The position numbers and the translations under genes are program-made. Below are positions 1 to 64,000 of a stretch of 64,000 bases of DNA, one piece after another. The stretch covers positions 98,491 through 162,490 of the forward strand of contig JAFYHU010000015.1 of assembly GCA_017538965.1 (NCBI GenBank), read 5' to 3'. The notes under the pieces are model-generated. The model did no database searches and had not been told where the DNA came from. It was given only the letters and a program-made list of their open reading frames with translations. The DNA comes from Oscillospiraceae bacterium. GTDB taxonomy: Bacteria; Bacillota; Clostridia; Oscillospirales; Oscillospiraceae. Positions within the stretch are counted from its first letter, which is position 1. Each line of letters opens with the position of its first letter.

Positions 1-156
1 CTCAAACCACTGGGAACAGAAGAACTTCGTAATATCCCTCACCTCGTCCTGGGCGGCTTTGCTGTTGGGAAAACGCTTCATCCGCTTATAGGCGGCTTTG
101 AAGTCCTTGGCCGCCTGGATGATGATGGCGTTGGCCAGCGCCTCATACCCGCTCAT
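1..156 (-). CDS. Phage-associated hypothetical protein (partial, C-terminus outside window)
   Basis: Reading leftward from ATG at 156 the frame stays open for 52 codons to the window edge, so the C-terminus is missing. The protein begins MSGYEALANAIIIQAAKDF and continues with a basic helix-rich stretch. Its start overlaps the stop of the next gene upstream (153-485) in an ATGA arrangement, which shows translational coupling and supports the start. Small proteins of this type sit next to VRR-NUC genes in many Firmicute prophages (recalled from general knowledge); the function is unknown. Confidence 0.7.
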   Translation of the reverse strand, partial: MSGYEALANAIIIQAAKDFKAAYKRMKRFPNSKAAQDEVRDITKFFCSQWFE

Positions 157-485
157 CGGTTTATCTCCCGCCAGGTGATACAGCCAATGGCGCCCGCCTC
201 GGTGGACAGCGCCTTCCGGTCGATCTCCTTCTCACGGATCAGCGCGGCGATAGCCTCGCTGTGCTGCCGCAGCTCCGCCATGACCTCTTTGTGCCGGGCA
301 CGCAGTCCGTCGGCCTCCTTTTCCAAATCGGCGATGTAATCATCAGCGCCGTCATCTTCAGAAAGCCTGTCCTCCAGCCACCGACGCATATCCATGCCCA
401 GGCGCTCATCCAACAGTTCCAGCGCGTCGCGGTCATTGCAGATAATGTATGTGCCGTCGCCCGGGAGCCTGATCACGTCCGCCAT
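153..485 (-). CDS. Phage-associated hypothetical protein, coiled-coil rich
   Basis: A 110-residue acidic and basic protein starting MADVIRLPGDGTY. A longer frame extends upstream, but the ATG at 485 is preceded at good spacing by GGAGGAGGTGG, so I chose it. Residues 45-95 are rich in Glu, Lys, Arg and Ala with heptad-like spacing and probably form a coiled coil. It overlaps the 3' end of the VRR-NUC gene by 13 bp and the 5' end of the following partial gene by 4 bp, so it belongs to one tight leftward operon. No enzymatic motif is visible; function unknown. Confidence 0.75.
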   Translation of the reverse strand: MADVIRLPGDGTYIICNDRDALELLDERLGMDMRRWLEDRLSEDDGADDYIADLEKEADGLRARHKEVMAELRQHSEAIAALIREKEIDRKALSTEAGAIGCITWREINR

Positions 486-760
486 GCCGCCACCTCCTCC
501 AGTATCCACGGGATCTTCTCCGCGTCGTCCAGCACGAAGACCGGAAAGCCCAGAGCGCGGAGCTGCCGGTGCCGGTGCGACTGAAGCGGGCGCGGACTCT
601 CGCCAGGAGCCTTGACCTCCACAAAGCCGATGCGTCCGTTCGGCAACAGCACCATGCGGTCGGGCACTCCGTCCATGCCGGGGCTTACCCACTTGGGACA
701 GATGCCGCCGGCGTCGCGCACGGCCTTTACCAGTTTCTGTTCTATCTGTTTCTCTCGCAT
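473..760 (-). CDS. VRR-NUC domain nuclease (phage)
   Basis: A 95-residue stand-alone VRR-NUC protein. The PD-(D/E)xK core can be read as G-M-D-G-V-P-D-R (about residues 28-35) followed by the strand GFVEVKAPGE (about 46-55), with E and K of the ExK signature, then a helix with Q-x-x-R-x-H-R-Q. Members of this family are Holliday-junction or flap-type nucleases; in phages they lie beside replication helicases and primases, as here. Length fits the minimal phage form. It overlaps the next gene upstream (742-1299) by 19 bp. A role in replication or recombination intermediate processing is inferred from family and context. Confidence 0.88.
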   Translation of the reverse strand: MREKQIEQKLVKAVRDAGGICPKWVSPGMDGVPDRMVLLPNGRIGFVEVKAPGESPRPLQSHRHRQLRALGFPVFVLDDAEKIPWILEEVAAWRT

Positions 761-1299
761 ACGATATCCTCCACAGGGTCTGCAAGGTTGAAAGCGGCGT
801 AGATAGCGGAGTAAAAATCCGTGATGGGCCTGCCCTTATAGCGGCTGGCCGCTCTGCCGCCCGCGCGGGCGGTGTATCTCCCGCCGCTCTCAAAGATCTC
901 GACTTCCCGTCCCCGGTAGACGCGACGCCAGTATCCGCGCCACGGGTGCTGCCACTTGTGCTTCAGGAAATTGCGCTTCCGCTTTGCCCGGTTGGCCATC
1001 TGCCTCTCGCGTTCCTCTGCCGCCAGGACATTGCCCTCCATGATGCCGGCGCAGATACACCCCACGGTGACCGGCTCGAAGTACAGGTCGTTGTCCATGA
1101 TGTGCTCATAGCGCACGTGGGCGCAGCCGCAAAGCTCACAGGAAGAAAGCGGCGCGTCCCGGTCATCCTCGCGGACATCATTGATGCCGATACAGCGCCA
1201 GCCATCGGTCGGCGCGCCCCATTCTTTCAGCTGGCGGATGCACCTGGCGTAGAAGGCTTTGTCCGCGCGGTGTTTTACCTCTCTGTCTGCTGCGTTCAT
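742..1299 (-). CDS. Phage hypothetical protein with Cys/His cluster
   Basis: A 185-residue protein beginning MNAADREVKHRADKAFY. Residues about 54-68 contain C-E-L-C-G-C-A-H-V-R-Y-E-H, and a second cluster G-C-I-C-A-G follows near residue 80; together they look like a metal-binding site. The C-terminal half is very basic and aromatic (KHKWQHPWRGYWRR), suggesting nucleic-acid binding. Similar proteins occur beside VRR-NUC genes in Clostridia prophages (general recollection). The start ATG at 1299 has GGAGG upstream at normal spacing. It is the first gene after the inverted-repeat region 1320-1474, so its promoter should lie there. Function unknown. Confidence 0.75.
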   Translation of the reverse strand: MNAADREVKHRADKAFYARCIRQLKEWGAPTDGWRCIGINDVREDDRDAPLSSCELCGCAHVRYEHIMDNDLYFEPVTVGCICAGIMEGNVLAAEERERQMANRAKRKRNFLKHKWQHPWRGYWRRVYRGREVEIFESGGRYTARAGGRAASRYKGRPITDFYSAIYAAFNLADPVEDIVCERNR

Positions 1300-1319
1300 C
1301 AGAAACCTCCAGAAATCAA

Positions 1320-1474
1320 GGAGTTTCAGGGTTCTGTCCCTGTTGTCACGTTTGTCCCTTATAGATATAGATAAAAATGAATTTGGGGAGTTTTGTACTC
1401 ACACAGAGAGAAGAAGAATAATTCATTTTGTCTATATAGTTGTTTCGGACAGAAAGGACAGAACTCAAAACTCC
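1320..1474. repeat. Long imperfect inverted repeat with AT-rich core (candidate replication origin or operator)
   Basis: The left arm (1320-1383) and right arm (1420-1474) are inverted copies: GGAGTTT then GTTCTGTCC at the outer ends, TATAGA in the middle, and a perfect inner 10 bp pair AAAATGAATT (1374-1383) / AATTCATTTT (1420-1429). The arms carry several TGTCC or GGACA units. The 80 bp centre is much richer in A and T than the flanking genes. It lies just downstream of the DUF3987 replication gene and upstream of the 742-1299 gene. Calling it an origin is inference. Confidence 0.5.
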
Positions 1475-1483
1475 AGTGTTTTC

Positions 1484-1501
1484 AGGCCTTCCGGCCTTTT
1501 G
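1484..1501. terminator. Short intrinsic terminator after the DUF3987 gene
   Basis: AGGCC-TTCC-GGCCT followed by a T run on the + strand; the mirror strand has AAAAGGCC on entry and a weak tail. It sits 11 bp past the stop of the leftward DUF3987 gene. Confidence 0.45.
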
Positions 1502-1511
1502 TTGTGTCATT

Positions 1512-3782
1512 TCACGGCGTGACTTTTCCCGGATCGATGAGACGAAATACCTTCAATGCAATCGGATTGACGGCATATTTGGGGAGCGGCGGCCTGCCCG
1601 AAGCATAGGCCTTCTCAGGCATACGCGCGATGTATCCATAGTCGTCCAGGAAGTCCAGCACGGGCTGTATCTCCGCCACGGTCTTAAAGGTGCGGCAGTT
1701 GCGCATCGCGGACCGGCGGTCAAATTCAGTCAGCTTCTTTTCCTCGATCATCTGGAGGATTCTGGCGGCCTTCCTGTACATGCTGTCCTCCGGCATCACG
1801 TCGTACACCGCCTGGGCGTGGTTAAGGTAGTAACGGCCAAGCCGTATGGCGTTCGCCATCGTCCCGCCGCTCACCACCAGCTTCTCTCTGCCGTTCAGGA
1901 ATTCCGGAGCCCGGTAAATGCCCGCCCTGCAAAGAAGTCCGGCGATCCGCAGCGTATTGCCTACGAGCTTTCCCACCCAGTCTGCCATCTCGGCGTACTC
2001 CTCCGTCAGTTTCGGTTCGATCTCCTCCGCGAAGGCGGTCAGCATATCTGACGCCTCCGGCGACAGCGTGATCGTCTCAGGGGTCGCGGGATACTCATCT
2101 TCCAGAAGGTTCACGATCTTCTGCTCATACCGCTGGTAAATGGCGGGCTGGACGGATTCGCTCTGGAACCGCCTGCTTCCCACAGAAGAATCGGGCATAC
2201 AGTAAAGGAAACGCGCCGTCAGTCCGCGCCCGCGGAATGTGGCGTTGCTGAGAACATCAGAGACTACCTTCGGCTGCGTCATCAGCAGGATGGTCAGCGC
2301 GGGGTCCATGATGCTCTCGCTCTCACGGCCGATACGGTCAACCCGGATGGTGTCCCCGGAGTAGCCTTTGAGCATGACGTCGATATTGACGTTCTTGGTG
2401 TAAATTCCTGCCAGCGTGTCAAAGATACCGCCCTCGCTGGAAACCAGCGCCGCGCGGCCATGATTGGACGCCATGACCGAGACCAGCTTCTCCGTGGTAA
2501 TATCATCCACATACAGGTGCAGCGGCTTCTCTTCCACGAAGTCGGCGACTTCCTGGGCGACGCGGTCCAGTTCACCCGGCTCTGCCTTGCCCTTCGCCAC
2601 CTGCTCTTCCACGGCTTTCTGCCTGCGTTCCAGGATGCGTTTCTGCATCTTGCTGCCCTCAACGCGGGCGGCGTTGCGCTGGTTGTACTGAAGCTCGTAG
2701 GTATCCAGCGGATTCGCGGTCGCGTGCAGGACGGCGGATTTCCTCTCTGACGGCATGGCGATGACATTGGCGTAGAGGTTCAGCGGCTCAATCCAGTCGG
2801 GTTTTCCCTGGACGCGGTATTTGCCCTGGATACAGACAGCAAGCAGCGTCAGCGCGGCGGTGCCGGCCATGTCCACAGGTGTCTGCGTGCTCTCCGCCAC
2901 GGCGGAAACATAATCCGCTATCTCCGTCGGCAGCGCGTCGGTCGGGAATGCCGCCATCGTGTATTTTCCGAAAGGAATGGGCTCCGTCCACCTTGGCGGC
3001 GCCGTGCCGTTGTACTCGTCGGGTTTGACGTACCCCGGCTGGCTGGCAATGGTCTTATAAAACTTCTCGGCGCTGCGCCAGATCGTGTCCAGCTCACCCT
3101 GATCAAGGGGCGGACTGCATTTATCGGCCTGGTCATCAAACCGCTTCCTGGTCTCGTCCGTATTGCCATAGCGTTTCAGCGCCCGTACCGCCCAGCGGAA
3201 CATGGTATCGTTCCTGCTGCCCTCGGGGATCGCATCCATGCCGGCGTCGAAATCTTCCTCTTCCTCTTCAAAGAAATCATCCAATGTTCTGTCACCAGGG
3301 AAGAACTCCACCTGTGGGGACGGCGTGCCAAAAAAGAACCGGGCGGCGTCCATCGCCTTCTTATCAAATAAAGGAAGGACGCCATAGACGCGCTGTTTCA
3401 TGGCGGCATATTCCTCTGCGCTTTTGACCGGCCGGATACGCAGGAAGCAGTGATGCCTGGGCCGTGCGGATTTTCCGTTTTTCGGTTTCATATGATGGCG
3501 GCTGTAATGGAAAGCCATCTCCACTCCGGGGAATGCCGCCGCCACGTCCTTCGGCCAGATCCAGTCCTTCGGATTGTCGGAATGGTCGTTGTCGCATTCC
3601 ACCGCGAGGCAGTCGCTGACCTCGAAATTGTCATTGCTCCTGTAATTGCCCTTATAGGTCGCGCATACATAATCGTAGGAAGCCGCCTCCGCGAGGGAAA
3701 CGGCGTCCGTGATATCGACCTCATGCGGATACAGGCAGTTGCTCTTTACGCCGACACAGTCGGCGCGGTACATCTTGAACAT
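1512..3782 (-). CDS. DUF3987 (YfjI-type) primase/helicase-like phage replication protein
   Basis: A 756-residue protein. The first 250 residues look like the N-terminal part of phage primase-type proteins: an acidic CDNDHSDNPKDW patch near 70-80, a His-rich region (FHYSRHHMKP) near 92-101, and a PriCT-like helical region near 195-245 (RNDTMFRWAVRALKRYGN). From about 290 on it matches the DUF3987 layout, with the degenerate P-loop motif MPSERKSAVLHA near 343, a TTEKLVSVMASNHGRAALVSSEGG block, and LLMTQPKVV. The family stands in for a replicative primase-helicase in prophages and satellite elements. It is likely the initiator or helicase of this element; the inverted repeat just downstream could be its origin. 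ATG at 3782 follows AAAGGAGCGG. Confidence 0.85.
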   Translation of the reverse strand: MFKMYRADCVGVKSNCLYPHEVDITDAVSLAEAASYDYVCATYKGNYRSNDNFEVSDCLAVECDNDHSDNPKDWIWPKDVAAAFPGVEMAFHYSRHHMKPKNGKSARPRHHCFLRIRPVKSAEEYAAMKQRVYGVLPLFDKKAMDAARFFFGTPSPQVEFFPGDRTLDDFFEEEEEDFDAGMDAIPEGSRNDTMFRWAVRALKRYGNTDETRKRFDDQADKCSPPLDQGELDTIWRSAEKFYKTIASQPGYVKPDEYNGTAPPRWTEPIPFGKYTMAAFPTDALPTEIADYVSAVAESTQTPVDMAGTAALTLLAVCIQGKYRVQGKPDWIEPLNLYANVIAMPSERKSAVLHATANPLDTYELQYNQRNAARVEGSKMQKRILERRQKAVEEQVAKGKAEPGELDRVAQEVADFVEEKPLHLYVDDITTEKLVSVMASNHGRAALVSSEGGIFDTLAGIYTKNVNIDVMLKGYSGDTIRVDRIGRESESIMDPALTILLMTQPKVVSDVLSNATFRGRGLTARFLYCMPDSSVGSRRFQSESVQPAIYQRYEQKIVNLLEDEYPATPETITLSPEASDMLTAFAEEIEPKLTEEYAEMADWVGKLVGNTLRIAGLLCRAGIYRAPEFLNGREKLVVSGGTMANAIRLGRYYLNHAQAVYDVMPEDSMYRKAARILQMIEEKKLTEFDRRSAMRNCRTFKTVAEIQPVLDFLDDYGYIARMPEKAYASGRPPLPKYAVNPIALKVFRLIDPGKVTP

Positions 3783-3800
3783 GGGGTCCGCTCCTTTCTG

Positions 3801-4133
3801 TCAGTCGTCGACTTCGCACCTCTGGTCGTTCAGGGCGTCCCGGCAGAAGTCCAGCGCCTTCATCAGCGCATTCAGCCCGTCATCCCCGCATGCGGCGATT
3901 ACGACGCCGACCTGTCTGCCGTCATCATCGGTGACCGGCTGGAAGCAGAAGTCCCCGGCAACACAGTCGATGCGCAAGAAGGTGCGCCCGCCGACGTTCC
4001 GGCAGCAGCCGCCCTTATAGCCCGTGGTGCCCGCTTCCACTTCCAGGCAGGCGTGGCCTTCGACCACCTCGCGCTGGAAGGTATCGACCTCGACGTCGTT
4101 GACTATTTTCAGTCCCTCTTCAATCGCGTACAT
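3801..4133 (-). CDS. Phage hypothetical protein
   Basis: A 110-residue acidic protein, MYAIEEGLKIVNDVEVD at its start. A longer frame runs upstream, but GGAGGAGG sits 5-8 bp before the ATG at 4133, so that start is preferred. It contains G-C-C-R-N-V-G-G-R-T-F and a C-terminal FCRDALNDQRCEVDD. It overlaps the 3' end of the deoxyribosyltransferase-like gene by 14 bp and is followed after 18 bp by the DUF3987 gene, all on one leftward operon. No known domain was recognised. Confidence 0.7.
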   Translation of the reverse strand: MYAIEEGLKIVNDVEVDTFQREVVEGHACLEVEAGTTGYKGGCCRNVGGRTFLRIDCVAGDFCFQPVTDDDGRQVGVVIAACGDDGLNALMKALDFCRDALNDQRCEVDD

Positions 4134-4455
4134 ATAAATCCTCCTCCGTAATGTGCCTGACCGGAATCCCGGTCTCGTCGGCGTGGGCGATCTCCCGCGC
4201 CATTCCCTCGCTGATCTCATCCCCGCACACCCACAGTTCGTCGCAGCGTTCCAAGAGCCGAAGATCCATGCTGATCGCTAGCTCGCGCTCCGTCTCTTCC
4301 GATAAGAACTGGGGCAGCCACAAATGCGGCGTCAGGGGTACGCATCCCCGGTCGGCGGCATACCGGCTGTAACGCCGGGCCATCGCCATGTTGTGGGCGA
4401 TGTTGCCTCTGTACCGGGAACAGATATAGACGATTGGTGAATCCCTGTTATTCAC
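4120..4455 (-). CDS. DUF4406-like / nucleoside 2-deoxyribosyltransferase-fold protein
   Basis: About 111 residues. The opening IVYICSRYRGN, then ARRYSRYAADRGCVPLTPHLWLPQFL, and the strand-loop LWVCGDEISEGMAREI fit the small Rossmann-like fold of DUF4406 and nucleoside 2-deoxyribosyltransferase relatives common in phage replication modules. Two GTG starts are possible: 4461, only 3 bp from AGGAGG, or 4455 at 9 bp; the second has the better spacing and is used here. It is the first gene of the leftward arm and faces the divergent control region. A role in nucleotide metabolism is inferred only from the fold. Confidence 0.75.
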   Translation of the reverse strand: MNNRDSPIVYICSRYRGNIAHNMAMARRYSRYAADRGCVPLTPHLWLPQFLSEETERELAISMDLRLLERCDELWVCGDEISEGMAREIAHADETGIPVRHITEEDLYVRD

Positions 4456-4481
4456 GCGCACGCGCCTCCTTTCCGGTTTCT

Positions 4482-4667
4482 ACTTTCCTACGCCCAGAAT
4501 TCAGCCGTTTTTGCAATCAGAAAACAAAAAAAGCGGGAGACCGTTCATTGCGTAAAAGCAACGAGCAGTCTCCCGCTTCCTTTTTTATATGAAAAATGTG
4601 ATCGCGGCGTCCGAGAATTTTTTTAGATCGCATTGCAAAAATGGGCGGTTACTGGGCGTAGGAAGGT
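4482..4667. promoter_or_regulatory. Divergent control region with two inverted copies of a promoter-like 36 bp sequence
   Basis: 4482-4517 and 4632-4667 are inverted copies of one sequence. Both read outward as TTGCAAAAA, about 14 variable bases, then TGGGCGTAGGAA. In each, TTGCAA (a good -35) is exactly 17 bp from GCGTAG, which takes the place of a -10 box, and each copy lies about 30 bp before a start codon. The two replication arms therefore seem to be driven by matched non-consensus promoters. A hairpin at 4531-4578 lies between them. Confidence 0.6.
4531..4588. terminator. Terminator-like hairpin inside the divergent control region
   Basis: AAGCGGGAGAC (4531-4541) pairs with GTCTCCCGCTT (4568-4578), followed by a T-rich run; an A-rich run precedes the left arm, so it could act on both strands. 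A smaller TTGC-GTAAAA-GCAA hairpin sits in the loop. Being between two divergent genes it cannot end either of them; it may insulate the two promoters or act as a structural DNA or RNA element. Confidence 0.6.
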
Positions 4668-4696
4668 GAGAACGAAAGAAAGGAGGACAACCTCAA

Positions 4697-5014
4697 ATGA
4701 AAAAGTCAGATAAAGCAGTTCTCAGTGAAGGCCTCCGGAAGCTGTCGGCGCTGGCTGCGGAGATCGCGGATCAGCTGGACGGCGTAACGGAGAAGCGTGA
4801 GGAACCCACGCCGACCCCGGTGGCAGACGAGCCTGTGAAGGCCGTCACCCTGGAAGACGTCAGGACCATCCTCGCGGAGAAATCGCGCACCGGCTACCGG
4901 GCTGAGGTGAAGGCGCTGCTCACGGCGCACGGGGCGAATAAGCTCTCGGACATCACCGATCCGGAGGAGCTGGCGAAACTGGCGAAGGAAGCTGAGGTGA
5001 TCGGCAGTGCCTAA
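4697..5014 (+). CDS. Phage small protein of the DUF2800 operon
   Basis: A 105-residue protein, MKKSDKAVLSEGLRKLSAL, with a Pro/Glu linker (residues about 34-50) between an N-terminal helix and a C-terminal helical part that contains VRTILAEKSRTGYRAEVKAL. Proteins of this kind precede DUF2800 genes in Firmicute phages and are often labelled 'rRNA biogenesis protein rrp5' without support. AAAGGAGG lies 10 bp upstream. It overlaps the DUF2800 gene by 8 bp. It is probably an accessory recombination or replication protein; function unknown. Confidence 0.75.
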   Translation: MKKSDKAVLSEGLRKLSALAAEIADQLDGVTEKREEPTPTPVADEPVKAVTLEDVRTILAEKSRTGYRAEVKALLTAHGANKLSDITDPEELAKLAKEAEVIGSA

Positions 5015-6128
5015 GCATGCTTACCTCTCCGCTTCCGCAAGCCACCGCTGGCTGGCCTGCCCGCCGAGCGCAAAGCTCTGCGCCCAGGTGGAGGACACCG
5101 GCAGCCCCTACGCCATGCAGGGCACCTGCGCCCATGAGCTCGCCCAGTATCTTCTGGAGAAAGCCCTGGGGCGGCAGTGCCGTGACCCCACCGAAGACCT
5201 GAGCTACTACGACCAGGAGATGCAGGAGGCGGCGGAAAGCTACTGCTCCTTCGTCATGGATCAGGTCGAGGCGGCGAAGAAGCTGTGCAAAGACCCGCTG
5301 GTCTGCGTCGAGCAGACCCTGGACTTTTCAAAATGGGTCGAACACGGATTCGGAACCGGGGACGCCGTCATTGTGGCGGACGGCCTGCTGCACATCATCG
5401 ACCTGAAATACGGCGTCGGCGTTCTGGTCGAGGCTGATCATAACAGCCAGATGATGTGTTACGGATTGGCAGCTTTGGACACCTTCGGTGATCTCTACGA
5501 CATCGAGCGCGTCCGGCTCAGCGTATTCCAGCCCAGGCGCGACAACGTCGATACCTGGGAGACCACGAAGGACGAGCTGCTCCGGTGGGCCGATGAGGTA
5601 CTGGCCCCGACCGCGAGGCTGGCATACGACGGCGAAGGCGAATTTGCCGCCGGAGAACATTGCCAGTTCTGCAAGGTGAAGGCCACCTGCCGCAAAAGGT
5701 CCGAGTACGCGATGGAACTGGCGAAGTACGAATTCGCCGATCCGCCCACGCTGGACGAGACGGAGATCGCGGCAATCCTGCCGCAGATCGACACCCTGGT
5801 CTCATGGGCGGAGGACGTGAAGGCATGGGCTTTGCAACAGGCGCTCTCCGGCGTCCGCTACCCCGGTTTCAAACTGGTGGAAGGCAGGTCCATCCGCAAG
5901 TACACAGACGAGGCGGCTGTTGCCGACATCGTCAAAAAGGCGGGCTTCGACCCGTTTGAACAGCGGCTGCTTGGCATCACGGCGATGCAGAAGCAGCTTG
6001 GCAAGAAGAGGTTTGACGAACTGCTCTCCGGGCTGGTCATCAAACCCGCAGGCAAGCCGGTCCTGGCGCCGGCATCAGACAAGCGCGCGGAGTATAAATC
6101 CGCCGCGGACGATTTTGAGGAGGATTAA
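5007..6128 (+). CDS. DUF2800 family protein (RecB-like PD-(D/E)xK nuclease of phage)
   Basis: A 373-residue protein from a GTG at 5007 (GTG CCT AAG CAT). The N-terminal motif SASASHRWLACPPSAKL and GTCAHELAQYLLE are hallmarks of DUF2800 and resemble the start of AddB/RecB-type nucleases. LHIIDLKYGVGVLVEA near residue 130 supplies the D and the K of the catalytic site, and the Cys set (FCKVKATCRKR) near residue 225, together with the early Cys, resembles the Fe-S cluster site of such nucleases. Always paired with DUF2815 in phages, as here. Likely a 5'-3' exonuclease for recombination; this is inferred from family resemblance. Confidence 0.9.
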   Translation: MPKHAYLSASASHRWLACPPSAKLCAQVEDTGSPYAMQGTCAHELAQYLLEKALGRQCRDPTEDLSYYDQEMQEAAESYCSFVMDQVEAAKKLCKDPLVCVEQTLDFSKWVEHGFGTGDAVIVADGLLHIIDLKYGVGVLVEADHNSQMMCYGLAALDTFGDLYDIERVRLSVFQPRRDNVDTWETTKDELLRWADEVLAPTARLAYDGEGEFAAGEHCQFCKVKATCRKRSEYAMELAKYEFADPPTLDETEIAAILPQIDTLVSWAEDVKAWALQQALSGVRYPGFKLVEGRSIRKYTDEAAVADIVKKAGFDPFEQRLLGITAMQKQLGKKRFDELLSGLVIKPAGKPVLAPASDKRAEYKSAADDFEED

Positions 6129-6134
6129 ATCATT

Positions 6135-6707
6135 ATGAGCAAGACTACTGTTAAGAACCCCTGCAAGGTTATCACCGGACCGAAGACCATCTTCAGCTAC
6201 CTGAACGTCAACGAGCCCAAGGTTCCCCTGGGCGGCGGTACCCCGAAGTATTCCGTCAGCCTGATCATCCCGAAGAGCGACACCGTGACCTACAACAAGA
6301 TCCAGGCCGCCATCAGGGCCGCCTATGAGGAAGGCCAGGGGAAGCTCCGCGGCACCGGCAAGTCCGTCCCCGCGCTGGAGGACCTGAAGCTGCCGCTGCG
6401 CGACGGCGACAAGAAGGGCGACGACGCCTATAAGGGATGCTGGTATATCAACGCCAACAGCACCACCAAGCCGGGCGTGGTCGACGCCGACCGCCAGCCG
6501 ATCATCGAGACCAGTGAGCTTTACTCCGGCATCGTGGGCCGCGCTTCGATCACGCTGTATGCCTTCAACACGAACGGAAACCGCGGCGTCGCGGCGGGTT
6601 TGAACAACCTGCAGAAACTCGCCGATGGAACCCCGCTCGGCGGCCACAGCCGTGCCGAGGATGACTTCGCCGATCTGGACGATGACGAGGACGGCTTCCT
6701 CGACTAA
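6135..6707 (+). CDS. DUF2815 family protein (phage ssDNA-binding protein)
   Basis: A 190-residue protein with the DUF2815 pattern: TGPKTIFSYLNVNEPK near the start, YSVSLIIPKSDTVTYNKIQAA, DGDKKGDDAYKGCWYINANS and ELYSGIVGRASITLYAFN. The C-terminal tail is very acidic (DDFADLDDDEDGFLD), as in many single-stranded DNA-binding proteins. It follows the DUF2800 gene by 6 bp. The pair is thought to act as exonuclease plus ssDNA-binding or annealing protein in phage recombination and replication (family knowledge). Confidence 0.9.
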   Translation: MSKTTVKNPCKVITGPKTIFSYLNVNEPKVPLGGGTPKYSVSLIIPKSDTVTYNKIQAAIRAAYEEGQGKLRGTGKSVPALEDLKLPLRDGDKKGDDAYKGCWYINANSTTKPGVVDADRQPIIETSELYSGIVGRASITLYAFNTNGNRGVAAGLNNLQKLADGTPLGGHSRAEDDFADLDDDEDGFLD

Positions 6708-6768
6708 ACCCACGCGGGCGGCGGGCACACAGCCTGCCGCCCATTTTGAGAAAGGAATGGTGATATAC

Positions 6769-6942
6769 ATGACAACAGCACGTCTGGCCGATCTGATCAT
6801 TATCGGCTGTTTCTTCGGAGCCCTCGGCGGTGCCGCCGGGCACATCCTCGGCAGGTTCGTCTGCTGGGTAATCGACAAGGTGAAGACAATGCGCGAAAAA
6901 CGCGGGAAGGATATGACAGATGGAGATGAAATGGAACAGTGA
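6769..6942 (+). CDS. Small membrane-segment protein of the phage replication operon
   Basis: A 57-residue protein. Residues about 8-35 (LIIIGCFFGALGGAAGHILG) form one hydrophobic glycine-rich helix, followed by a basic and then acidic tail. AAAGGA lies upstream; GTG at 6760 or ATG at 6757 are alternative starts. Its 3' end overlaps the XRE/sigma/alpha-CTD gene by 23 bp. Probably a membrane-anchored small protein; function unknown. Confidence 0.5.
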   Translation: MTTARLADLIIIGCFFGALGGAAGHILGRFVCWVIDKVKTMREKRGKDMTDGDEMEQ

Positions 6943-7888
6943 GCGGCTTACCGCTCTGATCGACCGGGCTGGGCTTACCCAGCCCCAGGTCGCGTTGGCG
7001 ACGGATATCAGCCTCGCCACCATACACGGCTACTGCTGCGGCAGAGTAACCCCCGGCCTCTCTTCGCTGATCGCGATGGCGGACTTCTTCGCCGTACCGC
7101 TGGATTACCTGTGCGGCCGCTGCACGGAAGAACAGGCGCGGGCGATCCTGGCCAACTACAATGAGACTTTCATGGCTCTGCGCCGGGCGCCTTATGAGTC
7201 GTATCTGGTCTCCGGGCGCAAGCCTCTCAATGCCGGGCGCTATACCGAGTACGAATCGCCGTGGCCGTACAATCTGGTGGATACCATCCTTGGAAAACCC
7301 ATCGACTGGATACTCAACGAAGACCATCTGGCCGCCCTGGATCAGGCTATGAGCGTACTGTCCGAGCGGGAGCGCAAAGCCATCCTGCTCTACTACAGGC
7401 ATGGTAAGAGTCTGGAGGATTTGGGCTTGGAATTCAACGTCACCCGTGAGCGCATCCGGAAGGTCATCCTAAGAGGCATAAAGAAGATGCGCCACCCCAG
7501 TCACATCAGTGCGCTGCGCACAGGCATGGGCGTCGCCCGGGATACGGAGGCGGCACGCGCGAGGCTCCTGGAACTGGAGACGCAGATTGACAGCCTTGAA
7601 CAGAAACTCGCGGATCACAAAGCCGCCGTAAATGAAATGAGTGCCATCTGCGCCACTGTTCCAAACGCCCTCGCCAGGCCGGACACATCCGTATTTGACC
7701 TCGGCCTGTCGGTCCGCTCCACCAACTGCCTGTGGCGCGGCGGCTATGACACGTTGGGCAAGGTGATCGACGCCGCCGAGGCGGGACAGCTGAAGGGCGT
7801 GCGCAACCTGGGCATGAAGTCCCTGGAAGAGATACTCGCTGTGCTGTACACGATAACCGGGAAGAACTATCGGAGGGCGTGTGTATGA
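6920..7888 (+). CDS. XRE HTH - sigma-70 region 4 - RNAP alpha-CTD-like fusion protein
   Basis: A 322-residue protein with three DNA-binding modules. Residues about 8-64 are an XRE/Cro-type HTH (LTQPQVALATDISLATIHGY). Residues about 146-192 are a sigma-70 region 4 fold (LSERERKAILLYYRHGKSLE then VTRERIRKVILRGIKKM). A coiled coil runs about 207-242. Residues about 258-311 match the RNA polymerase alpha C-terminal domain (LGLSVRSTNCL, TLGKVIDAAE, LKGVRNLGMKSLEEI). It sits between DUF2815 and the DNA polymerase and overlaps the polymerase gene by 4 bp. Likely a phage transcription regulator that contacts promoter DNA at several points, perhaps at the divergent promoters 4482-4667. ATG at 6926 is a possible alternative start. 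Confidence 0.8.
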   Translation: MEMKWNSERLTALIDRAGLTQPQVALATDISLATIHGYCCGRVTPGLSSLIAMADFFAVPLDYLCGRCTEEQARAILANYNETFMALRRAPYESYLVSGRKPLNAGRYTEYESPWPYNLVDTILGKPIDWILNEDHLAALDQAMSVLSERERKAILLYYRHGKSLEDLGLEFNVTRERIRKVILRGIKKMRHPSHISALRTGMGVARDTEAARARLLELETQIDSLEQKLADHKAAVNEMSAICATVPNALARPDTSVFDLGLSVRSTNCLWRGGYDTLGKVIDAAEAGQLKGVRNLGMKSLEEILAVLYTITGKNYRRACV

Positions 7889-9855
7889 AAGAACTCCATC
7901 TGGATCTCGAAACCCGGAGCAGCGTCGATATCAGCAAGGGCGGCGTGTATAAATACGCCTCCTCTCCCGATTTTGACATCCTGCTCCTGGGCTATTCCGC
8001 CGACGGCGGTGAGGTAACCGTTATAGACCTGGCGTCGGGCGAAGTTGTGCCGGATGAGGTACTGCGCGCCATCGTCAGCGACGACGTCATAAAGTGGGCC
8101 CACAATTCGAGCTTCGAACGGGTCGCTTTATCCTGCTGGCTGCGCCGCCACCGCCCCGACCTGTTTGTCGGCTATGGCATCGACGGTGATCCCACACGGA
8201 ACTATCTCGACCCGGTATCATGGCGTTGCACGATGGTGCTCTCCGCCTACAACGGTCTGCCACTTTCCCTGGACAAGGTTGGCGCGGTGCTGGGCTTTGA
8301 GGAACAGAAGCTCAAAGAAGGCCGCGACCTGATCCGCTACTTCTGCACGCCCAGCCGCACGGAAGGCCGGGACTGGAACCTGCCGGAGCACGCGCCCGAC
8401 CGGTGGGAAGCCTTCAAGGCTTACAACACGCGAGATGTGGTCGTGGAAATGTCGATCCACAAACGTCTCCAAAACTACGCCGTGCCGGATTCCGTCTGGC
8501 AGGAATACCATCTGTCCGAGGAGATCAATGATCGTGGGATTATGATCGACCGCAGGCTGGTGGAGCAGGCCGTCCGCATTGACGAGCAGACGAAGACCGC
8601 TCTCATGGATGAGATGCGGACGCGCACGGGACTGGACAATCCCAACAGCGTCACCCAGCTCAAGGACTTCCTGAACGATAACGGCATGGAGGTTGACAGC
8701 CTTGGCAAAAAGGAAGTCGCCGGCATGATGAAGGATGCCCCGGAGGATCTGGCACAGGTGCTGTCACTGCGGCTGCAGCTGGCGAAAAGCAGCGTGAAGA
8801 AATACACCGCCATGCTGGCGTCCGCCTGTGACGATGACCGCTGCCACGGAATGTTCGCTTTCTACGGGGCCAACCGCACCGGGAGGTTCGCGGGCCGCAT
8901 TGTGCAGCTGCAAAATCTCCACAGGAACGAGATGCCCGATCTGGAGCAGGCGCGGGAGCTGGTGCGCCAGGGTGACTACGACACTCTCTCGCTTCTGTAT
9001 GATTCCGTGCCGGAGGTATTGGCCGAGTTGGTGAGAACGGCGTTTATACCGGCGCCGGGGTACAAATTCGCCGTGGCGGATTTTTCTGCCATCGAGGCCC
9101 GTGTTCTCAGCTTCCTCGCAGGGGAACAGTGGCGCATGGACGTGTTCCACAACGGGCGTGACATCTATTGCGAGAGCGCCAGTCGCATGTTCAACTGCGT
9201 GGTGGAGAAGCACGGGCAAAACGCGCATTTACGGCAAAAAGGCAAAATCAGCGAGTTAGCGTTGGGTTACGGCGGCTCCGTCGGCGCGCTCAAAGCGATG
9301 GGCGCTCTGGACATGGGGTTGACGGAGGACGAGCTTCAGCCGCTGGTCACCATGTGGCGCGGCGCCAACCCGCGAATTGTGGAATATTGGTGGGCGGTTG
9401 ATCACGCTGTGAAGAAAACCGTCAAGCGGAGGGTTTCCACACGGGTCGGCTGCGTCGGCTTCGAGGCGCGCAGCGGCATGCTGTTCGTCACGCTGCCTTC
9501 CGGCCGGCGGCTCTCTTACGTCAAGCCTGATGTCGGGCAGAATCGTTTCGGCGGCGAGAGCGTCACCTACCTGGGCATCGATGGTACAAAGCACTGGTCT
9601 CGCATCGAGAGTTATGGTCCGAAGTTTGTGGAAAACATAACTCAGGCCATCAGCCGCGACATTTTGTGCCACGCCATGCGGACGCTGTCCCACTGCCGTA
9701 TCGTCGGCCATGTCCACGACGAATTGATCATAGAGGTCGGCAAGGACGCTTCGCTGGAAGCGATCTGTGAGCAGATGGGCAGGACGCCACCCTGGTTGCC
9801 GGGAATCGAGTTGAAAGCTGACGGTTATATGTGCCAGTTTTATATGAAAGCGTAA
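7885..9855 (+). CDS. Phage DNA polymerase, family A, with 3'-5' exonuclease domain
   Basis: 656 residues from ATG at 7885, which has GGAGG 8 bp upstream; a GTG 6 bp earlier is less likely. The N-terminal 180 residues are a DnaQ/RNase D-like exonuclease: LHLDLETRS with D and E of ExoI, and WAHNSSFE for ExoII. The polymerase core has motif A DFSAIEARVLSFLAG near residue 399, motif B with RQKGKISELALGYGG near 450, and motif C HVHDELIIEV near 608. This is the phage-type PolA that lacks the 5' nuclease. It replicates the element together with the DUF3987 primase/helicase. It ends the rightward operon and is followed by a terminator at 9864. Confidence 0.95.
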   Translation: MKELHLDLETRSSVDISKGGVYKYASSPDFDILLLGYSADGGEVTVIDLASGEVVPDEVLRAIVSDDVIKWAHNSSFERVALSCWLRRHRPDLFVGYGIDGDPTRNYLDPVSWRCTMVLSAYNGLPLSLDKVGAVLGFEEQKLKEGRDLIRYFCTPSRTEGRDWNLPEHAPDRWEAFKAYNTRDVVVEMSIHKRLQNYAVPDSVWQEYHLSEEINDRGIMIDRRLVEQAVRIDEQTKTALMDEMRTRTGLDNPNSVTQLKDFLNDNGMEVDSLGKKEVAGMMKDAPEDLAQVLSLRLQLAKSSVKKYTAMLASACDDDRCHGMFAFYGANRTGRFAGRIVQLQNLHRNEMPDLEQARELVRQGDYDTLSLLYDSVPEVLAELVRTAFIPAPGYKFAVADFSAIEARVLSFLAGEQWRMDVFHNGRDIYCESASRMFNCVVEKHGQNAHLRQKGKISELALGYGGSVGALKAMGALDMGLTEDELQPLVTMWRGANPRIVEYWWAVDHAVKKTVKRRVSTRVGCVGFEARSGMLFVTLPSGRRLSYVKPDVGQNRFGGESVTYLGIDGTKHWSRIESYGPKFVENITQAISRDILCHAMRTLSHCRIVGHVHDELIIEVGKDASLEAICEQMGRTPPWLPGIELKADGYMCQFYMKA

Positions 9856-9863
9856 GCGCGAAA

Positions 9864-9900
9864 ACGGGCAGCTCCGATGGTGGGGCTGCCCGTATTCTGT
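9864..9900 (+). terminator. Intrinsic terminator after the phage DNA polymerase gene
   Basis: ACGGGCAGCTCC-GATGGT-GGGGCTGCCCGT, a 12 bp stem, followed by ATTCTGTTT. It closes the rightward phage operon and separates it from the restriction-modification block. Confidence 0.8.
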
Positions 9901-9941
9901 TTCGATCCAAATACAAAAATGTGTAATTCGGTTAAAAAATC

Positions 9942-9971
9942 TTGACCGTAGTTAATCCAAAATGGTATTAT
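9942..9971 (+). promoter_or_regulatory. Promoter of the XRE regulator / hsd block
   Basis: TTGACC (9942-9947), an 18 bp spacer, and TATTAT (9966-9971), about 18 bp before the ATG at 9990. The region is clearly AT-richer than the genes around it. Confidence 0.6.
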
Positions 9972-9989
9972 GTCATCGGAGGTAGTGCT

Positions 9990-10442
9990 ATGGCTACAGA
10001 ACAGTCTTTCCAACTGAATAGATTACAAGAAAACCTTCCAGCCATTCGGAAAATCGCAGGCTGGCGTGCCGTTGATTTAGGGAAGTTGATTGGCGTCACA
10101 AAGCAAAGTATCAGTAATTTAGAGAACCACAAGTCAAAGATGACGCTAATGCAGTACATTGCGATCAGGCACATGATTGATTACCAGATACAGAAGCAAC
10201 CTGAAAACAAAGCACTGGCACAAATCGTCCCTCTGCTTTTGGATGCCGTGTCACAGACGAAAGATGAATACGCCAACGTCAGAGCATCCGCTGAAGAGAT
10301 GGCAAATGCTGCGGCAGCGGGTGTCAGCGACGGAACCCTTAATGCGATATCCGAAAAACTTCTGCCAAAGAAGAAACCTGCTCATGCCGCAGATTGGACT
10401 GCCGCCATCATGTCCAGCACAGGTGAGCACAACATGAAATAG
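9990..10442 (+). CDS. XRE-family transcriptional regulator upstream of the hsd operon
   Basis: 150 residues from ATG at 9990, with GGAGG 7 bp upstream; a longer frame from 9942 overlaps the promoter and is rejected. Residues about 10-70 form an HTH (LPAIRKIAGWRAVDLGKLIG, then VTKQSISNLENHKSKM), and the rest is helical and basic. It lies 17 bp before hsdM, in the position of a controller protein that times methylase and nuclease expression; that role is inferred from context only. Confidence 0.8.
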   Translation: MATEQSFQLNRLQENLPAIRKIAGWRAVDLGKLIGVTKQSISNLENHKSKMTLMQYIAIRHMIDYQIQKQPENKALAQIVPLLLDAVSQTKDEYANVRASAEEMANAAAAGVSDGTLNAISEKLLPKKKPAHAADWTAAIMSSTGEHNMK

Positions 10443-10459
10443 TCACTGGAGGCACAGCC

Positions 10460-13213
10460 ATGAATAAGCAAAAACTCGCATCCACAATCTGGGAATCCGC
10501 TAATGAGATGCGTTCGAAAATAGAAGCAAACGAGTATAAGGATTTTATCCTGGGCTTCATCTTCTATAAATACCTCTCCGAGAGTGAAGTACGCTTCTTG
10601 CGCGCTGAGCAAATGACTGATGAGGATATAGAACATCTGGATGAAAGCGACGAACAGTTTGTTGACTATGTCAAAGACAAGATCGGGTATTTCATTGAGT
10701 ACAAGAATCTGTTTTCGACCTGGATCGGCAAAGGCGACGATTTTGATGTCTCCGATGTCCGCACCGGCCTCTCCGCCTTTTCCCGCCTAATCGGGGCTAC
10801 ACACAAGAAGGTTTTTGATAAGATCTTCACCACCCTTCAGACCGGACTATCCAAGCTCGGTGAAAGTGCGTCTACGCAGACGAAAGCTATCAGCGGTCTT
10901 ATTACCCTCATCAATCAGATACCGATGGACGGGAAACAGGACTATGACGTCCTCGGCTTCATCTATGAATATCTGATCAGCAACTTTGCCGCAAACGCTG
11001 GAAAAAAGGCGGGCGAATTCTACACTCCCCATGAGGTTTCGGTCCTCATGTCAGAGATTGTCGCCGAGCATCTGAAAGACAGGACATCCATCCGTATTTA
11101 TGATCCGACGTCCGGCTCCGGATCGCTGCTGATTAACATCGGTGCGGCAGCATCCAAGTATATCCACGGCGATAACAAGATCACCTATTATGCGCAGGAG
11201 TTGAAGGAGAACACCTACAACCTTACGCGCATGAACCTTGTTATGCGTGGCATCGCTCCGAACTGCATCTTTGTCCGTAATGGGGATACCCTTGAACAGG
11301 ACTGGCCTTTCTTCGAAGATAATGAGCCCGAAAAATACCAGCTTACCCGTGTAGACGCTGTGGTTTCGAATCCGCCATACTCTCAAAAGTGGGATGTCAA
11401 GGACAAGAAATTTGATCCACGTTTTAAGCAGTACGGCGTCGCTCCAAAGGGAAAGGCAGATTATGCCTTCCTTCTCCATGACCTCTACCATTTGGAAGAG
11501 GACGGCATCATGACCATTGTCCTTCCGCATGGCGTATTGTTTCGTGGAAAAGAAGAAGAATCCATCCGCACAAATCTCGTGGAAAACAACAATATCGACG
11601 CCATCATCGGGTTGCCTGCCAACATCTTTTTTGGAACCAGCATTCCGACGATTATTATGGTCTTACGCCGCATCCGTAAAAACACGGATATTCTGATCAT
11701 CGACGCCTCAAAGGGTTTTGAGAAAACGAGCAAGAACAATGTCCTCCGGGCATCGGATATAAAACGCATCGCTGACACCATTAAAGCCAGAGCTGCTATT
11801 CCGGGCTTCTCTGTACTGGTCAGCAAAGAACAGGTTGTTGCAAATGGGTACAATCTGAATATTCCCCGATATATCGATAACACGGATCCCGTGGAACCCT
11901 GGGATATCCACTCTATCATGTTTGGCGGCATTCCCAAGAAGGAAGTTGCGCTTCTGCAGGAATACTGGGATGCCATTCCCGGATTGAAAGAAACGCTCTT
12001 TACTGAAGTGTCCTCTGACTATGTACAGTTCTCGTGTGAAGACATCGCCGCCCATGTTAATGAGCATCCCGCTGTTGCCCGTTACCACTCCCAATATGCA
12101 GAGGCTTTCTCTGGCTTTGCCGAGCTACTTAAAACTGACCTCATTGACCACCGCCATGAGATCGGTGTGGAAGCAGAGGAAGAAAAAATCAGTCAGGAAA
12201 TATTCCGGCGCATGGATGGAATCCCAGTTATCGACCCATACAACGCATACCAGGTACTGGATAATGCCTGGGTGCAAATTCGTATTGATCTGGATATTCT
12301 CCATACCGAGGGGGACACCGCACTTACCACGGTAGACCCAAATATGGTGACGAAGAAAAAGAATGACAAGACCATTGAAGTTCAGGAAGGCTGGGTTGGC
12401 CGTATCCTGCCCTTTGACCTTGTACAGCGTCAACTGCTGACCGATGATCTTGAAGCCCTTGAGGAGAAGCAAGCAGAACTGGCGGAGATTGATGCCGTCT
12501 ATGAGGAAATCATAGATTCGTTGGAAGATGACGAGCGTGAGGGCAGCATCACAAATGAAGGCAACATGTCCTTCTCTTCCAAGGGGGTCAAGGAGAAGGT
12601 GGCTGACATTTTGGAGGATGTTGAATCAGAGGAGATTACCGCTCTGCAGAAATACCTGACACTGTCCCGCAAGGCTGACAAACAGAACTATATCCGCGAC
12701 TGCAAAATTGTGGATTGGTCGGCTATTACCTACAGCGCAAACGGCACATATACGAAGACTGCCATTACTAACCGTATTGCCGAATTAAAGAGGCAGTTTG
12801 AATTCCCGGAGGATTCTTTTGAGCATAAGATGCTGTTGGTTCTCGATACTATTGAACGGGAAACTCAACTTAAGCGAGAGGTAAAGGAGATGTCTTCGGC
12901 GCTCCACGAGAAAACAAAAGCAACAATTGAACAGCTAACGGTTCATCAAGCATTGGATCTTTTATACAAAAAATGGGTAGACCCTATCACAAAGGGTATA
13001 AACCTGCTCCCTTCTCAGTTAATAATGACTCTATTGTTAAAGCTTCATCACTTAAGCGACAAGTATAAAGTCACGTTTTCTGAAGTAGGAGGTAAAATAA
13101 AAAAATCCGAAACAACTCTTTCTTCATTTGTTGGTGATCTTACAGCTACAAGCACGTTTGATCTTAGTGGTCTAAACGAACTGCGTGTGTTATTGGGAGG
13201 CGACAATGAGTAA
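10460..13213 (+). CDS. hsdM: Type I restriction-modification system, DNA methyltransferase subunit HsdM (long form)
   Basis: 917 residues, against about 500-550 for the classical subunit. The N-terminal HsdM_N helical domain (LASTIWESANEMRSKIEANE) is followed by the N6-adenine methyltransferase core: the AdoMet-binding motif DPTSGSGSLLI near residue 215 and the catalytic NPPY in SNPPYSQKWD near residue 305. The last 400 residues are a long helical, coiled-coil-rich extension. The subunit methylates adenine in the site read by HsdS. Base composition drops sharply from about 12880 on, and the low-GC block runs on into hsdS. It overlaps hsdS by 8 bp. Confidence 0.95.
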   Translation: MNKQKLASTIWESANEMRSKIEANEYKDFILGFIFYKYLSESEVRFLRAEQMTDEDIEHLDESDEQFVDYVKDKIGYFIEYKNLFSTWIGKGDDFDVSDVRTGLSAFSRLIGATHKKVFDKIFTTLQTGLSKLGESASTQTKAISGLITLINQIPMDGKQDYDVLGFIYEYLISNFAANAGKKAGEFYTPHEVSVLMSEIVAEHLKDRTSIRIYDPTSGSGSLLINIGAAASKYIHGDNKITYYAQELKENTYNLTRMNLVMRGIAPNCIFVRNGDTLEQDWPFFEDNEPEKYQLTRVDAVVSNPPYSQKWDVKDKKFDPRFKQYGVAPKGKADYAFLLHDLYHLEEDGIMTIVLPHGVLFRGKEEESIRTNLVENNNIDAIIGLPANIFFGTSIPTIIMVLRRIRKNTDILIIDASKGFEKTSKNNVLRASDIKRIADTIKARAAIPGFSVLVSKEQVVANGYNLNIPRYIDNTDPVEPWDIHSIMFGGIPKKEVALLQEYWDAIPGLKETLFTEVSSDYVQFSCEDIAAHVNEHPAVARYHSQYAEAFSGFAELLKTDLIDHRHEIGVEAEEEKISQEIFRRMDGIPVIDPYNAYQVLDNAWVQIRIDLDILHTEGDTALTTVDPNMVTKKKNDKTIEVQEGWVGRILPFDLVQRQLLTDDLEALEEKQAELAEIDAVYEEIIDSLEDDEREGSITNEGNMSFSSKGVKEKVADILEDVESEEITALQKYLTLSRKADKQNYIRDCKIVDWSAITYSANGTYTKTAITNRIAELKRQFEFPEDSFEHKMLLVLDTIERETQLKREVKEMSSALHEKTKATIEQLTVHQALDLLYKKWVDPITKGINLLPSQLIMTLLLKLHHLSDKYKVTFSEVGGKIKKSETTLSSFVGDLTATSTFDLSGLNELRVLLGGDNE

Positions 13214-14423
13214 AAAACCAACCCCTTCTATTCGATTCAAGGAATTTTCCGACAAATGGGAAGAGAAAAGAATAGACGAATGGGGCTTCTTTTACTACGG
13301 GCATAGTTGTCCAAAATGGTCAGTAACCCCCGATGCTACTATACCATGTATACGTTATGGTGAATTGTACACCAAATTTGGTGCAAAAATCGACAATGTT
13401 CACTCCTATACAAGCATGCCAGAGGATTGTCTTCGTTTTAGCAAGGGAAACGAGGTTCTGATCCCTCGGGTTGGAGAAGACCCAATGGACTATAATCATT
13501 GCACGTGGCTCTCATTAAAAAATGTTGCCATAGGAGAAATGATTTCGGTGTTTAATACTGAACAGAGCCCTTATTTCACCGCTATCATGTTTAATGCAAT
13601 GCTTCAAAAGGATTTTGCTATCCGAGTAGAAGGGGGAAGCGTAACAAATCTATATTATGATCAGTTGAAGGAGATCCTTGTTTCCTATCCTTCAGTAGGT
13701 GAACAAGAAAAAATCGCTGCATTCTTCGATGGAATTGATACAACAATCCAACTTAATAAAGAAAACCTGAAAAAAATGCAGCAAATTCGATTATCATTCT
13801 TGAAAACACTCTTTGCCTCCAAGGATGAAAAAATTCCACAAATCCGTTTTAATGGGTTTAATGGTAAGTGGCCTATTACACAACTGTCAGTTGTCATTAG
13901 CCCGTATAACGACTATCTTCAAACCCCTACTGACGGTTACACACGCCTCGGAATCCGCAGCCACATGAAGGGAACCTTCTACGAGTATGTGGCTCCCAGC
14001 AAGCAGCTCGGCGAAAAACGGCTCCAGCGCGTAAAACGTGACAACTTCATCGTCAACATTGTCTTCGCCTGGGAGCACGCCATAGCCGTCACCACCGAAG
14101 AGGATGAAGGGAAACTGGTCTCCCACCGCTTTCCACAGTTCAGCTTCAACAAGGGAATGTATCCGCGCTTTTTCCACTACGCTCTAAACGATGAGCGGTT
14201 CCGCCATCACCTCTGGCTTGCATCGCCCAGTGGCGCAGGGCGGAATAAAACGCTGCGGATTGATGAGATGCTGGAATATGAGCTCCGCGTCCCGGAATAC
14301 GAGGAGCAAAAGAAAATCGCCGACTTCCTGACTTCACTGGATGAGCTTATCGAACTATACGACTATCGAATCACCAAGCTACAAAACATCAAGGCCGCAT
14401 GCCTGCAGGGAATGTTCGTATAG
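13206..14423 (+). CDS. hsdS: Type I restriction-modification system, specificity subunit HsdS
   Basis: 405 residues from ATG at 13206, with GGGAGG upstream; an earlier ATG at 13185 lies inside hsdM. It has the usual two-fold layout: target recognition domain 1 (about 1-165), conserved helical spacer ending LKKMQQIRLSFLKTLFA (about 180-200), a second repeat beginning IPQIRFNGFNGKW, target recognition domain 2 (about 215-360), and the final conserved helices ending QNIKAACLQGMFV. The first half is AT-rich while the second half returns to the GC level of hsdR, so the two recognition domains seem to have different origins. It sets the DNA site of the complex. Confidence 0.93.
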   Translation: MSKKPTPSIRFKEFSDKWEEKRIDEWGFFYYGHSCPKWSVTPDATIPCIRYGELYTKFGAKIDNVHSYTSMPEDCLRFSKGNEVLIPRVGEDPMDYNHCTWLSLKNVAIGEMISVFNTEQSPYFTAIMFNAMLQKDFAIRVEGGSVTNLYYDQLKEILVSYPSVGEQEKIAAFFDGIDTTIQLNKENLKKMQQIRLSFLKTLFASKDEKIPQIRFNGFNGKWPITQLSVVISPYNDYLQTPTDGYTRLGIRSHMKGTFYEYVAPSKQLGEKRLQRVKRDNFIVNIVFAWEHAIAVTTEEDEGKLVSHRFPQFSFNKGMYPRFFHYALNDERFRHHLWLASPSGAGRNKTLRIDEMLEYELRVPEYEEQKKIADFLTSLDELIELYDYRITKLQNIKAACLQGMFV

Positions 14424-14435
14424 GGAGGTTGTCCC

Positions 14436-17400
14436 ATGACATATGAAACCGAAAAAGAATTTGAAGAGGTTGTCATAGCACAGCTAATCGAAGGTGGATG
14501 GAAATCCGTCATCCGCTACCCTACGGAGGAAGAACTGATCCAGAACTGGGCAAGCATTCTCTTTGAAAACAACCGTGGGCGGGATCAGTTGAACGGCTGT
14601 CCGCTCACCGGGGGAGAGATGGATCAGATCATCGAGCAGATTATTGCGCTCCGCACACCGCTGAAGCTTAATGACTTCATCAACGGAAAAAGCGTTTCTG
14701 TCCGACGAGATAATCCTGATGACCCGGAGCACCTCGGTCAGGAGGTAAGCCTCAAGATTTACGACCGGCAGGAAATCGCAAATGGGCAGAGCCGGTACCA
14801 GATCGTACAGCAGCCTAAGTTCAAAACACGTGCTGTCCTTAATGACCGGCGCGGCGACCTGATGCTACTGATCAACGGTATGCCCGTCATCCACATGGAA
14901 TTAAAGCGCAGTGGTGTCTCTGTCAGCCGGGCATACAACCAGATAGAGAAGTATGCTCACGAAGGCGTGTTCACTGGCCTCTTCTCCCTGATCCAAGTCT
15001 TTGTGGCGATGGAGCCAGAAGAAACGGTGTACTTCGCCAACCCCGGCCCCGATGGTGAATTCAACAAAGCGTTCTATTTCCACTGGGCAAACTTTGACAA
15101 TGAACCGATCAATAACTGGAAGCAGGTCGTATCCGAGCTTCTCAATATCCCGATGGCACATACGCTGATCGGTTTCTATACCATTCCAGATGCAAAGGAT
15201 AACACACTTAAGGTCATGCGCAGCTACCAGTATTACGCTGCGACAAGGCTTGCTGACAGGGTTACGGACAAAGACTGGTCAGATACCGACCTTCTCGGCG
15301 GGCATATCTGGCATACCACAGGCTCGGGAAAGACCTTAACGAGCTTCAAGTCGGCGCAGCTGATTGCCAGCTGGCATGATGCTGACAAGGTTGTTTTTCT
15401 CGTGGACCGGAAGGCGCTCGGCAGGCAGTCGTTTGACGACTTCACTGCCTTCGCCAGTCCGTCTGAGACTATTCAGGCCACCGAGGACAGCACCGAACTG
15501 GCTGCTAAGCTGAAAAGCGATTCTTCCCAGGATACGCTGATCGTCACTTCCATCCAGAAGCTCAGTAATGTGACGAAGGATGATGCCAACATCCGCGCCG
15601 CAGACCTGCAGAAAATTCTCTCGAAACGGATCGTCATCATCATCGACGAGGCGCACCGCTCCACTTTTGGGGAGATGCTCTCGAATATCAAGACGACGTT
15701 CAAGCATTCCCTTATCTTCGGTTTCACCGGAACGCCGATCCAGGATGTGAACAAGAAGAAGGATAATACCACGACCACAGTATTCGGCAGTGAGCTTCAC
15801 AGATATACCCTCGCTGACGGCATTCGCGATAAGAACGTGCTCGGCTTCGATCCCTACATGGTACTGATCTATAAGGACCATGATATCCGAGAAAAAGTTG
15901 CTCTTATGAAAGCAAGGGCCAAAACGGTTCAGGATGTCTTCAAAACCAAAAAGCAGGAGAAAATATACTATCACTACATGAATGCCTCCAAGGTGAAGAT
16001 GGCCGGGGAGAAAAAAGGCGAAAAGTACATTAAAGGCATAGAAGATTTCGTACCCAATTCACAGTACGAGGAACTCGTATACCGCAAAGCAGTGCTTCAG
16101 GATATTCTGGACAATTGGATTAGCCTAAGCCACAATGGCCTGTTCCATGCGATCTTTGCAACATCGACCATCCCGGAAGCTGTAGCATATTACAGGCTCC
16201 TTCGGGACATGGCGCCACAGCTGAATATCACGGGCGTTTTCGACCCAACCATCGATGACAACGGCGGTCGATCCCTGGACAAGGAAGATGGTATTGTTGA
16301 AATGCTCGAAGACTATGAGCGGATGTTCGGTCAGCCATTTTCCATGTCCGCTTATGATCAGTTCCGGGAGGATGTACAGCTGCGCCTTGCGCATAAAAAG
16401 CACTACAGTCACATCGGTCCCGACGAGCAAATCAACATCCTGATTGTTGTAAATCAAATGCTGACGGGCTTCGATTCCAAATGGATCAATACACTGTATA
16501 TGGATAAGGTCATGGATTACGAAAACCTGATTCAGGCCTTCTCCCGTACCAACAGGCTATATGGCGATGAGAAGCCATTCGGAATCATAAAGTACTACCG
16601 CCGTCCGCATACGATGGCGCGGAACATTGAGGAAGCGGTGCGGGCGTACTCCGGGGATATTCCTATTGGTCTGTTTGTCGACAAGCTGCCGGGAAACCTA
16701 CGAACGATCAATCGCCTGTTTGGTGAGATCTCTGATCTGTTCAAGAATGCTGGAATCGAAAACTTTGAGAAACTCCCGGAAGAAAAAGCGGTCGTTGGCA
16801 GATTTGCAAAGCTTTTTAAGCGGCTGAACCAAACTATCGAGGCCGCAATGATCCAGGGCTTCAGCTGGCAGAAAAGCCAGTATAGTCAAGTGTTGGATGA
16901 TGGAACGGAGGATTTCATCCCCGTGGATCTTGACGAACCAACATATCTGGCACTCCTCCACCGCTATAAGGAGCTTTCCTCCGGAGGCGGCGGTGGCTTT
17001 GGTGGAGATCCACCGTTTGAAATTGATACACATATCACCGAGATTAGAACCGACGCCATCGATGCGGATTACATGAATTCCCGCTTCGATAAGTTCTACA
17101 AACTGTGGGAAAAGGGCGGTTACGACCAAGAGACCTTCGACAATACCCTTGCTGCCCTTCATAAGTCGTTTGGCATGCTCAGCCCTGAGGAACAGAAATA
17201 CGCCAACCTGTTCATCCGCGATATACAGTCCGGCGACATCCGGGTAGACCCGAGCAGAACATTCCGGGATTACATCTCTGAGTATATGCGGCGTGAGGAA
17301 GATTCTCGTATTGCCCGTATGGTCAGACGGCTTGGATGCTATGCGGACAAGCTGAGAGAATTCCTCGACCGTAAGGTCACAGAAGCAAATTACAACGATG

Positions 17401-18413
17401 GGAACCGGTTTAGTGAATTAGTGGCGAGCGTGGATCGCGACCGGGCACGGGTCTTCTTTATGGCTGTGGAGAAACAGAACTATAGAGAATTCCGCCTTGG
17501 AATGCTTATCCACAATTACCTGAAACACTTCATCCTCACCGGCGGCAAGGATATGTACGATGATGTTGCCGAACCCAGAACGGAAAGCAATACTGCTTCC
17601 GAGCTAAGCGGTTCTCCACACAGATCGAATACCCAGAGTAGTTCCTCCGGCGGACACGTCGTGATCAATGGTGTACAATACAGCGCCTCTCGCTCGGTCG
17701 AAAAGAAAAGCCTTACCACATGGTATTCCGGCAGCGGAAAGAAAAACGCCGTCGCCTGTATGATGGATACCGGCTGCTTCGCTTATTTGGAGGAGAAGGT
17801 TTGTCTTAATCAGGAGCTGTATGTTCAGCGTGGTACCGACGGCAAAATGCACCTGACCGAATATGCTCGTTCCCACGAGGATGAATGCTTTTTACAGTTT
17901 GTCACAGACGATGACGGCGTCCTCCATTATGTGGTATTGCCAAAAAAGCTGGCTGATAAAGAATTTGAATACTCGAAGTTCATCTCCGAAGACATACTCA
18001 AAAAGTACGGTCTTGTCTGCGAGATGGCGCGGCTGATGCTTGAGGCGATTGAGCACATGGAATTCGGCCCCGCACTGAAGAAGCTCATGAGCAAGGGAAT
18101 CTGCAATTACACCGTGAGCTCGCTTTACACCACCACGGGGCTGGACAACCATACAATCTCCAATCTTCGTAGCGGTAAGAATTTGACAAACGTCAACGTA
18201 GTCTCCGCCCTCCTTGGTATTCAGGTGCCATATCCTGTAAGCGAGGCGATGTTGAAGCTGGCGAATATCTCATTCCCAACAGACCGCGGACCGGATAGCA
18301 ATAAGATGTATGTAATGCTGCTCAGTACCCGGTGGGCTGCTCCATACTATGAGATTTACGGAGATCTTGAATCCGAAGGTATGCAGGACCTGATAAAACA
18401 GCCACCGATTTAA
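14436..18413 (+). CDS. hsdR: Type I restriction-modification system, endonuclease/translocase subunit HsdR with C-terminal HTH-like extension
   Basis: 1325 residues, longer than the usual 1000-1100. The nuclease site is visible as D141 and the ELK of HMELKRSG (155-157), with the QxxxY motif at about 169-173. The motor has Walker A HTTGSGKT (293-300), the DEAH box in IIIDEAHRSTFG, and helicase motifs through about residue 700 (SRTNRLYGDE). After the helical spacer there is a Ser-rich linker near 1065-1085 (SGSPHRSNTQSSSSGG), then a 240-residue extension that ends with an HTH-like segment (CNYTVSSLYTTTGLDNHTIS, then NLRSG). The enzyme translocates and cuts unmethylated DNA. It follows hsdS by 12 bp with its own ribosome binding site. 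Confidence 0.95.
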   Translation: MTYETEKEFEEVVIAQLIEGGWKSVIRYPTEEELIQNWASILFENNRGRDQLNGCPLTGGEMDQIIEQIIALRTPLKLNDFINGKSVSVRRDNPDDPEHLGQEVSLKIYDRQEIANGQSRYQIVQQPKFKTRAVLNDRRGDLMLLINGMPVIHMELKRSGVSVSRAYNQIEKYAHEGVFTGLFSLIQVFVAMEPEETVYFANPGPDGEFNKAFYFHWANFDNEPINNWKQVVSELLNIPMAHTLIGFYTIPDAKDNTLKVMRSYQYYAATRLADRVTDKDWSDTDLLGGHIWHTTGSGKTLTSFKSAQLIASWHDADKVVFLVDRKALGRQSFDDFTAFASPSETIQATEDSTELAAKLKSDSSQDTLIVTSIQKLSNVTKDDANIRAADLQKILSKRIVIIIDEAHRSTFGEMLSNIKTTFKHSLIFGFTGTPIQDVNKKKDNTTTTVFGSELHRYTLADGIRDKNVLGFDPYMVLIYKDHDIREKVALMKARAKTVQDVFKTKKQEKIYYHYMNASKVKMAGEKKGEKYIKGIEDFVPNSQYEELVYRKAVLQDILDNWISLSHNGLFHAIFATSTIPEAVAYYRLLRDMAPQLNITGVFDPTIDDNGGRSLDKEDGIVEMLEDYERMFGQPFSMSAYDQFREDVQLRLAHKKHYSHIGPDEQINILIVVNQMLTGFDSKWINTLYMDKVMDYENLIQAFSRTNRLYGDEKPFGIIKYYRRPHTMARNIEEAVRAYSGDIPIGLFVDKLPGNLRTINRLFGEISDLFKNAGIENFEKLPEEKAVVGRFAKLFKRLNQTIEAAMIQGFSWQKSQYSQVLDDGTEDFIPVDLDEPTYLALLHRYKELSSGGGGGFGGDPPFEIDTHITEIRTDAIDADYMNSRFDKFYKLWEKGGYDQETFDNTLAALHKSFGMLSPEEQKYANLFIRDIQSGDIRVDPSRTFRDYISEYMRREEDSRIARMVRRLGCYADKLREFLDRKVTEANYNDGNRFSELVASVDRDRARVFFMAVEKQNYREFRLGMLIHNYLKHFILTGGKDMYDDVAEPRTESNTASELSGSPHRSNTQSSSSGGHVVINGVQYSASRSVEKKSLTTWYSGSGKKNAVACMMDTGCFAYLEEKVCLNQELYVQRGTDGKMHLTEYARSHEDECFLQFVTDDDGVLHYVVLPKKLADKEFEYSKFISEDILKKYGLVCEMARLMLEAIEHMEFGPALKKLMSKGICNYTVSSLYTTTGLDNHTISNLRSGKNLTNVNVVSALLGIQVPYPVSEAMLKLANISFPTDRGPDSNKMYVMLLSTRWAAPYYEIYGDLESEGMQDLIKQPPI

Positions 18414-18430
18414 CCGAATATCATACCCGA

Positions 18431-18461
18431 TAGGCCAGACGAAAGTCTGGTCTATTTTTTT
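18431..18461 (+). terminator. Intrinsic terminator of the hsd operon
   Basis: CCAGAC-GAAA-GTCTGG with a GNRA-type loop, extended by TAG/CTA, then seven T residues. 18 bp after the hsdR stop. Confidence 0.9.
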
Positions 18462-18601
18462 GCTCAAAAAATTATTTTCGCCTTGTTGAACATTCTTCAA
18501 TGGATAACAGGCTGTCTGCGTGACTGGAGCACCAGGAAGCCCACATTCCTCCATTGAACTTCCTACAATGCGTCTCAAATCCAATCGGAATATTATGTAC
18601 A

Positions 18602-18615
18602 TGTTCTTAAGAACA
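18602..18615. promoter_or_regulatory. Perfect 14 bp palindrome, candidate operator
   Basis: TGTTCTTAAGAACA is a perfect dyad in the AT-rich stretch before the structured leader. It could be an operator of a dimeric repressor for the 18897 gene; no specific regulator is identified. Confidence 0.35.
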
Positions 18616-18639
18616 AATCGGCAAAACGCCCCGCCAGTC

Positions 18640-18887
18640 TCTTATAGAGAGTAGGGGAAGCCAACCGGCTGACGAGTCGGAAGGTAGCCGATAGAACACC
18701 ATCATCCACAACGACGCAGAGGGGCCGGATTCCCAAAGCAGCGCAGGGCCGGAGTGGATGATAACGAAAACGAGCCAGCAACCCTTGCGCAGGCTGGCCA
18801 CCAACCGCAGAAAACGGGGTGGCCAAGGAATGAAGAAAGTGAATATCGCTATAGCGTCTGCTCCTTTTCTGCCTTCAAGAAAAGGAG
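18640..18887 (+). ncRNA. Structured leader RNA ending in a hairpin that sequesters the ribosome binding site
   Basis: The region before the 18897 gene has no supported coding frame but several helices in series: CGGCT...AGCCG with an inner GAC/GTC; ATCATCCAC pairing with GTGGATGAT; TGGCCACC pairing with GGTGGCCA; and last CTCCTTTTCT (18861-18870) pairing perfectly with AGAAAAGGAG (18878-18887) across a 7-base loop. The last right arm contains the AAGGAG ribosome binding site of the ATG at 18897. Translation control through this hairpin is inferred; no named riboswitch class was recognised. Confidence 0.5.
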
Positions 18888-18896
18888 TAAGACAAA

Positions 18897-19568
18897 ATGG
18901 CAAAGAAGCAGTCCGTTGATTTCAGCACCTACAATTTTGAGCAGAACCCTGACAACTACACCGTGGAGGAGACCATCACCATCAAGACGATGATGGCGGC
19001 CAATGAGCCGATCTATCTCGCGCCCATCCGAATCGAGATTAGGGAGCAGTTGGAGAACCTCCACACCGACTACGCGCACTGCAAAACCTGGCACATTGGC
19101 GCTGAGGCGGTCACCGTCAAGCTGACACCCTGTAACGAGGCGATCTACGACATGATGGTGTCGATCCTCCGCACCGAACACAGGGACGGCGTTCGCAAAT
19201 CTCGCTGCGTCGTGCGTGGCAAGCGCGGCGGCACCATCCGCTGTGACGAGCAGAACAAGTGCCGGGAATGCCCGTATGGTCGAAAGCCCGAGGATCGGGA
19301 ATACCAGGAAGTATCCTGGGATGAGCTGGTAGAGACCGGCTTTGACCCTGGTGCGGCTGACACCACCTCCGCTCCTGTCCTGCTCGACATGGCGGTCGAG
19401 GACGCCCGCAGGCAGATGGCCACTGAGGACCCGCGCCTGGTTACGGTTTATGACATGTTGGACGAGCACAAGTCCGTTACCGACATCATGGCGGCGCTCG
19501 GCATCAGCCAGAGGCGGACTTATCAGCTGATCGCCCGGTGCCGGGAGATCGTAAAAGCCAATCTGTAA
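18897..19568 (+). CDS. Hypothetical mobile-element protein with sigma-70-like HTH
   Basis: 223 residues. The middle has a Cys cluster (CDEQNKCRECPYG, near residue 120) that may bind metal, set in a basic region. The C-terminus (about 180-220) reads VTDIMAALGISQRRTYQLIARCREI, a sigma region 4 or Trp-repressor-like helix-turn-helix. Proteins like this are common in Clostridia mobile elements (general recollection) but have no assigned role. It is a single gene between the hsd operon and the pilus locus, preceded by the structured leader and an RBS-burying hairpin. It could be a regulator of the element. Confidence 0.75.
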   Translation: MAKKQSVDFSTYNFEQNPDNYTVEETITIKTMMAANEPIYLAPIRIEIREQLENLHTDYAHCKTWHIGAEAVTVKLTPCNEAIYDMMVSILRTEHRDGVRKSRCVVRGKRGGTIRCDEQNKCRECPYGRKPEDREYQEVSWDELVETGFDPGAADTTSAPVLLDMAVEDARRQMATEDPRLVTVYDMLDEHKSVTDIMAALGISQRRTYQLIARCREIVKANL

Positions 19569-19650
19569 GGGACTATCATCGCTACGAGGACAAGCAGCCC
19601 ATTCGGGATACAGCATGGCTGCATTCTGGGTGGGCAGCGAAAATAAGCAG

Positions 19651-19687
19651 TAATGCCATCATCGGTTTCGCGCCTTTGATGGCATTA
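19651..19687. repeat. Perfect 11 bp inverted repeat in a 267 bp non-coding gap
   Basis: TAATGCCATCA (19651-19661) and TGATGGCATTA (19677-19687). No T run follows, so it is a poor terminator for the 18897 gene. The rest of 19569-19780 shows no gene; this gap is the likely area of the boundary between the mobile block and the pilus locus, but no attachment site could be shown. Confidence 0.4.
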
Positions 19688-19781
19688 TGCGCTATAACGA
19701 GATAGGGGTGGAAATGTATTATCGCGCAAAATAAAAACCCCGACGGGAAGCCGAGCGCAACAAAATAAGTAGTTCACAGAA

Positions 19782-19812
19782 AAGCCCCCGGGCGATGGTG
19801 CCCGGGGGCTTT
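19782..19812. terminator. Intrinsic terminator downstream of the first truncated pilin copy
   Basis: AAGCCCCCGGGC-GATGGT-GCCCGGGGGCTT, a 12 bp stem. The minus strand is followed by TTCTG and the plus strand by TTCATGATTTTT. It lies 24 bp past the stop of the leftward pilin fragment, as a pilin terminator would. Confidence 0.75.
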
Positions 19813-19835
19813 CATGATTTTTCATTCATGTTCAC

Positions 19836-20183
19836 TTAAAGGGATTTTGCTTTAGAACCTGCTGTTCCATCAACCACGAATGTCGGAGCAGTTGTCCCAT
19901 CAGCATAAACAGTAACAAGAACGGTATTCCCTGTTTTTGGTGTAATCTTAGTTGTTCCTGACTTGAGATCAACATCAGCCACAGTTGCTTCTGCAGAAAC
20001 CCAATCTTCGGTGGTCTGCTTTATATCTACAGACTTACAAACCGAATCATATGTTGCTGTATCAATAGTCAATACTTCTGCTGCACACTCTGCATACGCA
20101 GAACGAAGGTTAGCAAGATCTGTCGCCTCTCTACTCTTCTCCAACTGACTTGTGAAAATCGGAATCGAAATCGCTACCAGCAC
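19836..20183 (-). pseudogene. 5'-truncated type IV pilin copy 1 (candidate silent cassette)
   Basis: A 115-codon open frame that enters in the middle of the pilin N-terminal helix: AISIPIFTSQLEK, then SREATDLANLRSAYAE, the same helix as in the intact pilin. The leader peptide, the cleavage site, the conserved Glu and half of the hydrophobic helix are missing; upstream is a stop codon 33 bp away and no ribosome binding site. The C-terminal 75 residues differ strongly from the intact pilin. It keeps its own terminator. It may be a donor for gene conversion or a decayed duplicate. Confidence 0.75.
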
Positions 20184-20458
20184 GCCCCACAAGGACTCCA
20201 GACCTCGGATGCTGTGTTAAATTTCTGATAACGAATGTAGTGCGGTTTACGGCCCGCCGCACACTCATCTTCCATTCCGTGCCAACAATGGCTTTCTGCG
20301 CTACCGATGGAAATGTGCGCTATTTTGAGTACGAGCAAAAATGCAACATAGCGCAGAATGTACGGAGGCAGTCGAGGAGGCCGATTTGGTCGGTATCGGC
20401 AGATGTGCAACATAATCCGAAACTCACAACCACAGAGGCTGCCAGCATTGTGGCGGCC

Positions 20459-20809
20459 GTGCTGACTGCTATCGCCATCCCGGTTTTCACAAGCCAACTG
20501 GAGAAGGCGAAAGAATCAACTGACTTAGCTAATGCCCGTTCTGCGTACGCAGCCTGCATGGCGGCTTGCCTTGTGGAAGATCCAGCTCCTGCGTCCACAG
20601 ACAAGATCACTTACACTCGTACAGGAGATCAGGGAGCTTATGTCTATACAGCCGTTGTAGACATGACTCAGGGCGAAGATGGCTGGAAAACCACTGATGG
20701 TGACAAGGCGGTTGCTGGCATTCAGTCAACTGGTAGTGTTACTGGAGGCGGTACTTGCACTATCACAGTTACCGAAGGTTCCGATACAGTTACTATTGTA
20801 TACGCCTAA
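20459..20809 (+). pseudogene. 5'-truncated type IV pilin copy 2, inverted (candidate silent cassette)
   Basis: Clear pilin homology starts at VLTAIAIPVFTSQLEK and runs 116 codons to a normal pilin end (TVTIVYA), on the strand opposite to the intact gene. The leader is gone; the frame stays open upstream but has no pilin-like leader (TTTEAASIVAA in place of FTLAELLIVVAIIA). The middle part differs from the intact pilin and has an extra Cys pair (AACMAAC-type segment). It breaks at the same codon (GTG CTG) as copy 1, and the two truncated 5' ends face each other 275 bp apart. A terminator follows at 20853. Confidence 0.75.
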
Positions 20810-20852
20810 AGCTGTATAATTCAGACCCCCGGGAAGGCCTGAAAACGACAAG

Positions 20853-20890
20853 AAGAGCATCCTCTGCATGCGGGGATGCTCTTTCGTTGT
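20853..20890 (+). terminator. Intrinsic terminator after pilin copy 2
   Basis: AAGAGCATCC pairs with GGATGCTCTT across an 11-base loop containing GCATGC, followed by TCGTTGT on the plus strand. Confidence 0.75.
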
Positions 20891-20894
20891 CCGT

Positions 20895-20930
20895 AGGAAA
20901 AGCCCCGTCCCGCATGCTGGGACAGGGCTT
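20895..20930 (-). terminator. Intrinsic terminator of the intact pilin gene
   Basis: On the minus strand AAGCCCTGTCCC pairs with GGGACGGGGCTT across a loop with GCATGC, then TTTCC. It lies about 55 bp past the pilin stop. Confidence 0.75.
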
Positions 20931-20982
20931 TGTTGCCACCCTCTCTCTTCCCGGAGAAGAGAGGCGACAGGTTTTTAGTTGA

Positions 20983-21399
20983 TTATGCGTAAACGATAGT
21001 AACAGCGTTGGTCGCCTGAGTCCAAGTGATTGTAGCAGTTCCACCAACGGTCGGGCTACCAGTAGCGGTAATACCGGCAACAGCAGTAGCTGCACCACTT
21101 GTCTGCCAATCAGCCTGAGCCTGCTTCAGATCAACGACAGCAGTAACTGTACGAGAACCAGCGGCACCATCGCAAGTAAAGGTTACGCCATTATCAGTAT
21201 GTGTCGTTGCACCGTCATCGAGCGCATCGACCATAACCTGAGCATAAGCCGCACGCACATTCGCGAGGTCAGTCGCCTCACGGCTCTTCTCCAACTGTCC
21301 TGTGAACACCGGAATCGCAATAGCAGTCAGCACGGCGATGATCGCAACGACGATCAGGAGCTCTGCGAGGGTAAAGCCTTTTTTGTTGTTCTTTTTCAA
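20983..21399 (-). CDS. Type IV prepilin (major pilin, intact copy)
   Basis: 138 residues from a TTG at 21399, which has AGGAGG 8 bp upstream. The precursor begins L/M-KKNNKKG, then FTLAELLIVVAIIAVLTAIA, a class III signal: cleavage after Gly, Phe at +1, Glu at +5, and a hydrophobic helix. The conserved helix continues IPVFTGQLEKSREATDLANV, then a variable globular part ending in NAVTIVYA. A frame runs 62 codons further upstream, but it has no pilin character and overlaps the leader RNA. It is the last gene of the pilB-pilT-pilC-pilin cluster and has its own promoter. It is the likely recipient if the two truncated copies are donors. Confidence 0.9.
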   Translation of the reverse strand: MKKNNKKGFTLAELLIVVAIIAVLTAIAIPVFTGQLEKSREATDLANVRAAYAQVMVDALDDGATTHTDNGVTFTCDGAAGSRTVTAVVDLKQAQADWQTSGAATAVAGITATGSPTVGGTATITWTQATNAVTIVYA

Positions 21400-21558
21400 G
21401 TTCTTTTCCTCCTTAAAATATTTATGAAGTGTCGCGAAAGATTTGCTTCCTCCGCGTTTTTCACTGTAAACCAAAACGCTTTGTGAAGCTGGTTTTATTT
21501 CAAGGCTACCGGGAATAGCCTCGGAAATCCATTCTCTGTATCGGTCCTCGATGCTCTT

Positions 21559-21725
21559 TTTGTGGGCTGGAAAAAGGCGCATCATTGATAGCGCAGCATG
21601 ATAAGCTGTTTATCCTGACACGCAGATCAGTTCCCGGCCTCACTGTGCATCTGAATTCTGCCCGCGCGTAAACCGCGCTGTTCATACGGCTTCATGCAAT
21701 CACGCGCCTTTTTCCAACCCGCAAA
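21559..21725 (-). ncRNA. Structured 5' leader of the pilin transcript, closed by a long helix
   Basis: In the transcript GGGTTGGAAAAAGGCGC (21720-21704) pairs over all 17 positions (one G-U) with GCGCCTTTTTCCAGCCC (21580-21564), and TTTTG/CAAAA extends it after one mismatch. The 123-nt interior has GCGCG-GTTTA-CGCGC and CAGC-TTATCAT-GCTG hairpins. The element lies between the pilin promoter and its start codon. A MITE would give the same inverted ends, so the RNA role is inference. No c-di-GMP riboswitch motif was recognised. Confidence 0.5.
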
Positions 21726-21788
21726 AGAAGAATCAAGGAAAAACGCCGAATTTCTTGTTTCCAAGTCACTTTTTGACTGTTCGAGTCA

Positions 21789-21817
21789 TTATAGCATGAG
21801 TCTATTAGGAAAGCAAT
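21789..21817 (-). promoter_or_regulatory. Strong sigma-A-type promoter of the pilin gene
   Basis: On the minus strand TTGCTT (21817-21812), a 17 bp spacer, and a perfect TATAAT (21794-21789). It predicts a leader of about 380 nt before the TTG start. The region is the most AT-rich of the pilus locus. Confidence 0.8.
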
Positions 21818-21868
21818 ACAATTCTTTTACATTTTAAGAAATATTTAGATTCAATGGCATGGCGTATT

Positions 21869-23086
21869 TCACATGACGCTGTACATGCTGAAGATAGACA
21901 TGTAGATTGCGATGACGATGTACCCTGCAATGCCGGCGAGCACAACCAGGAGAGCCGGTTCCAGTTTGGCAATCGCCGCGGCGACAGCGGTTTCAAGTTC
22001 GACATCATAGTAATTGGCAATGGTGGTCAGCGTGGACTCCATTTCACCGGTTTCTTCACCGACCGAGACCATGTCAATCAGAATATCGGGCATCACGCCG
22101 CTTTCCCGCATACTGGCGCCAAGACTGCGGCCTTCTTCCAGTTTGCCGGCATATTTGCCGACTTCCTGACTGATAAAGTAGTTATCGATGACCTTGGCCG
22201 TGATGGAAATGCTCTTCGTCATGGGCAAGCCTGCTTTCAGCATTGTCGCCATGGAATTGGCAAACTGGCTCGCGGAATTGAGCTCGGCAATTTCGCCGAG
22301 AACCGGCAGCTTCAACTGCCACTGGGCGAACTTCAGACGGCCTTCTTCGGTATTGCCATAGATCTTATAGAACAGAAAGATCGCAACGCCTATGCCAAGC
22401 AGGACCATCCAATATTTAGTAAAGAAGTTGGAGAGTGCAATCAGAGATTTTGTGATCGCGGGAAGCTCAGCACCGTAACTGTCAAAGATGGAGGTAAACG
22501 TCGGGACAACCTTGACCATCAGGACAACCACAACCGCAATCGCAATGACCATAACGAATGCCGGATAGGACAGGGCGCTTTTAACTTTGCCGGCCATTTT
22601 GGTCTGTTTGTCAAGGTGGTCACCGACGGACTGAAAAGCGCTGTCCAGGCTGCCGGATTCCTCACCGGCGCGGATGGTCTCAATAAAGGTAGGCGGAAGG
22701 AGCTTGCCTCCGCGCTCCTCAAAGCTGGCGGCAACGGACCGTCCGGATTCGACATCGCCGGCAACCTGATTCAGAATTCGTTTGAGGTTTTTGTCGGTCG
22801 TTTTCGCGGCAATCAGGTGGACGGTACGGGAGATCGGGATACCGGCTTTGATGATAATGGCAAACTGATTGCACATCAGCGTGAACGCCTTCATGTTTAG
22901 CTTGGTGCCGCCGAGGTCTTTATTCAGAAAGCCCATGCCGCCTTCCCCATTGACCGGGGTAATCTTCAGGACAATATCACAGGTTTCCCGGATATGATCG
23001 ACGGCGTCCATCTCGTTAAATGCCTCGATGACACCGTTAACACGCTTGCCGGAATGCGAGATGGCAGTATATTTGTAGGTTACCAG
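21869..23086 (-). CDS. pilC: Type IV pilus inner-membrane platform protein PilC/GspF
   Basis: The family N-terminus (VTYKYTAISHSGKRVNGVIE, then AFNEMDAVDHIRE) is encoded upstream of the first ATG (23011) and the frame opens after a TGA 12 bp before a CTG at 23086. Taking CTG as the start gives 405 residues, the normal PilC length, with GGAGGG 12 bp upstream; an ATG start would lose 25 conserved residues. Two T2SS_F repeats are seen (FTLMCNQFAIIIKAGIPISR and SQFANSMATMLKAGLPMTKS), with membrane segments near 195-215, 245-265 and 375-400. It anchors the pilus motor between pilT and the pilin gene. Confidence 0.92.
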   Translation of the reverse strand: MVTYKYTAISHSGKRVNGVIEAFNEMDAVDHIRETCDIVLKITPVNGEGGMGFLNKDLGGTKLNMKAFTLMCNQFAIIIKAGIPISRTVHLIAAKTTDKNLKRILNQVAGDVESGRSVAASFEERGGKLLPPTFIETIRAGEESGSLDSAFQSVGDHLDKQTKMAGKVKSALSYPAFVMVIAIAVVVVLMVKVVPTFTSIFDSYGAELPAITKSLIALSNFFTKYWMVLLGIGVAIFLFYKIYGNTEEGRLKFAQWQLKLPVLGEIAELNSASQFANSMATMLKAGLPMTKSISITAKVIDNYFISQEVGKYAGKLEEGRSLGASMRESGVMPDILIDMVSVGEETGEMESTLTTIANYYDVELETAVAAAIAKLEPALLVVLAGIAGYIVIAIYMSIFSMYSVM

Positions 23087-23116
23087 AGACGATCACATCC
23101 CTCCGGGATAGAGTAG

Positions 23117-23155
23117 AGAATTGAGAGTTGAGAGTGGAGAGTTGAGAGTTGAGAG
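23117..23155. repeat. Short-unit GAGAGTT tandem repeat
   Basis: Repeats of GAGAGTTGA / GAGAGTGGA (CAACTCTC on the other strand) between pilC and pilT. Non-coding. Confidence 0.6.
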
Positions 23156-23185
23156 ACGGGAGATCTGCTGCGGCAGAATAAGAGA

Positions 23186-23230
23186 ACGGATTGCCACAAC
23201 AGTGACATCGGTCACTGTTTCGCAATGACA
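23186..23230. repeat. REP-like palindrome
   Basis: ATTGC-CAC-AACAGTGAC-ATCG-GTCACTGTT-TC-GCAAT: a perfect 9 bp inner stem plus an outer ATTGC/GCAAT pair, between pilC and pilT. Palindromes with the same 'ATTGCCAC...GCAATGACA' frame are common intergenic repeats in Oscillospiraceae-type genomes (general recollection). Confidence 0.6.
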
Positions 23231-23345
23231 GAGGTCTTTGGGATTAATCGTAATGGGTCCGTGGATTCAACTTAGACCGGTTCGGGATTTCAAGAAACCA
23301 TCCAAGATCAAAACGACAAGTCGGATAAGCGGAAAGCCGCTTTCC

Positions 23346-24392
23346 TTAGATAGCGGTTTTCTTGACGTATTCGGGTTCGTGGGCGTATTTGACGGCCATT
23401 TCGCGGGTGATCTGGCCAGCACGGACGAGGCGGACGAGGGCCTGGTCCATGGTCTGGCCGCCGATGGCGGCGCTGGTGGCCACAGCGTTGGCGATCTGCG
23501 GGGTGTTGCCCGCGCGAATCAGGTTGCGGATGGCATCCGTGACGATCATCAGCTCGCAGGCCAGGGCACGTCCCCCGTTCTTCTTGGGAACCAACTGCTG
23601 GGTCAGGACGGCCTGCAGGCACATGGAAAGCTGAAGGCGGATCTGCGTCTGCATGCCCTCGGGGAAGACCTGAACAATACGGTCGACCGAGTCGGAGGCA
23701 CTGCCGGTGTGCAGGGTGCCAAAGACAAGGTGGCCGGTCTCGGCCGCGGTGATGGCGGTTTCGATCGTGTCCTTGTCACGCATTTCACCGATCAGAATGA
23801 CATTCGGGTCTTCACGCAGGCTGGCGCGCAGGCCTTCGGAGAAGCTGACGGTATCCTTGCCGACTTCGCGCTGGTTGATAGCACAGAGATCTGGTTTATA
23901 CAGATATTCAATTGGGTCCTCGAGCGTGACGATGTGGTCGCGCCGGTTGTGATTGATGTAGTCAAGCATCGCCGCCAGGGTCGTCGATTTACCGGACCCG
24001 GTTTCACCGGTGACGAGGATGATGCCCTTATGCTGCTTGGTCAGGTCCAGCGCGGCCGGCGGAAGGCCGAGGGACTCCAGCGGCGGGATCTGCTCGCGCA
24101 GGAGACGCAGGGCCAGGGAAGGCACACCCTGCTGACGGAAGAGGTGAACACGGCAGCGGTTGCCGCCCCAGGTCCCGGCAGAGTCTACCTCGCCGATCTC
24201 AGCCATCTGTTCATAGGCGTCGCCCGCAAGCTCACGCGCCATCTGTTCGCAGTCCTCCCTCGTCAGGGGGACGTCAGACATGTCCTGCAATTGGCCGTCC
24301 TTGCGGTATTTCGGAGGCAGGCCGCAGATCAGGTGAAGGTCCGAGGCGCCGTCTTCTTTGCATTTTCTAACCAGAGCATCTATATCTACCAT
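23346..24392 (-). CDS. pilT: Type IV pilus retraction ATPase PilT
   Basis: 348 residues from ATG at 24392, with AGGAGG 9 bp upstream; a longer frame enters the upstream repeat and is rejected. It has the PilT PAS-like N-terminal domain (ASDLHLICGLPPKYRKDG), Walker A GETGSGKST near 134, the Asp box (LEDPIEY), Walker B ILIGEMRD near 200, the His box (GHLVFGTLHTGSA), and the retraction-specific C-terminus ending near AVKYAHEPEYV. PilT disassembles the pilus and gives twitching and DNA uptake. It lies between pilB and pilC on the same strand. Confidence 0.95.
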   Translation of the reverse strand: MVDIDALVRKCKEDGASDLHLICGLPPKYRKDGQLQDMSDVPLTREDCEQMARELAGDAYEQMAEIGEVDSAGTWGGNRCRVHLFRQQGVPSLALRLLREQIPPLESLGLPPAALDLTKQHKGIILVTGETGSGKSTTLAAMLDYINHNRRDHIVTLEDPIEYLYKPDLCAINQREVGKDTVSFSEGLRASLREDPNVILIGEMRDKDTIETAITAAETGHLVFGTLHTGSASDSVDRIVQVFPEGMQTQIRLQLSMCLQAVLTQQLVPKKNGGRALACELMIVTDAIRNLIRAGNTPQIANAVATSAAIGGQTMDQALVRLVRAGQITREMAVKYAHEPEYVKKTAI

Positions 24393-24422
24393 GCGGGAAA
24401 ACCTCCTAAGGAAAACAATGTG

Positions 24423-24605
24423 CCCGTTCGCAGCTTTCTGCAATTGCGCGGGAAAGAAAGCAGTCCCTCGCACTTAGGTTACTGCACCGCGCTAACTCCT
24501 CACAAGCTACGGATCTTTCGCTTCCCTGAAGCGTCAGGAAAGCTCACTCCCTCCGCTGCTCGTCGTTCTCCGATGAAAACCCGCTTCACTGGGCTTTCCA
24601 TCGGG
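24423..24605 (-). repeat. Dispersed intergenic repeat, copy A (module 2)
   Basis: On the minus strand it reads CCCGATGGAAAGCCCAG, GAGCGGGTTT-type bases, CGACGAGCAGCG, GACGCTTC, CTTGTGAGGAG and ends near CGCGCAATTGCAGA then ACGGGC. The same order of blocks is found at 50595-50779 and, partly, at 46788-46856. It separates pilB from pilT and holds no credible gene. Confidence 0.8.
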
Positions 24606-24618
24606 TATATACATAAAT

Positions 24619-26325
24619 TTAATTATCGTCGTTGACCACGCGGAGGATTTCGGACGCAGTGGTCACGCCCTCGCGGGCAAGGTTCAGAGCGCTTTCACGG
24701 AGCGAAACAAATCCGCTGCCGGGTTTGTGGAGTTCATCCTCGATCTGCGCACGGGGAGCGCCGTTGGCAATCATGCGGCGCAGCACGGAATTCAGAGTCA
24801 TAACCTCGACCACGGCGGTACGGCCGCGGTAGCCTGTATTGAAGCAGTTGGGGCAGCCTTTGCCGTGATACAGCGTCAGGCCTTTTTCATCCGGAATACC
24901 GAGCTCCTGCAGTTCTTCCTCTGTGGCGGTATAAGCTTCCTTGCAGGTCGGGCAGATCTTGCGCAGCAGACGCTGTGAGACCATGCCGCGCATGGCGCTG
25001 GCAACCAGATAGGGCTCGACGCCGATGTCTTCGAGACGTTCAATCGTACCGACGGCGTCGTTGGTGTGGATGGTGGAAAGCACGACGTGGCCGGTGATGG
25101 CGGCGCGCATTGCAATATCCGCGGTCTCACCGTCACGGATTTCGCCGACAGCGATGATGTCCGGGTCCTGACGCAGGATGGAGCGCAGGCCGCTGGCGAA
25201 AGTCAGGCCGACCTTTTCGTTGATCTGGACCTGGTTGACGCCGTCGATGTTGTACTCGACAGGGTCTTCCAGCGTGACCAGGTTCACATCGCGGCGGTTG
25301 ATCTCATGAATCATGCTGTACATGGTTGTGGTCTTACCGCTTCCGGTAGGGCCGACGACGAGAATGACGCCGTTGCGGTACTTCAGCAGATTCTTGATGG
25401 CAGCAAGGCCCTCTTCGGTCAGGCCAATGTTCTCGAGACTGACACGGCCGCCGGACTTATCCAGCAGACGGGCGACGATCTTCTCACCGTAAACCGTGGG
25501 CAGGGTGGAGACACGAAGGTCGATGTTCTTGTCCTTGACACGGACGTTAAAGCGGCCGTCCTGCGGGATACGGCGTTCGGCGATGTTCAGGCCGGACATG
25601 ATCTTGATACGGGACAGAACCGAGTTCTGCAGATCGCGCGGAACGGTCAGGATGTCCTGCATGATGCCGTCAATACGCATACGGACGAGAAGCTCGGTCT
25701 CATGCGGTTCCAGATGGACGTCACTGGCGCGTTCGAGAACGGCACGCTCGATGATGCTGTTGACCAGACGGATGGTCGGCGCGCTCGAAACATCGTCGAC
25801 ACCCAGCTGGTTCGTGGCAAAGGCGTTGTCCGTCTCAGGAGCCGTCTCGCCGGCGTTGGCTTCCCGCCGCATCTCTTCGATGGCACGGGCGGCGCCTTCG
25901 TTGCCGTAGAGGATCTGAATGCTGTGCTCAATGGCCTTCTTGGTTGCGAGGACCGGCACCACTTTACGGCGCACGGCCTTGCGGACTTCTTCGATCGCAT
26001 AGAAGTTCAGCGGGTCGCTCATGGCGAGGTACAGTTCGTCCTTGACCGCGCGGATCGGGACGACCATGTACTGCTTGGCGATGTTCTTCGGAACGACCTG
26101 GGCAAGTTCAGTGGGAATATTGATTTTTGTAAGGTCAACAAACTCGATGCCGAGCTGCATCTGCAGCGCTTCGATCAGTTCCTCCTCGGTGATGATGCCG
26201 TTGGCAATCAGCACGTCGCCGAGGCGGCCCTTCTGTTCCTTCTGAAGCGCCAGACCTTTATCCAGTTCTTCCTGGGTGATGGTGCCTGCCGCGATGAGCA
26301 GTTCACCCAGCCGCATATAAGCCAC
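24619..26325 (-). CDS. pilB: Type IV pilus assembly ATPase PilB (GspE family)
   Basis: 568 residues from a GTG at 26325 with AGGAGG 7 bp upstream. It contains the MshEN/T2SSE_N domain (LGELLIAAGTITQEELDKGL), the conserved EKASDVHLE-like block (ERASDVHLEPHE), Walker A GPTGSGKTTT near 325, Walker B IAVGEIRDGETA near 395, the His box (GHVVLSTIHTND), and the zinc tetracysteine CPTC...CPNC near 458-490. It drives pilus extension. First gene of the pilus cluster, with its own promoter behind the infB terminator. Confidence 0.95.
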   Translation of the reverse strand: MAYMRLGELLIAAGTITQEELDKGLALQKEQKGRLGDVLIANGIITEEELIEALQMQLGIEFVDLTKINIPTELAQVVPKNIAKQYMVVPIRAVKDELYLAMSDPLNFYAIEEVRKAVRRKVVPVLATKKAIEHSIQILYGNEGAARAIEEMRREANAGETAPETDNAFATNQLGVDDVSSAPTIRLVNSIIERAVLERASDVHLEPHETELLVRMRIDGIMQDILTVPRDLQNSVLSRIKIMSGLNIAERRIPQDGRFNVRVKDKNIDLRVSTLPTVYGEKIVARLLDKSGGRVSLENIGLTEEGLAAIKNLLKYRNGVILVVGPTGSGKTTTMYSMIHEINRRDVNLVTLEDPVEYNIDGVNQVQINEKVGLTFASGLRSILRQDPDIIAVGEIRDGETADIAMRAAITGHVVLSTIHTNDAVGTIERLEDIGVEPYLVASAMRGMVSQRLLRKICPTCKEAYTATEEELQELGIPDEKGLTLYHGKGCPNCFNTGYRGRTAVVEVMTLNSVLRRMIANGAPRAQIEDELHKPGSGFVSLRESALNLAREGVTTASEILRVVNDDN

Positions 26326-26388
26326 CTGTCTGCCTCCTGAGCAAAAACGGAATGCAAATTCGCCGTAAACATACGGCTTTATTTTAAT

Positions 26389-26417
26389 ATTTTACATCAA
26401 AGTGACATAGGTTGCAA
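26389..26417 (-). promoter_or_regulatory. Promoter of the pilB operon
   Basis: TTGCAA (26417-26412), a 17 bp spacer, TAAAAT (26394-26389) on the minus strand. A small GCCGTA/TACGGC hairpin (26362-26377) lies in the leader before the GTG start. Confidence 0.65.
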
Positions 26418-26443
26418 GACTTGTTGACGCTTTTTTGTTGAAA

Positions 26444-26522
26444 AAGCCCGCTGAGCGGGCTTAATTTTTTCTTAAGGCAAAGAATACCTGCCGCTTCGGA
26501 GTCTCCAAAGGGCAGGTATTGG
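26444..26522 (-). terminator. Terminator region after infB
   Basis: Two hairpins follow the infB stop: AATACCTGCC/GGCAGGTATT (26484-26522) and, further on, AAGCCCGC-TCA-GCGGGCTT followed by TTTC (26462-26444 on the minus strand). The second has an A-rich run before it and works in both directions. It separates infB from pilB. Confidence 0.75.
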
Positions 26523-26537
26523 TTGTTATGAGCCTGA

Positions 26538-28937
26538 TCAGTTGATCTGTTCCATGACGAAGCATTCAATGATGTCGCCGATCTTGACGTCGTTGAACTT
26601 CTCGATCTGCATGCCGCACTCATAACCCGCGGCGACTTCGCGCACGTCGTCCTTGAAGCGGCGGAGCGAGGCAAGCTCACCCTCGTGGATGACGATGTTG
26701 TCACGCAGGACGCGCACATCGCAGCCGCGCTGGATCTTGCCGTCGGTGCAGTAGCAGCCGCAGACGGTGCCGACCTTGGAGACCTTGTAGGTCTCGCGCA
26801 CTTCAGCGTGGCCGATGATCTGTTCGCGGAACTTCGGCGCCAGCATGCCCTTCATGGCATCCTGAATCTCGTTTATGCAGTCGTAAATGACGCGGTAGAG
26901 CCGGATGTCGACGTTGCTGCGGGCGGCAGAGTCGCGCGCAGCATTGTCCGGGCGGACGTTGAAGCCGATGATGATCGCATCCGAGGTTGCGGCCAGCATG
27001 ACGTCGGACTCCGTGATGGCGCCGACGGCGCTGTGGATAACCTTGACGCGGACTTCGTCGTTCGAAATTTTCTCGAGCGAGGTCTTGACGGCCTCGGCAG
27101 AGCCCTGCACGTCGGCCTTGACGATCAGGTTCAGGGTCTTCATCTCGCCGGCCTGGATCTGGCTGAACAGATCCTCGAGCGAGACCTTCTTCGCGGGGCC
27201 GGCGGCGGTCGCCTGCTGGCGGCGCTCTTCGGCAAGCTCGCGGGCCATACGCTCATCCTTGACGGCGTTGAAGGTATCGCCGGCGCTCGGGACTTCGGAC
27301 ATACCCGAAATCTCAACCGGCATTGAAGGTCCGGCCTCGGTGACGCGGCGGCCCTTGTCGTCGGTCATGGTGCGGACACGGCCGACCGAGGAGCCGGCAA
27401 TAATGATGTCGCCGGACTTCAAAGTGCCGTTCTGGACCAGGACGGTCATAATCGGGCCGCGGCCTTTGTCAAGGCGCGCCTCGATGACGGTGCCGCTGGC
27501 GGCACGGTTCGGGTTGGCCTTCAGTTCCTGCACCTCCGCCAGAATGACGAGGTTCTCAAGCAGATTGTCGATGCCCATGCCGGTCTTGGCCGAAATCGGG
27601 CAGATGATGGTGTCGCCGCCCCATTCCTCGCTGACCAGGTCGTACTCGGTCAGCTGCTGCTTGATGCGGTCGGGGTTGGCTCCGACGGTATCCATCTTGT
27701 TGATGGCCACGACGACCGGAACACCGGCGGCCTTAGCATGGTTGATGCTCTCAATGGTCTGCGGCATGATGCCGTCGTCGGCAGCGACGACCAGGATCGC
27801 GATGTCCGTCACCATGGCGCCGCGGGCACGCATCGAGGTAAAGGCCTCGTGGCCCGGGGTATCGAGGAAGGTGATGGGGTTGCCGTTGATCTCGACGGTG
27901 TAGGCACCGATGTGCTGGGTGATGCCGCCGGCTTCGCCCGATACGACGTTGGCATGGCGGATATAGTCGAGCAGAGAGGTCTTGCCGTGGTCGACGTGAC
28001 CCATGACGACGACGACCGGGGCACGCGGACGGAGGTCTTCTTCCTTATCCGGGGAGGCGTCGATCAGGCGCTCTTCCACGGTCACGATAACTTCTTTCTT
28101 GACCTCGCAGCCCAGTTCCATGGCGACCAGCGCCGCGGTATCATAGTCGATGATATCCGAGACGGAGGCAAAGACACCGAGCTTGATAAGCTGTTTGACG
28201 ACTTCGGCGGCCGTTTTCTTCATGCGAGAGGCCAGTTCGCCGACGGAGATCTGGTCCGGGATCTCGACCTTCAGCGGCTTCTTCTTGGCAAGCTCGCGCT
28301 GTAGGCGGTTCATCCGGTCCTTCTCTTCCTGGCGGCGCTTGCCGGCGGACTGCTGCTGGGCCTGCTGGCGCTGCTTGGACTTGGAGCTGATTTTCTCCTT
28401 GGTGGTTCCGCCCTGGCCGCCGCGCAGCTTGGAGGCGTTGGTGCGGCTGCCGGCCATGTCTTCGAACTTCTCGTTGTACTTCTCGATATTGACCGCCGCG
28501 CCGCCGCGTGTATCGACCACACGCTTCTCCGCGACCTGACGCGGAACGTGCGGTTTGTTTTCCTTCTTCTTCGCAGTCCCGACGGAAGCCTGCCCGGGCG
28601 CAGGCTTCGCCTGCTGGGCCTTTTTGTCGGCCGCTGTCTGCGCAGCCGGCGTCTTGCCGCCCTTCGCAGCGGCAGCCGGTTCTTCGGCCTTCGGCTCCTC
28701 AGCATCTTCTTCAGGCTTCTTGACCTCGGGAGGCGCAACCTTGAAGATGTCCTCCAGACTCTCAACCTGGTTGTGCTGCGTCATATATTCGAAAATGACA
28801 TCCAGCTCCGGGTTCTCGAGAACCTGCATGTGGTTCTTCGGAGGCGCAATATAATCGGTCAGAATCTGCGAGATGACCTTGGACGTGGTACCAAAGTCTT
28901 TTGCAACCTCATGAATCCGGTACTTCAACATAGCCAT
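26538..28937 (-). CDS. infB: Translation initiation factor IF-2
   Basis: 799 residues. The N-terminal IF2_N domain ([20 protein letters not shown]) is followed by a low-complexity Ala/Lys/Pro/Gln-rich linker to about residue 215, a second IF2_N ([20 protein letters not shown]-like), and the GTPase with G1 GHVDHGKT near 313, G3 DTPGHEAF and G4 NKMD, then domains II-IV. It places the initiator tRNA on the 30S subunit. The ATG has AGGAGA 6 bp upstream. It closes the rimP-nusA-ylxR-ylxQ-infB operon; rbfA does not follow here. Confidence 0.98.
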
Positions 28938-28969
28938 AAGCGTTCTCCTATCCTTGTTTGGTCTATCCT

Positions 28970-29284
28970 CTATGACAAACTCTCTCTTTGTTTCTTCATA
29001 AATGCCTGCGCAAAGCCTTCGTCGCAGACCGCGAACATCGCGCCGCCGTTTACACCCAGCGCCCGGCAGAGCGTGTCCTTGTTTTCATCCAGGCGAATGA
29101 GCGGGACCTTCGCCGTCCCAGCAAAGCCATCTGCGCGTTTCACAGCGTTCAGGGAGGCATCGGCGGCTACAAGAATCAGCCTCGCCGTGCGTTTCCTGAC
29201 CGCCTGACGGACGCCGTCCTCGCCGGCGCTCAGCTTCCCGGCCCGGCGCATCAGGCCGAGGGTTTTCAGCAGATCATCCTGCAT
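28970..29284 (-). CDS. rplGA: L7Ae/L30e-family RNA-binding protein YlxQ
   Basis: 104 residues with the L7Ae fold: [20 protein letters not shown], then [10 protein letters not shown] and [18 protein letters not shown]. The family binds kink-turn RNA; YlxQ is a non-essential K-turn binder encoded between nusA and infB in Firmicutes, exactly the position here. It overlaps the ylxR gene by 11 bp. Confidence 0.93.
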
Positions 29285-29555
29285 CGGTGCTTTCCATCTC
29301 CTTTTCCAGACGGGAGAGGACGTCCTCGGGCACCGGGGTGCCGAAGGCGCGGGACAGCGCGTTCGATTTCACCGCAGCCCGCAGGCACTTCGCGCTGCGG
29401 CAGAGGTAAGCCCCGCGGCCGTTTGCCTTGCCGGAGCAGTCAAGACTGACCTGCCCTTCGGGCGAGCGCACGATGCGGACCAGTTCCCTTTTGGGTTTGT
29501 GCTCGCGACAGCCGAGGCATTGCCGCATCGGGATCTTCTTCTGCTGACCGCTCAT
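29274..29555 (-). CDS. rnpM: YlxR/RnpM-family RNA-binding protein
   Basis: 93 residues. The signature PMRQCLGCREHKPKRELVRI and GRGAYLCRSAKCL, with two Cys pairs, is diagnostic of YlxR (DUF448). Recent family work describes YlxR as a modulator of RNase P (RnpM). It lies 3 bp after nusA and overlaps ylxQ, as in other Firmicutes. Confidence 0.95.
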   Translation of the reverse strand: MSGQQKKIPMRQCLGCREHKPKRELVRIVRSPEGQVSLDCSGKANGRGAYLCRSAKCLRAAVKSNALSRAFGTPVPEDVLSRLEKEMESTDAG

Positions 29556-29558
29556 GGT

Positions 29559-30611
29559 TTATGCCTGCGACTCGGGCTTGATATCGATCTTGTAGCCGGT
29601 CAGTTTGGCAGCCAGGCGGGCATTCTGTCCTTCCTTGCCGATGGCCAGGGAAAGCTGGGAATCGGGCACGACGACCGTGCAGCTCTTTCCGTCTTCGAGC
29701 ATGGTCACGCTGATCACTTCGGAGGGGCTGAGCGCCGCGGCGATGTATTCTTCGGGAATCTCGCTGTAGTTGACGATGTCGATCTTCTCGCCGCCCAGCT
29801 CGTTGACGATCTCGGCCACGCGCGAGCCCTTCGGGCCGACGCATGAACCGATGGCGTCCACGTTGGGATCATTGGACCAGACCGCCATCTTGGTGCGGCT
29901 GCCGGCCTCGCGGGCGATCGAGCGGATTTCGACCGTGCCGTCATAAATTTCGGGCACTTCCAGCTCGAACAGGCGTTTGACCAGACCGGGATGCGTGCGG
30001 CTGATCATGACCTGCGGGCCGCGGGTGGCGTTTTTGACTTCCACGACGTAAACCTTGATGCGGTCGCCCTCATAGAGCTCTTCCCCGCGGACGCGCTCGT
30101 TCAGAGGCAGCATGGCCTCGGTAAACTCGCTGTTCGAGGAGATGCGGATCGAGACCGCACCGTTGCGGGGTTCCACATGCGTGACAACGCCGGTCAGAAT
30201 CTCGTGTTCCTTCGAGGTGAACTCTTCATAGATCAGACCGCGCTCCGCTTCACGGATGCCCTGAATGATGACCTGCTTGGCAGCCTGGGCGGCGATCCGG
30301 CCGAATTTCTTGGTCTCTACCGGAATCGCGACCGTATCGCCCAGCTTGGCGCGGCGCGAAATTCTCTTGGCGCTGTCCAGATCGATCTCATGAGCCGGGT
30401 CGGTCACTTCTTCGACGACGAGCTTGTTGATCTGCATCTCTATGCGCTTTTTATCTTCATCCAGGATGATTTCGACATTGTCCTCGTTCTCGGGGTTGTC
30501 GCGGCGGAACGCGGCCAGCATCGCCTGGCGGATCTTGTCGTACATATACTCGCGGGGAATGCCTTTTTCCTTTTCAATGTCTTCGATGGCTGCAAAAAAC
30601 TCTGCATTCAT
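29559..30611 (-). CDS. nusA: Transcription termination/antitermination protein NusA
   Basis: 350 residues, the Gram-positive length without the acidic repeats of E. coli NusA. Order: N-terminal RNAP-binding domain (1-125), S1 domain (about 135-200), KH1 ([20 protein letters not shown] near 245) and KH2 ending [20 protein letters not shown]. It binds RNA polymerase and nascent RNA and affects pausing and termination. It is second in the operon after rimP. The terminator-like hairpin upstream of rimP would be a natural target for its own control. Confidence 0.98.
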
Positions 30612-30659
30612 GGTTGGTTTACTCCGTTTCTGAATTGACAGTATTCTTTAGGAAAGGGA

Positions 30660-31124
30660 TCAGCCGTCTATCTTTACATACAGACGGACCTGTGCAATCT
30701 GGTTCTTCTCAAAGCGGGCCGTTTTCCCGTCCGGCAGGAGGATGCTGACAGCGCCGTCGTCATAGCCCTGCAGCGTGCCGACAAAGCGCTTGCTTCCCTT
30801 CATCGGCTGATACAGCCGGATTTCGACCTCGCTGCCCGTGAATTCCTCAAAATCTCCCGGCCGCTTCAGTTCCCGGTCCGCGCCGGCCGAACCGACCTCG
30901 AACACATAGCTCTCCGGGATCGGGTCTTCCCTGTCGAGGATCGGGTCCAGCGTCCGACTGATGTTTTCGCAGTCGTCGATGGAAACGCCGCCGTCCTTAT
31001 CAATGAAGACCCGCAGGTACCGGGTTCCGGCTTCGCGGACGTATTCCACATCCCAGAGCCGGCAGCCAGCGGCTTCGACCACGGGCTTTGCAATCTCGGC
31101 AATTCTGTCAGTCAATCTGCTCAA
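30660..31124 (-). CDS. rimP: Ribosome maturation factor RimP
   Basis: 154 residues from a TTG at 31124 that has GGAGG 8 bp upstream. A frame from 31190 is open but overlaps a hairpin and has no ribosome binding site, so the shorter form is chosen and matches normal RimP length. Motifs: AAGCRLWDVEYVREAGTRYL, DKDGGVSIDDCENISR, YVFEVGSAGADRELKRPGDF. It assists 30S subunit maturation. First gene of the nusA-infB operon. Confidence 0.95.
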   Translation of the reverse strand: MSRLTDRIAEIAKPVVEAAGCRLWDVEYVREAGTRYLRVFIDKDGGVSIDDCENISRTLDPILDREDPIPESYVFEVGSAGADRELKRPGDFEEFTGSEVEIRLYQPMKGSKRFVGTLQGYDDGAVSILLPDGKTARFEKNQIAQVRLYVKIDG

Positions 31125-31146
31125 AATGCTTTCCTCCGTATTCTCA

Positions 31147-31175
31147 CAAAAAAGAGTGGGTACAGACCCACTCTT
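31147..31175 (-). terminator. Terminator-like hairpin between the rimP promoter and rimP
   Basis: AAGAGTGGGT-CTGT-ACCCACTCTT, a perfect 10 bp stem, followed by TTTTG on the minus strand and 23 bp before the rimP start. It lies downstream of the promoter at 31210-31237, so it is transcribed with the operon and can act as an attenuator; it may also end transcription from the upstream VanY-type gene. Confidence 0.75.
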
Positions 31176-31209
31176 CAACCTAACACACATATCCCTTAAA
31201 CCGTAGACG

Positions 31210-31237
31210 ATTATATCACGTTTTTTTCATTATGCAA
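31210..31237 (-). promoter_or_regulatory. Promoter of the rimP-nusA-infB operon
   Basis: TTGCAT (31237-31232), a 16 bp spacer and TATAAT (31215-31210) preceded by TGA, an extended -10. Predicted start near 31203, giving an 80 nt leader that contains the hairpin at 31147-31175. Confidence 0.75.
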
Positions 31238-31245
31238 GTACTTTT

Positions 31246-32070
31246 TTAATATTTAAAGTCCGGCATATAGTGCTTGTAGAACTCCTCGTAGCAGATGCCA
31301 TGCTCCATGATATAGGTAGCCGCTTCCACGCCCACATAGCGGTAATGCCAGGGCTCGTCCCAGCCGGTCAGCAGCAGCTTGCGCGTCGGGTAGCGCTTGA
31401 TGAAGCCGTATTCGGCGCAGTGCTCGTCCAGCCAGGCAAAGAAGTCCTGATCCATGTTTTCGTAAATCAGACTCTTGTACTGGCGGTCCATGATGTCCAC
31501 GGCGAGGCCGAGCTGATGCTCACTGCTGCCGGGATACATGACATACTTTTTGGCCTCCTCGGCCGCTTTCTGATAATTTGGATCAAGGTAATCAGTCACC
31601 TGATACTTATCCCAGGCGATGCTGCTCGACTTGGCGTTGTACATCTGGGTCTGATAGGAATAGGTCCGGTAGGCGGCAGCGACGTAAACCGAATGTCCGG
31701 CTTCTTCGGCCGCATGGATCATCGCGTTCAGATACGGCAGCGCGTCGATGTCGAACATCATGTATTTGGTGCCGTCAATGACGCCGCAGGTCGGCTCGAA
31801 GGAGGAGGGCAGCAGGTTTTCGACATCATCGTTGACCATGCGGTACTGGCCCTGCGTAATGTCGATATCCGGCCAGCCGTCATTTTCGTCCACTTCCGGG
31901 GTCGGCGTCGCATTCGGATCCACGGCGAAATAGCTGTCGGTACTCACATAAGCACCGTCAACGCCGCCGAAAATGATGTCTGTCCCGCTCTGAGCGCGCG
32001 AAATGACAATGGCGACCAGCACCATCGAAAGCACCGCCATGCAGAGCAGCCATAGCACTTTTTGCCTCAT
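31246..32070 (-). CDS. VanY-type D-alanyl-D-alanine carboxypeptidase (peptidase M15 family), membrane anchored
   Basis: 274 residues. The first 27 residues form an uncleaved-type signal anchor (LWLLCMAVLSMVLVAIVIS). After a Pro/Asp-rich linker, the peptidase domain has the zinc motif SSEHQLGLAVDI (His and Asp near 185-195) and the second site EPWHYRYVG (His near 245), as in VanY/DdcY proteins. It trims the terminal D-Ala from peptidoglycan precursors outside the membrane. It lies alone upstream of the rimP operon. Confidence 0.92.
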   Translation of the reverse strand: MRQKVLWLLCMAVLSMVLVAIVISRAQSGTDIIFGGVDGAYVSTDSYFAVDPNATPTPEVDENDGWPDIDITQGQYRMVNDDVENLLPSSFEPTCGVIDGTKYMMFDIDALPYLNAMIHAAEEAGHSVYVAAAYRTYSYQTQMYNAKSSSIAWDKYQVTDYLDPNYQKAAEEAKKYVMYPGSSEHQLGLAVDIMDRQYKSLIYENMDQDFFAWLDEHCAEYGFIKRYPTRKLLLTGWDEPWHYRYVGVEAATYIMEHGICYEEFYKHYMPDFKY

Positions 32071-32158
32071 AGAGCCGAGCTGATCTCCTTTCCGGTCAGA
32101 TTCCGTGCCGTGATTTTACAACAGGAAGCGGGAAAATTCAATAAGAAAACGTGAACAG

Positions 32159-32917
32159 TCAGATGCCGAAGAGCGTTTTGCCGTTTTCAAGCGTGCGCGC
32201 GGCCAGCTCGTCAGGGTCCATGCCCTTGAATTCGGCCGCTTTGGCGCAGATGCAGCAGAGATTGCGCGGGTCGTTGCGTCTGCCGCGCAGCGGGACCGGC
32301 GAAAGGTAGGGGCTGTCGGTCTCCAGCAGGATGCGCTCCGGCGGGCACACAGCCAGCACTTCCGGCAGTTTCCGGGCGTTTTTATAGGTAATCGGTCCGT
32401 CGAAGCCCAGATACCAGCCGAGCCGGAGAAGTTCCCGCGCGATCTCCGCGCTTCCGGAGTAGCAATGGAACACGCCCCGCAGGCCGGGATACTGCCGGAC
32501 GATCGCCAGGCAGTCGCCGTGTGCGTCGCGGTCGTGAACGATGACCGGCAGGTCTTTTTCGCGGGCGAAGGAGAGCTGACGGTGGAAGAGCTCCTGCTGG
32601 CGCTCTTTCTGCGAATCATCCCAGTAATAGTCGAGGCCTATCTCGCCGATCGCCGCGCATTTGGGTTCTGCAGTAAGGGAAAGCGTTTTTTCGAGGCTCT
32701 CGTCGGTATAAGATGCGAGCTCTTCCGGATGGATGCCGACGGCAAACCAGACTTCCGGATGCCGGGCGGCAAGCAAAGCTGCCCTCTCGCTGCTCGCGGG
32801 ATCGCAGCCGGGGTTCAGGACCAGCTCGACGCCGGCAGAAGCAAAGCCCGCAATCAGGTCTTCTCGATCCGGATCAAAAGCCTCGTCGTCCAGATGGGCA
32901 TGGGTATCGAAATACAT
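32159..32917 (-). CDS. tatD: TatD-family metal-dependent DNase/hydrolase
   Basis: 252 residues from ATG at 32917. The metal ligands of the family are visible: DTHAHLDD at the start, GEIGLDYYWD near 93, PVIVHDRDAHGD near 128, VFHCYSGSAE near 153, and LLETDSPYLSP near 200. It is a TIM-barrel 3'-5' exonuclease or related hydrolase of the YcfH/TatD group. An alternative ATG at 32947 lies in a short-unit repeat and lacks a ribosome binding site. Confidence 0.95.
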   Translation of the reverse strand: MYFDTHAHLDDEAFDPDREDLIAGFASAGVELVLNPGCDPASSERAALLAARHPEVWFAVGIHPEELASYTDESLEKTLSLTAEPKCAAIGEIGLDYYWDDSQKERQQELFHRQLSFAREKDLPVIVHDRDAHGDCLAIVRQYPGLRGVFHCYSGSAEIARELLRLGWYLGFDGPITYKNARKLPEVLAVCPPERILLETDSPYLSPVPLRGRRNDPRNLCCICAKAAEFKGMDPDELAARTLENGKTLFGI

Positions 32918-32939
32918 GGAAACGTTCCCCTTAAAGATA

Positions 32940-32991
32940 AAGTTCAAAGTTTAAAGTTCAGTGGACAGCAGTCAACGATCAGTGGTTAAAC
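32940..32991. repeat. AAAGTTCA-type short-unit intergenic repeat before tatD
   Basis: AAAGTTCAAAGTTTAAAGTTCA followed by GTGGACAGCAGTCAACGATCAGTGG, degenerate short units directly upstream of tatD. Similar AACTTTAAACTTT tracts are scattered in Clostridia genomes (general recollection). Confidence 0.5.
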
Positions 32992-33024
32992 ATCAGAATA
33001 GCACAGATTTCCGATTCAGGCAAT

Positions 33025-33049
33025 GAAAAAAGCCGCCCTGGGGGCGGCT
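33025..33049 (-). terminator. Intrinsic terminator of hsp20
   Basis: AGCCGCCC-TGG-GGGCGGCT with an A run that gives TTTTTT after the stem on the minus strand, 20 bp past the hsp20 stop. Confidence 0.9.
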
Positions 33050-33069
33050 ATGGAAGGGGGAACGAAAGA

Positions 33070-33510
33070 TTACTTGATTTCAAGACGGCGCGTGGGAGGA
33101 ACGGTCTCGACCTTCTTGGGCATGGTGAGCTTCAGCATGCCGTCGGTGTACTCGGCCTCGATCGCGTCGACATTGACACCGGAGACATCAAAGCTCCGGC
33201 TGTAGGAGCCGTAGAAACGCTCGCGCTTGATGAAGTTCTTTTTCTTCTCTTCCTCGTCGACCTTGCGCTCGGCAGAGATGGTCAGGCAGTCATTCTCCAC
33301 ATCAATCTTGATGTCCTCTTTCTTGAAACCGGGGAGCTCGGCATCCAGAACGAATGCGTCGCCGGTATCGGTGACATCGGTGCGGAAGGAACCGAGCGTC
33401 GGATGATTGCCGCTGCCGAAGAAGCTGCGCTCCATATCATCGAACATCCGGAAGGGATCGTAGACGGAAACACGGTTGCCTCTGTGATCAAAAGGAATCA
33501 GTTCAAACAT
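33070..33510 (-). CDS. Hsp20/alpha-crystallin family small heat shock protein
   Basis: 146 residues from ATG at 33510 with GGAGG 8-9 bp upstream. N-terminal FDHRGNRVSVYDPFRMFDDM, then the alpha-crystallin domain from about 45: DVTDTGDAFVLDAELPGFKK, DVENDCLTISAERKVDEEE, ERFYGSYSRSFDVSGVNVD and the GMLKLTMPKK end. It binds unfolding proteins without ATP. A CIRCE operator upstream puts it under HrcA. Confidence 0.97.
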   Translation of the reverse strand: MFELIPFDHRGNRVSVYDPFRMFDDMERSFFGSGNHPTLGSFRTDVTDTGDAFVLDAELPGFKKEDIKIDVENDCLTISAERKVDEEEKKKNFIKRERFYGSYSRSFDVSGVNVDAIEAEYTDGMLKLTMPKKVETVPPTRRLEIK

Positions 33511-33643
33511 GATAAAAACCTCCATACAGTTTATTTTACATTTTCGTTTCGATGAAATCTGTATTTCTTTCGTTTCATCGTGTATATAAAATATCATACA
33601 ATTATGAATGATTCCACGATATTATATGAACGAAATATGAATA

Positions 33644-33670
33644 TTAGCACTCTTTCGTAAAGAGTGCTAA
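33644..33670 (-). promoter_or_regulatory. CIRCE operator (HrcA binding site) upstream of hsp20
   Basis: TTAGCACTC, nine bases, GAGTGCTAA: a perfect match to the CIRCE consensus. It lies 134 bp upstream of the hsp20 start and just before an AT-rich promoter stretch (TATAAT-like at about 33620). Its other side is the 3' end of the M20 amidohydrolase gene. Confidence 0.93.
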
Positions 33671-33688
33671 TTCTTCTTTTAATTCTTT

Positions 33689-35128
33689 TTATAGCGCAAT
33701 GGGGATAGCGTCGGGTTCGATCGGGCAGACATAGCCGTCGGCGGAGCGCTCGCGGAATTCCTCGTGCGCTTTCTGCAGAAGCTCCGCATCGCTCAGAAGA
33801 TCGATCGCCGCGCCGGCGATGGCTTTTGCCGCATAGCGCATGCCCCTGTGAGCCAGGCTGCTCTTGCCGCAGGCGACGATCTGCCACGAGTGCCCTGGGA
33901 CGCCGGCCGGCCAGCAGGCAGTCTCGATCTGCGCGGTCGGGGTCAGCCAGCTGACATCGCCGACATCGGTGCTGCCGGGGAAAAAGGCGGTAGACGAGTA
34001 CGCCGGAGCGAGGAAATCGTTGATTGCCCGGGTGCCGTTCGCAGTCCTCTCTCTCAGCTTTCCTGCGATTTCCGTATCTCCGCAGGCAGCGTGGATGGTC
34101 TGCAGGCCGCTTCCGGGATAGGTCTTCTTCAAAGCTTCTGCCAGCTGCCAGTCTTCTTCGGCATAGGCCGGTACGCCGATCTCTTCAAGATTGCGGTACA
34201 GGATCTCTTCCAGGGTAAAGTTCGGAAGAAGCTCTGCCGTGCCGTCGATGAAGGTGCGCGTATAGCCTGTCCCGGTCATCAGCGCAGCACCCTCGGCGAT
34301 CGCGTCGACCCGTTTCTGCAGCGCAACGGAATCCGCCACCCGGTTGGCTCGGACCATATAGAGGACCGCAGCCTTCGCCTGGACGACGTTGGGCGAAATG
34401 CCGCCGGTATCGGTGATCGCGTAGTGGATGCGGCAGTCAGGGGTCATATGCTCACGCAGGAACTGCACGCCGATATTCATCAGTTCGACCGCGTCGAGCG
34501 CACTGCGCCCGTTGTGCGGGTCTCCTGCCGCATGCGCCGCAACACCGCGGAATTCATACAGCACCTGGATGCAGGAGTTGTTGGTGCCTGTCGCGGTCTG
34601 GTTGGCGTCGCCGGGATGCCAGGTAAGCGCTGCGTCCAGCTGCTTCCAGAGTCCCTCGCGCGCCATATAGGCTTTCCCCGCGCCTCCTTCTTCGCCGGGG
34701 CAGCCGTAATAGATAACGGTACCCGGTGATCCGGTGGCTTCCAGCCAGCGCTTCACGGCATAAGCCGCCGCCAGCGAGCCCGCGCCCAGCAGGTTATGAC
34801 CGCAGCCGTGGCCGCTTCCGCCTTCGACGACGGGAGCAGGCACTACAGCGCCGGCCTGCTGGCTCAGGCCCGACAGCGCATCATATTCGCCGAGGATGCC
34901 GATCACGGGTCTGCCGCTGCCGAAGGAGCCGCAGAAAGCGGTCGGGATGCCGCAGAGATTCTCGGTGACGGTAAAGCCCAGTTCCCGGAGCGCATCACAA
35001 TAAATCCCTGTCGCCTCGAACTCTTTCAGCGAGAGTTCGGGATGCTCCCAGATGCGGTCGGCGATCTCTTCGAAGAGAGAAGCCCTCTCATCGATCAGCG
35101 AGAGGGCGGTTTTCTTCTCTGTGTTCAT
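33689..35128 (-). CDS. M20 family amidohydrolase (AbgB-like)
   Basis: 479 residues. The di-metal site is visible as [10 protein letters not shown] near 107-116 and [12 protein letters not shown] near 144, and dimerisation follows in the middle ([20 protein letters not shown]). The long form with [11 protein letters not shown] and the C-terminal [16 protein letters not shown] resembles p-aminobenzoyl-glutamate hydrolase subunit B and indole-3-acetyl-amino acid hydrolase relatives. It probably cleaves an N-acylated or peptide-like amino acid conjugate; substrate unknown. Its start overlaps the 3' end of the amino acid ABC ATPase gene by 4 bp, so uptake and hydrolysis are co-expressed. Confidence 0.88.
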
Positions 35129-35892
35129 ACCAGTACCTTCGAGAGGAAGTCCTGCAGACGTTCGTTCTGCGGGTGATTGAAGACGGAATCGGGCGTTCCC
35201 TCTTCAAGGATCTTCCCGTCATCCATGAAGACCACGCGGTTGCCGACTTCGCGGGCAAAGCCCATCTCGTGCGTGACGACCACCATGGTCATGCCGGACC
35301 GGGCAAGGCCTCTCATGACGTCCAGCACCTCACCGACCATCTCGGGGTCGAGGGCCGAGGTCGGCTCGTCAAAGAGCATGACGTCCGGTTCCATGGCCAG
35401 AGCACGGACAATCGCGACACGCTGCTTCTGACCGCCGGAGAGCTGGATCGGGAAAGCGTCGGCACGGTCGGCAAGGCCGACGCGCGTTAGCAAATCCATC
35501 GCCTTTTTCTCGGCATCGGCAAGCGGCATGCCCTTGACCTTCACGGGGGCAAGGGTCATGTTCTGCAGGATCGTCTTGTGCGGGAAGAGGTTGAAGTGCT
35601 GGAAGACCATGCCCATCTTCTGACGGTGAAGGTCGATGTCCAGTTTCTTGCCGTCGGGACCGCGTTTCTGCGTGATATCGACGCCTTCGAAGATGATGGA
35701 ACCCGAGGTGGGAATCTCCAGCAGGTTCAGCGAGCGAAGGAAGGTGCTCTTGCCGGAGCCCGAGGGACCGATGACGACCATGACATCGCCCTTGTTGATG
35801 TCGATGCTGATGCCGTTGAGAGCCTTGATGTTTTCACCGTTGTAGTATTTCTTCAGGTCACGGACCTGAATCAGCTTATCGGATATCTCCAC
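35125..35892 (-). CDS. Polar amino acid ABC transporter, ATP-binding protein (GlnQ-type)
   Basis: 255 residues. Walker [10 protein letters not shown] near 42-50, the signature LSGGQKQR near 147, Walker [14 protein letters not shown] near 170, and the switch His in VVTHEMGFA. It powers the importer encoded just upstream. It overlaps the permease gene by 17 bp and the M20 hydrolase by 4 bp. Confidence 0.96.
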
Positions 35893-36565
35893 GCCGCATC
35901 CTCCTTTCCATGACGCCGACCAGCTTGCTGAGAATAAAGGTCAGAACGAAGTAAATAATACCGACGATGACCAGCGGTTCGATCGTCAGATAGGTGGCCC
36001 CCTTGACAAGCAGACACTGGGTCATCAAGTCGCCAATGAAGAAGGTGGAAGCCAGCGAGGTGTCCTTGATGACCATGATGAACTCATTGGCAAGCGCCGG
36101 CAGGATGTTCTTGATGGCCTGCGGCAGGATGATCTCGGTCATGGTCAGACGCTGCGAAAGCCCCAGACTTCGCGCCGCTTCGGTCTGTCCGATGTCGACC
36201 GCCTGAATGCCGGAACGGATAATCTCGGACACATAGGCCGCGCTGTTGCAGACAAGCGCGATGGCCACGCAGGCATACTGCTGCTTGTTCAGGATCGGGA
36301 TCAGCATGGGCAGCGCAAAATAGAACAGATACAGCTGCAGCAGCATCGGCGTGCCGCGGATGATCTCGGTATAGACGGCTGCAATCCAGCGCAGAGGCGC
36401 CACGCGCGACATGCGCATCAGCGCGATCAGCGCCCCGAAAACGGCGCCGACGCAGACGGTGATTGCCGCCAGGGACAGGGTGTATTCCAGACCCGTAATC
36501 AGGAATTTGTCCCAGTATTTGATGAACAGCTTGATGATATTCTGTCCAATGGTTGCGAAATTCAT
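35876..36565 (-). CDS. Polar amino acid ABC transporter, permease (HisM/GlnP family)
   Basis: 229 residues with about five membrane segments and the family block [19 protein letters not shown], then [14 protein letters not shown], followed by the EAA loop [20 protein letters not shown]. It forms the membrane channel for the importer, probably as a homodimer because only one permease gene is present. Confidence 0.95.
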
Positions 36566-36652
36566 CGATTTCCTCCCCGGTCAAAACTTGGGGGCGCTCC
36601 ATGCGGGGCGCCCCGTGATCGTTATGAACCTTCGATACAGTCAGACGGAGTC

Positions 36653-37507
36653 TCAGTCTTCCACAGAGACTTCGATGGCGCTGGCACTGGCCGCCAGTTC
36701 CAGAGCATCGGCGTACCATTCGCCGTAGAAGCCGCTGTCATAGGCCTTCGCCAGAGCCGCGTTCACGGCGGCGAGCAGTTCGGGCTCATCCTTGTGCATC
36801 ATGACGACGTTGGCCTCATACTCGGCCTTGACGTCAAACTTCCAGCTGCACTTGATGAGGTCGGGGTTGTTGGCAATGATCTGGGTACCGTTGCCGTCGG
36901 CAACCGCCAGGCCTTCGATGTTGCCGCTCTGGAGCTCCAGAACACCGACGCCGATCTCACCGATGGTAACCATGTTGGCATTCGGAAGCTGCTCCGAGAC
37001 GAGCTGCATCTGCAGGGAGGCATTCTGGGCACCGACATCCTTGCCGTCAAAGTCTTCCGCCTTGGTGTACTTGTCGGCATCCGCGGCACGGATCAGGATG
37101 ACCTGCTCGGTCTCGTTCTCACCGGCATAGTAGTAGTCGGAAAGGTCGAAGTTCTCGGCACGGGTCTCGGTCCAGGAATAGCCGGAGATGGACATCGGCA
37201 CGGCACCCGTCGAGACGGCGGTCTGGCAGGCATCAAAGCTCATGGCCTGGATTTCCAGCTTGACGCCGAGCTCTTCGGCCAGATACTTGGCAAGTGTCAC
37301 GTCAAAGCCGACATACTGATCCTGACCGGACTTGGACGAATCCACAAACTCCATGGGGCTGAAGTCGGGCGACAGGGCAACGGTCAGAACGCCGTCGGCC
37401 TTGATCTTCTCCAGCGCATTCTTCGGCTCGGATTTGCCGCAGGCGGCAAGACCGAGAGCGAGAGCGAGGACCAGAACGGCGCAGATCAGTTTTGCATATT
37501 TTTTCAT
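36653..37507 (-). CDS. Polar amino acid ABC transporter, substrate-binding lipoprotein
   Basis: 284 residues from ATG at 37507. The signal peptide ends in the lipobox LGLAACGK, so the mature protein is a lipid-anchored binding protein. The SBP_bac_3 fold shows in GVLTVALSPDFSPMEF, QYVGFDVTLAKYLAEELGVK and SFDACQTAVSTGAVPMSISG. Ligand not assignable from sequence. A frame continues 5 codons upstream to 37522; the inner ATG fits GAGGAAG better. Confidence 0.94.
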   Translation of the reverse strand: MKKYAKLICAVLVLALALGLAACGKSEPKNALEKIKADGVLTVALSPDFSPMEFVDSSKSGQDQYVGFDVTLAKYLAEELGVKLEIQAMSFDACQTAVSTGAVPMSISGYSWTETRAENFDLSDYYYAGENETEQVILIRAADADKYTKAEDFDGKDVGAQNASLQMQLVSEQLPNANMVTIGEIGVGVLELQSGNIEGLAVADGNGTQIIANNPDLIKCSWKFDVKAEYEANVVMMHKDEPELLAAVNAALAKAYDSGFYGEWYADALELAASASAIEVSVED

Positions 37508-37568
37508 TGGTTTCTTCCTCATCTTTCCTTCATTTTGTCATTCTCGGTCCCGTTTCGGGACATTGCGC

Positions 37569-37598
37569 ATGATAGCACGCCCTATACCCGAATGTCAA
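37569..37598 (-). promoter_or_regulatory. Promoter of the amino acid ABC transporter/M20 operon
   Basis: A perfect TTGACA (37598-37593), 18 bp spacer, TATCAT (37574-37569) on the minus strand, about 60 bp before the binding-protein start. An AT-rich GAATATTC repeat lies further upstream (about 37645-37670). Confidence 0.7.
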
Positions 37599-37751
37599 GC
37601 GCTTTTGCAACAATATTCGTGAAAATTTTGCGGTTTGAACGGAATATTCATTTCTTTTTGAATATTTTCGGTTTTATACAGCAATTGCCGCTTGTCGGGC
37701 AGGCAGGGACCGTGGTATACTGCCCTTATCCGAATGCAGGAGGACGACAAT

Positions 37752-38324
37752 ATGAACATCTGTATCTACGGAGCCTCGTCAAATCAGCCCGATTCCGTCT
37801 ATTTTCGTGAATCGGAAACAGTCGGCAGGCTGATCGCCGAAGCGGGGCATACGCTGGTCTTCGGCGGCGGCAGGGACGGCCTCATGGCTGCGTGCGCCCG
37901 CGCGGCGCTTTCCGCCGGCGGCAGGGTGATCGGGATCGCGCCCGAGATGTTTCTCGATCCGGGATTTCTGCTGGAGGAATGCAGCGAGATGATTTTAACC
38001 GAGAGCATGAGCGTCCGCAAGGAAAAGATGCTCGCCATGAGCGATGCCTTTATCGCCCTGCCGGGCGGCATCGGGACCATGGACGAGTTTTTCGAAACCG
38101 TCACGCTCAAGCAGCTGGGTCTCGTCAGCGGGCCGCTCGTCCTGCTGAACACGGAGGATTTTTACGCGCCGCTTGTCGAGTTGCTGCGCCGGATGGCGGA
38201 GGGCCGCTTCATGAGCGAAAACTGCCTCGGTCTGGTGCGCGTCTGCAGCACGCCGGAGGAAGCCCTCGCAGCCGCCCTCCGACCGGAAACTCTCCAGGGC
38301 AGTCTGGAAAGACTGGAGAAATAA
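37752..38324 (+). CDS. LOG-family protein (TIGR00730, cytokinin riboside 5'-monophosphate phosphoribohydrolase-like)
   Basis: 190 residues from ATG at 37752 with AGGAGG upstream. It has a Rossmann-like core with LVFGGGRDGLMAACARAAL, the SMSVRKEKML block and the catalytic PGGIGTMDEFFE. The family, once called lysine decarboxylase-like, removes ribose phosphate from nucleotide analogues; the bacterial substrate is unsettled. It is alone, divergent from the transporter operon and convergent with the GH3 gene. Confidence 0.92.
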   Translation: MNICIYGASSNQPDSVYFRESETVGRLIAEAGHTLVFGGGRDGLMAACARAALSAGGRVIGIAPEMFLDPGFLLEECSEMILTESMSVRKEKMLAMSDAFIALPGGIGTMDEFFETVTLKQLGLVSGPLVLLNTEDFYAPLVELLRRMAEGRFMSENCLGLVRVCSTPEEALAAALRPETLQGSLERLEK

Positions 38325-38348
38325 AAAACCGCCGACGGCGGTTTTTTT
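38323..38348. terminator. Bidirectional intrinsic terminator between the LOG and GH3 genes
   Basis: CCGCC-GAC-GGCGG flanked by A6 on the left and T7 on the right, so it serves both convergent genes. Confidence 0.9.
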
Positions 38349-38352
38349 ATTT

Positions 38353-40779
38353 CTATTGTTTCAGGCTGCGGATGGCGCGGAGGACGCGGGAGACGTTTCT
38401 GCGCAGGCGGTCTTCGGTGAGCACGCCGCGCTTCAGGGCATTGCGGATGCTCTCGGCGTCTGACGGGGAGCCCGGCATAAAGAGCTCTCCTCCGGCGACC
38501 GCCACGCGTCCGGCATCGGCATCGGGATACCGGTTCTTTCCGCCAGAGAGCTCGGCAACGACCCAGTCGGTCATCACGAGGCCCTGATAGCCGAATTCTC
38601 CGCGGAGAATGTCATTCAGAATTCCTTTGTGTTCGGAAGTATGCGTGCCGTTCAGGAGATTATAGGAAGTCATCAGCGCCGCGGGCTTCGCGAGATGGAT
38701 GCAGATGCCGAAGGCGCGGAGATACACCTCGCGCATGGCGCGCTCGCTGACCACGGAGTTCGAGTTGTAGCGGTTATATTCCTGATTGTTGGCGGCATAG
38801 TGCTTGATCGTCACTCCCCTGCCGGGATGCGCCTGTACGCCCTGCGTGACGGCAGCCGCCATAAGGCCGCTCACGAGCGGGTCTTCGGAATAGTATTCAA
38901 AATTGCGGCCGCAGCGGACGTCGCGGTGGATATTCATGGCGGGCGCCAGCCAAAGGTCGATGCCGAAGCGCTCCATCTCATCGCCGATGATGTCGCCGCA
39001 GCAGCGGGCAAAATCGAGATCCCAGCTCTGGGCCAGCGCGGTTCCGATGGGAATGGCCGTGCAGTACTGGTGCATGACCTCTGCGCATTTCGGCGCTTTG
39101 GGGCGAATCAGGCTCAGCACCCAGGCGGCCGGCTTCGGCAGCATTTCCGACATTCCCCCGGGCAGTCTCTTCTCGAGCCCGACGGGATGTCCGTCCCGGA
39201 TGACATAGTCCCTGCTGATACGCAGGCCGGCCGGGCCGTCGGCCATGACGATGGTCGGCACGCCGAATGCCTCCGAGACCTTCGAGGTCTCGCCTGCCGC
39301 TCCGGCCACCGAGATGCCGGCATCGCCGACGACGGCGGCAAGCCCGCCCTTCGGATCATAGGCGCCGAGGCTCATGTCGATCAGTTCATCGATGCTCATC
39401 CTTCTGGTCAGCGGATCAACGGTTTCTTCCGCCGGCTCCGCCGGTTCAAAGCGCGGGATGGCTGCCGGGTCTGCCGTCAGAATCGGCACGTCGGGCGGAA
39501 ACATGTCAATCGTCTCGAGCTTGGGCTTCCAGTCGCCGAAGTCAGGCACGCCGCAGACGTTTTTCGCCCGGCGCGTGACGACCTCTTCTTCCAGACGAAT
39601 TCTGGCCGCGATGGTCGGATCATCGACGCCGTTTCCGAGGCGCAGGAAGTAGTCCCCCTTCTCCAGAACCCAGCACTCGCGCTGGCTGTCGTAAGAAGCG
39701 AGATCAGACAGCCGGAAGCACAGGGTCAGCGTCTCTTCCCCGCCGGGGGCAAGCTCCTTCGTCTTGGCAAAGGCGACCAGGTCCCGGAAGGCCTGATCCA
39801 GCCTGTCCTCGGGCTTGGATACATACAGCTGCAGGATTTCCCTGCCCGGAACGGCACCGGTGTTCCTGACAGCCGCGCTGAGCGTCACCGTCTCCCCTTC
39901 CAGCGCGGTCTTCGTCTCGCCGCGTTCGAAGCTTGTAAAGGAAAGTCCCCAGCCGAAGGGAAACAGCGGCTGCACCCCGGCGGAATCAAAATAGCGATAG
40001 CCGACATAGATGCCCTCGCGATAGCGGGTGTCGTCCTTCCCGCCGAAGTCGCCGATGGTCGGATAATCCGAGGCCGCGGCCCAGGTCGTCGCGAGCTTGC
40101 CCGAGGGATTCGCCTTTCCCAGAAGGATGTCGGCCAGCACCGCGCCGGTCTCGACACCGAGCTGCGAGAGCAGCAGAATATTGCCGACCTCATTCACCAC
40201 GGGCGAAAGGTCAACCGGACCGCCGACATTCAGCACCAGCAGGAAACGTTTCGCCTGGTGCTGCAGGGCGAGAATATCGCGGACTTCACTCCCGGTCAGC
40301 AGGATGTCGCCCGGGACATGGGAACGGTCGCTTCCCTCGCCCGAGTTGCGGGCCAGGACATAGACAGCCGTCTCGTTTTCCGGGTTCAGCGGGAGACCCA
40401 CTTCCGGTTCGGGCATGACTTTCCCCATGTTTTCCGCCACATTGCTGCCGAAATGCCGGGTAATGTCTGTCCGAATCTGCCGGAGAAAGGCTTTCCTCGC
40501 CTGTTCGCGGATTTTGTCATAGCCATCGAGCCAGTCTTTTGTCGTGAGCGTGAAGCCGGCCGCCTCCAGGCCGTCCTCCGCCGTCACAAAGAAGCGCGAA
40601 TTCACCTCGCCCGAGCCGGTTCCACCCTTGACGGTATGGCGCGCGCCGCTGCCGTAGAGAGCAAGGGGGCAGGGCCCGTCCAGGGGGAAAGCACCGTCTG
40701 TCTTCAGAAGCACCGTACAGCCGGCAAGGTCTTTTCTGAGCATCTCCAGATGCGCTCTTTCATAATCCAGAAGTTCCAT
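38353..40779 (-). CDS. Glycoside hydrolase family 3 enzyme with permuted domain order
   Basis: 808 residues from ATG at 40779 with GGAGAGG upstream; the 20-codon extension to 40839 overlaps promoter sequence. The domains are in reversed order: the GH3 C domain comes first (LALYGSGARHTVKGGTGSGE near 40, ILLTGSEVRDI and PSGKLATTWA near 245), then a fibronectin III-like domain near 310-400 (VRNTGAVPGREILQLYVSKP), then the GH3 N domain (MADGPAGLRISRDY near 525, NIHRDVRCGRNFEYYSEDP near 625, KHYAANNQE and the nucleophile Asp in MTDW near 755). No signal peptide, so it likely acts on imported oligosaccharides in the cytoplasm. Beta-glucosidase activity is the best guess. Confidence 0.9.
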   Translation of the reverse strand: MELLDYERAHLEMLRKDLAGCTVLLKTDGAFPLDGPCPLALYGSGARHTVKGGTGSGEVNSRFFVTAEDGLEAAGFTLTTKDWLDGYDKIREQARKAFLRQIRTDITRHFGSNVAENMGKVMPEPEVGLPLNPENETAVYVLARNSGEGSDRSHVPGDILLTGSEVRDILALQHQAKRFLLVLNVGGPVDLSPVVNEVGNILLLSQLGVETGAVLADILLGKANPSGKLATTWAAASDYPTIGDFGGKDDTRYREGIYVGYRYFDSAGVQPLFPFGWGLSFTSFERGETKTALEGETVTLSAAVRNTGAVPGREILQLYVSKPEDRLDQAFRDLVAFAKTKELAPGGEETLTLCFRLSDLASYDSQRECWVLEKGDYFLRLGNGVDDPTIAARIRLEEEVVTRRAKNVCGVPDFGDWKPKLETIDMFPPDVPILTADPAAIPRFEPAEPAEETVDPLTRRMSIDELIDMSLGAYDPKGGLAAVVGDAGISVAGAAGETSKVSEAFGVPTIVMADGPAGLRISRDYVIRDGHPVGLEKRLPGGMSEMLPKPAAWVLSLIRPKAPKCAEVMHQYCTAIPIGTALAQSWDLDFARCCGDIIGDEMERFGIDLWLAPAMNIHRDVRCGRNFEYYSEDPLVSGLMAAAVTQGVQAHPGRGVTIKHYAANNQEYNRYNSNSVVSERAMREVYLRAFGICIHLAKPAALMTSYNLLNGTHTSEHKGILNDILRGEFGYQGLVMTDWVVAELSGGKNRYPDADAGRVAVAGGELFMPGSPSDAESIRNALKRGVLTEDRLRRNVSRVLRAIRSLKQ

Positions 40780-40916
40780 GTTTGCGCCGTCCTCTCCTTT
40801 GATGGCACCATTATACGCGATGAACGGAAACAAGTCCATCTGTTTTTTGATTTCTTCTTGCCATTTTCTGCCTCGAAAGCTATAATCCTGTCGTTAGGAA
40901 AGACGAGGACAGGATC

Positions 40917-42227
40917 ATGAAGGAAATCTTGAATCTGCTGCGTTCCCAAGCATCCCGCACACTGCTCTATACCAAAGCGCTCGGAAAATGGGCTCTGGTC
41001 TCAGGCATTGCGGGAATTTTATGCGGGCTGCTCGGCTCGGCTTTTCATCTCGGTGTCGACTGGGCGAACGAGCTGCGGCTCGCGAACCCATGGCTCATAT
41101 GGCTGCTGCCTGTCGCCGGACTTGCCATCACGGGGATTTATGCTTTTTTCTCGGTGGAAGGGCAGAGCACCAACAGCATCATCAGCGAGGTGCAGTCCGG
41201 GAAAGGCCTGAAGCTGACCCTGATTCCCTCGATTTTTCTGTCAACCCTGCTGACGCACCTGGTCGGCGGTTCGGCCGGGCGCGAAGGCGCCGCGCTGCAG
41301 ATGGGCGGCACCATCGGTTTTGAAGTCGGCAAGCTTCTGCATCTGGACGACCGGGATCTGCGCACGGCTACGCTGGCCGGTATGGCCGCCTTCTTCTCGG
41401 CGCTGTTCGGGGCACCGCTCGCGGCGACGATCTTTGCCATGGCCGTCATCAGCGTTGGCCTTATCTATCACTCGGCTCTGATTCCCTGTCTGCTTGCGTC
41501 CCTGACGGCCTACGGCGTCTCCTCTCTTTTTCATATTATCCCGATGCACTTTTCGGTCGCTGTACCGAATGTGAGTCTCGGCATGCTGCTGCGCGTTGCG
41601 GTTCTGGGCGCACTCTGCGGCTTTGTCGCGCTGCTGTTCTGTGACACCCTGCACCTGTTTGAGCGGAAGATGGAGAGAGCTTTTTCCAACCCCTATGTGC
41701 GGGCCGCCGTCGGAGGGACGGGGCTGCTTGTTCTCTCGCTGCTGTTTCCGAGCGGAGACTATAACGGGGCGGGCGGAGCCGTCATCGTCCGCGCCATCGA
41801 AGAAGGGCAGGCTCAGCCTTTCGCCTTTCTGCTCAAGATTCTGTTCACCTCGCTGACGCTTTCCGCCGGTTTCAAAGGCGGCGAGGTAATCCCCTGCTTT
41901 TTCATCGGGGCCTGCTTCGGCTGCACGATGGGGCCGCTTCTGGGCATTCCGGCAGGCTTTGCGGCCGCCGTCGGGCTGATCAGCGTGTTCTGCGGCGCGG
42001 TCAACTGTCCGATTGCGTCGACTTTCCTGGCGGTCGAGCTTTTCGGCTCCCCGGGTCTGCTGTATTATGCGCTGGCCTGTGCGCTGAGCTTTGTGCTCTC
42101 GGGCTACACGGGTCTGTATTCCAGCCAGCGCATCCTGTATGACAAGCTGAAGGCGCAGTACATCGACGTACACGCCAACGCCCACCACGAAGGCGAGCTC
42201 ACGCCGATGGAAGAAAAATACCACTGA
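40917..42227 (+). CDS. CLC-family anion channel/transporter, CLC-F-like (possible fluoride/proton antiporter)
   Basis: 436 residues with about ten membrane segments. The anion-site motif GGSAGREGAALQMGG near 117-131 has the gating Glu. The later motif GFKGGEVIPCFFIGACFG near 320 resembles the GGEV(T)P motif of the fluoride-exporting CLC-F branch rather than the GxFxP of classical CLC proteins; this assignment is from memory of the family. No fluoride riboswitch is visible upstream. Divergent from the GH3 gene. Confidence 0.85.
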   Translation: MKEILNLLRSQASRTLLYTKALGKWALVSGIAGILCGLLGSAFHLGVDWANELRLANPWLIWLLPVAGLAITGIYAFFSVEGQSTNSIISEVQSGKGLKLTLIPSIFLSTLLTHLVGGSAGREGAALQMGGTIGFEVGKLLHLDDRDLRTATLAGMAAFFSALFGAPLAATIFAMAVISVGLIYHSALIPCLLASLTAYGVSSLFHIIPMHFSVAVPNVSLGMLLRVAVLGALCGFVALLFCDTLHLFERKMERAFSNPYVRAAVGGTGLLVLSLLFPSGDYNGAGGAVIVRAIEEGQAQPFAFLLKILFTSLTLSAGFKGGEVIPCFFIGACFGCTMGPLLGIPAGFAAAVGLISVFCGAVNCPIASTFLAVELFGSPGLLYYALACALSFVLSGYTGLYSSQRILYDKLKAQYIDVHANAHHEGELTPMEEKYH

Positions 42228-42237
42228 AAAAAATGTT

Positions 42238-42261
42238 CACCCCCGCCTTCCGGCGGGGGTG
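42238..42261. terminator. Intrinsic terminator between clc and tcdA
   Basis: CACCCCCGCC-TTCC-GGCGGGGGTG, a 10 bp stem. On the minus strand it is followed by AACATTTTTTT, so it mainly ends the gltX-tcdA operon; the plus-strand tail is weaker. Confidence 0.85.
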
Positions 42262-42265
42262 ATGC

Positions 42266-42970
42266 TTATTTGATCAAGTCATTTACGACCTCATTCGCCA
42301 GCAGAAGGCCGGCGGCGGCGGGAACAAAGGCCGTGGAACCGGGGACGGAAGGATCTGTTTCGTCTCCCGCGCCGGCAAACGGTACGGCCGGTTCTTCCGG
42401 AGACCAAACCACCTTCAGGTGCTCGATGCCGCGTTTTCGGCATTCTTTGCGCATGATGCGCGCCAGCGGGCAGACGGAGGTCTCATAGAGATCCGACACT
42501 CTCAGCTGCGCAGCCTGTCTTTTGTTTCCCGTCCCCATGGCCGAGATGACCGGAACTCCGGCCGCCTGCGCCCGTTCGATGATCAGGAGTTTTGCCGTGA
42601 CGGTATCCACGGCATCCACGACATAGTCGAAAAGCGAGAAGTCGATGCGGTCCGCGGTTTCGGGAAGAAAGAACAGACAGTGCACGGTCACGGAGCAGTC
42701 GGGATGGATGTCAAGCACGCGTTCGCGGGCGACATCGGCCTTGAACCTGCCCAGCGTGGACTGCAGAGCGAGAATCTGCCGGTTCAGGTTGCTGACGGCG
42801 ATTGTATCATGGTCGATCAGGTCCAGGGCACCGACCCCGGATCTGGCCAGCGCTTCGACCGCGTAGCCGCCGACTCCGCCCAGGCCGAAAACCGCCACGC
42901 GGGACGACCGCAGCTTCTCCATGGCCGCGCTGCCGACAATCCGTTCGGTCCTTGCAAAGGGGCTGTCCAT
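42266..42970 (-). CDS. tcdA: tRNA threonylcarbamoyladenosine dehydratase (TcdA/CsdL, ThiF family)
   Basis: 234 residues from ATG at 42970. It has the E1-like nucleotide site VFGLGGVGGYAVEALARSG near 26-44, DHDTIAVSNLNRQILAL, and DAVDTVTAK with the adenylating Asp. The family cyclises t6A37 to ct6A in tRNA. The start codon overlaps the gltX stop (TAATG), so the two are translationally coupled. A 53-codon extension upstream inside gltX is rejected. Confidence 0.93.
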   Translation of the reverse strand: MDSPFARTERIVGSAAMEKLRSSRVAVFGLGGVGGYAVEALARSGVGALDLIDHDTIAVSNLNRQILALQSTLGRFKADVARERVLDIHPDCSVTVHCLFFLPETADRIDFSLFDYVVDAVDTVTAKLLIIERAQAAGVPVISAMGTGNKRQAAQLRVSDLYETSVCPLARIMRKECRKRGIEHLKVVWSPEEPAVPFAGAGDETDPSVPGSTAFVPAAAGLLLANEVVNDLIK

Positions 42971-44460
42971 TATTCCGCCTGCAGCTTGTTCAGGCCGATC
43001 CGCAGACGGCGCAGCGTTTCCTCTTTTCCGAGGATGCGGCAGATTTCGACCGCGCCGCCGGGCGTCACCGCCTTCCCTGCCGCCGCAATCCTCACCGGCC
43101 ACATGACCTTGGCGTTCTTGACTTCCCACTCTTCCGCGAGGGAGGTCATGGCGCCGAGGATTTCTTCATCGATCCAGGCGGGCAGCGCTTCGAAACGCGG
43201 AATTATCGTCTGCAGCACCTGCCGCGAGCTCTCGGCATCCGATTTGGACTTCTTGTGCGTAAACAGCTCGGCATCATAGTCCGGCAGTTCATCAAAGAAG
43301 TCAAGCTTTTCAGGAATCTCGGTCAGAACTTCGGTGCGCTGCTGCAGCAGGGCCGCGATCGCAGCGGCATCCAGGTTTTCGTTCTTCACGGCCTGTCGGA
43401 TATAGGGTTCGGCAACTCGGGCAAATTTCTCCGGCGACATCGCGCGGATGTAGGCGGCGTTGAAGTAGCGCAGCTTCTCGATGTCGAAGATGGCCGGAGA
43501 TTTGGACACACCGGCGATGCTGAAGATGTCCTTCAGTTCTTCAAGGCTGTAGATTTCCCGCTCGCCGCCGGGGCTCCATCCCAGCAGGGCGACATAGTTG
43601 ATCACCGCATCCGTCAGATAGCCCTGCGCGATCAGGTCTTCATAGGACGGGTCGCCGTGCCGCTTGGACATCTTGTTGTGCGCGTCGCGCATGACCGGGG
43701 AGCAGTGCACGTACTTCGGAATGTCCCAGCCGAAGCCTTCATACAGCAGATTGTATTTCGGCGCCGAGGAGAGGTATTCGCTGCCCCGCACGACGTGGGT
43801 AATGCCCATCAGGTGATCGTCGACGACGTTGGCGAAGTTGTAAGTGGGCAGACCGTCGCGCTTCATCAGGACCTGGTCGTCCAGCGTACTGTTCTCGACA
43901 CGGATGTCGCCGAAGATCTCGTCGTGAAAGACCGTCTCGCCCTCCTGAGGGATCTTCTGGCGGATGACATAGGCTTCGCCCTCCGCCGCACGGCGGTCGG
44001 CCTCTGCGGGGTCCAGAGACCGGCAGGGGTCTTCCGCACGGGAAAACTCTCCGCTCTCCTCTTCGCTTTCGGCCTTCTCGCAGAAGCAGCGATAGGCGTG
44101 CCCGCGGGAAATCAGCAGTTCGGCATATTTCCCGTACAGTCCGCGCCGCTCGGTCTGGATATAGGGTCCGACCGGACCGCCGAGATCCGGACCTTCGTCG
44201 TGCGTCAGGCCGCATTCCTGCATGGTCTTATAAATAACATCCACTGCGCCTTCGACCAGACGGCCCTGGTCGGTATCCTCAATGCGGAGAATAAAGGTGC
44301 CGTCGGCGTGGCGGGCAATCAGCCAGGTATACAGCGCCGTCCGAAGATTTCCGACATGCATGTAGCCCGTCGGGGACGGCGCAAAGCGTGTACGGACCTT
44401 TCCTTTCGGGATTCTCGCTTCCATTTCATCAAACCAGCGGAGATCTGTGGTTTCAGGCAT
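42970..44460 (-). CDS. gltX: Glutamate--tRNA ligase
   Basis: 496 residues. Class I synthetase: RTRFAPSPTGYMHVGNLRTA with the HVGN form of HIGH near 36, the editing-free Zn region (CFCEKAESEEES), and NKMSKRHGD (KMSKS) near 264. The C-terminal anticodon-binding domain is complete. It charges tRNA-Glu and, in Firmicutes of this type, often tRNA-Gln as well. First gene of a two-gene operon with tcdA. Confidence 0.97.
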   Translation of the reverse strand: MPETTDLRWFDEMEARIPKGKVRTRFAPSPTGYMHVGNLRTALYTWLIARHADGTFILRIEDTDQGRLVEGAVDVIYKTMQECGLTHDEGPDLGGPVGPYIQTERRGLYGKYAELLISRGHAYRCFCEKAESEEESGEFSRAEDPCRSLDPAEADRRAAEGEAYVIRQKIPQEGETVFHDEIFGDIRVENSTLDDQVLMKRDGLPTYNFANVVDDHLMGITHVVRGSEYLSSAPKYNLLYEGFGWDIPKYVHCSPVMRDAHNKMSKRHGDPSYEDLIAQGYLTDAVINYVALLGWSPGGEREIYSLEELKDIFSIAGVSKSPAIFDIEKLRYFNAAYIRAMSPEKFARVAEPYIRQAVKNENLDAAAIAALLQQRTEVLTEIPEKLDFFDELPDYDAELFTHKKSKSDAESSRQVLQTIIPRFEALPAWIDEEILGAMTSLAEEWEVKNAKVMWPVRIAAAGKAVTPGGAVEICRILGKEETLRRLRIGLNKLQAE

Positions 44461-44514
44461 CTTGTTGTCCTCCCGTTCTTTTTCGCTTTCTCTATTTTAT
44501 TACCATTTTACCTG

Positions 44515-44543
44515 TTGTCAAGTTAAACTTAATCTGGTATAAT
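44515..44543 (+). promoter_or_regulatory. Promoter of trpS
   Basis: TTGTCA (44515-44520), a 17 bp spacer and a perfect TATAAT (44538-44543), about 40 bp before the trpS ATG. No T-box or trp leader structure is seen in this short leader. Confidence 0.8.
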
Positions 44544-44583
44544 AATTTGATTTTATCACAAGATATTGTAATGGAGAAACGAC

Positions 44584-45603
44584 ATGGATCAGCAAACTGA
44601 AGTGAAAAAGAAAGTCATGCTCTCGGGCATTCAGCCCTCCGGCGATCTGCATCTCGGCAACTATCTGGGCGCCGTGAAGAACTGGGCAGAACTCGCAGAG
44701 CAGTTTCAATGCTATTATTTCATGGCGGATCTGCACAGCATTACCGTGCGGCAGAATCCGGCGGATCTCCGCCGGCGCTCGATTTCGCAGCTGGCGCAGT
44801 ATATCGCCTGCGGGCTGGACCCGGAGAAGAACACGCTGTTTCTACAGAGTCATGTGCATGAGCATGCCGAACTGGGTTGGATTCTGAACTGCTATACGAT
44901 GTTTGGCGAGCTGAGCCGCATGACGCAGTTTAAGGATAAAAGTGCGAAGAACGCCGAGAATATCAACGGCGGTCTGTTCACCTATCCCGCGCTGATGGCG
45001 GCCGATATTCTGCTGTATCAGGCGGATTTCGTCCCGGTCGGGCAGGATCAGAAGCAGCACTGCGAGCTCACGCGGGACATCGCCATCCGCTTCAACAACA
45101 TCTACGGTCCCACCTTCACGGTTCCCGAACCCTATATTCCGAAAGTCGGCGCGCGTGTCATGAGTCTGTCGGTTCCCACTTCCAAGATGTCGAAGTCGGA
45201 CCCGCAGGGCTGTGTCTTCATCATGGACCCGCCGGAGGAGATCGCACGCAAGTTCAAACGCGCGGTAACCGATTCGGATACCGAAAACTGCGTCCGCTGG
45301 GATCCCGAGCAAAAACCCGGCGTGGCAAACCTCATGAACATCTATTCCGCGGTAACCGGGCTCAGCTTTGAACAGATCGAGCACGATTTCGCCGGAAAGG
45401 GCTACGGCGTCTTCAAGCCCACCGTCGGCGACGCCGTCATCGAGACGCTGCGGCCGATCCGTGAGGAGAGCAGCCGGATGATTGCAGAAAAAGAATACCT
45501 GCGCACGGTCTATACCGAAGGCGCTCAGCGCGCCTCCTCGGTCGCCCGCAGGACACTGCGCAAGGTTTACAAGCGCGTGGGTTTTGTGGAGAAGCCTTTC
45601 TGA
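44584..45603 (+). CDS. trpS: Tryptophan--tRNA ligase
   Basis: 339 residues. SGIQPSGDLHLGNYLGAVKN carries the HLGN form of HIGH (23-26), the tryptophan pocket is seen in LLYQADFVPVGQDQKQH, and TSKMSKSDP is the KMSKS loop near 200. It heads a two-gene unit with the WecA/TagO-like gene 38 bp downstream. Confidence 0.97.
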   Translation: MDQQTEVKKKVMLSGIQPSGDLHLGNYLGAVKNWAELAEQFQCYYFMADLHSITVRQNPADLRRRSISQLAQYIACGLDPEKNTLFLQSHVHEHAELGWILNCYTMFGELSRMTQFKDKSAKNAENINGGLFTYPALMAADILLYQADFVPVGQDQKQHCELTRDIAIRFNNIYGPTFTVPEPYIPKVGARVMSLSVPTSKMSKSDPQGCVFIMDPPEEIARKFKRAVTDSDTENCVRWDPEQKPGVANLMNIYSAVTGLSFEQIEHDFAGKGYGVFKPTVGDAVIETLRPIREESSRMIAEKEYLRTVYTEGAQRASSVARRTLRKVYKRVGFVEKPF

Positions 45604-45641
45604 GCAGCCGTGCTGCCATCAATCGATAACGGAGAATCAGC

Positions 45642-46691
45642 ATGAATATTTCTCTGGATTTCCCCGCATGGAAACTTTTGACGGGACCGCTCGTGGCCTT
45701 CCTTGTCTGTTTTCTGATGACGCCGCCCGTCAAGCGCTTCGCGGAAAACATCGGCGCCATCGACATTCCGAACGATCGCCGTATCAATACCCAACCGATC
45801 CCCCGCATGGGCGGTCTGGCCATCTTCTGCGGCTTTCTGATTTCGGCGCTTCTGTTTGTCGAGCTGGACATGCAGGTGATCGGTCTCCTGCTCGGATCCG
45901 TTACGATTGCCGTTTTCGGCATTCTGGATGACATTCTGGGTCTGAATCCCTGGATCAAGCTCGGGGGGCAGTTTCTGGCTGCTTTTGTCGCGATGCGCTG
46001 CGGCATTGTTTTTGATGTCATTTCGAACCCCGGTTTTCTGAACGCCGGAGATCAGATCTCGATCGGCTGGCTGTACGTCCCGTTTACCATTATCTGGATC
46101 GTTCTCTGCACCAATGCCGTGAATCTGATCGACGGGCTGGACGGGCTGGCCGTCGGCGTTTCTGCCATCAGCTCGGCTTCGATGATGGTGGTTTCGATGA
46201 TCGTGCCCATGTCAACCGGAAACGTCCCGCTGCTGCTGGCCTGCCTGACCGGCGCCTGCATCGGCTTTATGCCCTACAACATGAATCCCGCGAAGATCTT
46301 CATGGGCGATGTGGGCTCGCAGTTTCTGGGCTACGTACTGGCCTGCGTTTCGATCATGGGCCTGTTCAAGTTCCATGCGATCATCACCCTGATCGTCCCC
46401 TTCCTCGCCCTTGCGTTTCCGCTCTTCGACACGATATTTGCCTTTTTCCGCCGTATTCTGCACGGGCAGAGCCCGTTTCACGCTGACCGCGGGCATATTC
46501 ATCACAAGCTTCTTGCCAGCGGTCTCAGTCAGAAGCAGGCTGTGGCGACCCTGTACGGAGTCTCCGCCGTGCTGGGCATCATCGCCGTCATTATCGCAGG
46601 GCCCGGAACCGGCATCCGCATTGTCTGTTTTGCTCTGGCTTTCGTCATCTCGGTTTCCGTGTGGTTTTTCGTCTTTCGGAAGGGGAAATAG
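45642..46691 (+). CDS. Undecaprenyl-phosphate sugar-1-phosphate transferase (WecA/TagO/MraY superfamily)
   Basis: 349 residues with about ten membrane helices. Key motifs: PPVKRFAENIGAIDIPNDRR with the INTQPIPRMGGLA block, the Mg-binding FGILDDILGL, NAVNLIDGLDGLAVG, FMGDVGSQFLGY and the C-terminal HADRGHIHHKLL typical of WecA/TagO. It starts cell-wall polymer synthesis by moving a HexNAc-1-phosphate to undecaprenyl phosphate. TagO-like function in a Gram-positive is the likely role. Confidence 0.93.
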   Translation: MNISLDFPAWKLLTGPLVAFLVCFLMTPPVKRFAENIGAIDIPNDRRINTQPIPRMGGLAIFCGFLISALLFVELDMQVIGLLLGSVTIAVFGILDDILGLNPWIKLGGQFLAAFVAMRCGIVFDVISNPGFLNAGDQISIGWLYVPFTIIWIVLCTNAVNLIDGLDGLAVGVSAISSASMMVVSMIVPMSTGNVPLLLACLTGACIGFMPYNMNPAKIFMGDVGSQFLGYVLACVSIMGLFKFHAIITLIVPFLALAFPLFDTIFAFFRRILHGQSPFHADRGHIHHKLLASGLSQKQAVATLYGVSAVLGIIAVIIAGPGTGIRIVCFALAFVISVSVWFFVFRKGK

Positions 46692-46697
46692 TTTTCC

Positions 46698-46856
46698 CTC
46701 CCAATCAGCCTGTACCGTTTCGCGGCCAGGGAAGCTGTTGCCCCTGAACAAGCTCCTGCTGCCGCGATTCATTAAATTAACCAAAAAGCGCGGCGCAGGA
46801 GTTTGGTGCGAGGGACATGTTTCTCTTCCGCGCAATTGCAGACAGTTACGGACGGG
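46698..46856 (+). repeat. Dispersed intergenic repeat, copy B (module 1 plus the end of module 2)
   Basis: CTCCCAATCAG, CCGTTTCGCGGC, GAAGCTG and GCCGCGATT (module 1, 46698-46769), then GGTGCGAGGGACA, CTTCCGCGCAATTGCAGA and GTTACGGACGGG (the end of module 2). Compared with the copy at 50507-50779 the middle of module 2 is deleted. It fills the gap between two convergent genes. Confidence 0.8.
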
Positions 46857-46883
46857 AATGAAACACAGATATCAATAATTTCT

Positions 46884-47468
46884 CTATTTCCGGCAGAGTG
46901 TATGGATACGCTCTGCCAGTTTTTTTGGTGCCAGATGCTTCTCGCTCATCTCGAGCAGGCGCTGGGCGAGGTCCTGCGGCATGCGCGCAAACTCCTCGTC
47001 GCGCAGCTGCATCAGGATTTGGAAGAAGGAGTCGGTCTCGGCACTCTGCTTTCCCGATCCCGGCAGATCCGACAGCCACTCGGCATCTCCGAAATGCCTG
47101 TTTTCGGTCTCCCGGTTCAGCGATATGCCGACCGTCCGGCAGAAGCGCCCGAGAATCCGCTCGCTCAGCGCATCCTCCGCCCGGATTTCCTGCGGTGCTT
47201 CGCCGCGCAGGACGAGCGCCTGGGCAAAGGGCTGCAGCAGGCTGTCGTAGGCGCCGTCATCACCGGAAGAAAAAGTCAGAAGGCGTTCTCCCTTCGGGCT
47301 GACGGCAGCGAGAATCACGGCGGCGCTGTCGTCCCCTTCGCCGCTCAATGAGAAACGCCGGGTGCCGCAGAACCAGATGCCCTGTTTCTGCATGCGGCGG
47401 ACGGTCTCGGTCAGCACCTCGTTTTCCAGTTCCGGTCCCTGCGTCATGAGCGTTTTCCCTTCTGCCAT
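46884..47468 (-). CDS. Hypothetical protein downstream of a D,D-carboxypeptidase gene
   Basis: 194 residues from ATG at 47468 with GGAGG 8 bp upstream; the longer frame to 47648 lies inside the carboxypeptidase gene. It has two halves: an N-terminal beta-rich part (GIWFCGTRRFSLSGEGDD, then AAVILAAVSPKGERLLTFSS) and a helical C-terminal part ending HLAPKKLAERIHTLCRK. No signal peptide. I do not recognise the family. Operon position suggests a cell-envelope link, nothing more. Confidence 0.7.
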   Translation of the reverse strand: MAEGKTLMTQGPELENEVLTETVRRMQKQGIWFCGTRRFSLSGEGDDSAAVILAAVSPKGERLLTFSSGDDGAYDSLLQPFAQALVLRGEAPQEIRAEDALSERILGRFCRTVGISLNRETENRHFGDAEWLSDLPGSGKQSAETDSFFQILMQLRDEEFARMPQDLAQRLLEMSEKHLAPKKLAERIHTLCRK

Positions 47469-47506
47469 CTGTATTTCCTCCCGATGAAAGAATCGTTCCG
47501 CCTGTC

Positions 47507-48844
47507 TCAGGCTGCCTGGGCTTTTGCGTAGCGCAGGAGAATCTCGGCCGCCTGACCGCGAAGCTCCGCCGTTTCGGCACCCATCAGGATGAGCACAATC
47601 GTATGCGTTCCGTCCCCGCGGCTGACAGGCATGGACGCCGCGACGCAATAGCCCGCACGGTTGGTATGCCCTGTCTTCAGGCCGTCTACGCCCTCGAGAT
47701 TGTACACCAGCGGATTGGAGTTGACCGTCCAGTAATCATTCAGGCTCGGCATGTGGGCCAGCTGCTTTGATGTGATCCAGGTGATCTCGGGGTAATTCTT
47801 CAGAATATACCGGCACAGGCGGAAAAGATCTTCGGCGCTCATCAGGTTCTGCCGTTTGACCGGGATGGCAGCATCGGTATAGGAAGGCAGCCCGTTGCAG
47901 TTCCACATGGTTGCCGTTGAAAGGCCGAGTTCCTGCGCCCGCTGATTCATGCGCGCGACGAAAGACGCCTCATCTCCGCAGGTGTATTCGGCAAGGGCCA
48001 GCGCGCTCTCGTTGGAGCTTGCGATCAGCATGGCTTCAAGCAGTTCCTGGAAAGGTACCTCGGTCCCGGCGTTCAGCGTAACCATGCCGTCGCCGGAGCG
48101 CGAGATCTTCTGGGCATTTTCCGAGATGGGAACCATGCCGTTTTCGTTGATTCCCCGCTCGCGGGCGGCTTCCTTCAGAATTACATAGCTCAGAAGCTTA
48201 CTGAGGCTGGCACAGGGAACGGCCGTCTGGCTGTTGCGCTGAAACAGCACTTCTCCGGTGTCAGCGTCCGCGAGGTAAATACTGCCGACGCCGTCAAAAA
48301 AACCTGCGCTCAGGAGAGCATAGGGATCCGCGTGAAAGCTTTCCCCCGTGTTCAGGGAAAAACTCCCGTCCGCTTCGCGCACCAGGTTCAGATCCAGCAT
48401 CAGCTGCAGATCCGTCACGCTCAGATACAGATCGCCGTTCTGGGGATTGAAGCTGTAGTACTTCCGTTCGTTTCCGTCAACCTGCAGGCGGTTGCGGGAC
48501 AGGTTCATCGAAACAACCGGGCTCTGCTTCGGCAGGCCTTCCGCTCCGGATGCCATGACTGCCGATTGACCGCGGATAACGGTGAAGACTTCCCCGTCAG
48601 CGGTTGACATAACACGTTCAAAGCGAAACTGTTTGTCTGTTCCTGAGAGTGCCGCTGCTGCGTCCGTCAGGGACAGAAAGACGTTTTTTTCATATGAGCC
48701 GTCCAGGGCCCGGACGTCTCTGGGACTGCCGTCGACGATCAGCGTCTGGGCATAGGGCTGGATGTCGGCCCAGGCCTGCGTCGGCAGTGCGAAGGCGGAC
48801 AGAAGCAGAAGGACTGTCAGAAATGCCGAAAGCTTCTTTTTCAT
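47507..48844 (-). CDS. D-alanyl-D-alanine carboxypeptidase (S11 family, DacF-like) with copper amine oxidase-like N-terminal domain
   Basis: 445 residues with a cleavable signal peptide (LTVLLLLSAFALPTQAWA). Residues about 35-165 resemble a copper-amine-oxidase-N or stalk domain (VDGSPRDVRALDGSYEKNVF and ...NGDLYLSVTDLQLMLDL). The S11 peptidase domain follows: active-site SLSK (near 210), SSNESA (SxN, near 275), and KTGHTNRAGYC (near 385). It trims peptidoglycan pentapeptides outside the cell. No C-terminal amphipathic anchor is obvious. It is followed by a hypothetical gene and preceded by mnmA with a 4 bp overlap. Confidence 0.92.
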   Translation of the reverse strand: MKKKLSAFLTVLLLLSAFALPTQAWADIQPYAQTLIVDGSPRDVRALDGSYEKNVFLSLTDAAAALSGTDKQFRFERVMSTADGEVFTVIRGQSAVMASGAEGLPKQSPVVSMNLSRNRLQVDGNERKYYSFNPQNGDLYLSVTDLQLMLDLNLVREADGSFSLNTGESFHADPYALLSAGFFDGVGSIYLADADTGEVLFQRNSQTAVPCASLSKLLSYVILKEAARERGINENGMVPISENAQKISRSGDGMVTLNAGTEVPFQELLEAMLIASSNESALALAEYTCGDEASFVARMNQRAQELGLSTATMWNCNGLPSYTDAAIPVKRQNLMSAEDLFRLCRYILKNYPEITWITSKQLAHMPSLNDYWTVNSNPLVYNLEGVDGLKTGHTNRAGYCVAASMPVSRGDGTHTIVLILMGAETAELRGQAAEILLRYAKAQAA

Positions 48845-49959
48845 CTTGCTGCGTTCTCCTTTCTGCTGAAAAGGATCGTCCCTCCGGCCAGAACCGTTTC
48901 GCCGGACTCGTCATAGACCACGGCGGCCTGTCCGGGCGCGGGCGCGCGCTGCGGCGCGTCAAAGCGGATGATCAGCCGGTCCCCTTCCTGCTCAACGGCA
49001 GCGGGACGTTCCGGCTGGCGGTAGCGCAGGCGGACCCGTCCGCGGATGGATTTTTCCAGCGGCCGGCCCGAGAGGACGTTGACCCGGTCGGCGACGACGG
49101 TGTCGATCATCAGCTCTTCTTCCCTGACCAGCGTGACCGTGTTGTTCACCGGGTCGATGGCGGAAACATAGAGCTTGGTCTCGGCCGGGACACCCAGACC
49201 GCGCCGCTGGCCGACGGTATAGTGAATGATGCCCCGGTGTCTGCCGAGAACACGTCCGTCCGGACTGATGAAATCCCCCTCGAGAAAGCGCCGCCCCAGC
49301 CGTCGTTCGATGAAAGCGGCATAGTCGCCGTCCGGCACGAAACAGATGTCCTGGCTGTCCGGTTTGCCGGCATTGAGAAAGCCGTGCCGCTGAGCCATTT
49401 CCCGGGTCTGCTGCTTTTCCAGCTCTCCCAGCGGGAAGAGAGTATGCGCAAGCTGTTCCTGCGTCAGGGTATACAGCACATAGCTCTGATCTTTGGAGAG
49501 ATCTCTGGCCTTCTTCAGAGAATAGCGTTCGCCGTCAAAGCAGATGCGGGCATAGTGCCCGGTTGCGACGGCGCCGCAGCCGAGGATCTTTGCCCGCTCA
49601 TAGAGGCGGTCAAACTTGAGGCAGCGGTTGCAGTCTATACAGGGGTTCGGCGTTTTCCCTTCGGCATAGCTCTGCGCAAAGGGTTCCATGATCTCGCGTT
49701 CAAAGGCGTCGGAGAAGTTGAAGACGTAATAGGGCATCCCCAGCCGGAAGGCGACGCTCCGCGCGTCTTCGACCCCGTCCAGGCTGCAGCAGCTCTTCTC
49801 GGCTTCCGTCACCGACTCCGTCCGAAACAGCTTCATGGTGCAGCCGACGCAGTCATAGCCCTGTTCTTCCAGAAGCAGGGCTGCTACGCTGCTGTCGACC
49901 CCGCCGCTCATCGCGACCAGGACTTTTTTTGCGTCACCGGGGACGGTTTTCACGGACAC
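48841..49959 (-). CDS. mnmA: tRNA-specific 2-thiouridylase MnmA
   Basis: 372 residues from a GTG at 49959, 9 bp after AGAGGG. The frame is open further up, but that part lies in the promoter of dtd. The PP-loop is VAMSGGVDSSVAALL near 13-27. The catalytic cysteines are in NPCIDCNRCLKF (near 110) and SQDICFVPDGDY (near 205). It puts the 2-thio group on the wobble uridine of Glu, Gln and Lys tRNAs. It overlaps the carboxypeptidase gene by 4 bp. Confidence 0.96.
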   Translation of the reverse strand: MSVKTVPGDAKKVLVAMSGGVDSSVAALLLEEQGYDCVGCTMKLFRTESVTEAEKSCCSLDGVEDARSVAFRLGMPYYVFNFSDAFEREIMEPFAQSYAEGKTPNPCIDCNRCLKFDRLYERAKILGCGAVATGHYARICFDGERYSLKKARDLSKDQSYVLYTLTQEQLAHTLFPLGELEKQQTREMAQRHGFLNAGKPDSQDICFVPDGDYAAFIERRLGRRFLEGDFISPDGRVLGRHRGIIHYTVGQRRGLGVPAETKLYVSAIDPVNNTVTLVREEELMIDTVVADRVNVLSGRPLEKSIRGRVRLRYRQPERPAAVEQEGDRLIIRFDAPQRAPAPGQAAVVYDESGETVLAGGTILFSRKENAAR

Positions 49960-50039
49960 CTTTACGGACCCTCTTTTGTTTTTCAGACTTCTGTGATAGA
50001 ATAGCACAAAAAAGAAAAGAAGAAAAGAGGTTCGCAAAA

Positions 50040-50483
50040 ATGCGCGCTGTTGTCACAAGAGTCAATCATGCCTCCGTCCGCATTGACGGGGAAATCCACG
50101 GACAGATCGGAAAGGGTCTGCTGGTGCTGCTGGGCGTTCATCGGGACGACACCGAAAAAGAAGCCTCGAAAATCGCGGACAAGATCTGCGGCCTGCGAAT
50201 TTTCGAGGATGAAGTCGGAAAGATGAATCTCTCGCCCGACAAGATCGGCGCCGAGCTTCTGATCATCAGCCAGTTTACGCTTTTTGCAGACTGCCGCTCA
50301 CGCCGTCCGGGCTTCTCGCTGGCCGCGCGGCCCGAAACCGCCGTCCCTCTCTACGAGCAGGTGATCCGGGAATGCCGGGAGCGGGGCTTTACGGTTCAGA
50401 CCGGCGTGTTTGCCGCCGAGATGATGGTGGACTCCGAAAACGACGGCCCGGTCACCATTCTTCTGGACACCAACGAACTATAA
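50040..50483 (+). CDS. dtd: D-aminoacyl-tRNA deacylase
   Basis: 147 residues from ATG at 50040, with AAGAGG upstream; the longer frame from 49929 runs through the divergent mnmA start. It contains MRAVVTRVNHASVRIDGEIH, the catalytic SQFTLFADCRSRRPGFSLAA and the NDGPVT motif (NG(x)P in other members). It frees tRNA from D-amino acids. Its -10-like TAGAAT lies about 45 bp upstream. Confidence 0.96.
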   Translation: MRAVVTRVNHASVRIDGEIHGQIGKGLLVLLGVHRDDTEKEASKIADKICGLRIFEDEVGKMNLSPDKIGAELLIISQFTLFADCRSRRPGFSLAARPETAVPLYEQVIRECRERGFTVQTGVFAAEMMVDSENDGPVTILLDTNEL

Positions 50484-50506
50484 GAAACGTGATTTACGGC
50501 GGCTGA

Positions 50507-50779
50507 CTCCCAATCAGGTTATGCCGTTTCGCGGCAAGAGAAGCTGCTGCCCCTGACCGACCGGTTTCTGCCGCGATTAAGGATAATAAGAATCCCCGAT
50601 AGAAAGCCCAGCGGAGCGGGTTTCCATCGGAGAGCGACGAGCAGCGAAATGAGCAAGCTTTCCCGACGCTTCGGGGAAGCGAATCGATATGGAGCTTGTG
50701 AGGAGCAAGCGCAGAGGAGAAACCTCAGTGCGAGGGGTTGGCTTCTCTTCCGCGCAATTGCAGATACTTACGTACGGGC
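50507..50779 (+). repeat. Dispersed intergenic repeat, copy C (modules 1 and 2, most complete)
   Basis: Module 1 (50507-50580): CTCCCAATCAG, CCGTTTCGCGGC, GCTGCTGCCCCTGA and GCCGCGATTAA. Module 2 (50595-50779): CCCGATAGAAAGCCCAG, CGACGAGCAGCG, GACGCTTC, GGAGCTTGTGAGGAG, CGCGCAATTGCAGATA and TACGGGCG. Copy A has only module 2, in inverted orientation. No gene lies in the 300 bp gap between dtd and the XRE gene. Confidence 0.85.
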
Positions 50780-50804
50780 GTTTTAAGACGCCCTTTTATT
50801 TTTT
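50776..50804 (+). terminator. Intrinsic terminator at the end of repeat copy C
   Basis: GGGCGT-TTTAAG-ACGCCC followed by TTTTATTTTTT. It overlaps the stop codon of the convergent XRE gene. Confidence 0.85.
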
Positions 50805-51461
50805 CATGTTCTGGAGCTTGCCAAGGAGGGCGCCGAGCAGACCATCATCGCCGGTGCTGCCGGGGTTCATCAGCATGGGCAGTATGTCGCCCAGTTCCAG
50901 ACTTTCGCCCTTCAGAATCCGCGTTGCCAGCTTCTTGCTGTCCGCGCCGGCAGCACGGTAGAGTTCCAGGAACTTCTGCTCCGCCGGAGTCAGGGTCTTG
51001 GCTGCGGACGAGGTCTTCGCTGCTGTTGTTGTCTTTGCGGCGGTAGATGTCTTGGCCGCAGTCGACGTTTTTGCCGCAGCGGAAGTCTTCTTCGCAGCGG
51101 TGCCTGTCTTTGCTGCCGAAGAGGTCCCGGCTGCAGTCGACGTTTTCGCAGCCGTCTTCTTCGCTGTTGTGGTTTTCGCAGCCGTTGTCTTTGATGCGGC
51201 CGATGTTTTTGCTGCCGCGGATGTTCTGGCCGCCGTTGCGGCCGAGCCGCCCTTCGGCGCTTCCAGAAGCGATTTCTGGGTGATGCCGAGCGCCTTCGCA
51301 ATCGCTCTCAGCTGGGCATCGCTCAGGTCCTTCTCTCCGCGTTCTGCCTTCCCGATATCGCTGCCGCTCAGGCCGTCAATCGCAGAGGCCAGCTGCTCCT
51401 GGGAAAGTTTCTTTGCCGTCCGGGCTTCCCGAATCAGGGTCCCGACTTTTTTTGCTGCCAT
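50796..51461 (-). CDS. XRE-family HTH protein with histone H1-like Ala/Lys/Thr repeat tail
   Basis: 221 residues. Residues 5-65 are a clear XRE HTH (IREARTAKKLSQEQLASAID, then GLSGSDIGKAERGEKDLS). Residues about 70-160 are a low-complexity region built of AAKT, SAAAKT and STAAKT units with Lys about every fifth position, like histone H1 or HU-tail proteins. The C-terminal 60 residues (LTPAEQKFLELYRAAGADSK, then ILKGESLELGDILPMLMN) form a separate helical domain. It may be a nucleoid-associated regulator. GAGGAG precedes the ATG. The repeat DNA is GC-rich and could vary in length by slippage. Confidence 0.85.
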   Translation of the reverse strand: MAAKKVGTLIREARTAKKLSQEQLASAIDGLSGSDIGKAERGEKDLSDAQLRAIAKALGITQKSLLEAPKGGSAATAARTSAAAKTSAASKTTAAKTTTAKKTAAKTSTAAGTSSAAKTGTAAKKTSAAAKTSTAAKTSTAAKTTTAAKTSSAAKTLTPAEQKFLELYRAAGADSKKLATRILKGESLELGDILPMLMNPGSTGDDGLLGALLGKLQNMKK

Positions 51462-51482
51462 ACTGTCTTCTCCTCTCTATTT

Positions 51483-52205
51483 TCAGATTTGTTGGGTATT
51501 TCTTTCGTTCATCAGCGGGCTGTCTTCCGCCGAAGCTTTTTTTATCAGTTTCATTGCCGCGCCGAACATCCATGCCACGAAGACAAGGAAGAGGATGGTC
51601 ATCAGGTCGCTCTGCAGCGATGCAATAAAATCATACGCCCCGTGAAGCAGGACGGGAATCAGCAGCGCCTTTCTCCGGGCACTTTTTGACTCACGCGGAT
51701 AACCGGCCAGGTCCCAGCGTTTCGCAATGCCGTACCAGACGCCCATAAAGACGCCGAAACAGGCGTGCCCCGGAACTGCCGTCACCGCACGGGCAAGCGC
51801 TGTGCCGATGCCGTACTCCAGGACATAGCCGATGTTCTCCCAGAGCGCAAATCCCAGCGACAGAAACACCGCATACACAACGCCGTCAAACTGACAGTTA
51901 AAGTGCGGGCTTCTCCATGTCCGTATTTTCAGAAGCAGGTATTTGAAGCCTTCCTCGGACAGCGCGACGACAACGAAATACAGAAGAAAGTTGTACAGCA
52001 GGCCTCCGGCCGGCAACGCGTCCATCAGAAATGCTTCCCCGAGCTGCTCGGTAACGGCGGCCAGCGTCGTCGAAACAATTCCGAGCAAGACAATCCCGAT
52101 CAGCATGCCGACAGGTTCCTTTTCCAGTTTATCGGCACGGTACACGCGGATCAGCAGCCAGACTGCCGGAACAATCGCCGCCGCAACCAGAATCAATTCA
52201 TACAT
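51483..52205 (-). CDS. PrsW family intramembrane metalloprotease
   Basis: 240 residues with about seven membrane helices. The metal site motifs of the family are seen: ALSEEGFKYLLL near 84, WENIGYVLEYG near 122, GHACFGVFMGVWYG near 145 and VLLHGAYDF near 187. PrsW proteins cleave anti-sigma factors in B. subtilis and Clostridia; the target here is unknown. It lies 21 bp upstream of the XRE/H1-like gene on the same strand, which makes that gene a co-expressed partner. Confidence 0.93.
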   Translation of the reverse strand: MYELILVAAAIVPAVWLLIRVYRADKLEKEPVGMLIGIVLLGIVSTTLAAVTEQLGEAFLMDALPAGGLLYNFLLYFVVVALSEEGFKYLLLKIRTWRSPHFNCQFDGVVYAVFLSLGFALWENIGYVLEYGIGTALARAVTAVPGHACFGVFMGVWYGIAKRWDLAGYPRESKSARRKALLIPVLLHGAYDFIASLQSDLMTILFLVFVAWMFGAAMKLIKKASAEDSPLMNERNTQQI

Positions 52206-52258
52206 GACGAACTGCCTTTCTTATGGTTGAAGCCCGGTCTACACCGGGCTTCAATCTC

Positions 52259-52501
52259 TTACTTGTCCAGATAGGTCTTCAGAAGCTCCTGCAGCAGTTC
52301 GTCCCGGTCCAGCCTGCAGATCAGACTGCGTGCATTGTTATAGCTGGTAATGTAGGTCGGGTCCTCTGAGAGAATGTAGCCGACAATCTGGTTGATCGGA
52401 TTGTAGCCTTTTACCATCAGGGAATTGTAGACGGAAGAAAGAATTTCTTTCATCTCAGCCTTGCTGTCAAGCGCTGTGAACTTTCTTGTGACATCCTGCA
52501 A
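52259..52501 (-). CDS. ireB: IreB family regulatory phosphoprotein
   Basis: 80 residues. The conserved block GYNPINQIVGYILSEDPTYI followed by TSYNNARSLICRLDRDELL defines the IreB (DUF965) family. In enterococci IreB is a substrate of the PASTA kinase IreK and lowers cephalosporin resistance; in Clostridia its partners are presumed similar. It is a strong Firmicute marker. Promoter probably in 52502-52588. Confidence 0.95.
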   Translation of the reverse strand: MQDVTRKFTALDSKAEMKEILSSVYNSLMVKGYNPINQIVGYILSEDPTYITSYNNARSLICRLDRDELLQELLKTYLDK

Positions 52502-52588
52502 AACGAATCACTCCCCACCGCTGATCTTTCTGGTATTATACCACATTTTGCGATCAAGTAAAGACCTATTTTGCAGATTTTGTGGTGA

Positions 52589-55054
52589 TTATCGGATTTG
52601 GGCGGAGAAGTTCTGCTCGAGGGCGGCGAGGATGCGCCGGACGGTGGCCTCGGCGTGCTCGTCGGTGAGGGTCTGGTCGTCGGAGCGCATGGTCAGGGAG
52701 AATGCGATGGACTTCTTCCCCGGGGCGATGCCGGTGCCGGTGTAAACGTCGAAGACGCGGACGTCCTTGAGGGTTTCGCCGCCGGCAGCGCGGATGCAGT
52801 CCTGCATGTCCCCGGCGGGGACGGCGGCGTCGCAGAGCACGGCGATGTCACGCGTGACGGCCGGGAAGCGCGGGAGCGGGCGGAAGACCGGGGTGGAGCC
52901 GCGCAGGGCGAGGAGAGCGTCGAGGGAGAGCTGGGCGCAGTAGAAGGGGGCGTCGATGCCGTAGTTGCGCATGACGAGGGGGTGGATTTGGCCGAGGGTG
53001 CCGATGGGGACCTCATGGGCGCCTGCGGGCGGGACCGCGAGGGTATCGGCGGAGCGATCTGGGGATCGCTCCCTACGGGCATTGTCGGAGGGTACAGCGA
53101 AGATTTTCGCGCAGCGGGTGGGGTGGTAGGAGGGGTTTTTATCATCGGCGGTGAAGCGGGCGTTCTCGATGCCGAGGGCGGCAAGCAGGGCTTCGCCCCA
53201 GCCCTTGAGGACGAAGAAGTCCATCTTCTCGCCGTAGGCGCCGAGGGAAACGGTCTTCGGCTCGTCCGCCAGGCCATCCGGGCGCGGGAGGTACGTCCGG
53301 CCGATCTCGTAGAGATAGGCTTCCTTATTCCTGTAATTGTAGTTGCGGGTCAGGATCTCGAGCATGGAGGGCAGGACGGTGGTGCGCATGATGGATGTGT
53401 CCTCGCCGAGGGGGTTCAGGATACGCAGGCTGTTCCGCAGAGGCGAGTCCGCGGGCAGGCGGATCCGGTCGTACCAGGAGGGGCTGATGAAGGAATAGGT
53501 GATGATCTCGTCCATGCCGAGGCTGCGGCAGACCTCGCCCACGCGCTTTTCCGCCGCCTGCTCGGGGCTCAGGCCGCCGCAGGTGGAGATGCCGCCGGTG
53601 AAGCGGGTCGGAATCTCGTTGTAGCCGTAGAAGCGGGCCACCTCTTCGGCGAGGTCGGACCAGTGCTCCACGTCGGCGCGCCAGGAGGGCACCGTGACCT
53701 GCTCGCCCTCGACGGCAAAGCCGAGTTTGCGGAGGATGACGCGCATGGTGTCGGCATCGATGTCGGTGCCGAGCAGGGCGTTGATCTTTCCGGGCTCGAG
53801 GTTCAGGACGGTCTCCTTCCTGCCGGCGGGATAGACGTCGATGATGCCTTCCACGACCTCGCCGGCGCCGAGCATCTCCACGAGCTCGCAGGCGCGCTGA
53901 ACGGCGCGGAAGGTGTTCTCAGGGTCGAGGCCCTTCTCATAGCGGGAGGAGGCGTCGGTGCGCATGCCGAGGGCGGTGGCCGTGCGGCGGATCGAGACGC
54001 CGTCGAAGTTGGCGCTCTCAAAGAGGACCATGGCGGTATCGCCGACGATCTCGCTGTTCTCGCCGCCCATGACGCCGGCCACGCCGACGGGCTTCTCGGT
54101 GTCGCAGATGCAGAGCATGCTCTCGCTCAGGGCGCGCTCGGTCCCGTCCAGGGTGCGGATCGTCTCGCCCGGCCGGGCGCAGCGCACATGGATCTCGCCG
54201 CCGGTCACGCAGCTGAAGTCGAAGGCGTGCATGGGCTGGCCGTATTCGAGCATGACGTAGTTCGTGATATCCACAAGGTTGTTGATCGGGCGCATGCCGG
54301 CGTTGCGGATGCGCTCGCGCATCCAGGCGGGCGAGGGAGCGATTTTGACGTTGCGCACCATGCGCGCCGTATAGCGGCGGCAGAGGGACGGCTCGTCAAT
54401 GACAATCTTCGTCAGCTCACGGATGTCCCCGCCGGCCTTCGCCTCGACGGCGGGCGTGTGCAGCTTCAGGGGCCGGTCGAAGGTCACGGCGGCCTCGCGG
54501 GCCAGGCCGATCATGCAGAGGCAGTCGGGACGGTTCGGGGTGATCTCGAACTCGACGACGTGGTCGTCGCGGCCGATGAGCGCGGCGACGTCGTCCCCGG
54601 GGGCACAGTGCTCCGTGATGATGAAGATGCCGTTTTCAATCGCGTCCGGATAATCGTGGACGGTGAGGCCCAGCTCCTTCAGGGAGCAGAGCATGCCCTC
54701 GGAGCGGACGCCGCGGAGCTCGGTCGTGCGGATCTCCATCCCGTTGGGAAGCAGGGCGCCGTCCAGCGCCGTCGGGACCAGGTCGCCGACGGAGACGTTC
54801 TGGGCGCCGGTCACGATCTGCAGGGGTTCCTCTCTGCCGACGTCCACGGAGCAGACCCACATGTGGTCGGAATCGGGATGCTTTTCCATCGCGGCAACGC
54901 GGCCCACGACGACATTTCTGCAGGTTTCCGAGAGGTCCTCGGTCACCTCCACCTTGGAGCCCGAGACCGTCATGGCCTCGGCGAAGGCGCGGTCGGGAAC
55001 TTCGGAGAGCGGGAGATCAACAAATTCATTCAGCCATTTTCTCGACAGATTCAT
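52589..55054 (-). CDS. pheT: Phenylalanine--tRNA ligase beta subunit
   Basis: 821 residues. EMAP/OB-type tRNA-binding domain (about 40-150, with EKHPDSDHMWVCSVDVG), B3/4 editing domain, B5 (NALLGTDIDADTMRVILRKL-type block near 425), the catalytic-like core and the C-terminal ferredoxin-fold anticodon domain (PRFPAVTRDIAVLC). Near residue 665-690 the protein carries an insertion with Arg/Ser/Pro-rich residues encoded by a perfect palindrome at 53051-53072. It follows pheS by 15 bp and is under the same T-box. Confidence 0.97.
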   Translation of the reverse strand: MNLSRKWLNEFVDLPLSEVPDRAFAEAMTVSGSKVEVTEDLSETCRNVVVGRVAAMEKHPDSDHMWVCSVDVGREEPLQIVTGAQNVSVGDLVPTALDGALLPNGMEIRTTELRGVRSEGMLCSLKELGLTVHDYPDAIENGIFIITEHCAPGDDVAALIGRDDHVVEFEITPNRPDCLCMIGLAREAAVTFDRPLKLHTPAVEAKAGGDIRELTKIVIDEPSLCRRYTARMVRNVKIAPSPAWMRERIRNAGMRPINNLVDITNYVMLEYGQPMHAFDFSCVTGGEIHVRCARPGETIRTLDGTERALSESMLCICDTEKPVGVAGVMGGENSEIVGDTAMVLFESANFDGVSIRRTATALGMRTDASSRYEKGLDPENTFRAVQRACELVEMLGAGEVVEGIIDVYPAGRKETVLNLEPGKINALLGTDIDADTMRVILRKLGFAVEGEQVTVPSWRADVEHWSDLAEEVARFYGYNEIPTRFTGGISTCGGLSPEQAAEKRVGEVCRSLGMDEIITYSFISPSWYDRIRLPADSPLRNSLRILNPLGEDTSIMRTTVLPSMLEILTRNYNYRNKEAYLYEIGRTYLPRPDGLADEPKTVSLGAYGEKMDFFVLKGWGEALLAALGIENARFTADDKNPSYHPTRCAKIFAVPSDNARRERSPDRSADTLAVPPAGAHEVPIGTLGQIHPLVMRNYGIDAPFYCAQLSLDALLALRGSTPVFRPLPRFPAVTRDIAVLCDAAVPAGDMQDCIRAAGGETLKDVRVFDVYTGTGIAPGKKSIAFSLTMRSDDQTLTDEHAEATVRRILAALEQNFSAQIR
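53051..53072. repeat. Perfect palindrome inside pheT (REP-like insertion)
   Basis: GGAGCGATC-TGGG-GATCGCTCC, a 9 bp perfect stem. It codes for part of a low-complexity loop (RRERSPDRSAD) in PheT that interrupts otherwise conserved sequence, and it looks like an intergenic repeat that entered the gene in frame. Confidence 0.6.
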
Positions 55055-55069
55055 GGTTCGGCCCCTCCT

Positions 55070-56095
55070 TTAAAACTGTTCCAGGAACCGCACGTCGTTC
55101 TCGAAGATCAGACGCAGGTCCGTAATCTTGTATTCGCCCATCGCGAGGCGCTCCAGCCCCATGCCGAAGGCCCAGCCGGAGTACACGTCCGGGTCGATGC
55201 CGCAGCCGGCGAGCACCTTGGGGTGGACCATGCCGGCGCCGAGGATCTCGATCCAGCCCTCGCCCTTACAGGTCGGGCAGCCTTTGCCGCCGCACTTGTG
55301 GCACTGGATGTCCATCTCGCAGCTCGGCTCGGTGAAGGGGAAGTGATGCGGGCGGAAGCGCGTGACCGTGCCGGCGCCGTAGAGGCGCTCCACCACGAGG
55401 TTCAGCGTCGCCTTGAGGTCCGACATCGTGACGCCCTTGTCAATGACCATGCCCTCGATCTGGTGGAACATGGGCGAGTGCGTCGCGTCCACCTCGTCCT
55501 TGCGGTAAACCCGCCCGGGGGCGATCATGCGGATCGGCAGGGGCCGGGTCTCCATCGCGTGCACCTGCATGGGCGAGGTCTGCGTGCGCAGGCAGACGCG
55601 GCTGTCGGGGTCGAAGTAGAAGGTATCGGTCCACTCGCGCGAGGGATGGCCCTCGTCGATGTTGAGCTTGGTAAAGTTGTAGTCGGACAACTCCACCTCC
55701 GGGCCGTCCACGATCGAAAAGCCGAGCGCAATGAAAATGTCCTTGATCTGGTCCAGGGAATTGTACATCGGGTGCTTGTGCCCCAGCTTCCGCGGCAGGC
55801 CGGGCAGCGTCACGTCCACCGCCTCGCGCTGCAGCTGCAGCTCCAGCATCCGGTCGTTCAGATCGCGCCGGCGCTGCTCGATCGCTTCCTCCAGCTCGGC
55901 GCGCAGCTGGTTGGCCAGCTGGCCCATCCGCGGGCGCTCCTCCGCCGTGAGCTTCCCCATCTGCCGGAGAATCCCCGTCAGCTCGCCCTTCTTCCCGAGG
56001 TAGCGCACGCGCAGCGCCTCCAGCGCCTCCAGATCCTCGCTCTCCAGGATCGCCTTGCGCGCCGCCGCCTGCAGGTTCAGCATCATTTCTCTCAT
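55070..56095 (-). CDS. pheS: Phenylalanine--tRNA ligase alpha subunit
   Basis: 341 residues from ATG at 56095, 9 bp after GAGG; ATG at 56101 is an alternative. N-terminal coiled coil (about 5-95), then the class II core: motif 2 region HPMYNSLDQIKDIFIALGFS, HSPMFHQIEGMVIDKGVTM, FPFTEPSCEMDIQC and motif 3 GWAFGMGLERLAMG. A zinc-like Cys set (CHKCGGKGCPTCKG) is present, as in many bacterial PheS. T-box controlled with pheT. Confidence 0.98.
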   Translation of the reverse strand: MREMMLNLQAAARKAILESEDLEALEALRVRYLGKKGELTGILRQMGKLTAEERPRMGQLANQLRAELEEAIEQRRRDLNDRMLELQLQREAVDVTLPGLPRKLGHKHPMYNSLDQIKDIFIALGFSIVDGPEVELSDYNFTKLNIDEGHPSREWTDTFYFDPDSRVCLRTQTSPMQVHAMETRPLPIRMIAPGRVYRKDEVDATHSPMFHQIEGMVIDKGVTMSDLKATLNLVVERLYGAGTVTRFRPHHFPFTEPSCEMDIQCHKCGGKGCPTCKGEGWIEILGAGMVHPKVLAGCGIDPDVYSGWAFGMGLERLAMGEYKITDLRLIFENDVRFLEQF

Positions 56096-56112
56096 TGTCA
56101 TCAACCTCACTC

Positions 56113-56339
56113 AAAAAAATAAGCTCCCGTCCCCGTAAATAGGACGAAAGCAGGACTTCCGCGGTACCACCTATCTTCGGCATGACGCCATGCCGCACTC
56201 AGCCGGGCTTAACGCGCACCGCCACGCCGGTGATTGGCCGGAGCTCCCGGGCGAACCAAACAGCCCCGCCCGAGAGGGCTCTCAGCCGACGGCCCCCACT
56301 CTCTGCCGGGCAGGAAACTGCTATTTTCCCGTTCACAGC
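56113..56339 (-). promoter_or_regulatory. T-box leader (tRNA-Phe sensing) upstream of pheST
   Basis: The transcript contains the conserved T-box sequence AGGTGGTACCGCGG (56172-56159), followed by a terminator in which GCTTTCGTCC (56151-56142) pairs with GGACGGGAGC (56132-56123, two G-U pairs) and a run of U residues. The AGAGAGTGGG block (about 56310) is the stem I bulge region, and a TTC near 56325 in AGTTTCC is a plausible specifier for Phe. Uncharged tRNA-Phe would favour the antiterminator and raise pheST expression. Confidence 0.93.
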
Positions 56340-56345
56340 CCTGAC

Positions 56346-56374
56346 AGAGTAACACAGAACATGGGCTTTTGCAA
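56346..56374 (-). promoter_or_regulatory. Promoter of the pheST T-box transcript
   Basis: TTGCAA (56374-56369), 17 bp spacer, TACTCT (56351-56346) on the minus strand. It is back to back with the yfbR promoter, 8 bp apart. Confidence 0.6.
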
Positions 56375-56382
56375 GAGGAGAA

Positions 56383-56411
56383 TTGACAGTTTTTGAAAAC
56401 TTGCATATAAT
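56383..56411 (+). promoter_or_regulatory. Consensus promoter of the yfbR-like gene
   Basis: TTGACA (56383-56388), 17 bp spacer, TATAAT (56406-56411): a perfect sigma-A consensus, 31 bp before the ATG. Confidence 0.9.
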
Positions 56412-56442
56412 ATTTTCAGACTGATCCCGCAGGAGGCCGCAG

Positions 56443-57030
56443 ATGAGCGAGAATTTTTTTGCCTATCTTTCCCGGATGCGCTACATCGGACGCTGGAGTC
56501 TGATGAGAAACGCGCTTCCCGAAAACATTCAGGAGCACAGCCACATGGTCGCCGTGCTCGCCCATGCGCTCGGCGTCATCCGCAGGGACATCTTCCATGT
56601 CCCCTGCCGGCCTGAGGAGGCTGCGACGGTCGCGCTGTTTCACGACAGCTCCGAGATTCTGACCGGCGATCTGCCCACGCCCATCAAGTATCACAGCGAC
56701 GAAATCCGCAGCGCTTATCAGCAAGTGGAAGACATCGCCTGCCGGAAGCTGCTGGAGACGCTGCCCGATGAGCTGCGCGGTCCGTATCAGGAGCTTCTGA
56801 TCGGCGAGACGCAGAAGAAAGTGCACGATCTGGTCAAGGCGGCGGACAAGCTGTCGGCGTATATCAAATGCATTGAGGAGCGCAAGGCTGGAAACAATGA
56901 GTTCCTCTCCGCCGAAAAGCAGACCCTCCTGACCCTCCGGGAATACCATATGCCCGAGGTTGACTACTTCCTCGAGCACTTCATCCCCGCCTTCGAGAAA
57001 AACCTGGATGAGTTGGGTACAATAGAGTAA
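56443..57030 (+). CDS. HD-domain 5'-deoxynucleotidase (YfbR-like)
   Basis: 195 residues. HD-superfamily ligands are visible: NIQEHSHMVAVLAHAL (first His), ALFHDSSEILTGDLPTPIKY (HD) and KAADKLSAYIKCIEE (Asp). The layout FFAYLSRMRYIGRWSLMRN at the start is typical of YfbR, which removes phosphate from deoxynucleoside monophosphates. GGAGG precedes the ATG. Its stop codon is directly followed by the first 13 bp repeat of the MNT/HEPN islet. Confidence 0.93.
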   Translation: MSENFFAYLSRMRYIGRWSLMRNALPENIQEHSHMVAVLAHALGVIRRDIFHVPCRPEEAATVALFHDSSEILTGDLPTPIKYHSDEIRSAYQQVEDIACRKLLETLPDELRGPYQELLIGETQKKVHDLVKAADKLSAYIKCIEERKAGNNEFLSAEKQTLLTLREYHMPEVDYFLEHFIPAFEKNLDELGTIE

Positions 57031-57043
57031 GATCAAACCCGAT
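57031..57043. repeat. 13 bp direct repeat, left copy (islet flank)
   Basis: GATCAAACCCGAT, identical to 58317-58329. It begins one base after the yfbR stop. Confidence 0.75.
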
Positions 57044-57059
57044 TCAAAATACTATTCTT

Positions 57060-57087
57060 GGGAAGCTGTCCAGCGGGACGGCTTCCC
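57060..57087. terminator. Hairpin inside the islet, between yfbR and the HEPN gene
   Basis: GGGAAGC-T-GTCC-AGCG-GGAC-G-GCTTCCC. The 12 bp stem lacks a strong T run, so termination is weak or it is a structural end of the islet. Confidence 0.45.
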
Positions 57088-57184
57088 GCATTTCATGCCA
57101 AAACAGCCTGATAAAAACAAGAATTCGAGGCAGCCCACCCCGATGGGTTCTTGGGATGGGGATTGGAGGGCATCACGATTTAAG

Positions 57185-57685
57185 TCATTTCGTCAAGGCT
57201 TCTTTTGCCCATGCAATGAAGAAGTCCATCTTTTCAATTGCTTTCTTGGTCGTATACTCATCTATGGAAATCTGATTAGGGTAACGAACGTCAACACTGT
57301 AGTCCGATAGCTCGTCAGCCATGTCCAACAATTCTTCCGTGATCTTAATTCCTTTTTCTTTTGGAAGAATGTTCTTCATTTGGTTCAGAATGAAACCAAT
57401 GTCATGCTTCAGTGGCATTCCACCAGGGCTTCCCAAATCGGCTAAAACCGCCTTCGTTGCCTTTTCTGCTGCTTGGGAGCAATGGTAGCAAATGATTTCA
57501 AGCTTCTTCGGATGGAAAAAGCCTTCATACAGATGATGGGCTGCAGCACAGTCGCCTTCAGCATATAGCATCCATTCCTCTGCTTCCTCCCTGTGCTTGA
57601 TTATTGCCTTCTCCTCCTCAGTCAACCCATTCAGCGCAGGACTGGTTTGTTTTTTCTCATTCAAATTGTAGTCTACTTCACTCAT
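57185..57685 (-). CDS. HEPN domain protein (toxin of an MNT/HEPN pair)
   Basis: 166 residues. HEPN fold: EEWMLYAEGDCAAAHHLYEG, CYHCSQAAEKATKAVLADLG, and the C-terminal VDVRYPNQISIDEYTTKKA, with the RYP motif in place of the RNase R-x4-6-H motif, as in many MNT-linked HEPN proteins. It follows the nucleotidyltransferase gene with a 4 bp overlap. The pair is a type VII-like toxin-antitoxin or nucleotidyl-transfer module (family knowledge). The AT-richer base composition than the flanks fits gene transfer. Confidence 0.9.
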   Translation of the reverse strand: MSEVDYNLNEKKQTSPALNGLTEEEKAIIKHREEAEEWMLYAEGDCAAAHHLYEGFFHPKKLEIICYHCSQAAEKATKAVLADLGSPGGMPLKHDIGFILNQMKNILPKEKGIKITEELLDMADELSDYSVDVRYPNQISIDEYTTKKAIEKMDFFIAWAKEALTK

Positions 57686-58065
57686 AGCGTACTCCTTTGA
57701 AAGAGATTATCTCTGCTTTGATCATAAAGAAGCCTTCCTTTTTTGAAAACCTCGCCCTCGATGAACAAGGTGTCATCAGAAGTCCCGTACTTTTCAAACC
57801 GAGAGTTAGTGCCTACCACAATATCCACAGGACGTTTCTGCACATATCGTATTGCTCTCCTTGCCATCTTTCTTGTCTCCTGGGGATTGACCTGATCATT
57901 TACAACAATGTAAAAATCGTAGTCGCTTTGATCAGTATATGATCCATCGGCAAACGAGCCAAACAGGAAAATCTTTAATGGTGAAAGATGCTCAACGAAA
58001 CGCTGTGTGATTTCCTCAATGTTTTGCGCAGAGGCTCTATCCTTAACTTGATCCAAGCCTACCAT
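57682..58065 (-). CDS. MNT-domain nucleotidyltransferase (antitoxin of the HEPN pair)
   Basis: 127 residues from ATG at 58065 with AAAGGAGG upstream. Pol-beta-type motif: FLFGSFADGSYTDQSDYDFY with GS and D-x-D near 35-50, and a third Asp in VDIVVGTNSRF near 82. Such MNT proteins adenylylate or block the HEPN partner. First gene of the pair. Confidence 0.9.
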   Translation of the reverse strand: MVGLDQVKDRASAQNIEEITQRFVEHLSPLKIFLFGSFADGSYTDQSDYDFYIVVNDQVNPQETRKMARRAIRYVQKRPVDIVVGTNSRFEKYGTSDDTLFIEGEVFKKGRLLYDQSRDNLFQRSTL

Positions 58066-58130
58066 CTTTTGATCCTCCTTTCAATGGCTCGTCACCAGGT
58101 GGTCATACACCACCTATTTTAAGTAATATT

Positions 58131-58190
58131 TTAAGGCTTGAAGCCCTTCATGTCAAGATTCTTAATGTTTCCAAGCTCTGAATTTTCCAT
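58131..58190 (-). CDS. Very small ORF (19 aa) with a strong ribosome binding site
   Basis: ATG at 58190 with AGGAGG 8 bp upstream, then MENSELGNIKNLDMKGFKP and a stop. It lies directly upstream of the MNT gene on the same strand, inside the islet. It could be a leader peptide, a small antitoxin-like peptide or the start of a deleted gene. Only the start signal argues for translation. Confidence 0.35.
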   Translation of the reverse strand: MENSELGNIKNLDMKGFKP

Positions 58191-58316
58191 GATCGGCCCC
58201 TCCTTTCCAGCCCCTACTGTGTAAATGGTAAACCGTCCATAAGTTGGCCAGAAGATGGAAAAGTGGGATAATGGCGTGAAAAGTTGTTCATTTTTCACAC
58301 TCACACTCATCATGCA

Positions 58317-58329
58317 GATCAAACCCGAT
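58317..58329. repeat. 13 bp direct repeat, right copy (islet flank)
   Basis: GATCAAACCCGAT, identical to 57031-57043. Here it is part of a complete terminator-like hairpin, AAACCCG (58321-58327) with CGGGTTT (58337-58343). Confidence 0.75.
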
Positions 58330-58344
58330 CCGATAACGGGTTTT

Positions 58345-58376
58345 CTCCCCGGAGCCATATTTCAGGCTCCGGGGAG
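58345..58376. terminator. Terminator-like hairpin downstream of the giant surface protein gene
   Basis: CTCCCCGGAGCC-ATATTTCA-GGCTCCGGGGAG, a perfect 12 bp stem, 38 bp past the stop of the leftward gene. The minus-strand tail is GAAAACCCG, so the neighbouring AAACCCG hairpin may complete termination. Confidence 0.7.
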
Positions 58377-58413
58377 ATTTGGTTTTATACGCTGAAATTG
58401 TTTTTACCGGGGC

Positions 58414-61400
58414 TTACTCGCCCTGGCCGGAATCCTCATCAGGATCCTCGTCGTCAGAGTCTCCGTCGTCGGAATTACTGTCATCGGTATCACCCTCGCC
58501 GGTATTGCCCTCGCCGGTATCGCCGCCAGTATATCCGTCATTGATATTGCCGTCGTTGGTATTGCCGTCGCTGATGTTGCCATCGTTGATATTGCCGTCG
58601 CCGGTATTGCCGTCGTTGGTGTTGCCATCATCGGTAATACTGTCGTTGGTATTGCCGTCGCTGATGTTGCCGTCGTCCGAATTACCCTCTTCAGAGTCTT
58701 CCGGAGGCGTGGCGGTGCTTCCGCCTCTCATCATAGACAAGGATCTCTGCCCCTCCGTTATGGTTACGGTAATCACATTCGACTCAATGTTATCAACAAT
58801 CAGCTTATAGCGCCAGATGCCGACTTCATCCAAGGTTTCCGAATATTCAGTCCCTTCGCTCGCAACCACTGTCCAGGTTTCTCCGTCAGCGCTCTTATAC
58901 CAGGTATAGCTGGTTCCGGTTTGGTCAACCTCGCTGTTAATCGCAAGCTCAACTGACCCCGCATACGATTCGCCATCCTGCTCGCTGCTGATTTCAACCC
59001 AGTAGTATAGGGCGCTCACACTGACAGTATTGGATATTACATTATCGACAATCAGTCTGTAGTATACGACCGAGCCTACACTCCCTGTAACCTGGTAAGC
59101 ATCATAGTATTCATTATACCCGACTTCATAGGATTCAGCATCGGTCCAATTCACATTATCGCAGCTCTTCTGCCAAGTCATACCGGCTAACTGTTCCTCG
59201 GTTGCCCACTTTATGATAACATTGACGTTTACAACCGGGACCTCGGGCGACTCAGACGCATACGGATTGAGCACATAGGTCTTCGAGGTTGCACCGTCGT
59301 CTGCAAAGGCGATGGCCACTGAAAGATCCGGACCCGTGATCGTCATACCTTCGGTGATCGACAGATAGCTTCCTTCTCCTCTGTACATGATTTTCGTATA
59401 CTCGTTGTTCTCGCCGAAGCTCTGAGTGCTGGGTTCAGCCGAACTGACAAGCGCCTTGAGAATATCATTGTTGCTGATATCCAGCTCCGTCATTCTGAAA
59501 TTGCCGTGGCATTCCAGTCTGCGAAGATTCGGATTATTCGAAATGTTCAGACTGCTTACGTTATTGCCCGGCAGATAGAGTTCTTCCAGATCCTCGAGAT
59601 CTTCGATAATACTCAGCTCTGTCAGCTGGCAGGCATTGAGTCTCATAATTTCGATCGGAAGATCTTTGATATCGCTCAGGTTAATGCCCTGGTTGCCGGG
59701 ACACTCAAGAACGCGAAGATTTGTGAAATACCGGATGCCTTCTACCGTTCCAATCGTCTGGCCGCCCAGATTCATGTTTTCGACATCAGCGACTTCTTCA
59801 TCGCTCAGGAATCCGTCTCCATTTGCATCATAGCGTTCGCTTACAAAATTGTGGAATTTCGCATCCGGGAAATTGGTTTCGTTGATTTCCGCCAGCTCGA
59901 TCATCACGGTCACCGTGCTGCCCTGATAGTTCAGCGTCGGGGCGCCGGACGCGTTCGAACCCACCGTCAGCGTGACATGCGGAAAATCATTCGCCGTAAG
60001 GGTCAGCCCGTTACCGGCAGTGACCGTATCTGTCGCGACATTCAACGCCCTGAGCTCATGAGCCTCCATCTGCACCCCCGTACCGTACAGCAGCTGGCCC
60101 TGGATTTCGTCTCCGGGCACGGCATGGATCACGCGCTGAGGACCAGAATCTGTCATCCAGTACAGATGGTAAGTGCTGTCGATGACCTGCAGACCGCAGA
60201 CGTCGTCAAATGGTCTTCCGTCGCCCCAGGTGCCGGTCACGCGCAGGTTAATTCTGTTTCTGAAGAGCTCATTCACCGTGATTGTCGCATAACTGCCGTC
60301 CTGAGAAACAGCAATGCTCAGGTTGTTCTCATTCTGGTTCGTCACTCGGTTCAGGTGTGCGCCGTCCTCGGCGACGAGATAGATCGTGTTCTCCGTGCCG
60401 TCATAATTCCATCTGCCGAGATAGGAGTCCGTGGTGAGAGAACTGCTTGTACTGAAGGCGACGCCCGGGATTCCCGACTCGATTCTCAGCTCCATTCCCT
60501 TGTATCCCAGTGTGACGGAACCGATGCCCGTGGGCAGGAATTCGATGAATCCGCCATCCAGCGTTCTGTTGACGGTAAGGATATTTGTATTCGAAACCGT
60601 GACATCGTTAAAGCTGACCGTCTTCAGATCGTTCATGGTGCCGTAGACCAGTTCACCCATGCAGAGAGTGTCGTAATCCATAAACACATATGACATCGGC
60701 GCGTCGTCCGTCCTCTGCCGGGGTTGCCCATTAATCATATCCGCCCAGCGCCAGCCGAAGAAAACCGTCGATGTGTCAGGTTCCCATTCCGCTATTACTT
60801 CGATGTTCTGATCCAGCTCGATGAATCCGATGCACTCGCCGTCCACGGTCCATCCGGCAAAGTTGTATCCCTGCCGTACGGGCGGCTCTTCGCCGATGGT
60901 ATACAGACTGCCTTCGGGTTCGCGGTGCGTGCGGGTGTCGCCCTCTCCGGCCCAGAAGCCGCCGTTGGCGTTGTAGGTCACGAAATGGGCCCACTGTGCC
61001 GTCAGCGTAATGTCTTCCGTCATCTCAATAAGGCTCGGGAATTCGCCGTCCTTGTCCATCCAGCCGTCAAAATCGGCGCCCGGTCTTTCAGGTGACTCCC
61101 AATACGTGGGATTAATTACCTCTCCATAGTGGAAATATCGTTTCTGGGGCTCCGGACCGTCCCGGAAGCTGCCGCCGTTGGGATTATAGATCACGGCAAC
61201 CAGATCCTCCCACACGGCATAGAAGGTCGTGTTCTCGTTGATGACGGTTTCCGTACCGTTGCTGATTCCTTCCGTCGCGTTCGGATCCGTGCTCCAGCCC
61301 AGGAAGCGGTATCCCTCTTCGTGCTCCGGATCACCCCATTCCACCCAGCCGACATGATAGGAATAACCCGGGTCGACCATATGGCTCTGCGAGGTAATCG

Positions 61401-64000
61401 GGGCGTTATTTTCGTCTTTGCCCCAGCTGCCGCCGTTGGCGTCATAGGTCACCACCGGTCTGTTGCCCCAGACGGCATACAGAGTTACATTGTTTTCCGA
61501 CGTGAGGATATCTTCCGGCTCATAATCAACGGTTGTTCCTCCCTCTACGGTCGTATAGCCGAAGAACCATTTGCTCTGGTCGTCGCTGTACGGCCGCCAG
61601 CCGTCGACTTTGTATTCGCCGCTCAGCCCATCTCTCGTAAAGGAGGTGATCATGCTTCCGTTGTCATTCCATCCGCCGAGTGACGTGACATAGGTCACCG
61701 TGATCCATTTCCGCCATCCGGCATAGAAGTCATAATTCAGCTTATTCGGATCATTCAGAACGATTTCGGTGTCATTGACATCGTTTCCGTTGCTCGCGGC
61801 ATCATACCAGCTGTCAAACTGATAGCCTTCCCGATAGGGCAGATCCTGTCCGACATAATAGATCCGTCCCTGCTTCCGGTACTCGACTTTCGTCTCTTCA
61901 TTGCCCCATGTTCCGCCGTTGCCGTGATAGGTGATCGTCACCAGCGGCTTCCATACCGCCTTCAAAGTCTGGTCCGCATAGAAGGTCTGCATGGTATCTC
62001 CCACCAGCGTCGAACTCACCGTCGGGGTCGCATCCGTCGTCCAGCCCAGGAACTCATAAGCCGGTCCGCGGGTTGCCCAGAAGTTGTTGACCCGAAATTC
62101 GTGTCCGTATTCGGCGCTCACGGTCTTCGTATCCAGCTGGCTGCCGTTTATGTCAATCTTGCCGCCGTTGGCGTCATAAGTGACCGTCAGCAGCGGATGC
62201 CAGATGGCATAGAAGGTCGTGTTCTCATCCTTGCTATCCAGTATGGTCTCATAATCTGCCTGTACTGTACTGTGATCCGCAACCGTACTTGTTTTCGCCC
62301 AGCCGACGAAGCTGCAGCCGTCCTTCTGCGGCCATTCCTCGCCCACGTTGTAGCTGCCGCTTCTCTCTTCATACACTCTGGGTGTATTGTCCCCGTTCCA
62401 GGAACCGCCGTTGGGATTATAGGTCACCGTAACAATCCTGCGCCAGTTTGCAGAGAATGTGTAGTTCAGCTCGTTCAGGACAAGCGGAGTATCATTGAAA
62501 TCCACGACATCCTCGCCGTCCGCGTCGGGATCCACCCAGCCGGCAAATTCATAGCCTTCACGATGAGGCTCCTCGATGCCGACATAGTAGGTCCGTCCCC
62601 GCTTCTGATAGTCATTCCGCACCGTTTCATCCGGTCCCCAGCTGCCGCCGTTGGCGTCATAGGTAACGGTCGTCCACTGCCGGTAAGCGGCGTACAAACG
62701 CGTATCGGCATACAATTTTGTACTGTCTTTCAGAATCGGCGAATTCTCGTTTGCGTTCGAATCTTTGGTCCATCCGAGGAATTCATAGGGCATGTCGCGG
62801 TTCGCGTGCCCGCCCCAGATCCCGTAATCGCGGCCATATTCCGCCCGGTCCGTCATGGTGGTGACAAGATTTCCCTGGTCGTCATACCACAGCCAGCCGC
62901 CGTTGGCGTCATAGGTGATCTTCAGATCCGGATACCAGATGGCATAGAACGTTTTATCCGCCTGCAGATTGTACTGATAGTCCGTCTGGACCGTGCTGTA
63001 ATCCTCAACCGTATCTGTATCCGCCCAGCCGAGGAAGGTATAGCCATCCAGCTGCGGCCACTCCGTTCCGACGTTGAAGAAGGGATCTGTTCTCTCTTCT
63101 CTTACTCTCGGCTGGGTCGAATTCCCCCAGGCGCCGCCGTTTGGATCATACGTGACATGCACGGTCTTCCACCATGCCGCGTCAACATAGATATGAGCTC
63201 CCTCAACCAGCGTGACCTTCTCCATAGACTGACCGTTTACGCGCCAGCCGTCGAACTGATATCCTTCCGGCGCATCAGGCATCCGAAATCCGATGTAATA
63301 GGTACCCACCGCCGCAGTTATATCATAAGTATCAAAAGTCGTATTTGTCTGATAGTCCGTCCAGGAACCGCCGTTGGCGCGGTAGGTCACCGTCGCTGCC
63401 TTCGCCCACTGGGCCGTCGCCGTCGTATCGCCTATAATCAGCTTTTTCTCTACTACTCTGGTGCCGATCTTCCAGCCGAGGAACACATAACCCGTGCGGC
63501 TCGGAATGTTCATGGTATCCAGATAATAATACTTGTTGCCAATGGCCTGCTCGGTCCTGGTCGTAATCGACTGATTGTTCTCATCCGTTCCCCAGCTGCC
63601 GCCGTTGGCATCATAGGTCACCGTATAGAAAGGTCTCCAGATGGCCGTGACCGTCACATCCGCCGTCACGTTGATCTTCTGTGAAGGCGTATTTCCCACG
63701 CTCCAGCCGCCAAACGCATACCCCTGCTTCACCGGCACCTCGTGATCAATCCGGTACTCCCCGGCCTTTACAGTAACCTCATGGTTTGTCTTTCCATCAC
63801 CAAAAACGCCCTCATTGGCATCATACGTCACCGTATAAAACTGTCCCACCGTCAGTGTCGCCGCATTCGAGGTCACACTGCCAAAGCTGTTGCTTACTAT
63901 ACAGCGATATTGATTCCCGTTCTTGGCTTCTGTAATATCGATGGATACTGTCGCTGTTTTGGCGCCTGTTGCCGGAGAATTCTTCCATCCCAATGACGCC
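58414..64000 (-). CDS. Giant repeat surface protein with InlB-type repeats, LRR and Asn/Asp/Gly tail (partial, N-terminus outside window)
   Basis: The frame is open to the right edge of the window (1862 codons seen), so the N-terminus is missing. At the start comes an Ig-like end (YRCIVSNSFGSVTSNAATL). Then at least 13 InlB B-repeat (Flg_new/Listeria-Bacteroides) units follow, each beginning like TVTYDANGGSW and ending like YxFxGW...TxxAxW, up to about residue 1130. A region of unknown fold follows, then an EF-hand/dockerin-like DANGDGFLSDEE with leucine-rich repeats (LEELYLPGNNVSSL), two Ig-like domains, and a 90-residue tail of DGN/NDG repeats. No LPxTG or SLH anchor is visible at the C-terminus. 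Likely a secreted adhesin. Confidence 0.9.
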   Translation of the reverse strand, partial: ASLGWKNSPATGAKTATVSIDITEAKNGNQYRCIVSNSFGSVTSNAATLTVGQFYTVTYDANEGVFGDGKTNHEVTVKAGEYRIDHEVPVKQGYAFGGWSVGNTPSQKINVTADVTVTAIWRPFYTVTYDANGGSWGTDENNQSITTRTEQAIGNKYYYLDTMNIPSRTGYVFLGWKIGTRVVEKKLIIGDTTATAQWAKAATVTYRANGGSWTDYQTNTTFDTYDITAAVGTYYIGFRMPDAPEGYQFDGWRVNGQSMEKVTLVEGAHIYVDAAWWKTVHVTYDPNGGAWGNSTQPRVREERTDPFFNVGTEWPQLDGYTFLGWADTDTVEDYSTVQTDYQYNLQADKTFYAIWYPDLKITYDANGGWLWYDDQGNLVTTMTDRAEYGRDYGIWGGHANRDMPYEFLGWTKDSNANENSPILKDSTKLYADTRLYAAYRQWTTVTYDANGGSWGPDETVRNDYQKRGRTYYVGIEEPHREGYEFAGWVDPDADGEDVVDFNDTPLVLNELNYTFSANWRRIVTVTYNPNGGSWNGDNTPRVYEERSGSYNVGEEWPQKDGCSFVGWAKTSTVADHSTVQADYETILDSKDENTTFYAIWHPLLTVTYDANGGKIDINGSQLDTKTVSAEYGHEFRVNNFWATRGPAYEFLGWTTDATPTVSSTLVGDTMQTFYADQTLKAVWKPLVTITYHGNGGTWGNEETKVEYRKQGRIYYVGQDLPYREGYQFDSWYDAASNGNDVNDTEIVLNDPNKLNYDFYAGWRKWITVTYVTSLGGWNDNGSMITSFTRDGLSGEYKVDGWRPYSDDQSKWFFGYTTVEGGTTVDYEPEDILTSENNVTLYAVWGNRPVVTYDANGGSWGKDENNAPITSQSHMVDPGYSYHVGWVEWGDPEHEEGYRFLGWSTDPNATEGISNGTETVINENTTFYAVWEDLVAVIYNPNGGSFRDGPEPQKRYFHYGEVINPTYWESPERPGADFDGWMDKDGEFPSLIEMTEDITLTAQWAHFVTYNANGGFWAGEGDTRTHREPEGSLYTIGEEPPVRQGYNFAGWTVDGECIGFIELDQNIEVIAEWEPDTSTVFFGWRWADMINGQPRQRTDDAPMSYVFMDYDTLCMGELVYGTMNDLKTVSFNDVTVSNTNILTVNRTLDGGFIEFLPTGIGSVTLGYKGMELRIESGIPGVAFSTSSSLTTDSYLGRWNYDGTENTIYLVAEDGAHLNRVTNQNENNLSIAVSQDGSYATITVNELFRNRINLRVTGTWGDGRPFDDVCGLQVIDSTYHLYWMTDSGPQRVIHAVPGDEIQGQLLYGTGVQMEAHELRALNVATDTVTAGNGLTLTANDFPHVTLTVGSNASGAPTLNYQGSTVTVMIELAEINETNFPDAKFHNFVSERYDANGDGFLSDEEVADVENMNLGGQTIGTVEGIRYFTNLRVLECPGNQGINLSDIKDLPIEIMRLNACQLTELSIIEDLEDLEELYLPGNNVSSLNISNNPNLRRLECHGNFRMTELDISNNDILKALVSSAEPSTQSFGENNEYTKIMYRGEGSYLSITEGMTITGPDLSVAIAFADDGATSKTYVLNPYASESPEVPVVNVNVIIKWATEEQLAGMTWQKSCDNVNWTDAESYEVGYNEYYDAYQVTGSVGSVVYYRLIVDNVISNTVSVSALYYWVEISSEQDGESYAGSVELAINSEVDQTGTSYTWYKSADGETWTVVASEGTEYSETLDEVGIWRYKLIVDNIESNVITVTITEGQRSLSMMRGGSTATPPEDSEEGNSDDGNISDGNTNDSITDDGNTNDGNTGDGNINDGNISDGNTNDGNINDGYTGGDTGEGNTGEGDTDDSNSDDGDSDDEDPDEDSGQGE
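58500..58685. repeat. Coding tandem repeat (about 15 bp units) in the surface protein tail
   Basis: Units like TTGCCGTCGTTGGTA / TTGCCGTCGCTGATG repeat across this stretch and encode the GNTNDGN and GNISDGN series. Such repeats can change length by slippage without breaking the frame (units are multiples of 3). Confidence 0.7.

Follow-up and report, generated by a model that had tools for sequence, protein, structure and literature searches.

Sequence comparison points to probable pilin-head switching by inversion at a site where large serine recombinase prophages also integrate in Clostridia

The window, a 64,000-nucleotide stretch of an Oscillospiraceae genome (G000; contig C3, 162 kb), contains a type IV pilus locus in which one intact pilin gene (20983..21399, minus strand) lies beside two leaderless pilin 3′ halves, an arrangement proposed in a sequence-only reading of this DNA and borne out by the sequence and its open reading frames. 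The intact gene opens with a TTG start codon and encodes a constant leader and the first part of helix α1, followed by the head; its product carries the N-methylation motif and matches the N_methyl profile PF07963. The AlphaFold model (mean pLDDT 88.7) shows an α1 helix at residues 11–60 and then a β head, and its best matches in the PDB are the type IV pilins FimA and PAK, at E-values of only 0.014–0.022. Upstream of the gene are open reading frames (21869..26325, minus strand) that we take to be pilC, pilT, and pilB, homologues of which adjoin pilins in other genomes.

Copy 1 (19836..20183, minus strand; GTG at 20183 to the stop at 19836, 115 aa) is oriented like the intact gene, and copy 2 (20459..20809, plus strand; GTG at 20459 to the stop at 20809, 116 aa) is convergent with it. 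As had been noted, both copies start at the same codon, the Val codon that ends IAV and precedes LTAIAIP in the pilin helix, and their truncated ends face each other with 275 bp between them. Copy 1, which has no leader, reads VLVAIS at the cut. The tail-to-tail pairing of the intact gene with copy 2 weighs more than these facing cut ends. Because the cut falls within the helix, the copies differ in the rest of α1 as well as in the whole head. Their similarity to pilin is beyond chance: in a whole-genome search with the intact pilin, copy 2 is recovered at an E-value of 4.0e-30 and copy 1 at 1.6e-11, and at the nucleotide level comparison of the pilin copies reveals a 93-nt DNA repeat at 76% and inverted arms at 70–73%. 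A shared ending TVTIVYA, previously ascribed to copy 2 and the intact gene, is accurate for the C-terminal VTIVYA, but the preceding residue differs.

Between the two convergent heads is a spacer with hairpins (20810..20982), in which the terminator scan lists a single terminator-like site (20862–20875, plus strand); a further terminator-like hairpin, also listed on the plus strand, lies past the end of copy 1 (19781..19812). A promoter scan picks out a single promoter-like site, within the intact gene; as it finds none ahead of that gene either, the lack of one ahead of the copies says little. Two RNA-family matches at the pilin locus both fall under the gathering score.

The whole-genome search also located, farther off on contig C3, a third leaderless copy (C3:59477-59806; E-value 9.9e-15), cut at the same Val codon and adjoining a second intact pilin of 334 aa. 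A prophage encoding a terminase, a portal protein, a head protein, a tape measure protein, an endolysin, a DNA polymerase, and a helicase fills the 59 kb that separate this copy from copy 1 (C3:59807 to about 118673). The part of the prophage inside the window (1..19835) includes the helicase, the DNA polymerase, and a type I restriction-modification system, the last situated at the window end of the prophage. Outside the window lie a pair of large serine recombinase (LSR) genes (C3:61037-63878), the structural genes, and the third leaderless copy. The two proteins, LSR1 of 462 aa and LSR2 of 500 aa, both contain Resolvase, Recombinase, and zinc-ribbon domains, and their genes adjoin the third copy in the position of a prophage end. 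Near the opposite end, a 223-aa gene (18897..19568, plus strand) is homologous to a 287-aa gene near the end of the virus record G884 (score 154 versus a shuffle maximum of 53).

An uninterrupted counterpart is found in a genome of the same genus, G089, in which pilC, pilin 1, and pilin 2 are adjacent with no prophage insert. Pilin 2 of G089, at 338 aa, matches the tail of the 334-aa pilin of G000 with 60% identity across 288 aa; in G000 itself, that pilin and the third head lie on one side of the prophage, and pilC and the leader on the other. Both ends of the G000 prophage carry pilin heads, and the unlike attP arms sought at the two host–phage junctions are absent. The chemistry of the site would thus be unusual, since classical LSR sites would break the pilin sequence at one end.

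The cut is the same in every case that we listed: all 18 leaderless sites start at this Val codon, the GT of which is the first point common to the sites preceded by an arm and the sites preceded by a leader. We therefore regard this GT dinucleotide, at the codon for Val23, as the probable crossover point; at the leader-side site it occupies positions 21332..21333 (minus strand). The trinucleotide ACA occurs 32–33 nt upstream of the GT in 14 of the 18 sites, a count that none of 2000 shuffles reaches (maximum 6), and in 10 of 13 sites once near-duplicates are removed (again 0/2000 shuffles). With a 19th site found later, in L197, five arms do not have it (G478, L126b, L127b, L128b, and L197). 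In the window, arm P2, upstream of copy 2 (20424..20458, plus strand), has CACA 34 nt before the GT and an outer flank collinear with that in G038, a second genome of the genus; arm P3, upstream of copy 1 (20184..20218, minus strand), has CACA 33 nt before the GT and resembles the arm beside the LSR genes of G000 more closely than any of 1000 shuffles.

The position of the exchange is narrowed by three phages, L125, L126, and L127, that are about 97% identical over kilobases. Among them, 53–57 of the last 60 nt before the GT agree, whereas two of the three pairs of heads score no better than shuffles, only those of L126 and L127 being related (116 versus 59). Since the arms agree while the heads differ, the exchange point should lie at or very near the site.

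The pairing of LSR genes with leaderless heads recurs at other loci. An LSR2 with more than 50% identity is encoded in G000, G065 (81%), G111 (74%; L104 is the same contig), L105 (73%), L124 (81%), and L125–L131 (53–56%), L124–L131 being viral contigs. After exclusion of L124, L130, and L131, which stop at or before the end of LSR1, nine loci can be read beyond it, and in eight, our own genome counted (G000, G065, G111, and L125–L129), a leaderless head cut at the same Val codon follows 0.2–1.8 kb beyond LSR1. The ninth, L105, has the LSR pair with no pilin. Around more distant LSR2 relatives (L106–L123 and L132–L140), a motif scan, which requires the codons directly after the cut and is escaped by copies cut further on, finds a pilin in 0 of 27 loci, and a profile search of virus records L132, L133, L136, L138, and L140 finds one in 0 of 5. 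A pilin flagged in L120 by the motif scan proved not to be one.

Among plasmid records there is no match to LSR2; 24 phage records, 20 of which were listed, contain relatives, all below 60% identity, and the one of these that was scanned has no leaderless pilin. Two further phage records, which lack annotation, match pilin as well, but their pilins have a leader. In G111 the LSR pair appears, by eye, to be accompanied by a regulator and a relaxase-like gene, not by phage structural genes, and we take these neighbors to suggest that the pair moves with different cargo.

Several heads can accumulate at one element. In the 81.8-kb virus record G884, three leaderless heads, of which one has decayed, follow one another in tandem near one end; at the other end of the prophage stretch lies another pilin head, which runs off the contig. 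A head fragment in the same record (G884:331-459), found by profile search, is cut three codons later than the Val codon and lies, by eye, beside transposase-like sequence; we did not count it.

Convergent pairs of heads are present in six loci, three with an intact gene and a spare head (G000, G038, and L197) and three with two spare heads (L126, L127, and L128). All 15 pairwise comparisons were made against shuffles, and in three of them the outer flanks on the P2 side are homologous: G000/G038 (53 versus 27 for shuffles), L127/L128 (167 versus 24), and L126/L197 (239 versus 34). In all three of these comparable locus pairs, the spacer aligns in the inverted orientation relative to that flank, with local scores of 141 inverted versus 36 in the same orientation for G000/G038 (shuffle maximum 22–24), 103 versus 25 for L127/L128, and 144 versus 32 for L126/L197; shuffles in the spacer comparisons score at most 25. 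In the other 12 comparisons the only spacer match above shuffles is that of G038/L126 (34 versus 25), with no flank homology. As the spacers are inverted against homologous P2 flanks, one member of each pair appears to have had its spacer flipped with respect to its surroundings.

The opposite flanks differ among the three pairs. G000/G038 is the only pair with both outer flanks conserved, its leader-side flank also being collinear (167 versus 26). For L127/L128, the opposite side has collinear LSR genes but a P1 arm that does not align (25 versus 35 for shuffles). For L126/L197, the P2 flank alone is conserved, and an LSR arm in one stands opposite a leader in the other. The heads contradict a single inversion: the intact head of G000 is nearest to the intact head of G038 (89), not to its spare (37), copy 2 of G000 scores 72 against the intact head of G038, and none of the four heads of L127/L128 match. 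Because the heads do not follow the inversion of the spacers, they must also change by other events, for example insertion.

Across the compared sequences we find a common cut, a common arm, an association with LSR genes, a prophage between copies, and inverted spacers. The reading of these observations that we consider probable is that pilin heads are switched by inversion, at a site where LSR prophages also integrate and give the pilin a new head. Counting against it, besides heads that fail to pair accordingly, are the five arms with no ACA, the pilin-free LSR pair of L105, the unusual site chemistry, the later cut of the G884 fragment, and the rarity of spare heads. The leaderless copies would be interchangeable heads, each beginning at one recombination site, the GT of the codon for Val, residue 23, inside helix α1; a leader joined to a head would make a readable gene, and a different upstream arm joined to a head would make a spare. 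Recombination between the inverted sites of the intact gene and copy 2, which form a convergent pair of 875 bp, would flip the putative invertible segment (20459..21333: copy 2 head, terminators, intact head) between its two oppositely oriented GT sites and place the other head behind the leader and promoter. Sites in the same orientation, such as those of the intact gene with copy 1 (1150 bp) or with the third copy (60,017 bp), would instead give excision or insertion.

Prophages and other elements with the LSR pair would insert at the same pilin site and bring a head of their own. Fusion of the incoming head to the host leader would keep the pilin readable while exchanging its head, and the old head would be left leaderless behind the arm of the element, at its LSR-side end; stacked insertions would yield tandem leaderless copies. 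Insertion of an element whose site consists of an arm and a head would explain the heads at both prophage ends, the tandem spares with genes between them, and the common cut. The LSR pair may catalyze both the flip and the insertion, head switching is plausibly ongoing, and its use could be to vary what phages, hosts, or substrates meet on the pilus. A bolder generalization, which we offer tentatively and place slightly short of an even chance, is that a family of prophages in Clostridia treats the pilin gene as both docking site and switchboard, the LSR pair inserting the element, replacing the head on arrival and so converting the pilus presented to phages and hosts, and flipping or stacking cassettes at a two-base site, with the traffic of mobile elements driving pilin diversification.

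The copies could instead be integration scars only, and we judge this unlikely. LSR elements would use the pilin gene as an attachment site, the copies would be displaced halves that take no part in switching, and past insertions and deletions would have produced the convergent pairs by accident. That an LSR pair and a prophage adjoin the copies fits such an account, as do the direct orientation of copy 1 and the third copy of G000, which insertions would give, the failure of the heads to pair as simple inversion predicts, and the viral contig L129, in which tandem leaderless copies have other genes in between and one copy (L129c) has decayed. Insertion alone is nevertheless insufficient for spacers inverted against the P2 flank in three locus pairs, one with both flanks conserved. 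The state of the spare heads also argues against scars. The sequence-only reading had looked to frameshifts or stops in the copies of relatives as evidence against a variation system, but 15 of the 18 leaderless copies retain full open frames of 99–132 codons, the exceptions being L127b, which is short (82), L129c, which runs into unrelated sequence, and the G065 copy, which is cut by the contig end.

Also improbable in our estimation is that the flip is the work of another enzyme, such as a small serine invertase, and that LSR prophages merely exploit a site that already switches. This is conceivable because G038 encodes an invertase of Hin/Gin size (203 aa) 1.6 kb from its pilin, and because no LSR2 relative is detected at an E-value of 1e-20 in G038, G036, or the L197 record, although G038 and L197 each have a convergent pair. 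Against this, contig C3 of G000 has no serine recombinase beyond the LSR pair, and the arms of copy 2 and of G038 have the CACA spacing that is found beside LSR pairs. In G478, the one LSR pair (E-value about 1e-47) is on a contig other than that of its pilin.

In the Neisseria pilE/pilS system, spare leaderless pilin parts are transferred into the expressed gene by homologous gene conversion, and the sequence-only reading had likened the present locus to it. Its proposal of a pilin variation system is upheld, but not as one of the pilS/pilE type, given the fixed junction, the inversion, and the LSR insertions at the site. The resemblance lies in leaderless spare parts beside an intact gene and in a conserved helix that could anchor pairing, so that RecA-driven conversion might copy portions of the spare heads into the intact gene. 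We hold this to be very improbable. The copies have a fixed junction with a common upstream arm and not long blocks of homology; the longest exact runs common to the spare copies and the intact head are just 14, 14, and 17 nt; a G4 motif, expected upstream of the expressed gene, is absent from either strand of 19501–22500; and one fixed junction with inversion differs from one-way copying. The association with the LSR pair (8/9 loci) and the ACA motif (14/19 arms) argue that the cut is a recombination site and not the end of a donor in the Neisseria manner. That the spare heads are chimeric assembly joins of repeated pilin helix sequence is scarcely credible. Certain contigs do stop within or close to a pilin copy (G065, G884, and G238), but genomes and viral contigs that are independent of one another have the same cut and arm, and a single 162-kb contig carries the four pilin loci of G000.

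By what it would do, the proposed head switching is closest to the pilin inversion of Moraxella. In Moraxella bovis and Moraxella lacunata (tfpQ/tfpI), an invertible segment carries the 3′ parts of two pilins while the constant 5′ part stays beyond it, and Piv is a recombinase of the IS110 type. The window has the same convergent heads with the constant 5′ part outside the segment, and a flip would likewise change the expressed pilin. It differs in having no Piv-type enzyme at the locus and in a site that would double as a prophage insertion site, with extra heads stacked beside it. One paper states that Moraxella has a site-specific inversion system between two pilin genes (PMC4073114), and reference titles in another concern Piv and Moraxella pilin inversion (PMC11208160). 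No IS110-type recombinase scores over the cut-off in G000; G038 has one, on another contig.

The R64 shufflon, in which the tyrosine recombinase Rci rearranges alternative C-terminal parts of pilV, is comparable in anatomy only: several alternative 3′ parts, in both orientations, start from a recombination site at the same codon. Shufflons of pilV occur on conjugative plasmids. Here the target is no minor tip pilin but a short pilin of the ordinary kind next to pilC, and no Rci-type recombinase is present at the locus; PF00589 has no match on contig C3 of G000 or contig C111 of G038, all matches in these genomes being on other contigs. Prophages with large serine integrases and SCC-type elements rebuild the gene that they target, and ccrA/ccrB are two LSRs in tandem. 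Insertion inside a conserved gene, restoration of an open frame at one end, and tandem LSRs are common to those elements and the present one, but the G000 element has a pilin head at each end. Since the restored part is variable, integration would change the protein, unlike that of the usual LSR or SCC elements.

Among the matches listed in a literature search, outside which most subscription papers fall, no title or abstract opening describes a prophage lodged within a type IV pilin gene or the action of serine recombinases on such a gene. In these Clostridia an anatomy similar to those of Moraxella and the pilV shufflons comes with other recombinases and with a link to the integration of prophages. 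If our reading is correct, lysogeny would itself alter the pilus, and single genomes would understate how variable type IV pili are in these bacteria. The leader, arm, and head sites offer a short, defined site for a directly testable recombination reaction.

Leaderless copies are no general by-product of pilin genes. A profile search finds them in 4 of 102 genus members (G000, G038, G036, and G065; 19 with a pilin match at an E-value of 1e-6), 3 of 400 in the family sample (G000, G478, and G111; 74 with a match at 1e-8), and 1 of 391 in the class sample (G000; 44 with a match at 1e-12), counts that are lower bounds because only part of the candidates was scored in some genomes. Most of these genomes are draft assemblies split into many contigs. 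Two candidates of the family sample were dropped from the count, G350 because its leader is, by eye, frameshifted and G238 because it ends at a contig edge.

The spare heads have relatives that are joined to a leader, a circumstance that the sequence-only reading had weighed against a variation system. An identical head with a leader is absent among the matches listed (80 of 80 in the copy 2 search, the best 120 of 489 in the other). The third head is not borne out as the original head of the host, being among the least similar to the other pilins of the genus. The copy 1 head has counterparts with a leader in P0083 (64%) and without one in P0082 (77%). Joined to a leader, the copy 2 head is found in P0003 (78%), from Oribacterium sp. 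WCC10, and in P0002 (81%), the leader of which is nearly identical to that of the present host.

At the prophage end that adjoins the leaderless pilin heads, the window carries the type I restriction-modification genes HsdM, HsdS and HsdR (window 9942-18413), which are preceded by a possible regulator. In a related prophage, defence-like genes lie close to each of the two ends (L193 2367-5464 and L129 13477-16750, two loci of that prophage), and the matches in these stretches are to an LmuA/LmuB or PDC-M68-like pair, a LeoBC-like GTPase and, weakly, AbiD. The DNA flanking the pilin site may serve as a place where such elements carry defence genes as cargo.

Two genes at L009 15889-17221, in the locus of this genome that holds the third head, are companions of the large serine recombinase pair in many related loci. 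The first encodes a protein of 277 aa with an amidoligase-like PHROG match, and the second a protein of 153 aa with an HNH-like PHROG match and a sub-threshold match to a MYND finger. In the same locus, the third head is separated from the second intact pilin by a gene judged by eye to encode an IS630-like transposase (L009 10032-11222). A serine invertase-like gene of 203 aa lies 1.6 kb upstream of the pilin of G038, a genome of the same genus (L037 10708-11319).

In the genome G111, a polysaccharide-type locus and the recombinase element were found by eye between the intact pilin and the spare head (L099 2819 to L100 9968), and each pilin head is followed by a similar large membrane protein gene, also by eye. 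It is possible that host genes have been captured between the two sites.

Pilin sequences also occur in viral contigs. The phage structural operon of viral contig 3300010278_000047 contains an intact pilin gene with leader (L200 3905-4327), directly followed by a tape-measure-like gene. The pilin head fragment of the virus record G884 (L192 331-459) is cut three codons past the usual point and is adjoined by a transposase-like sequence.
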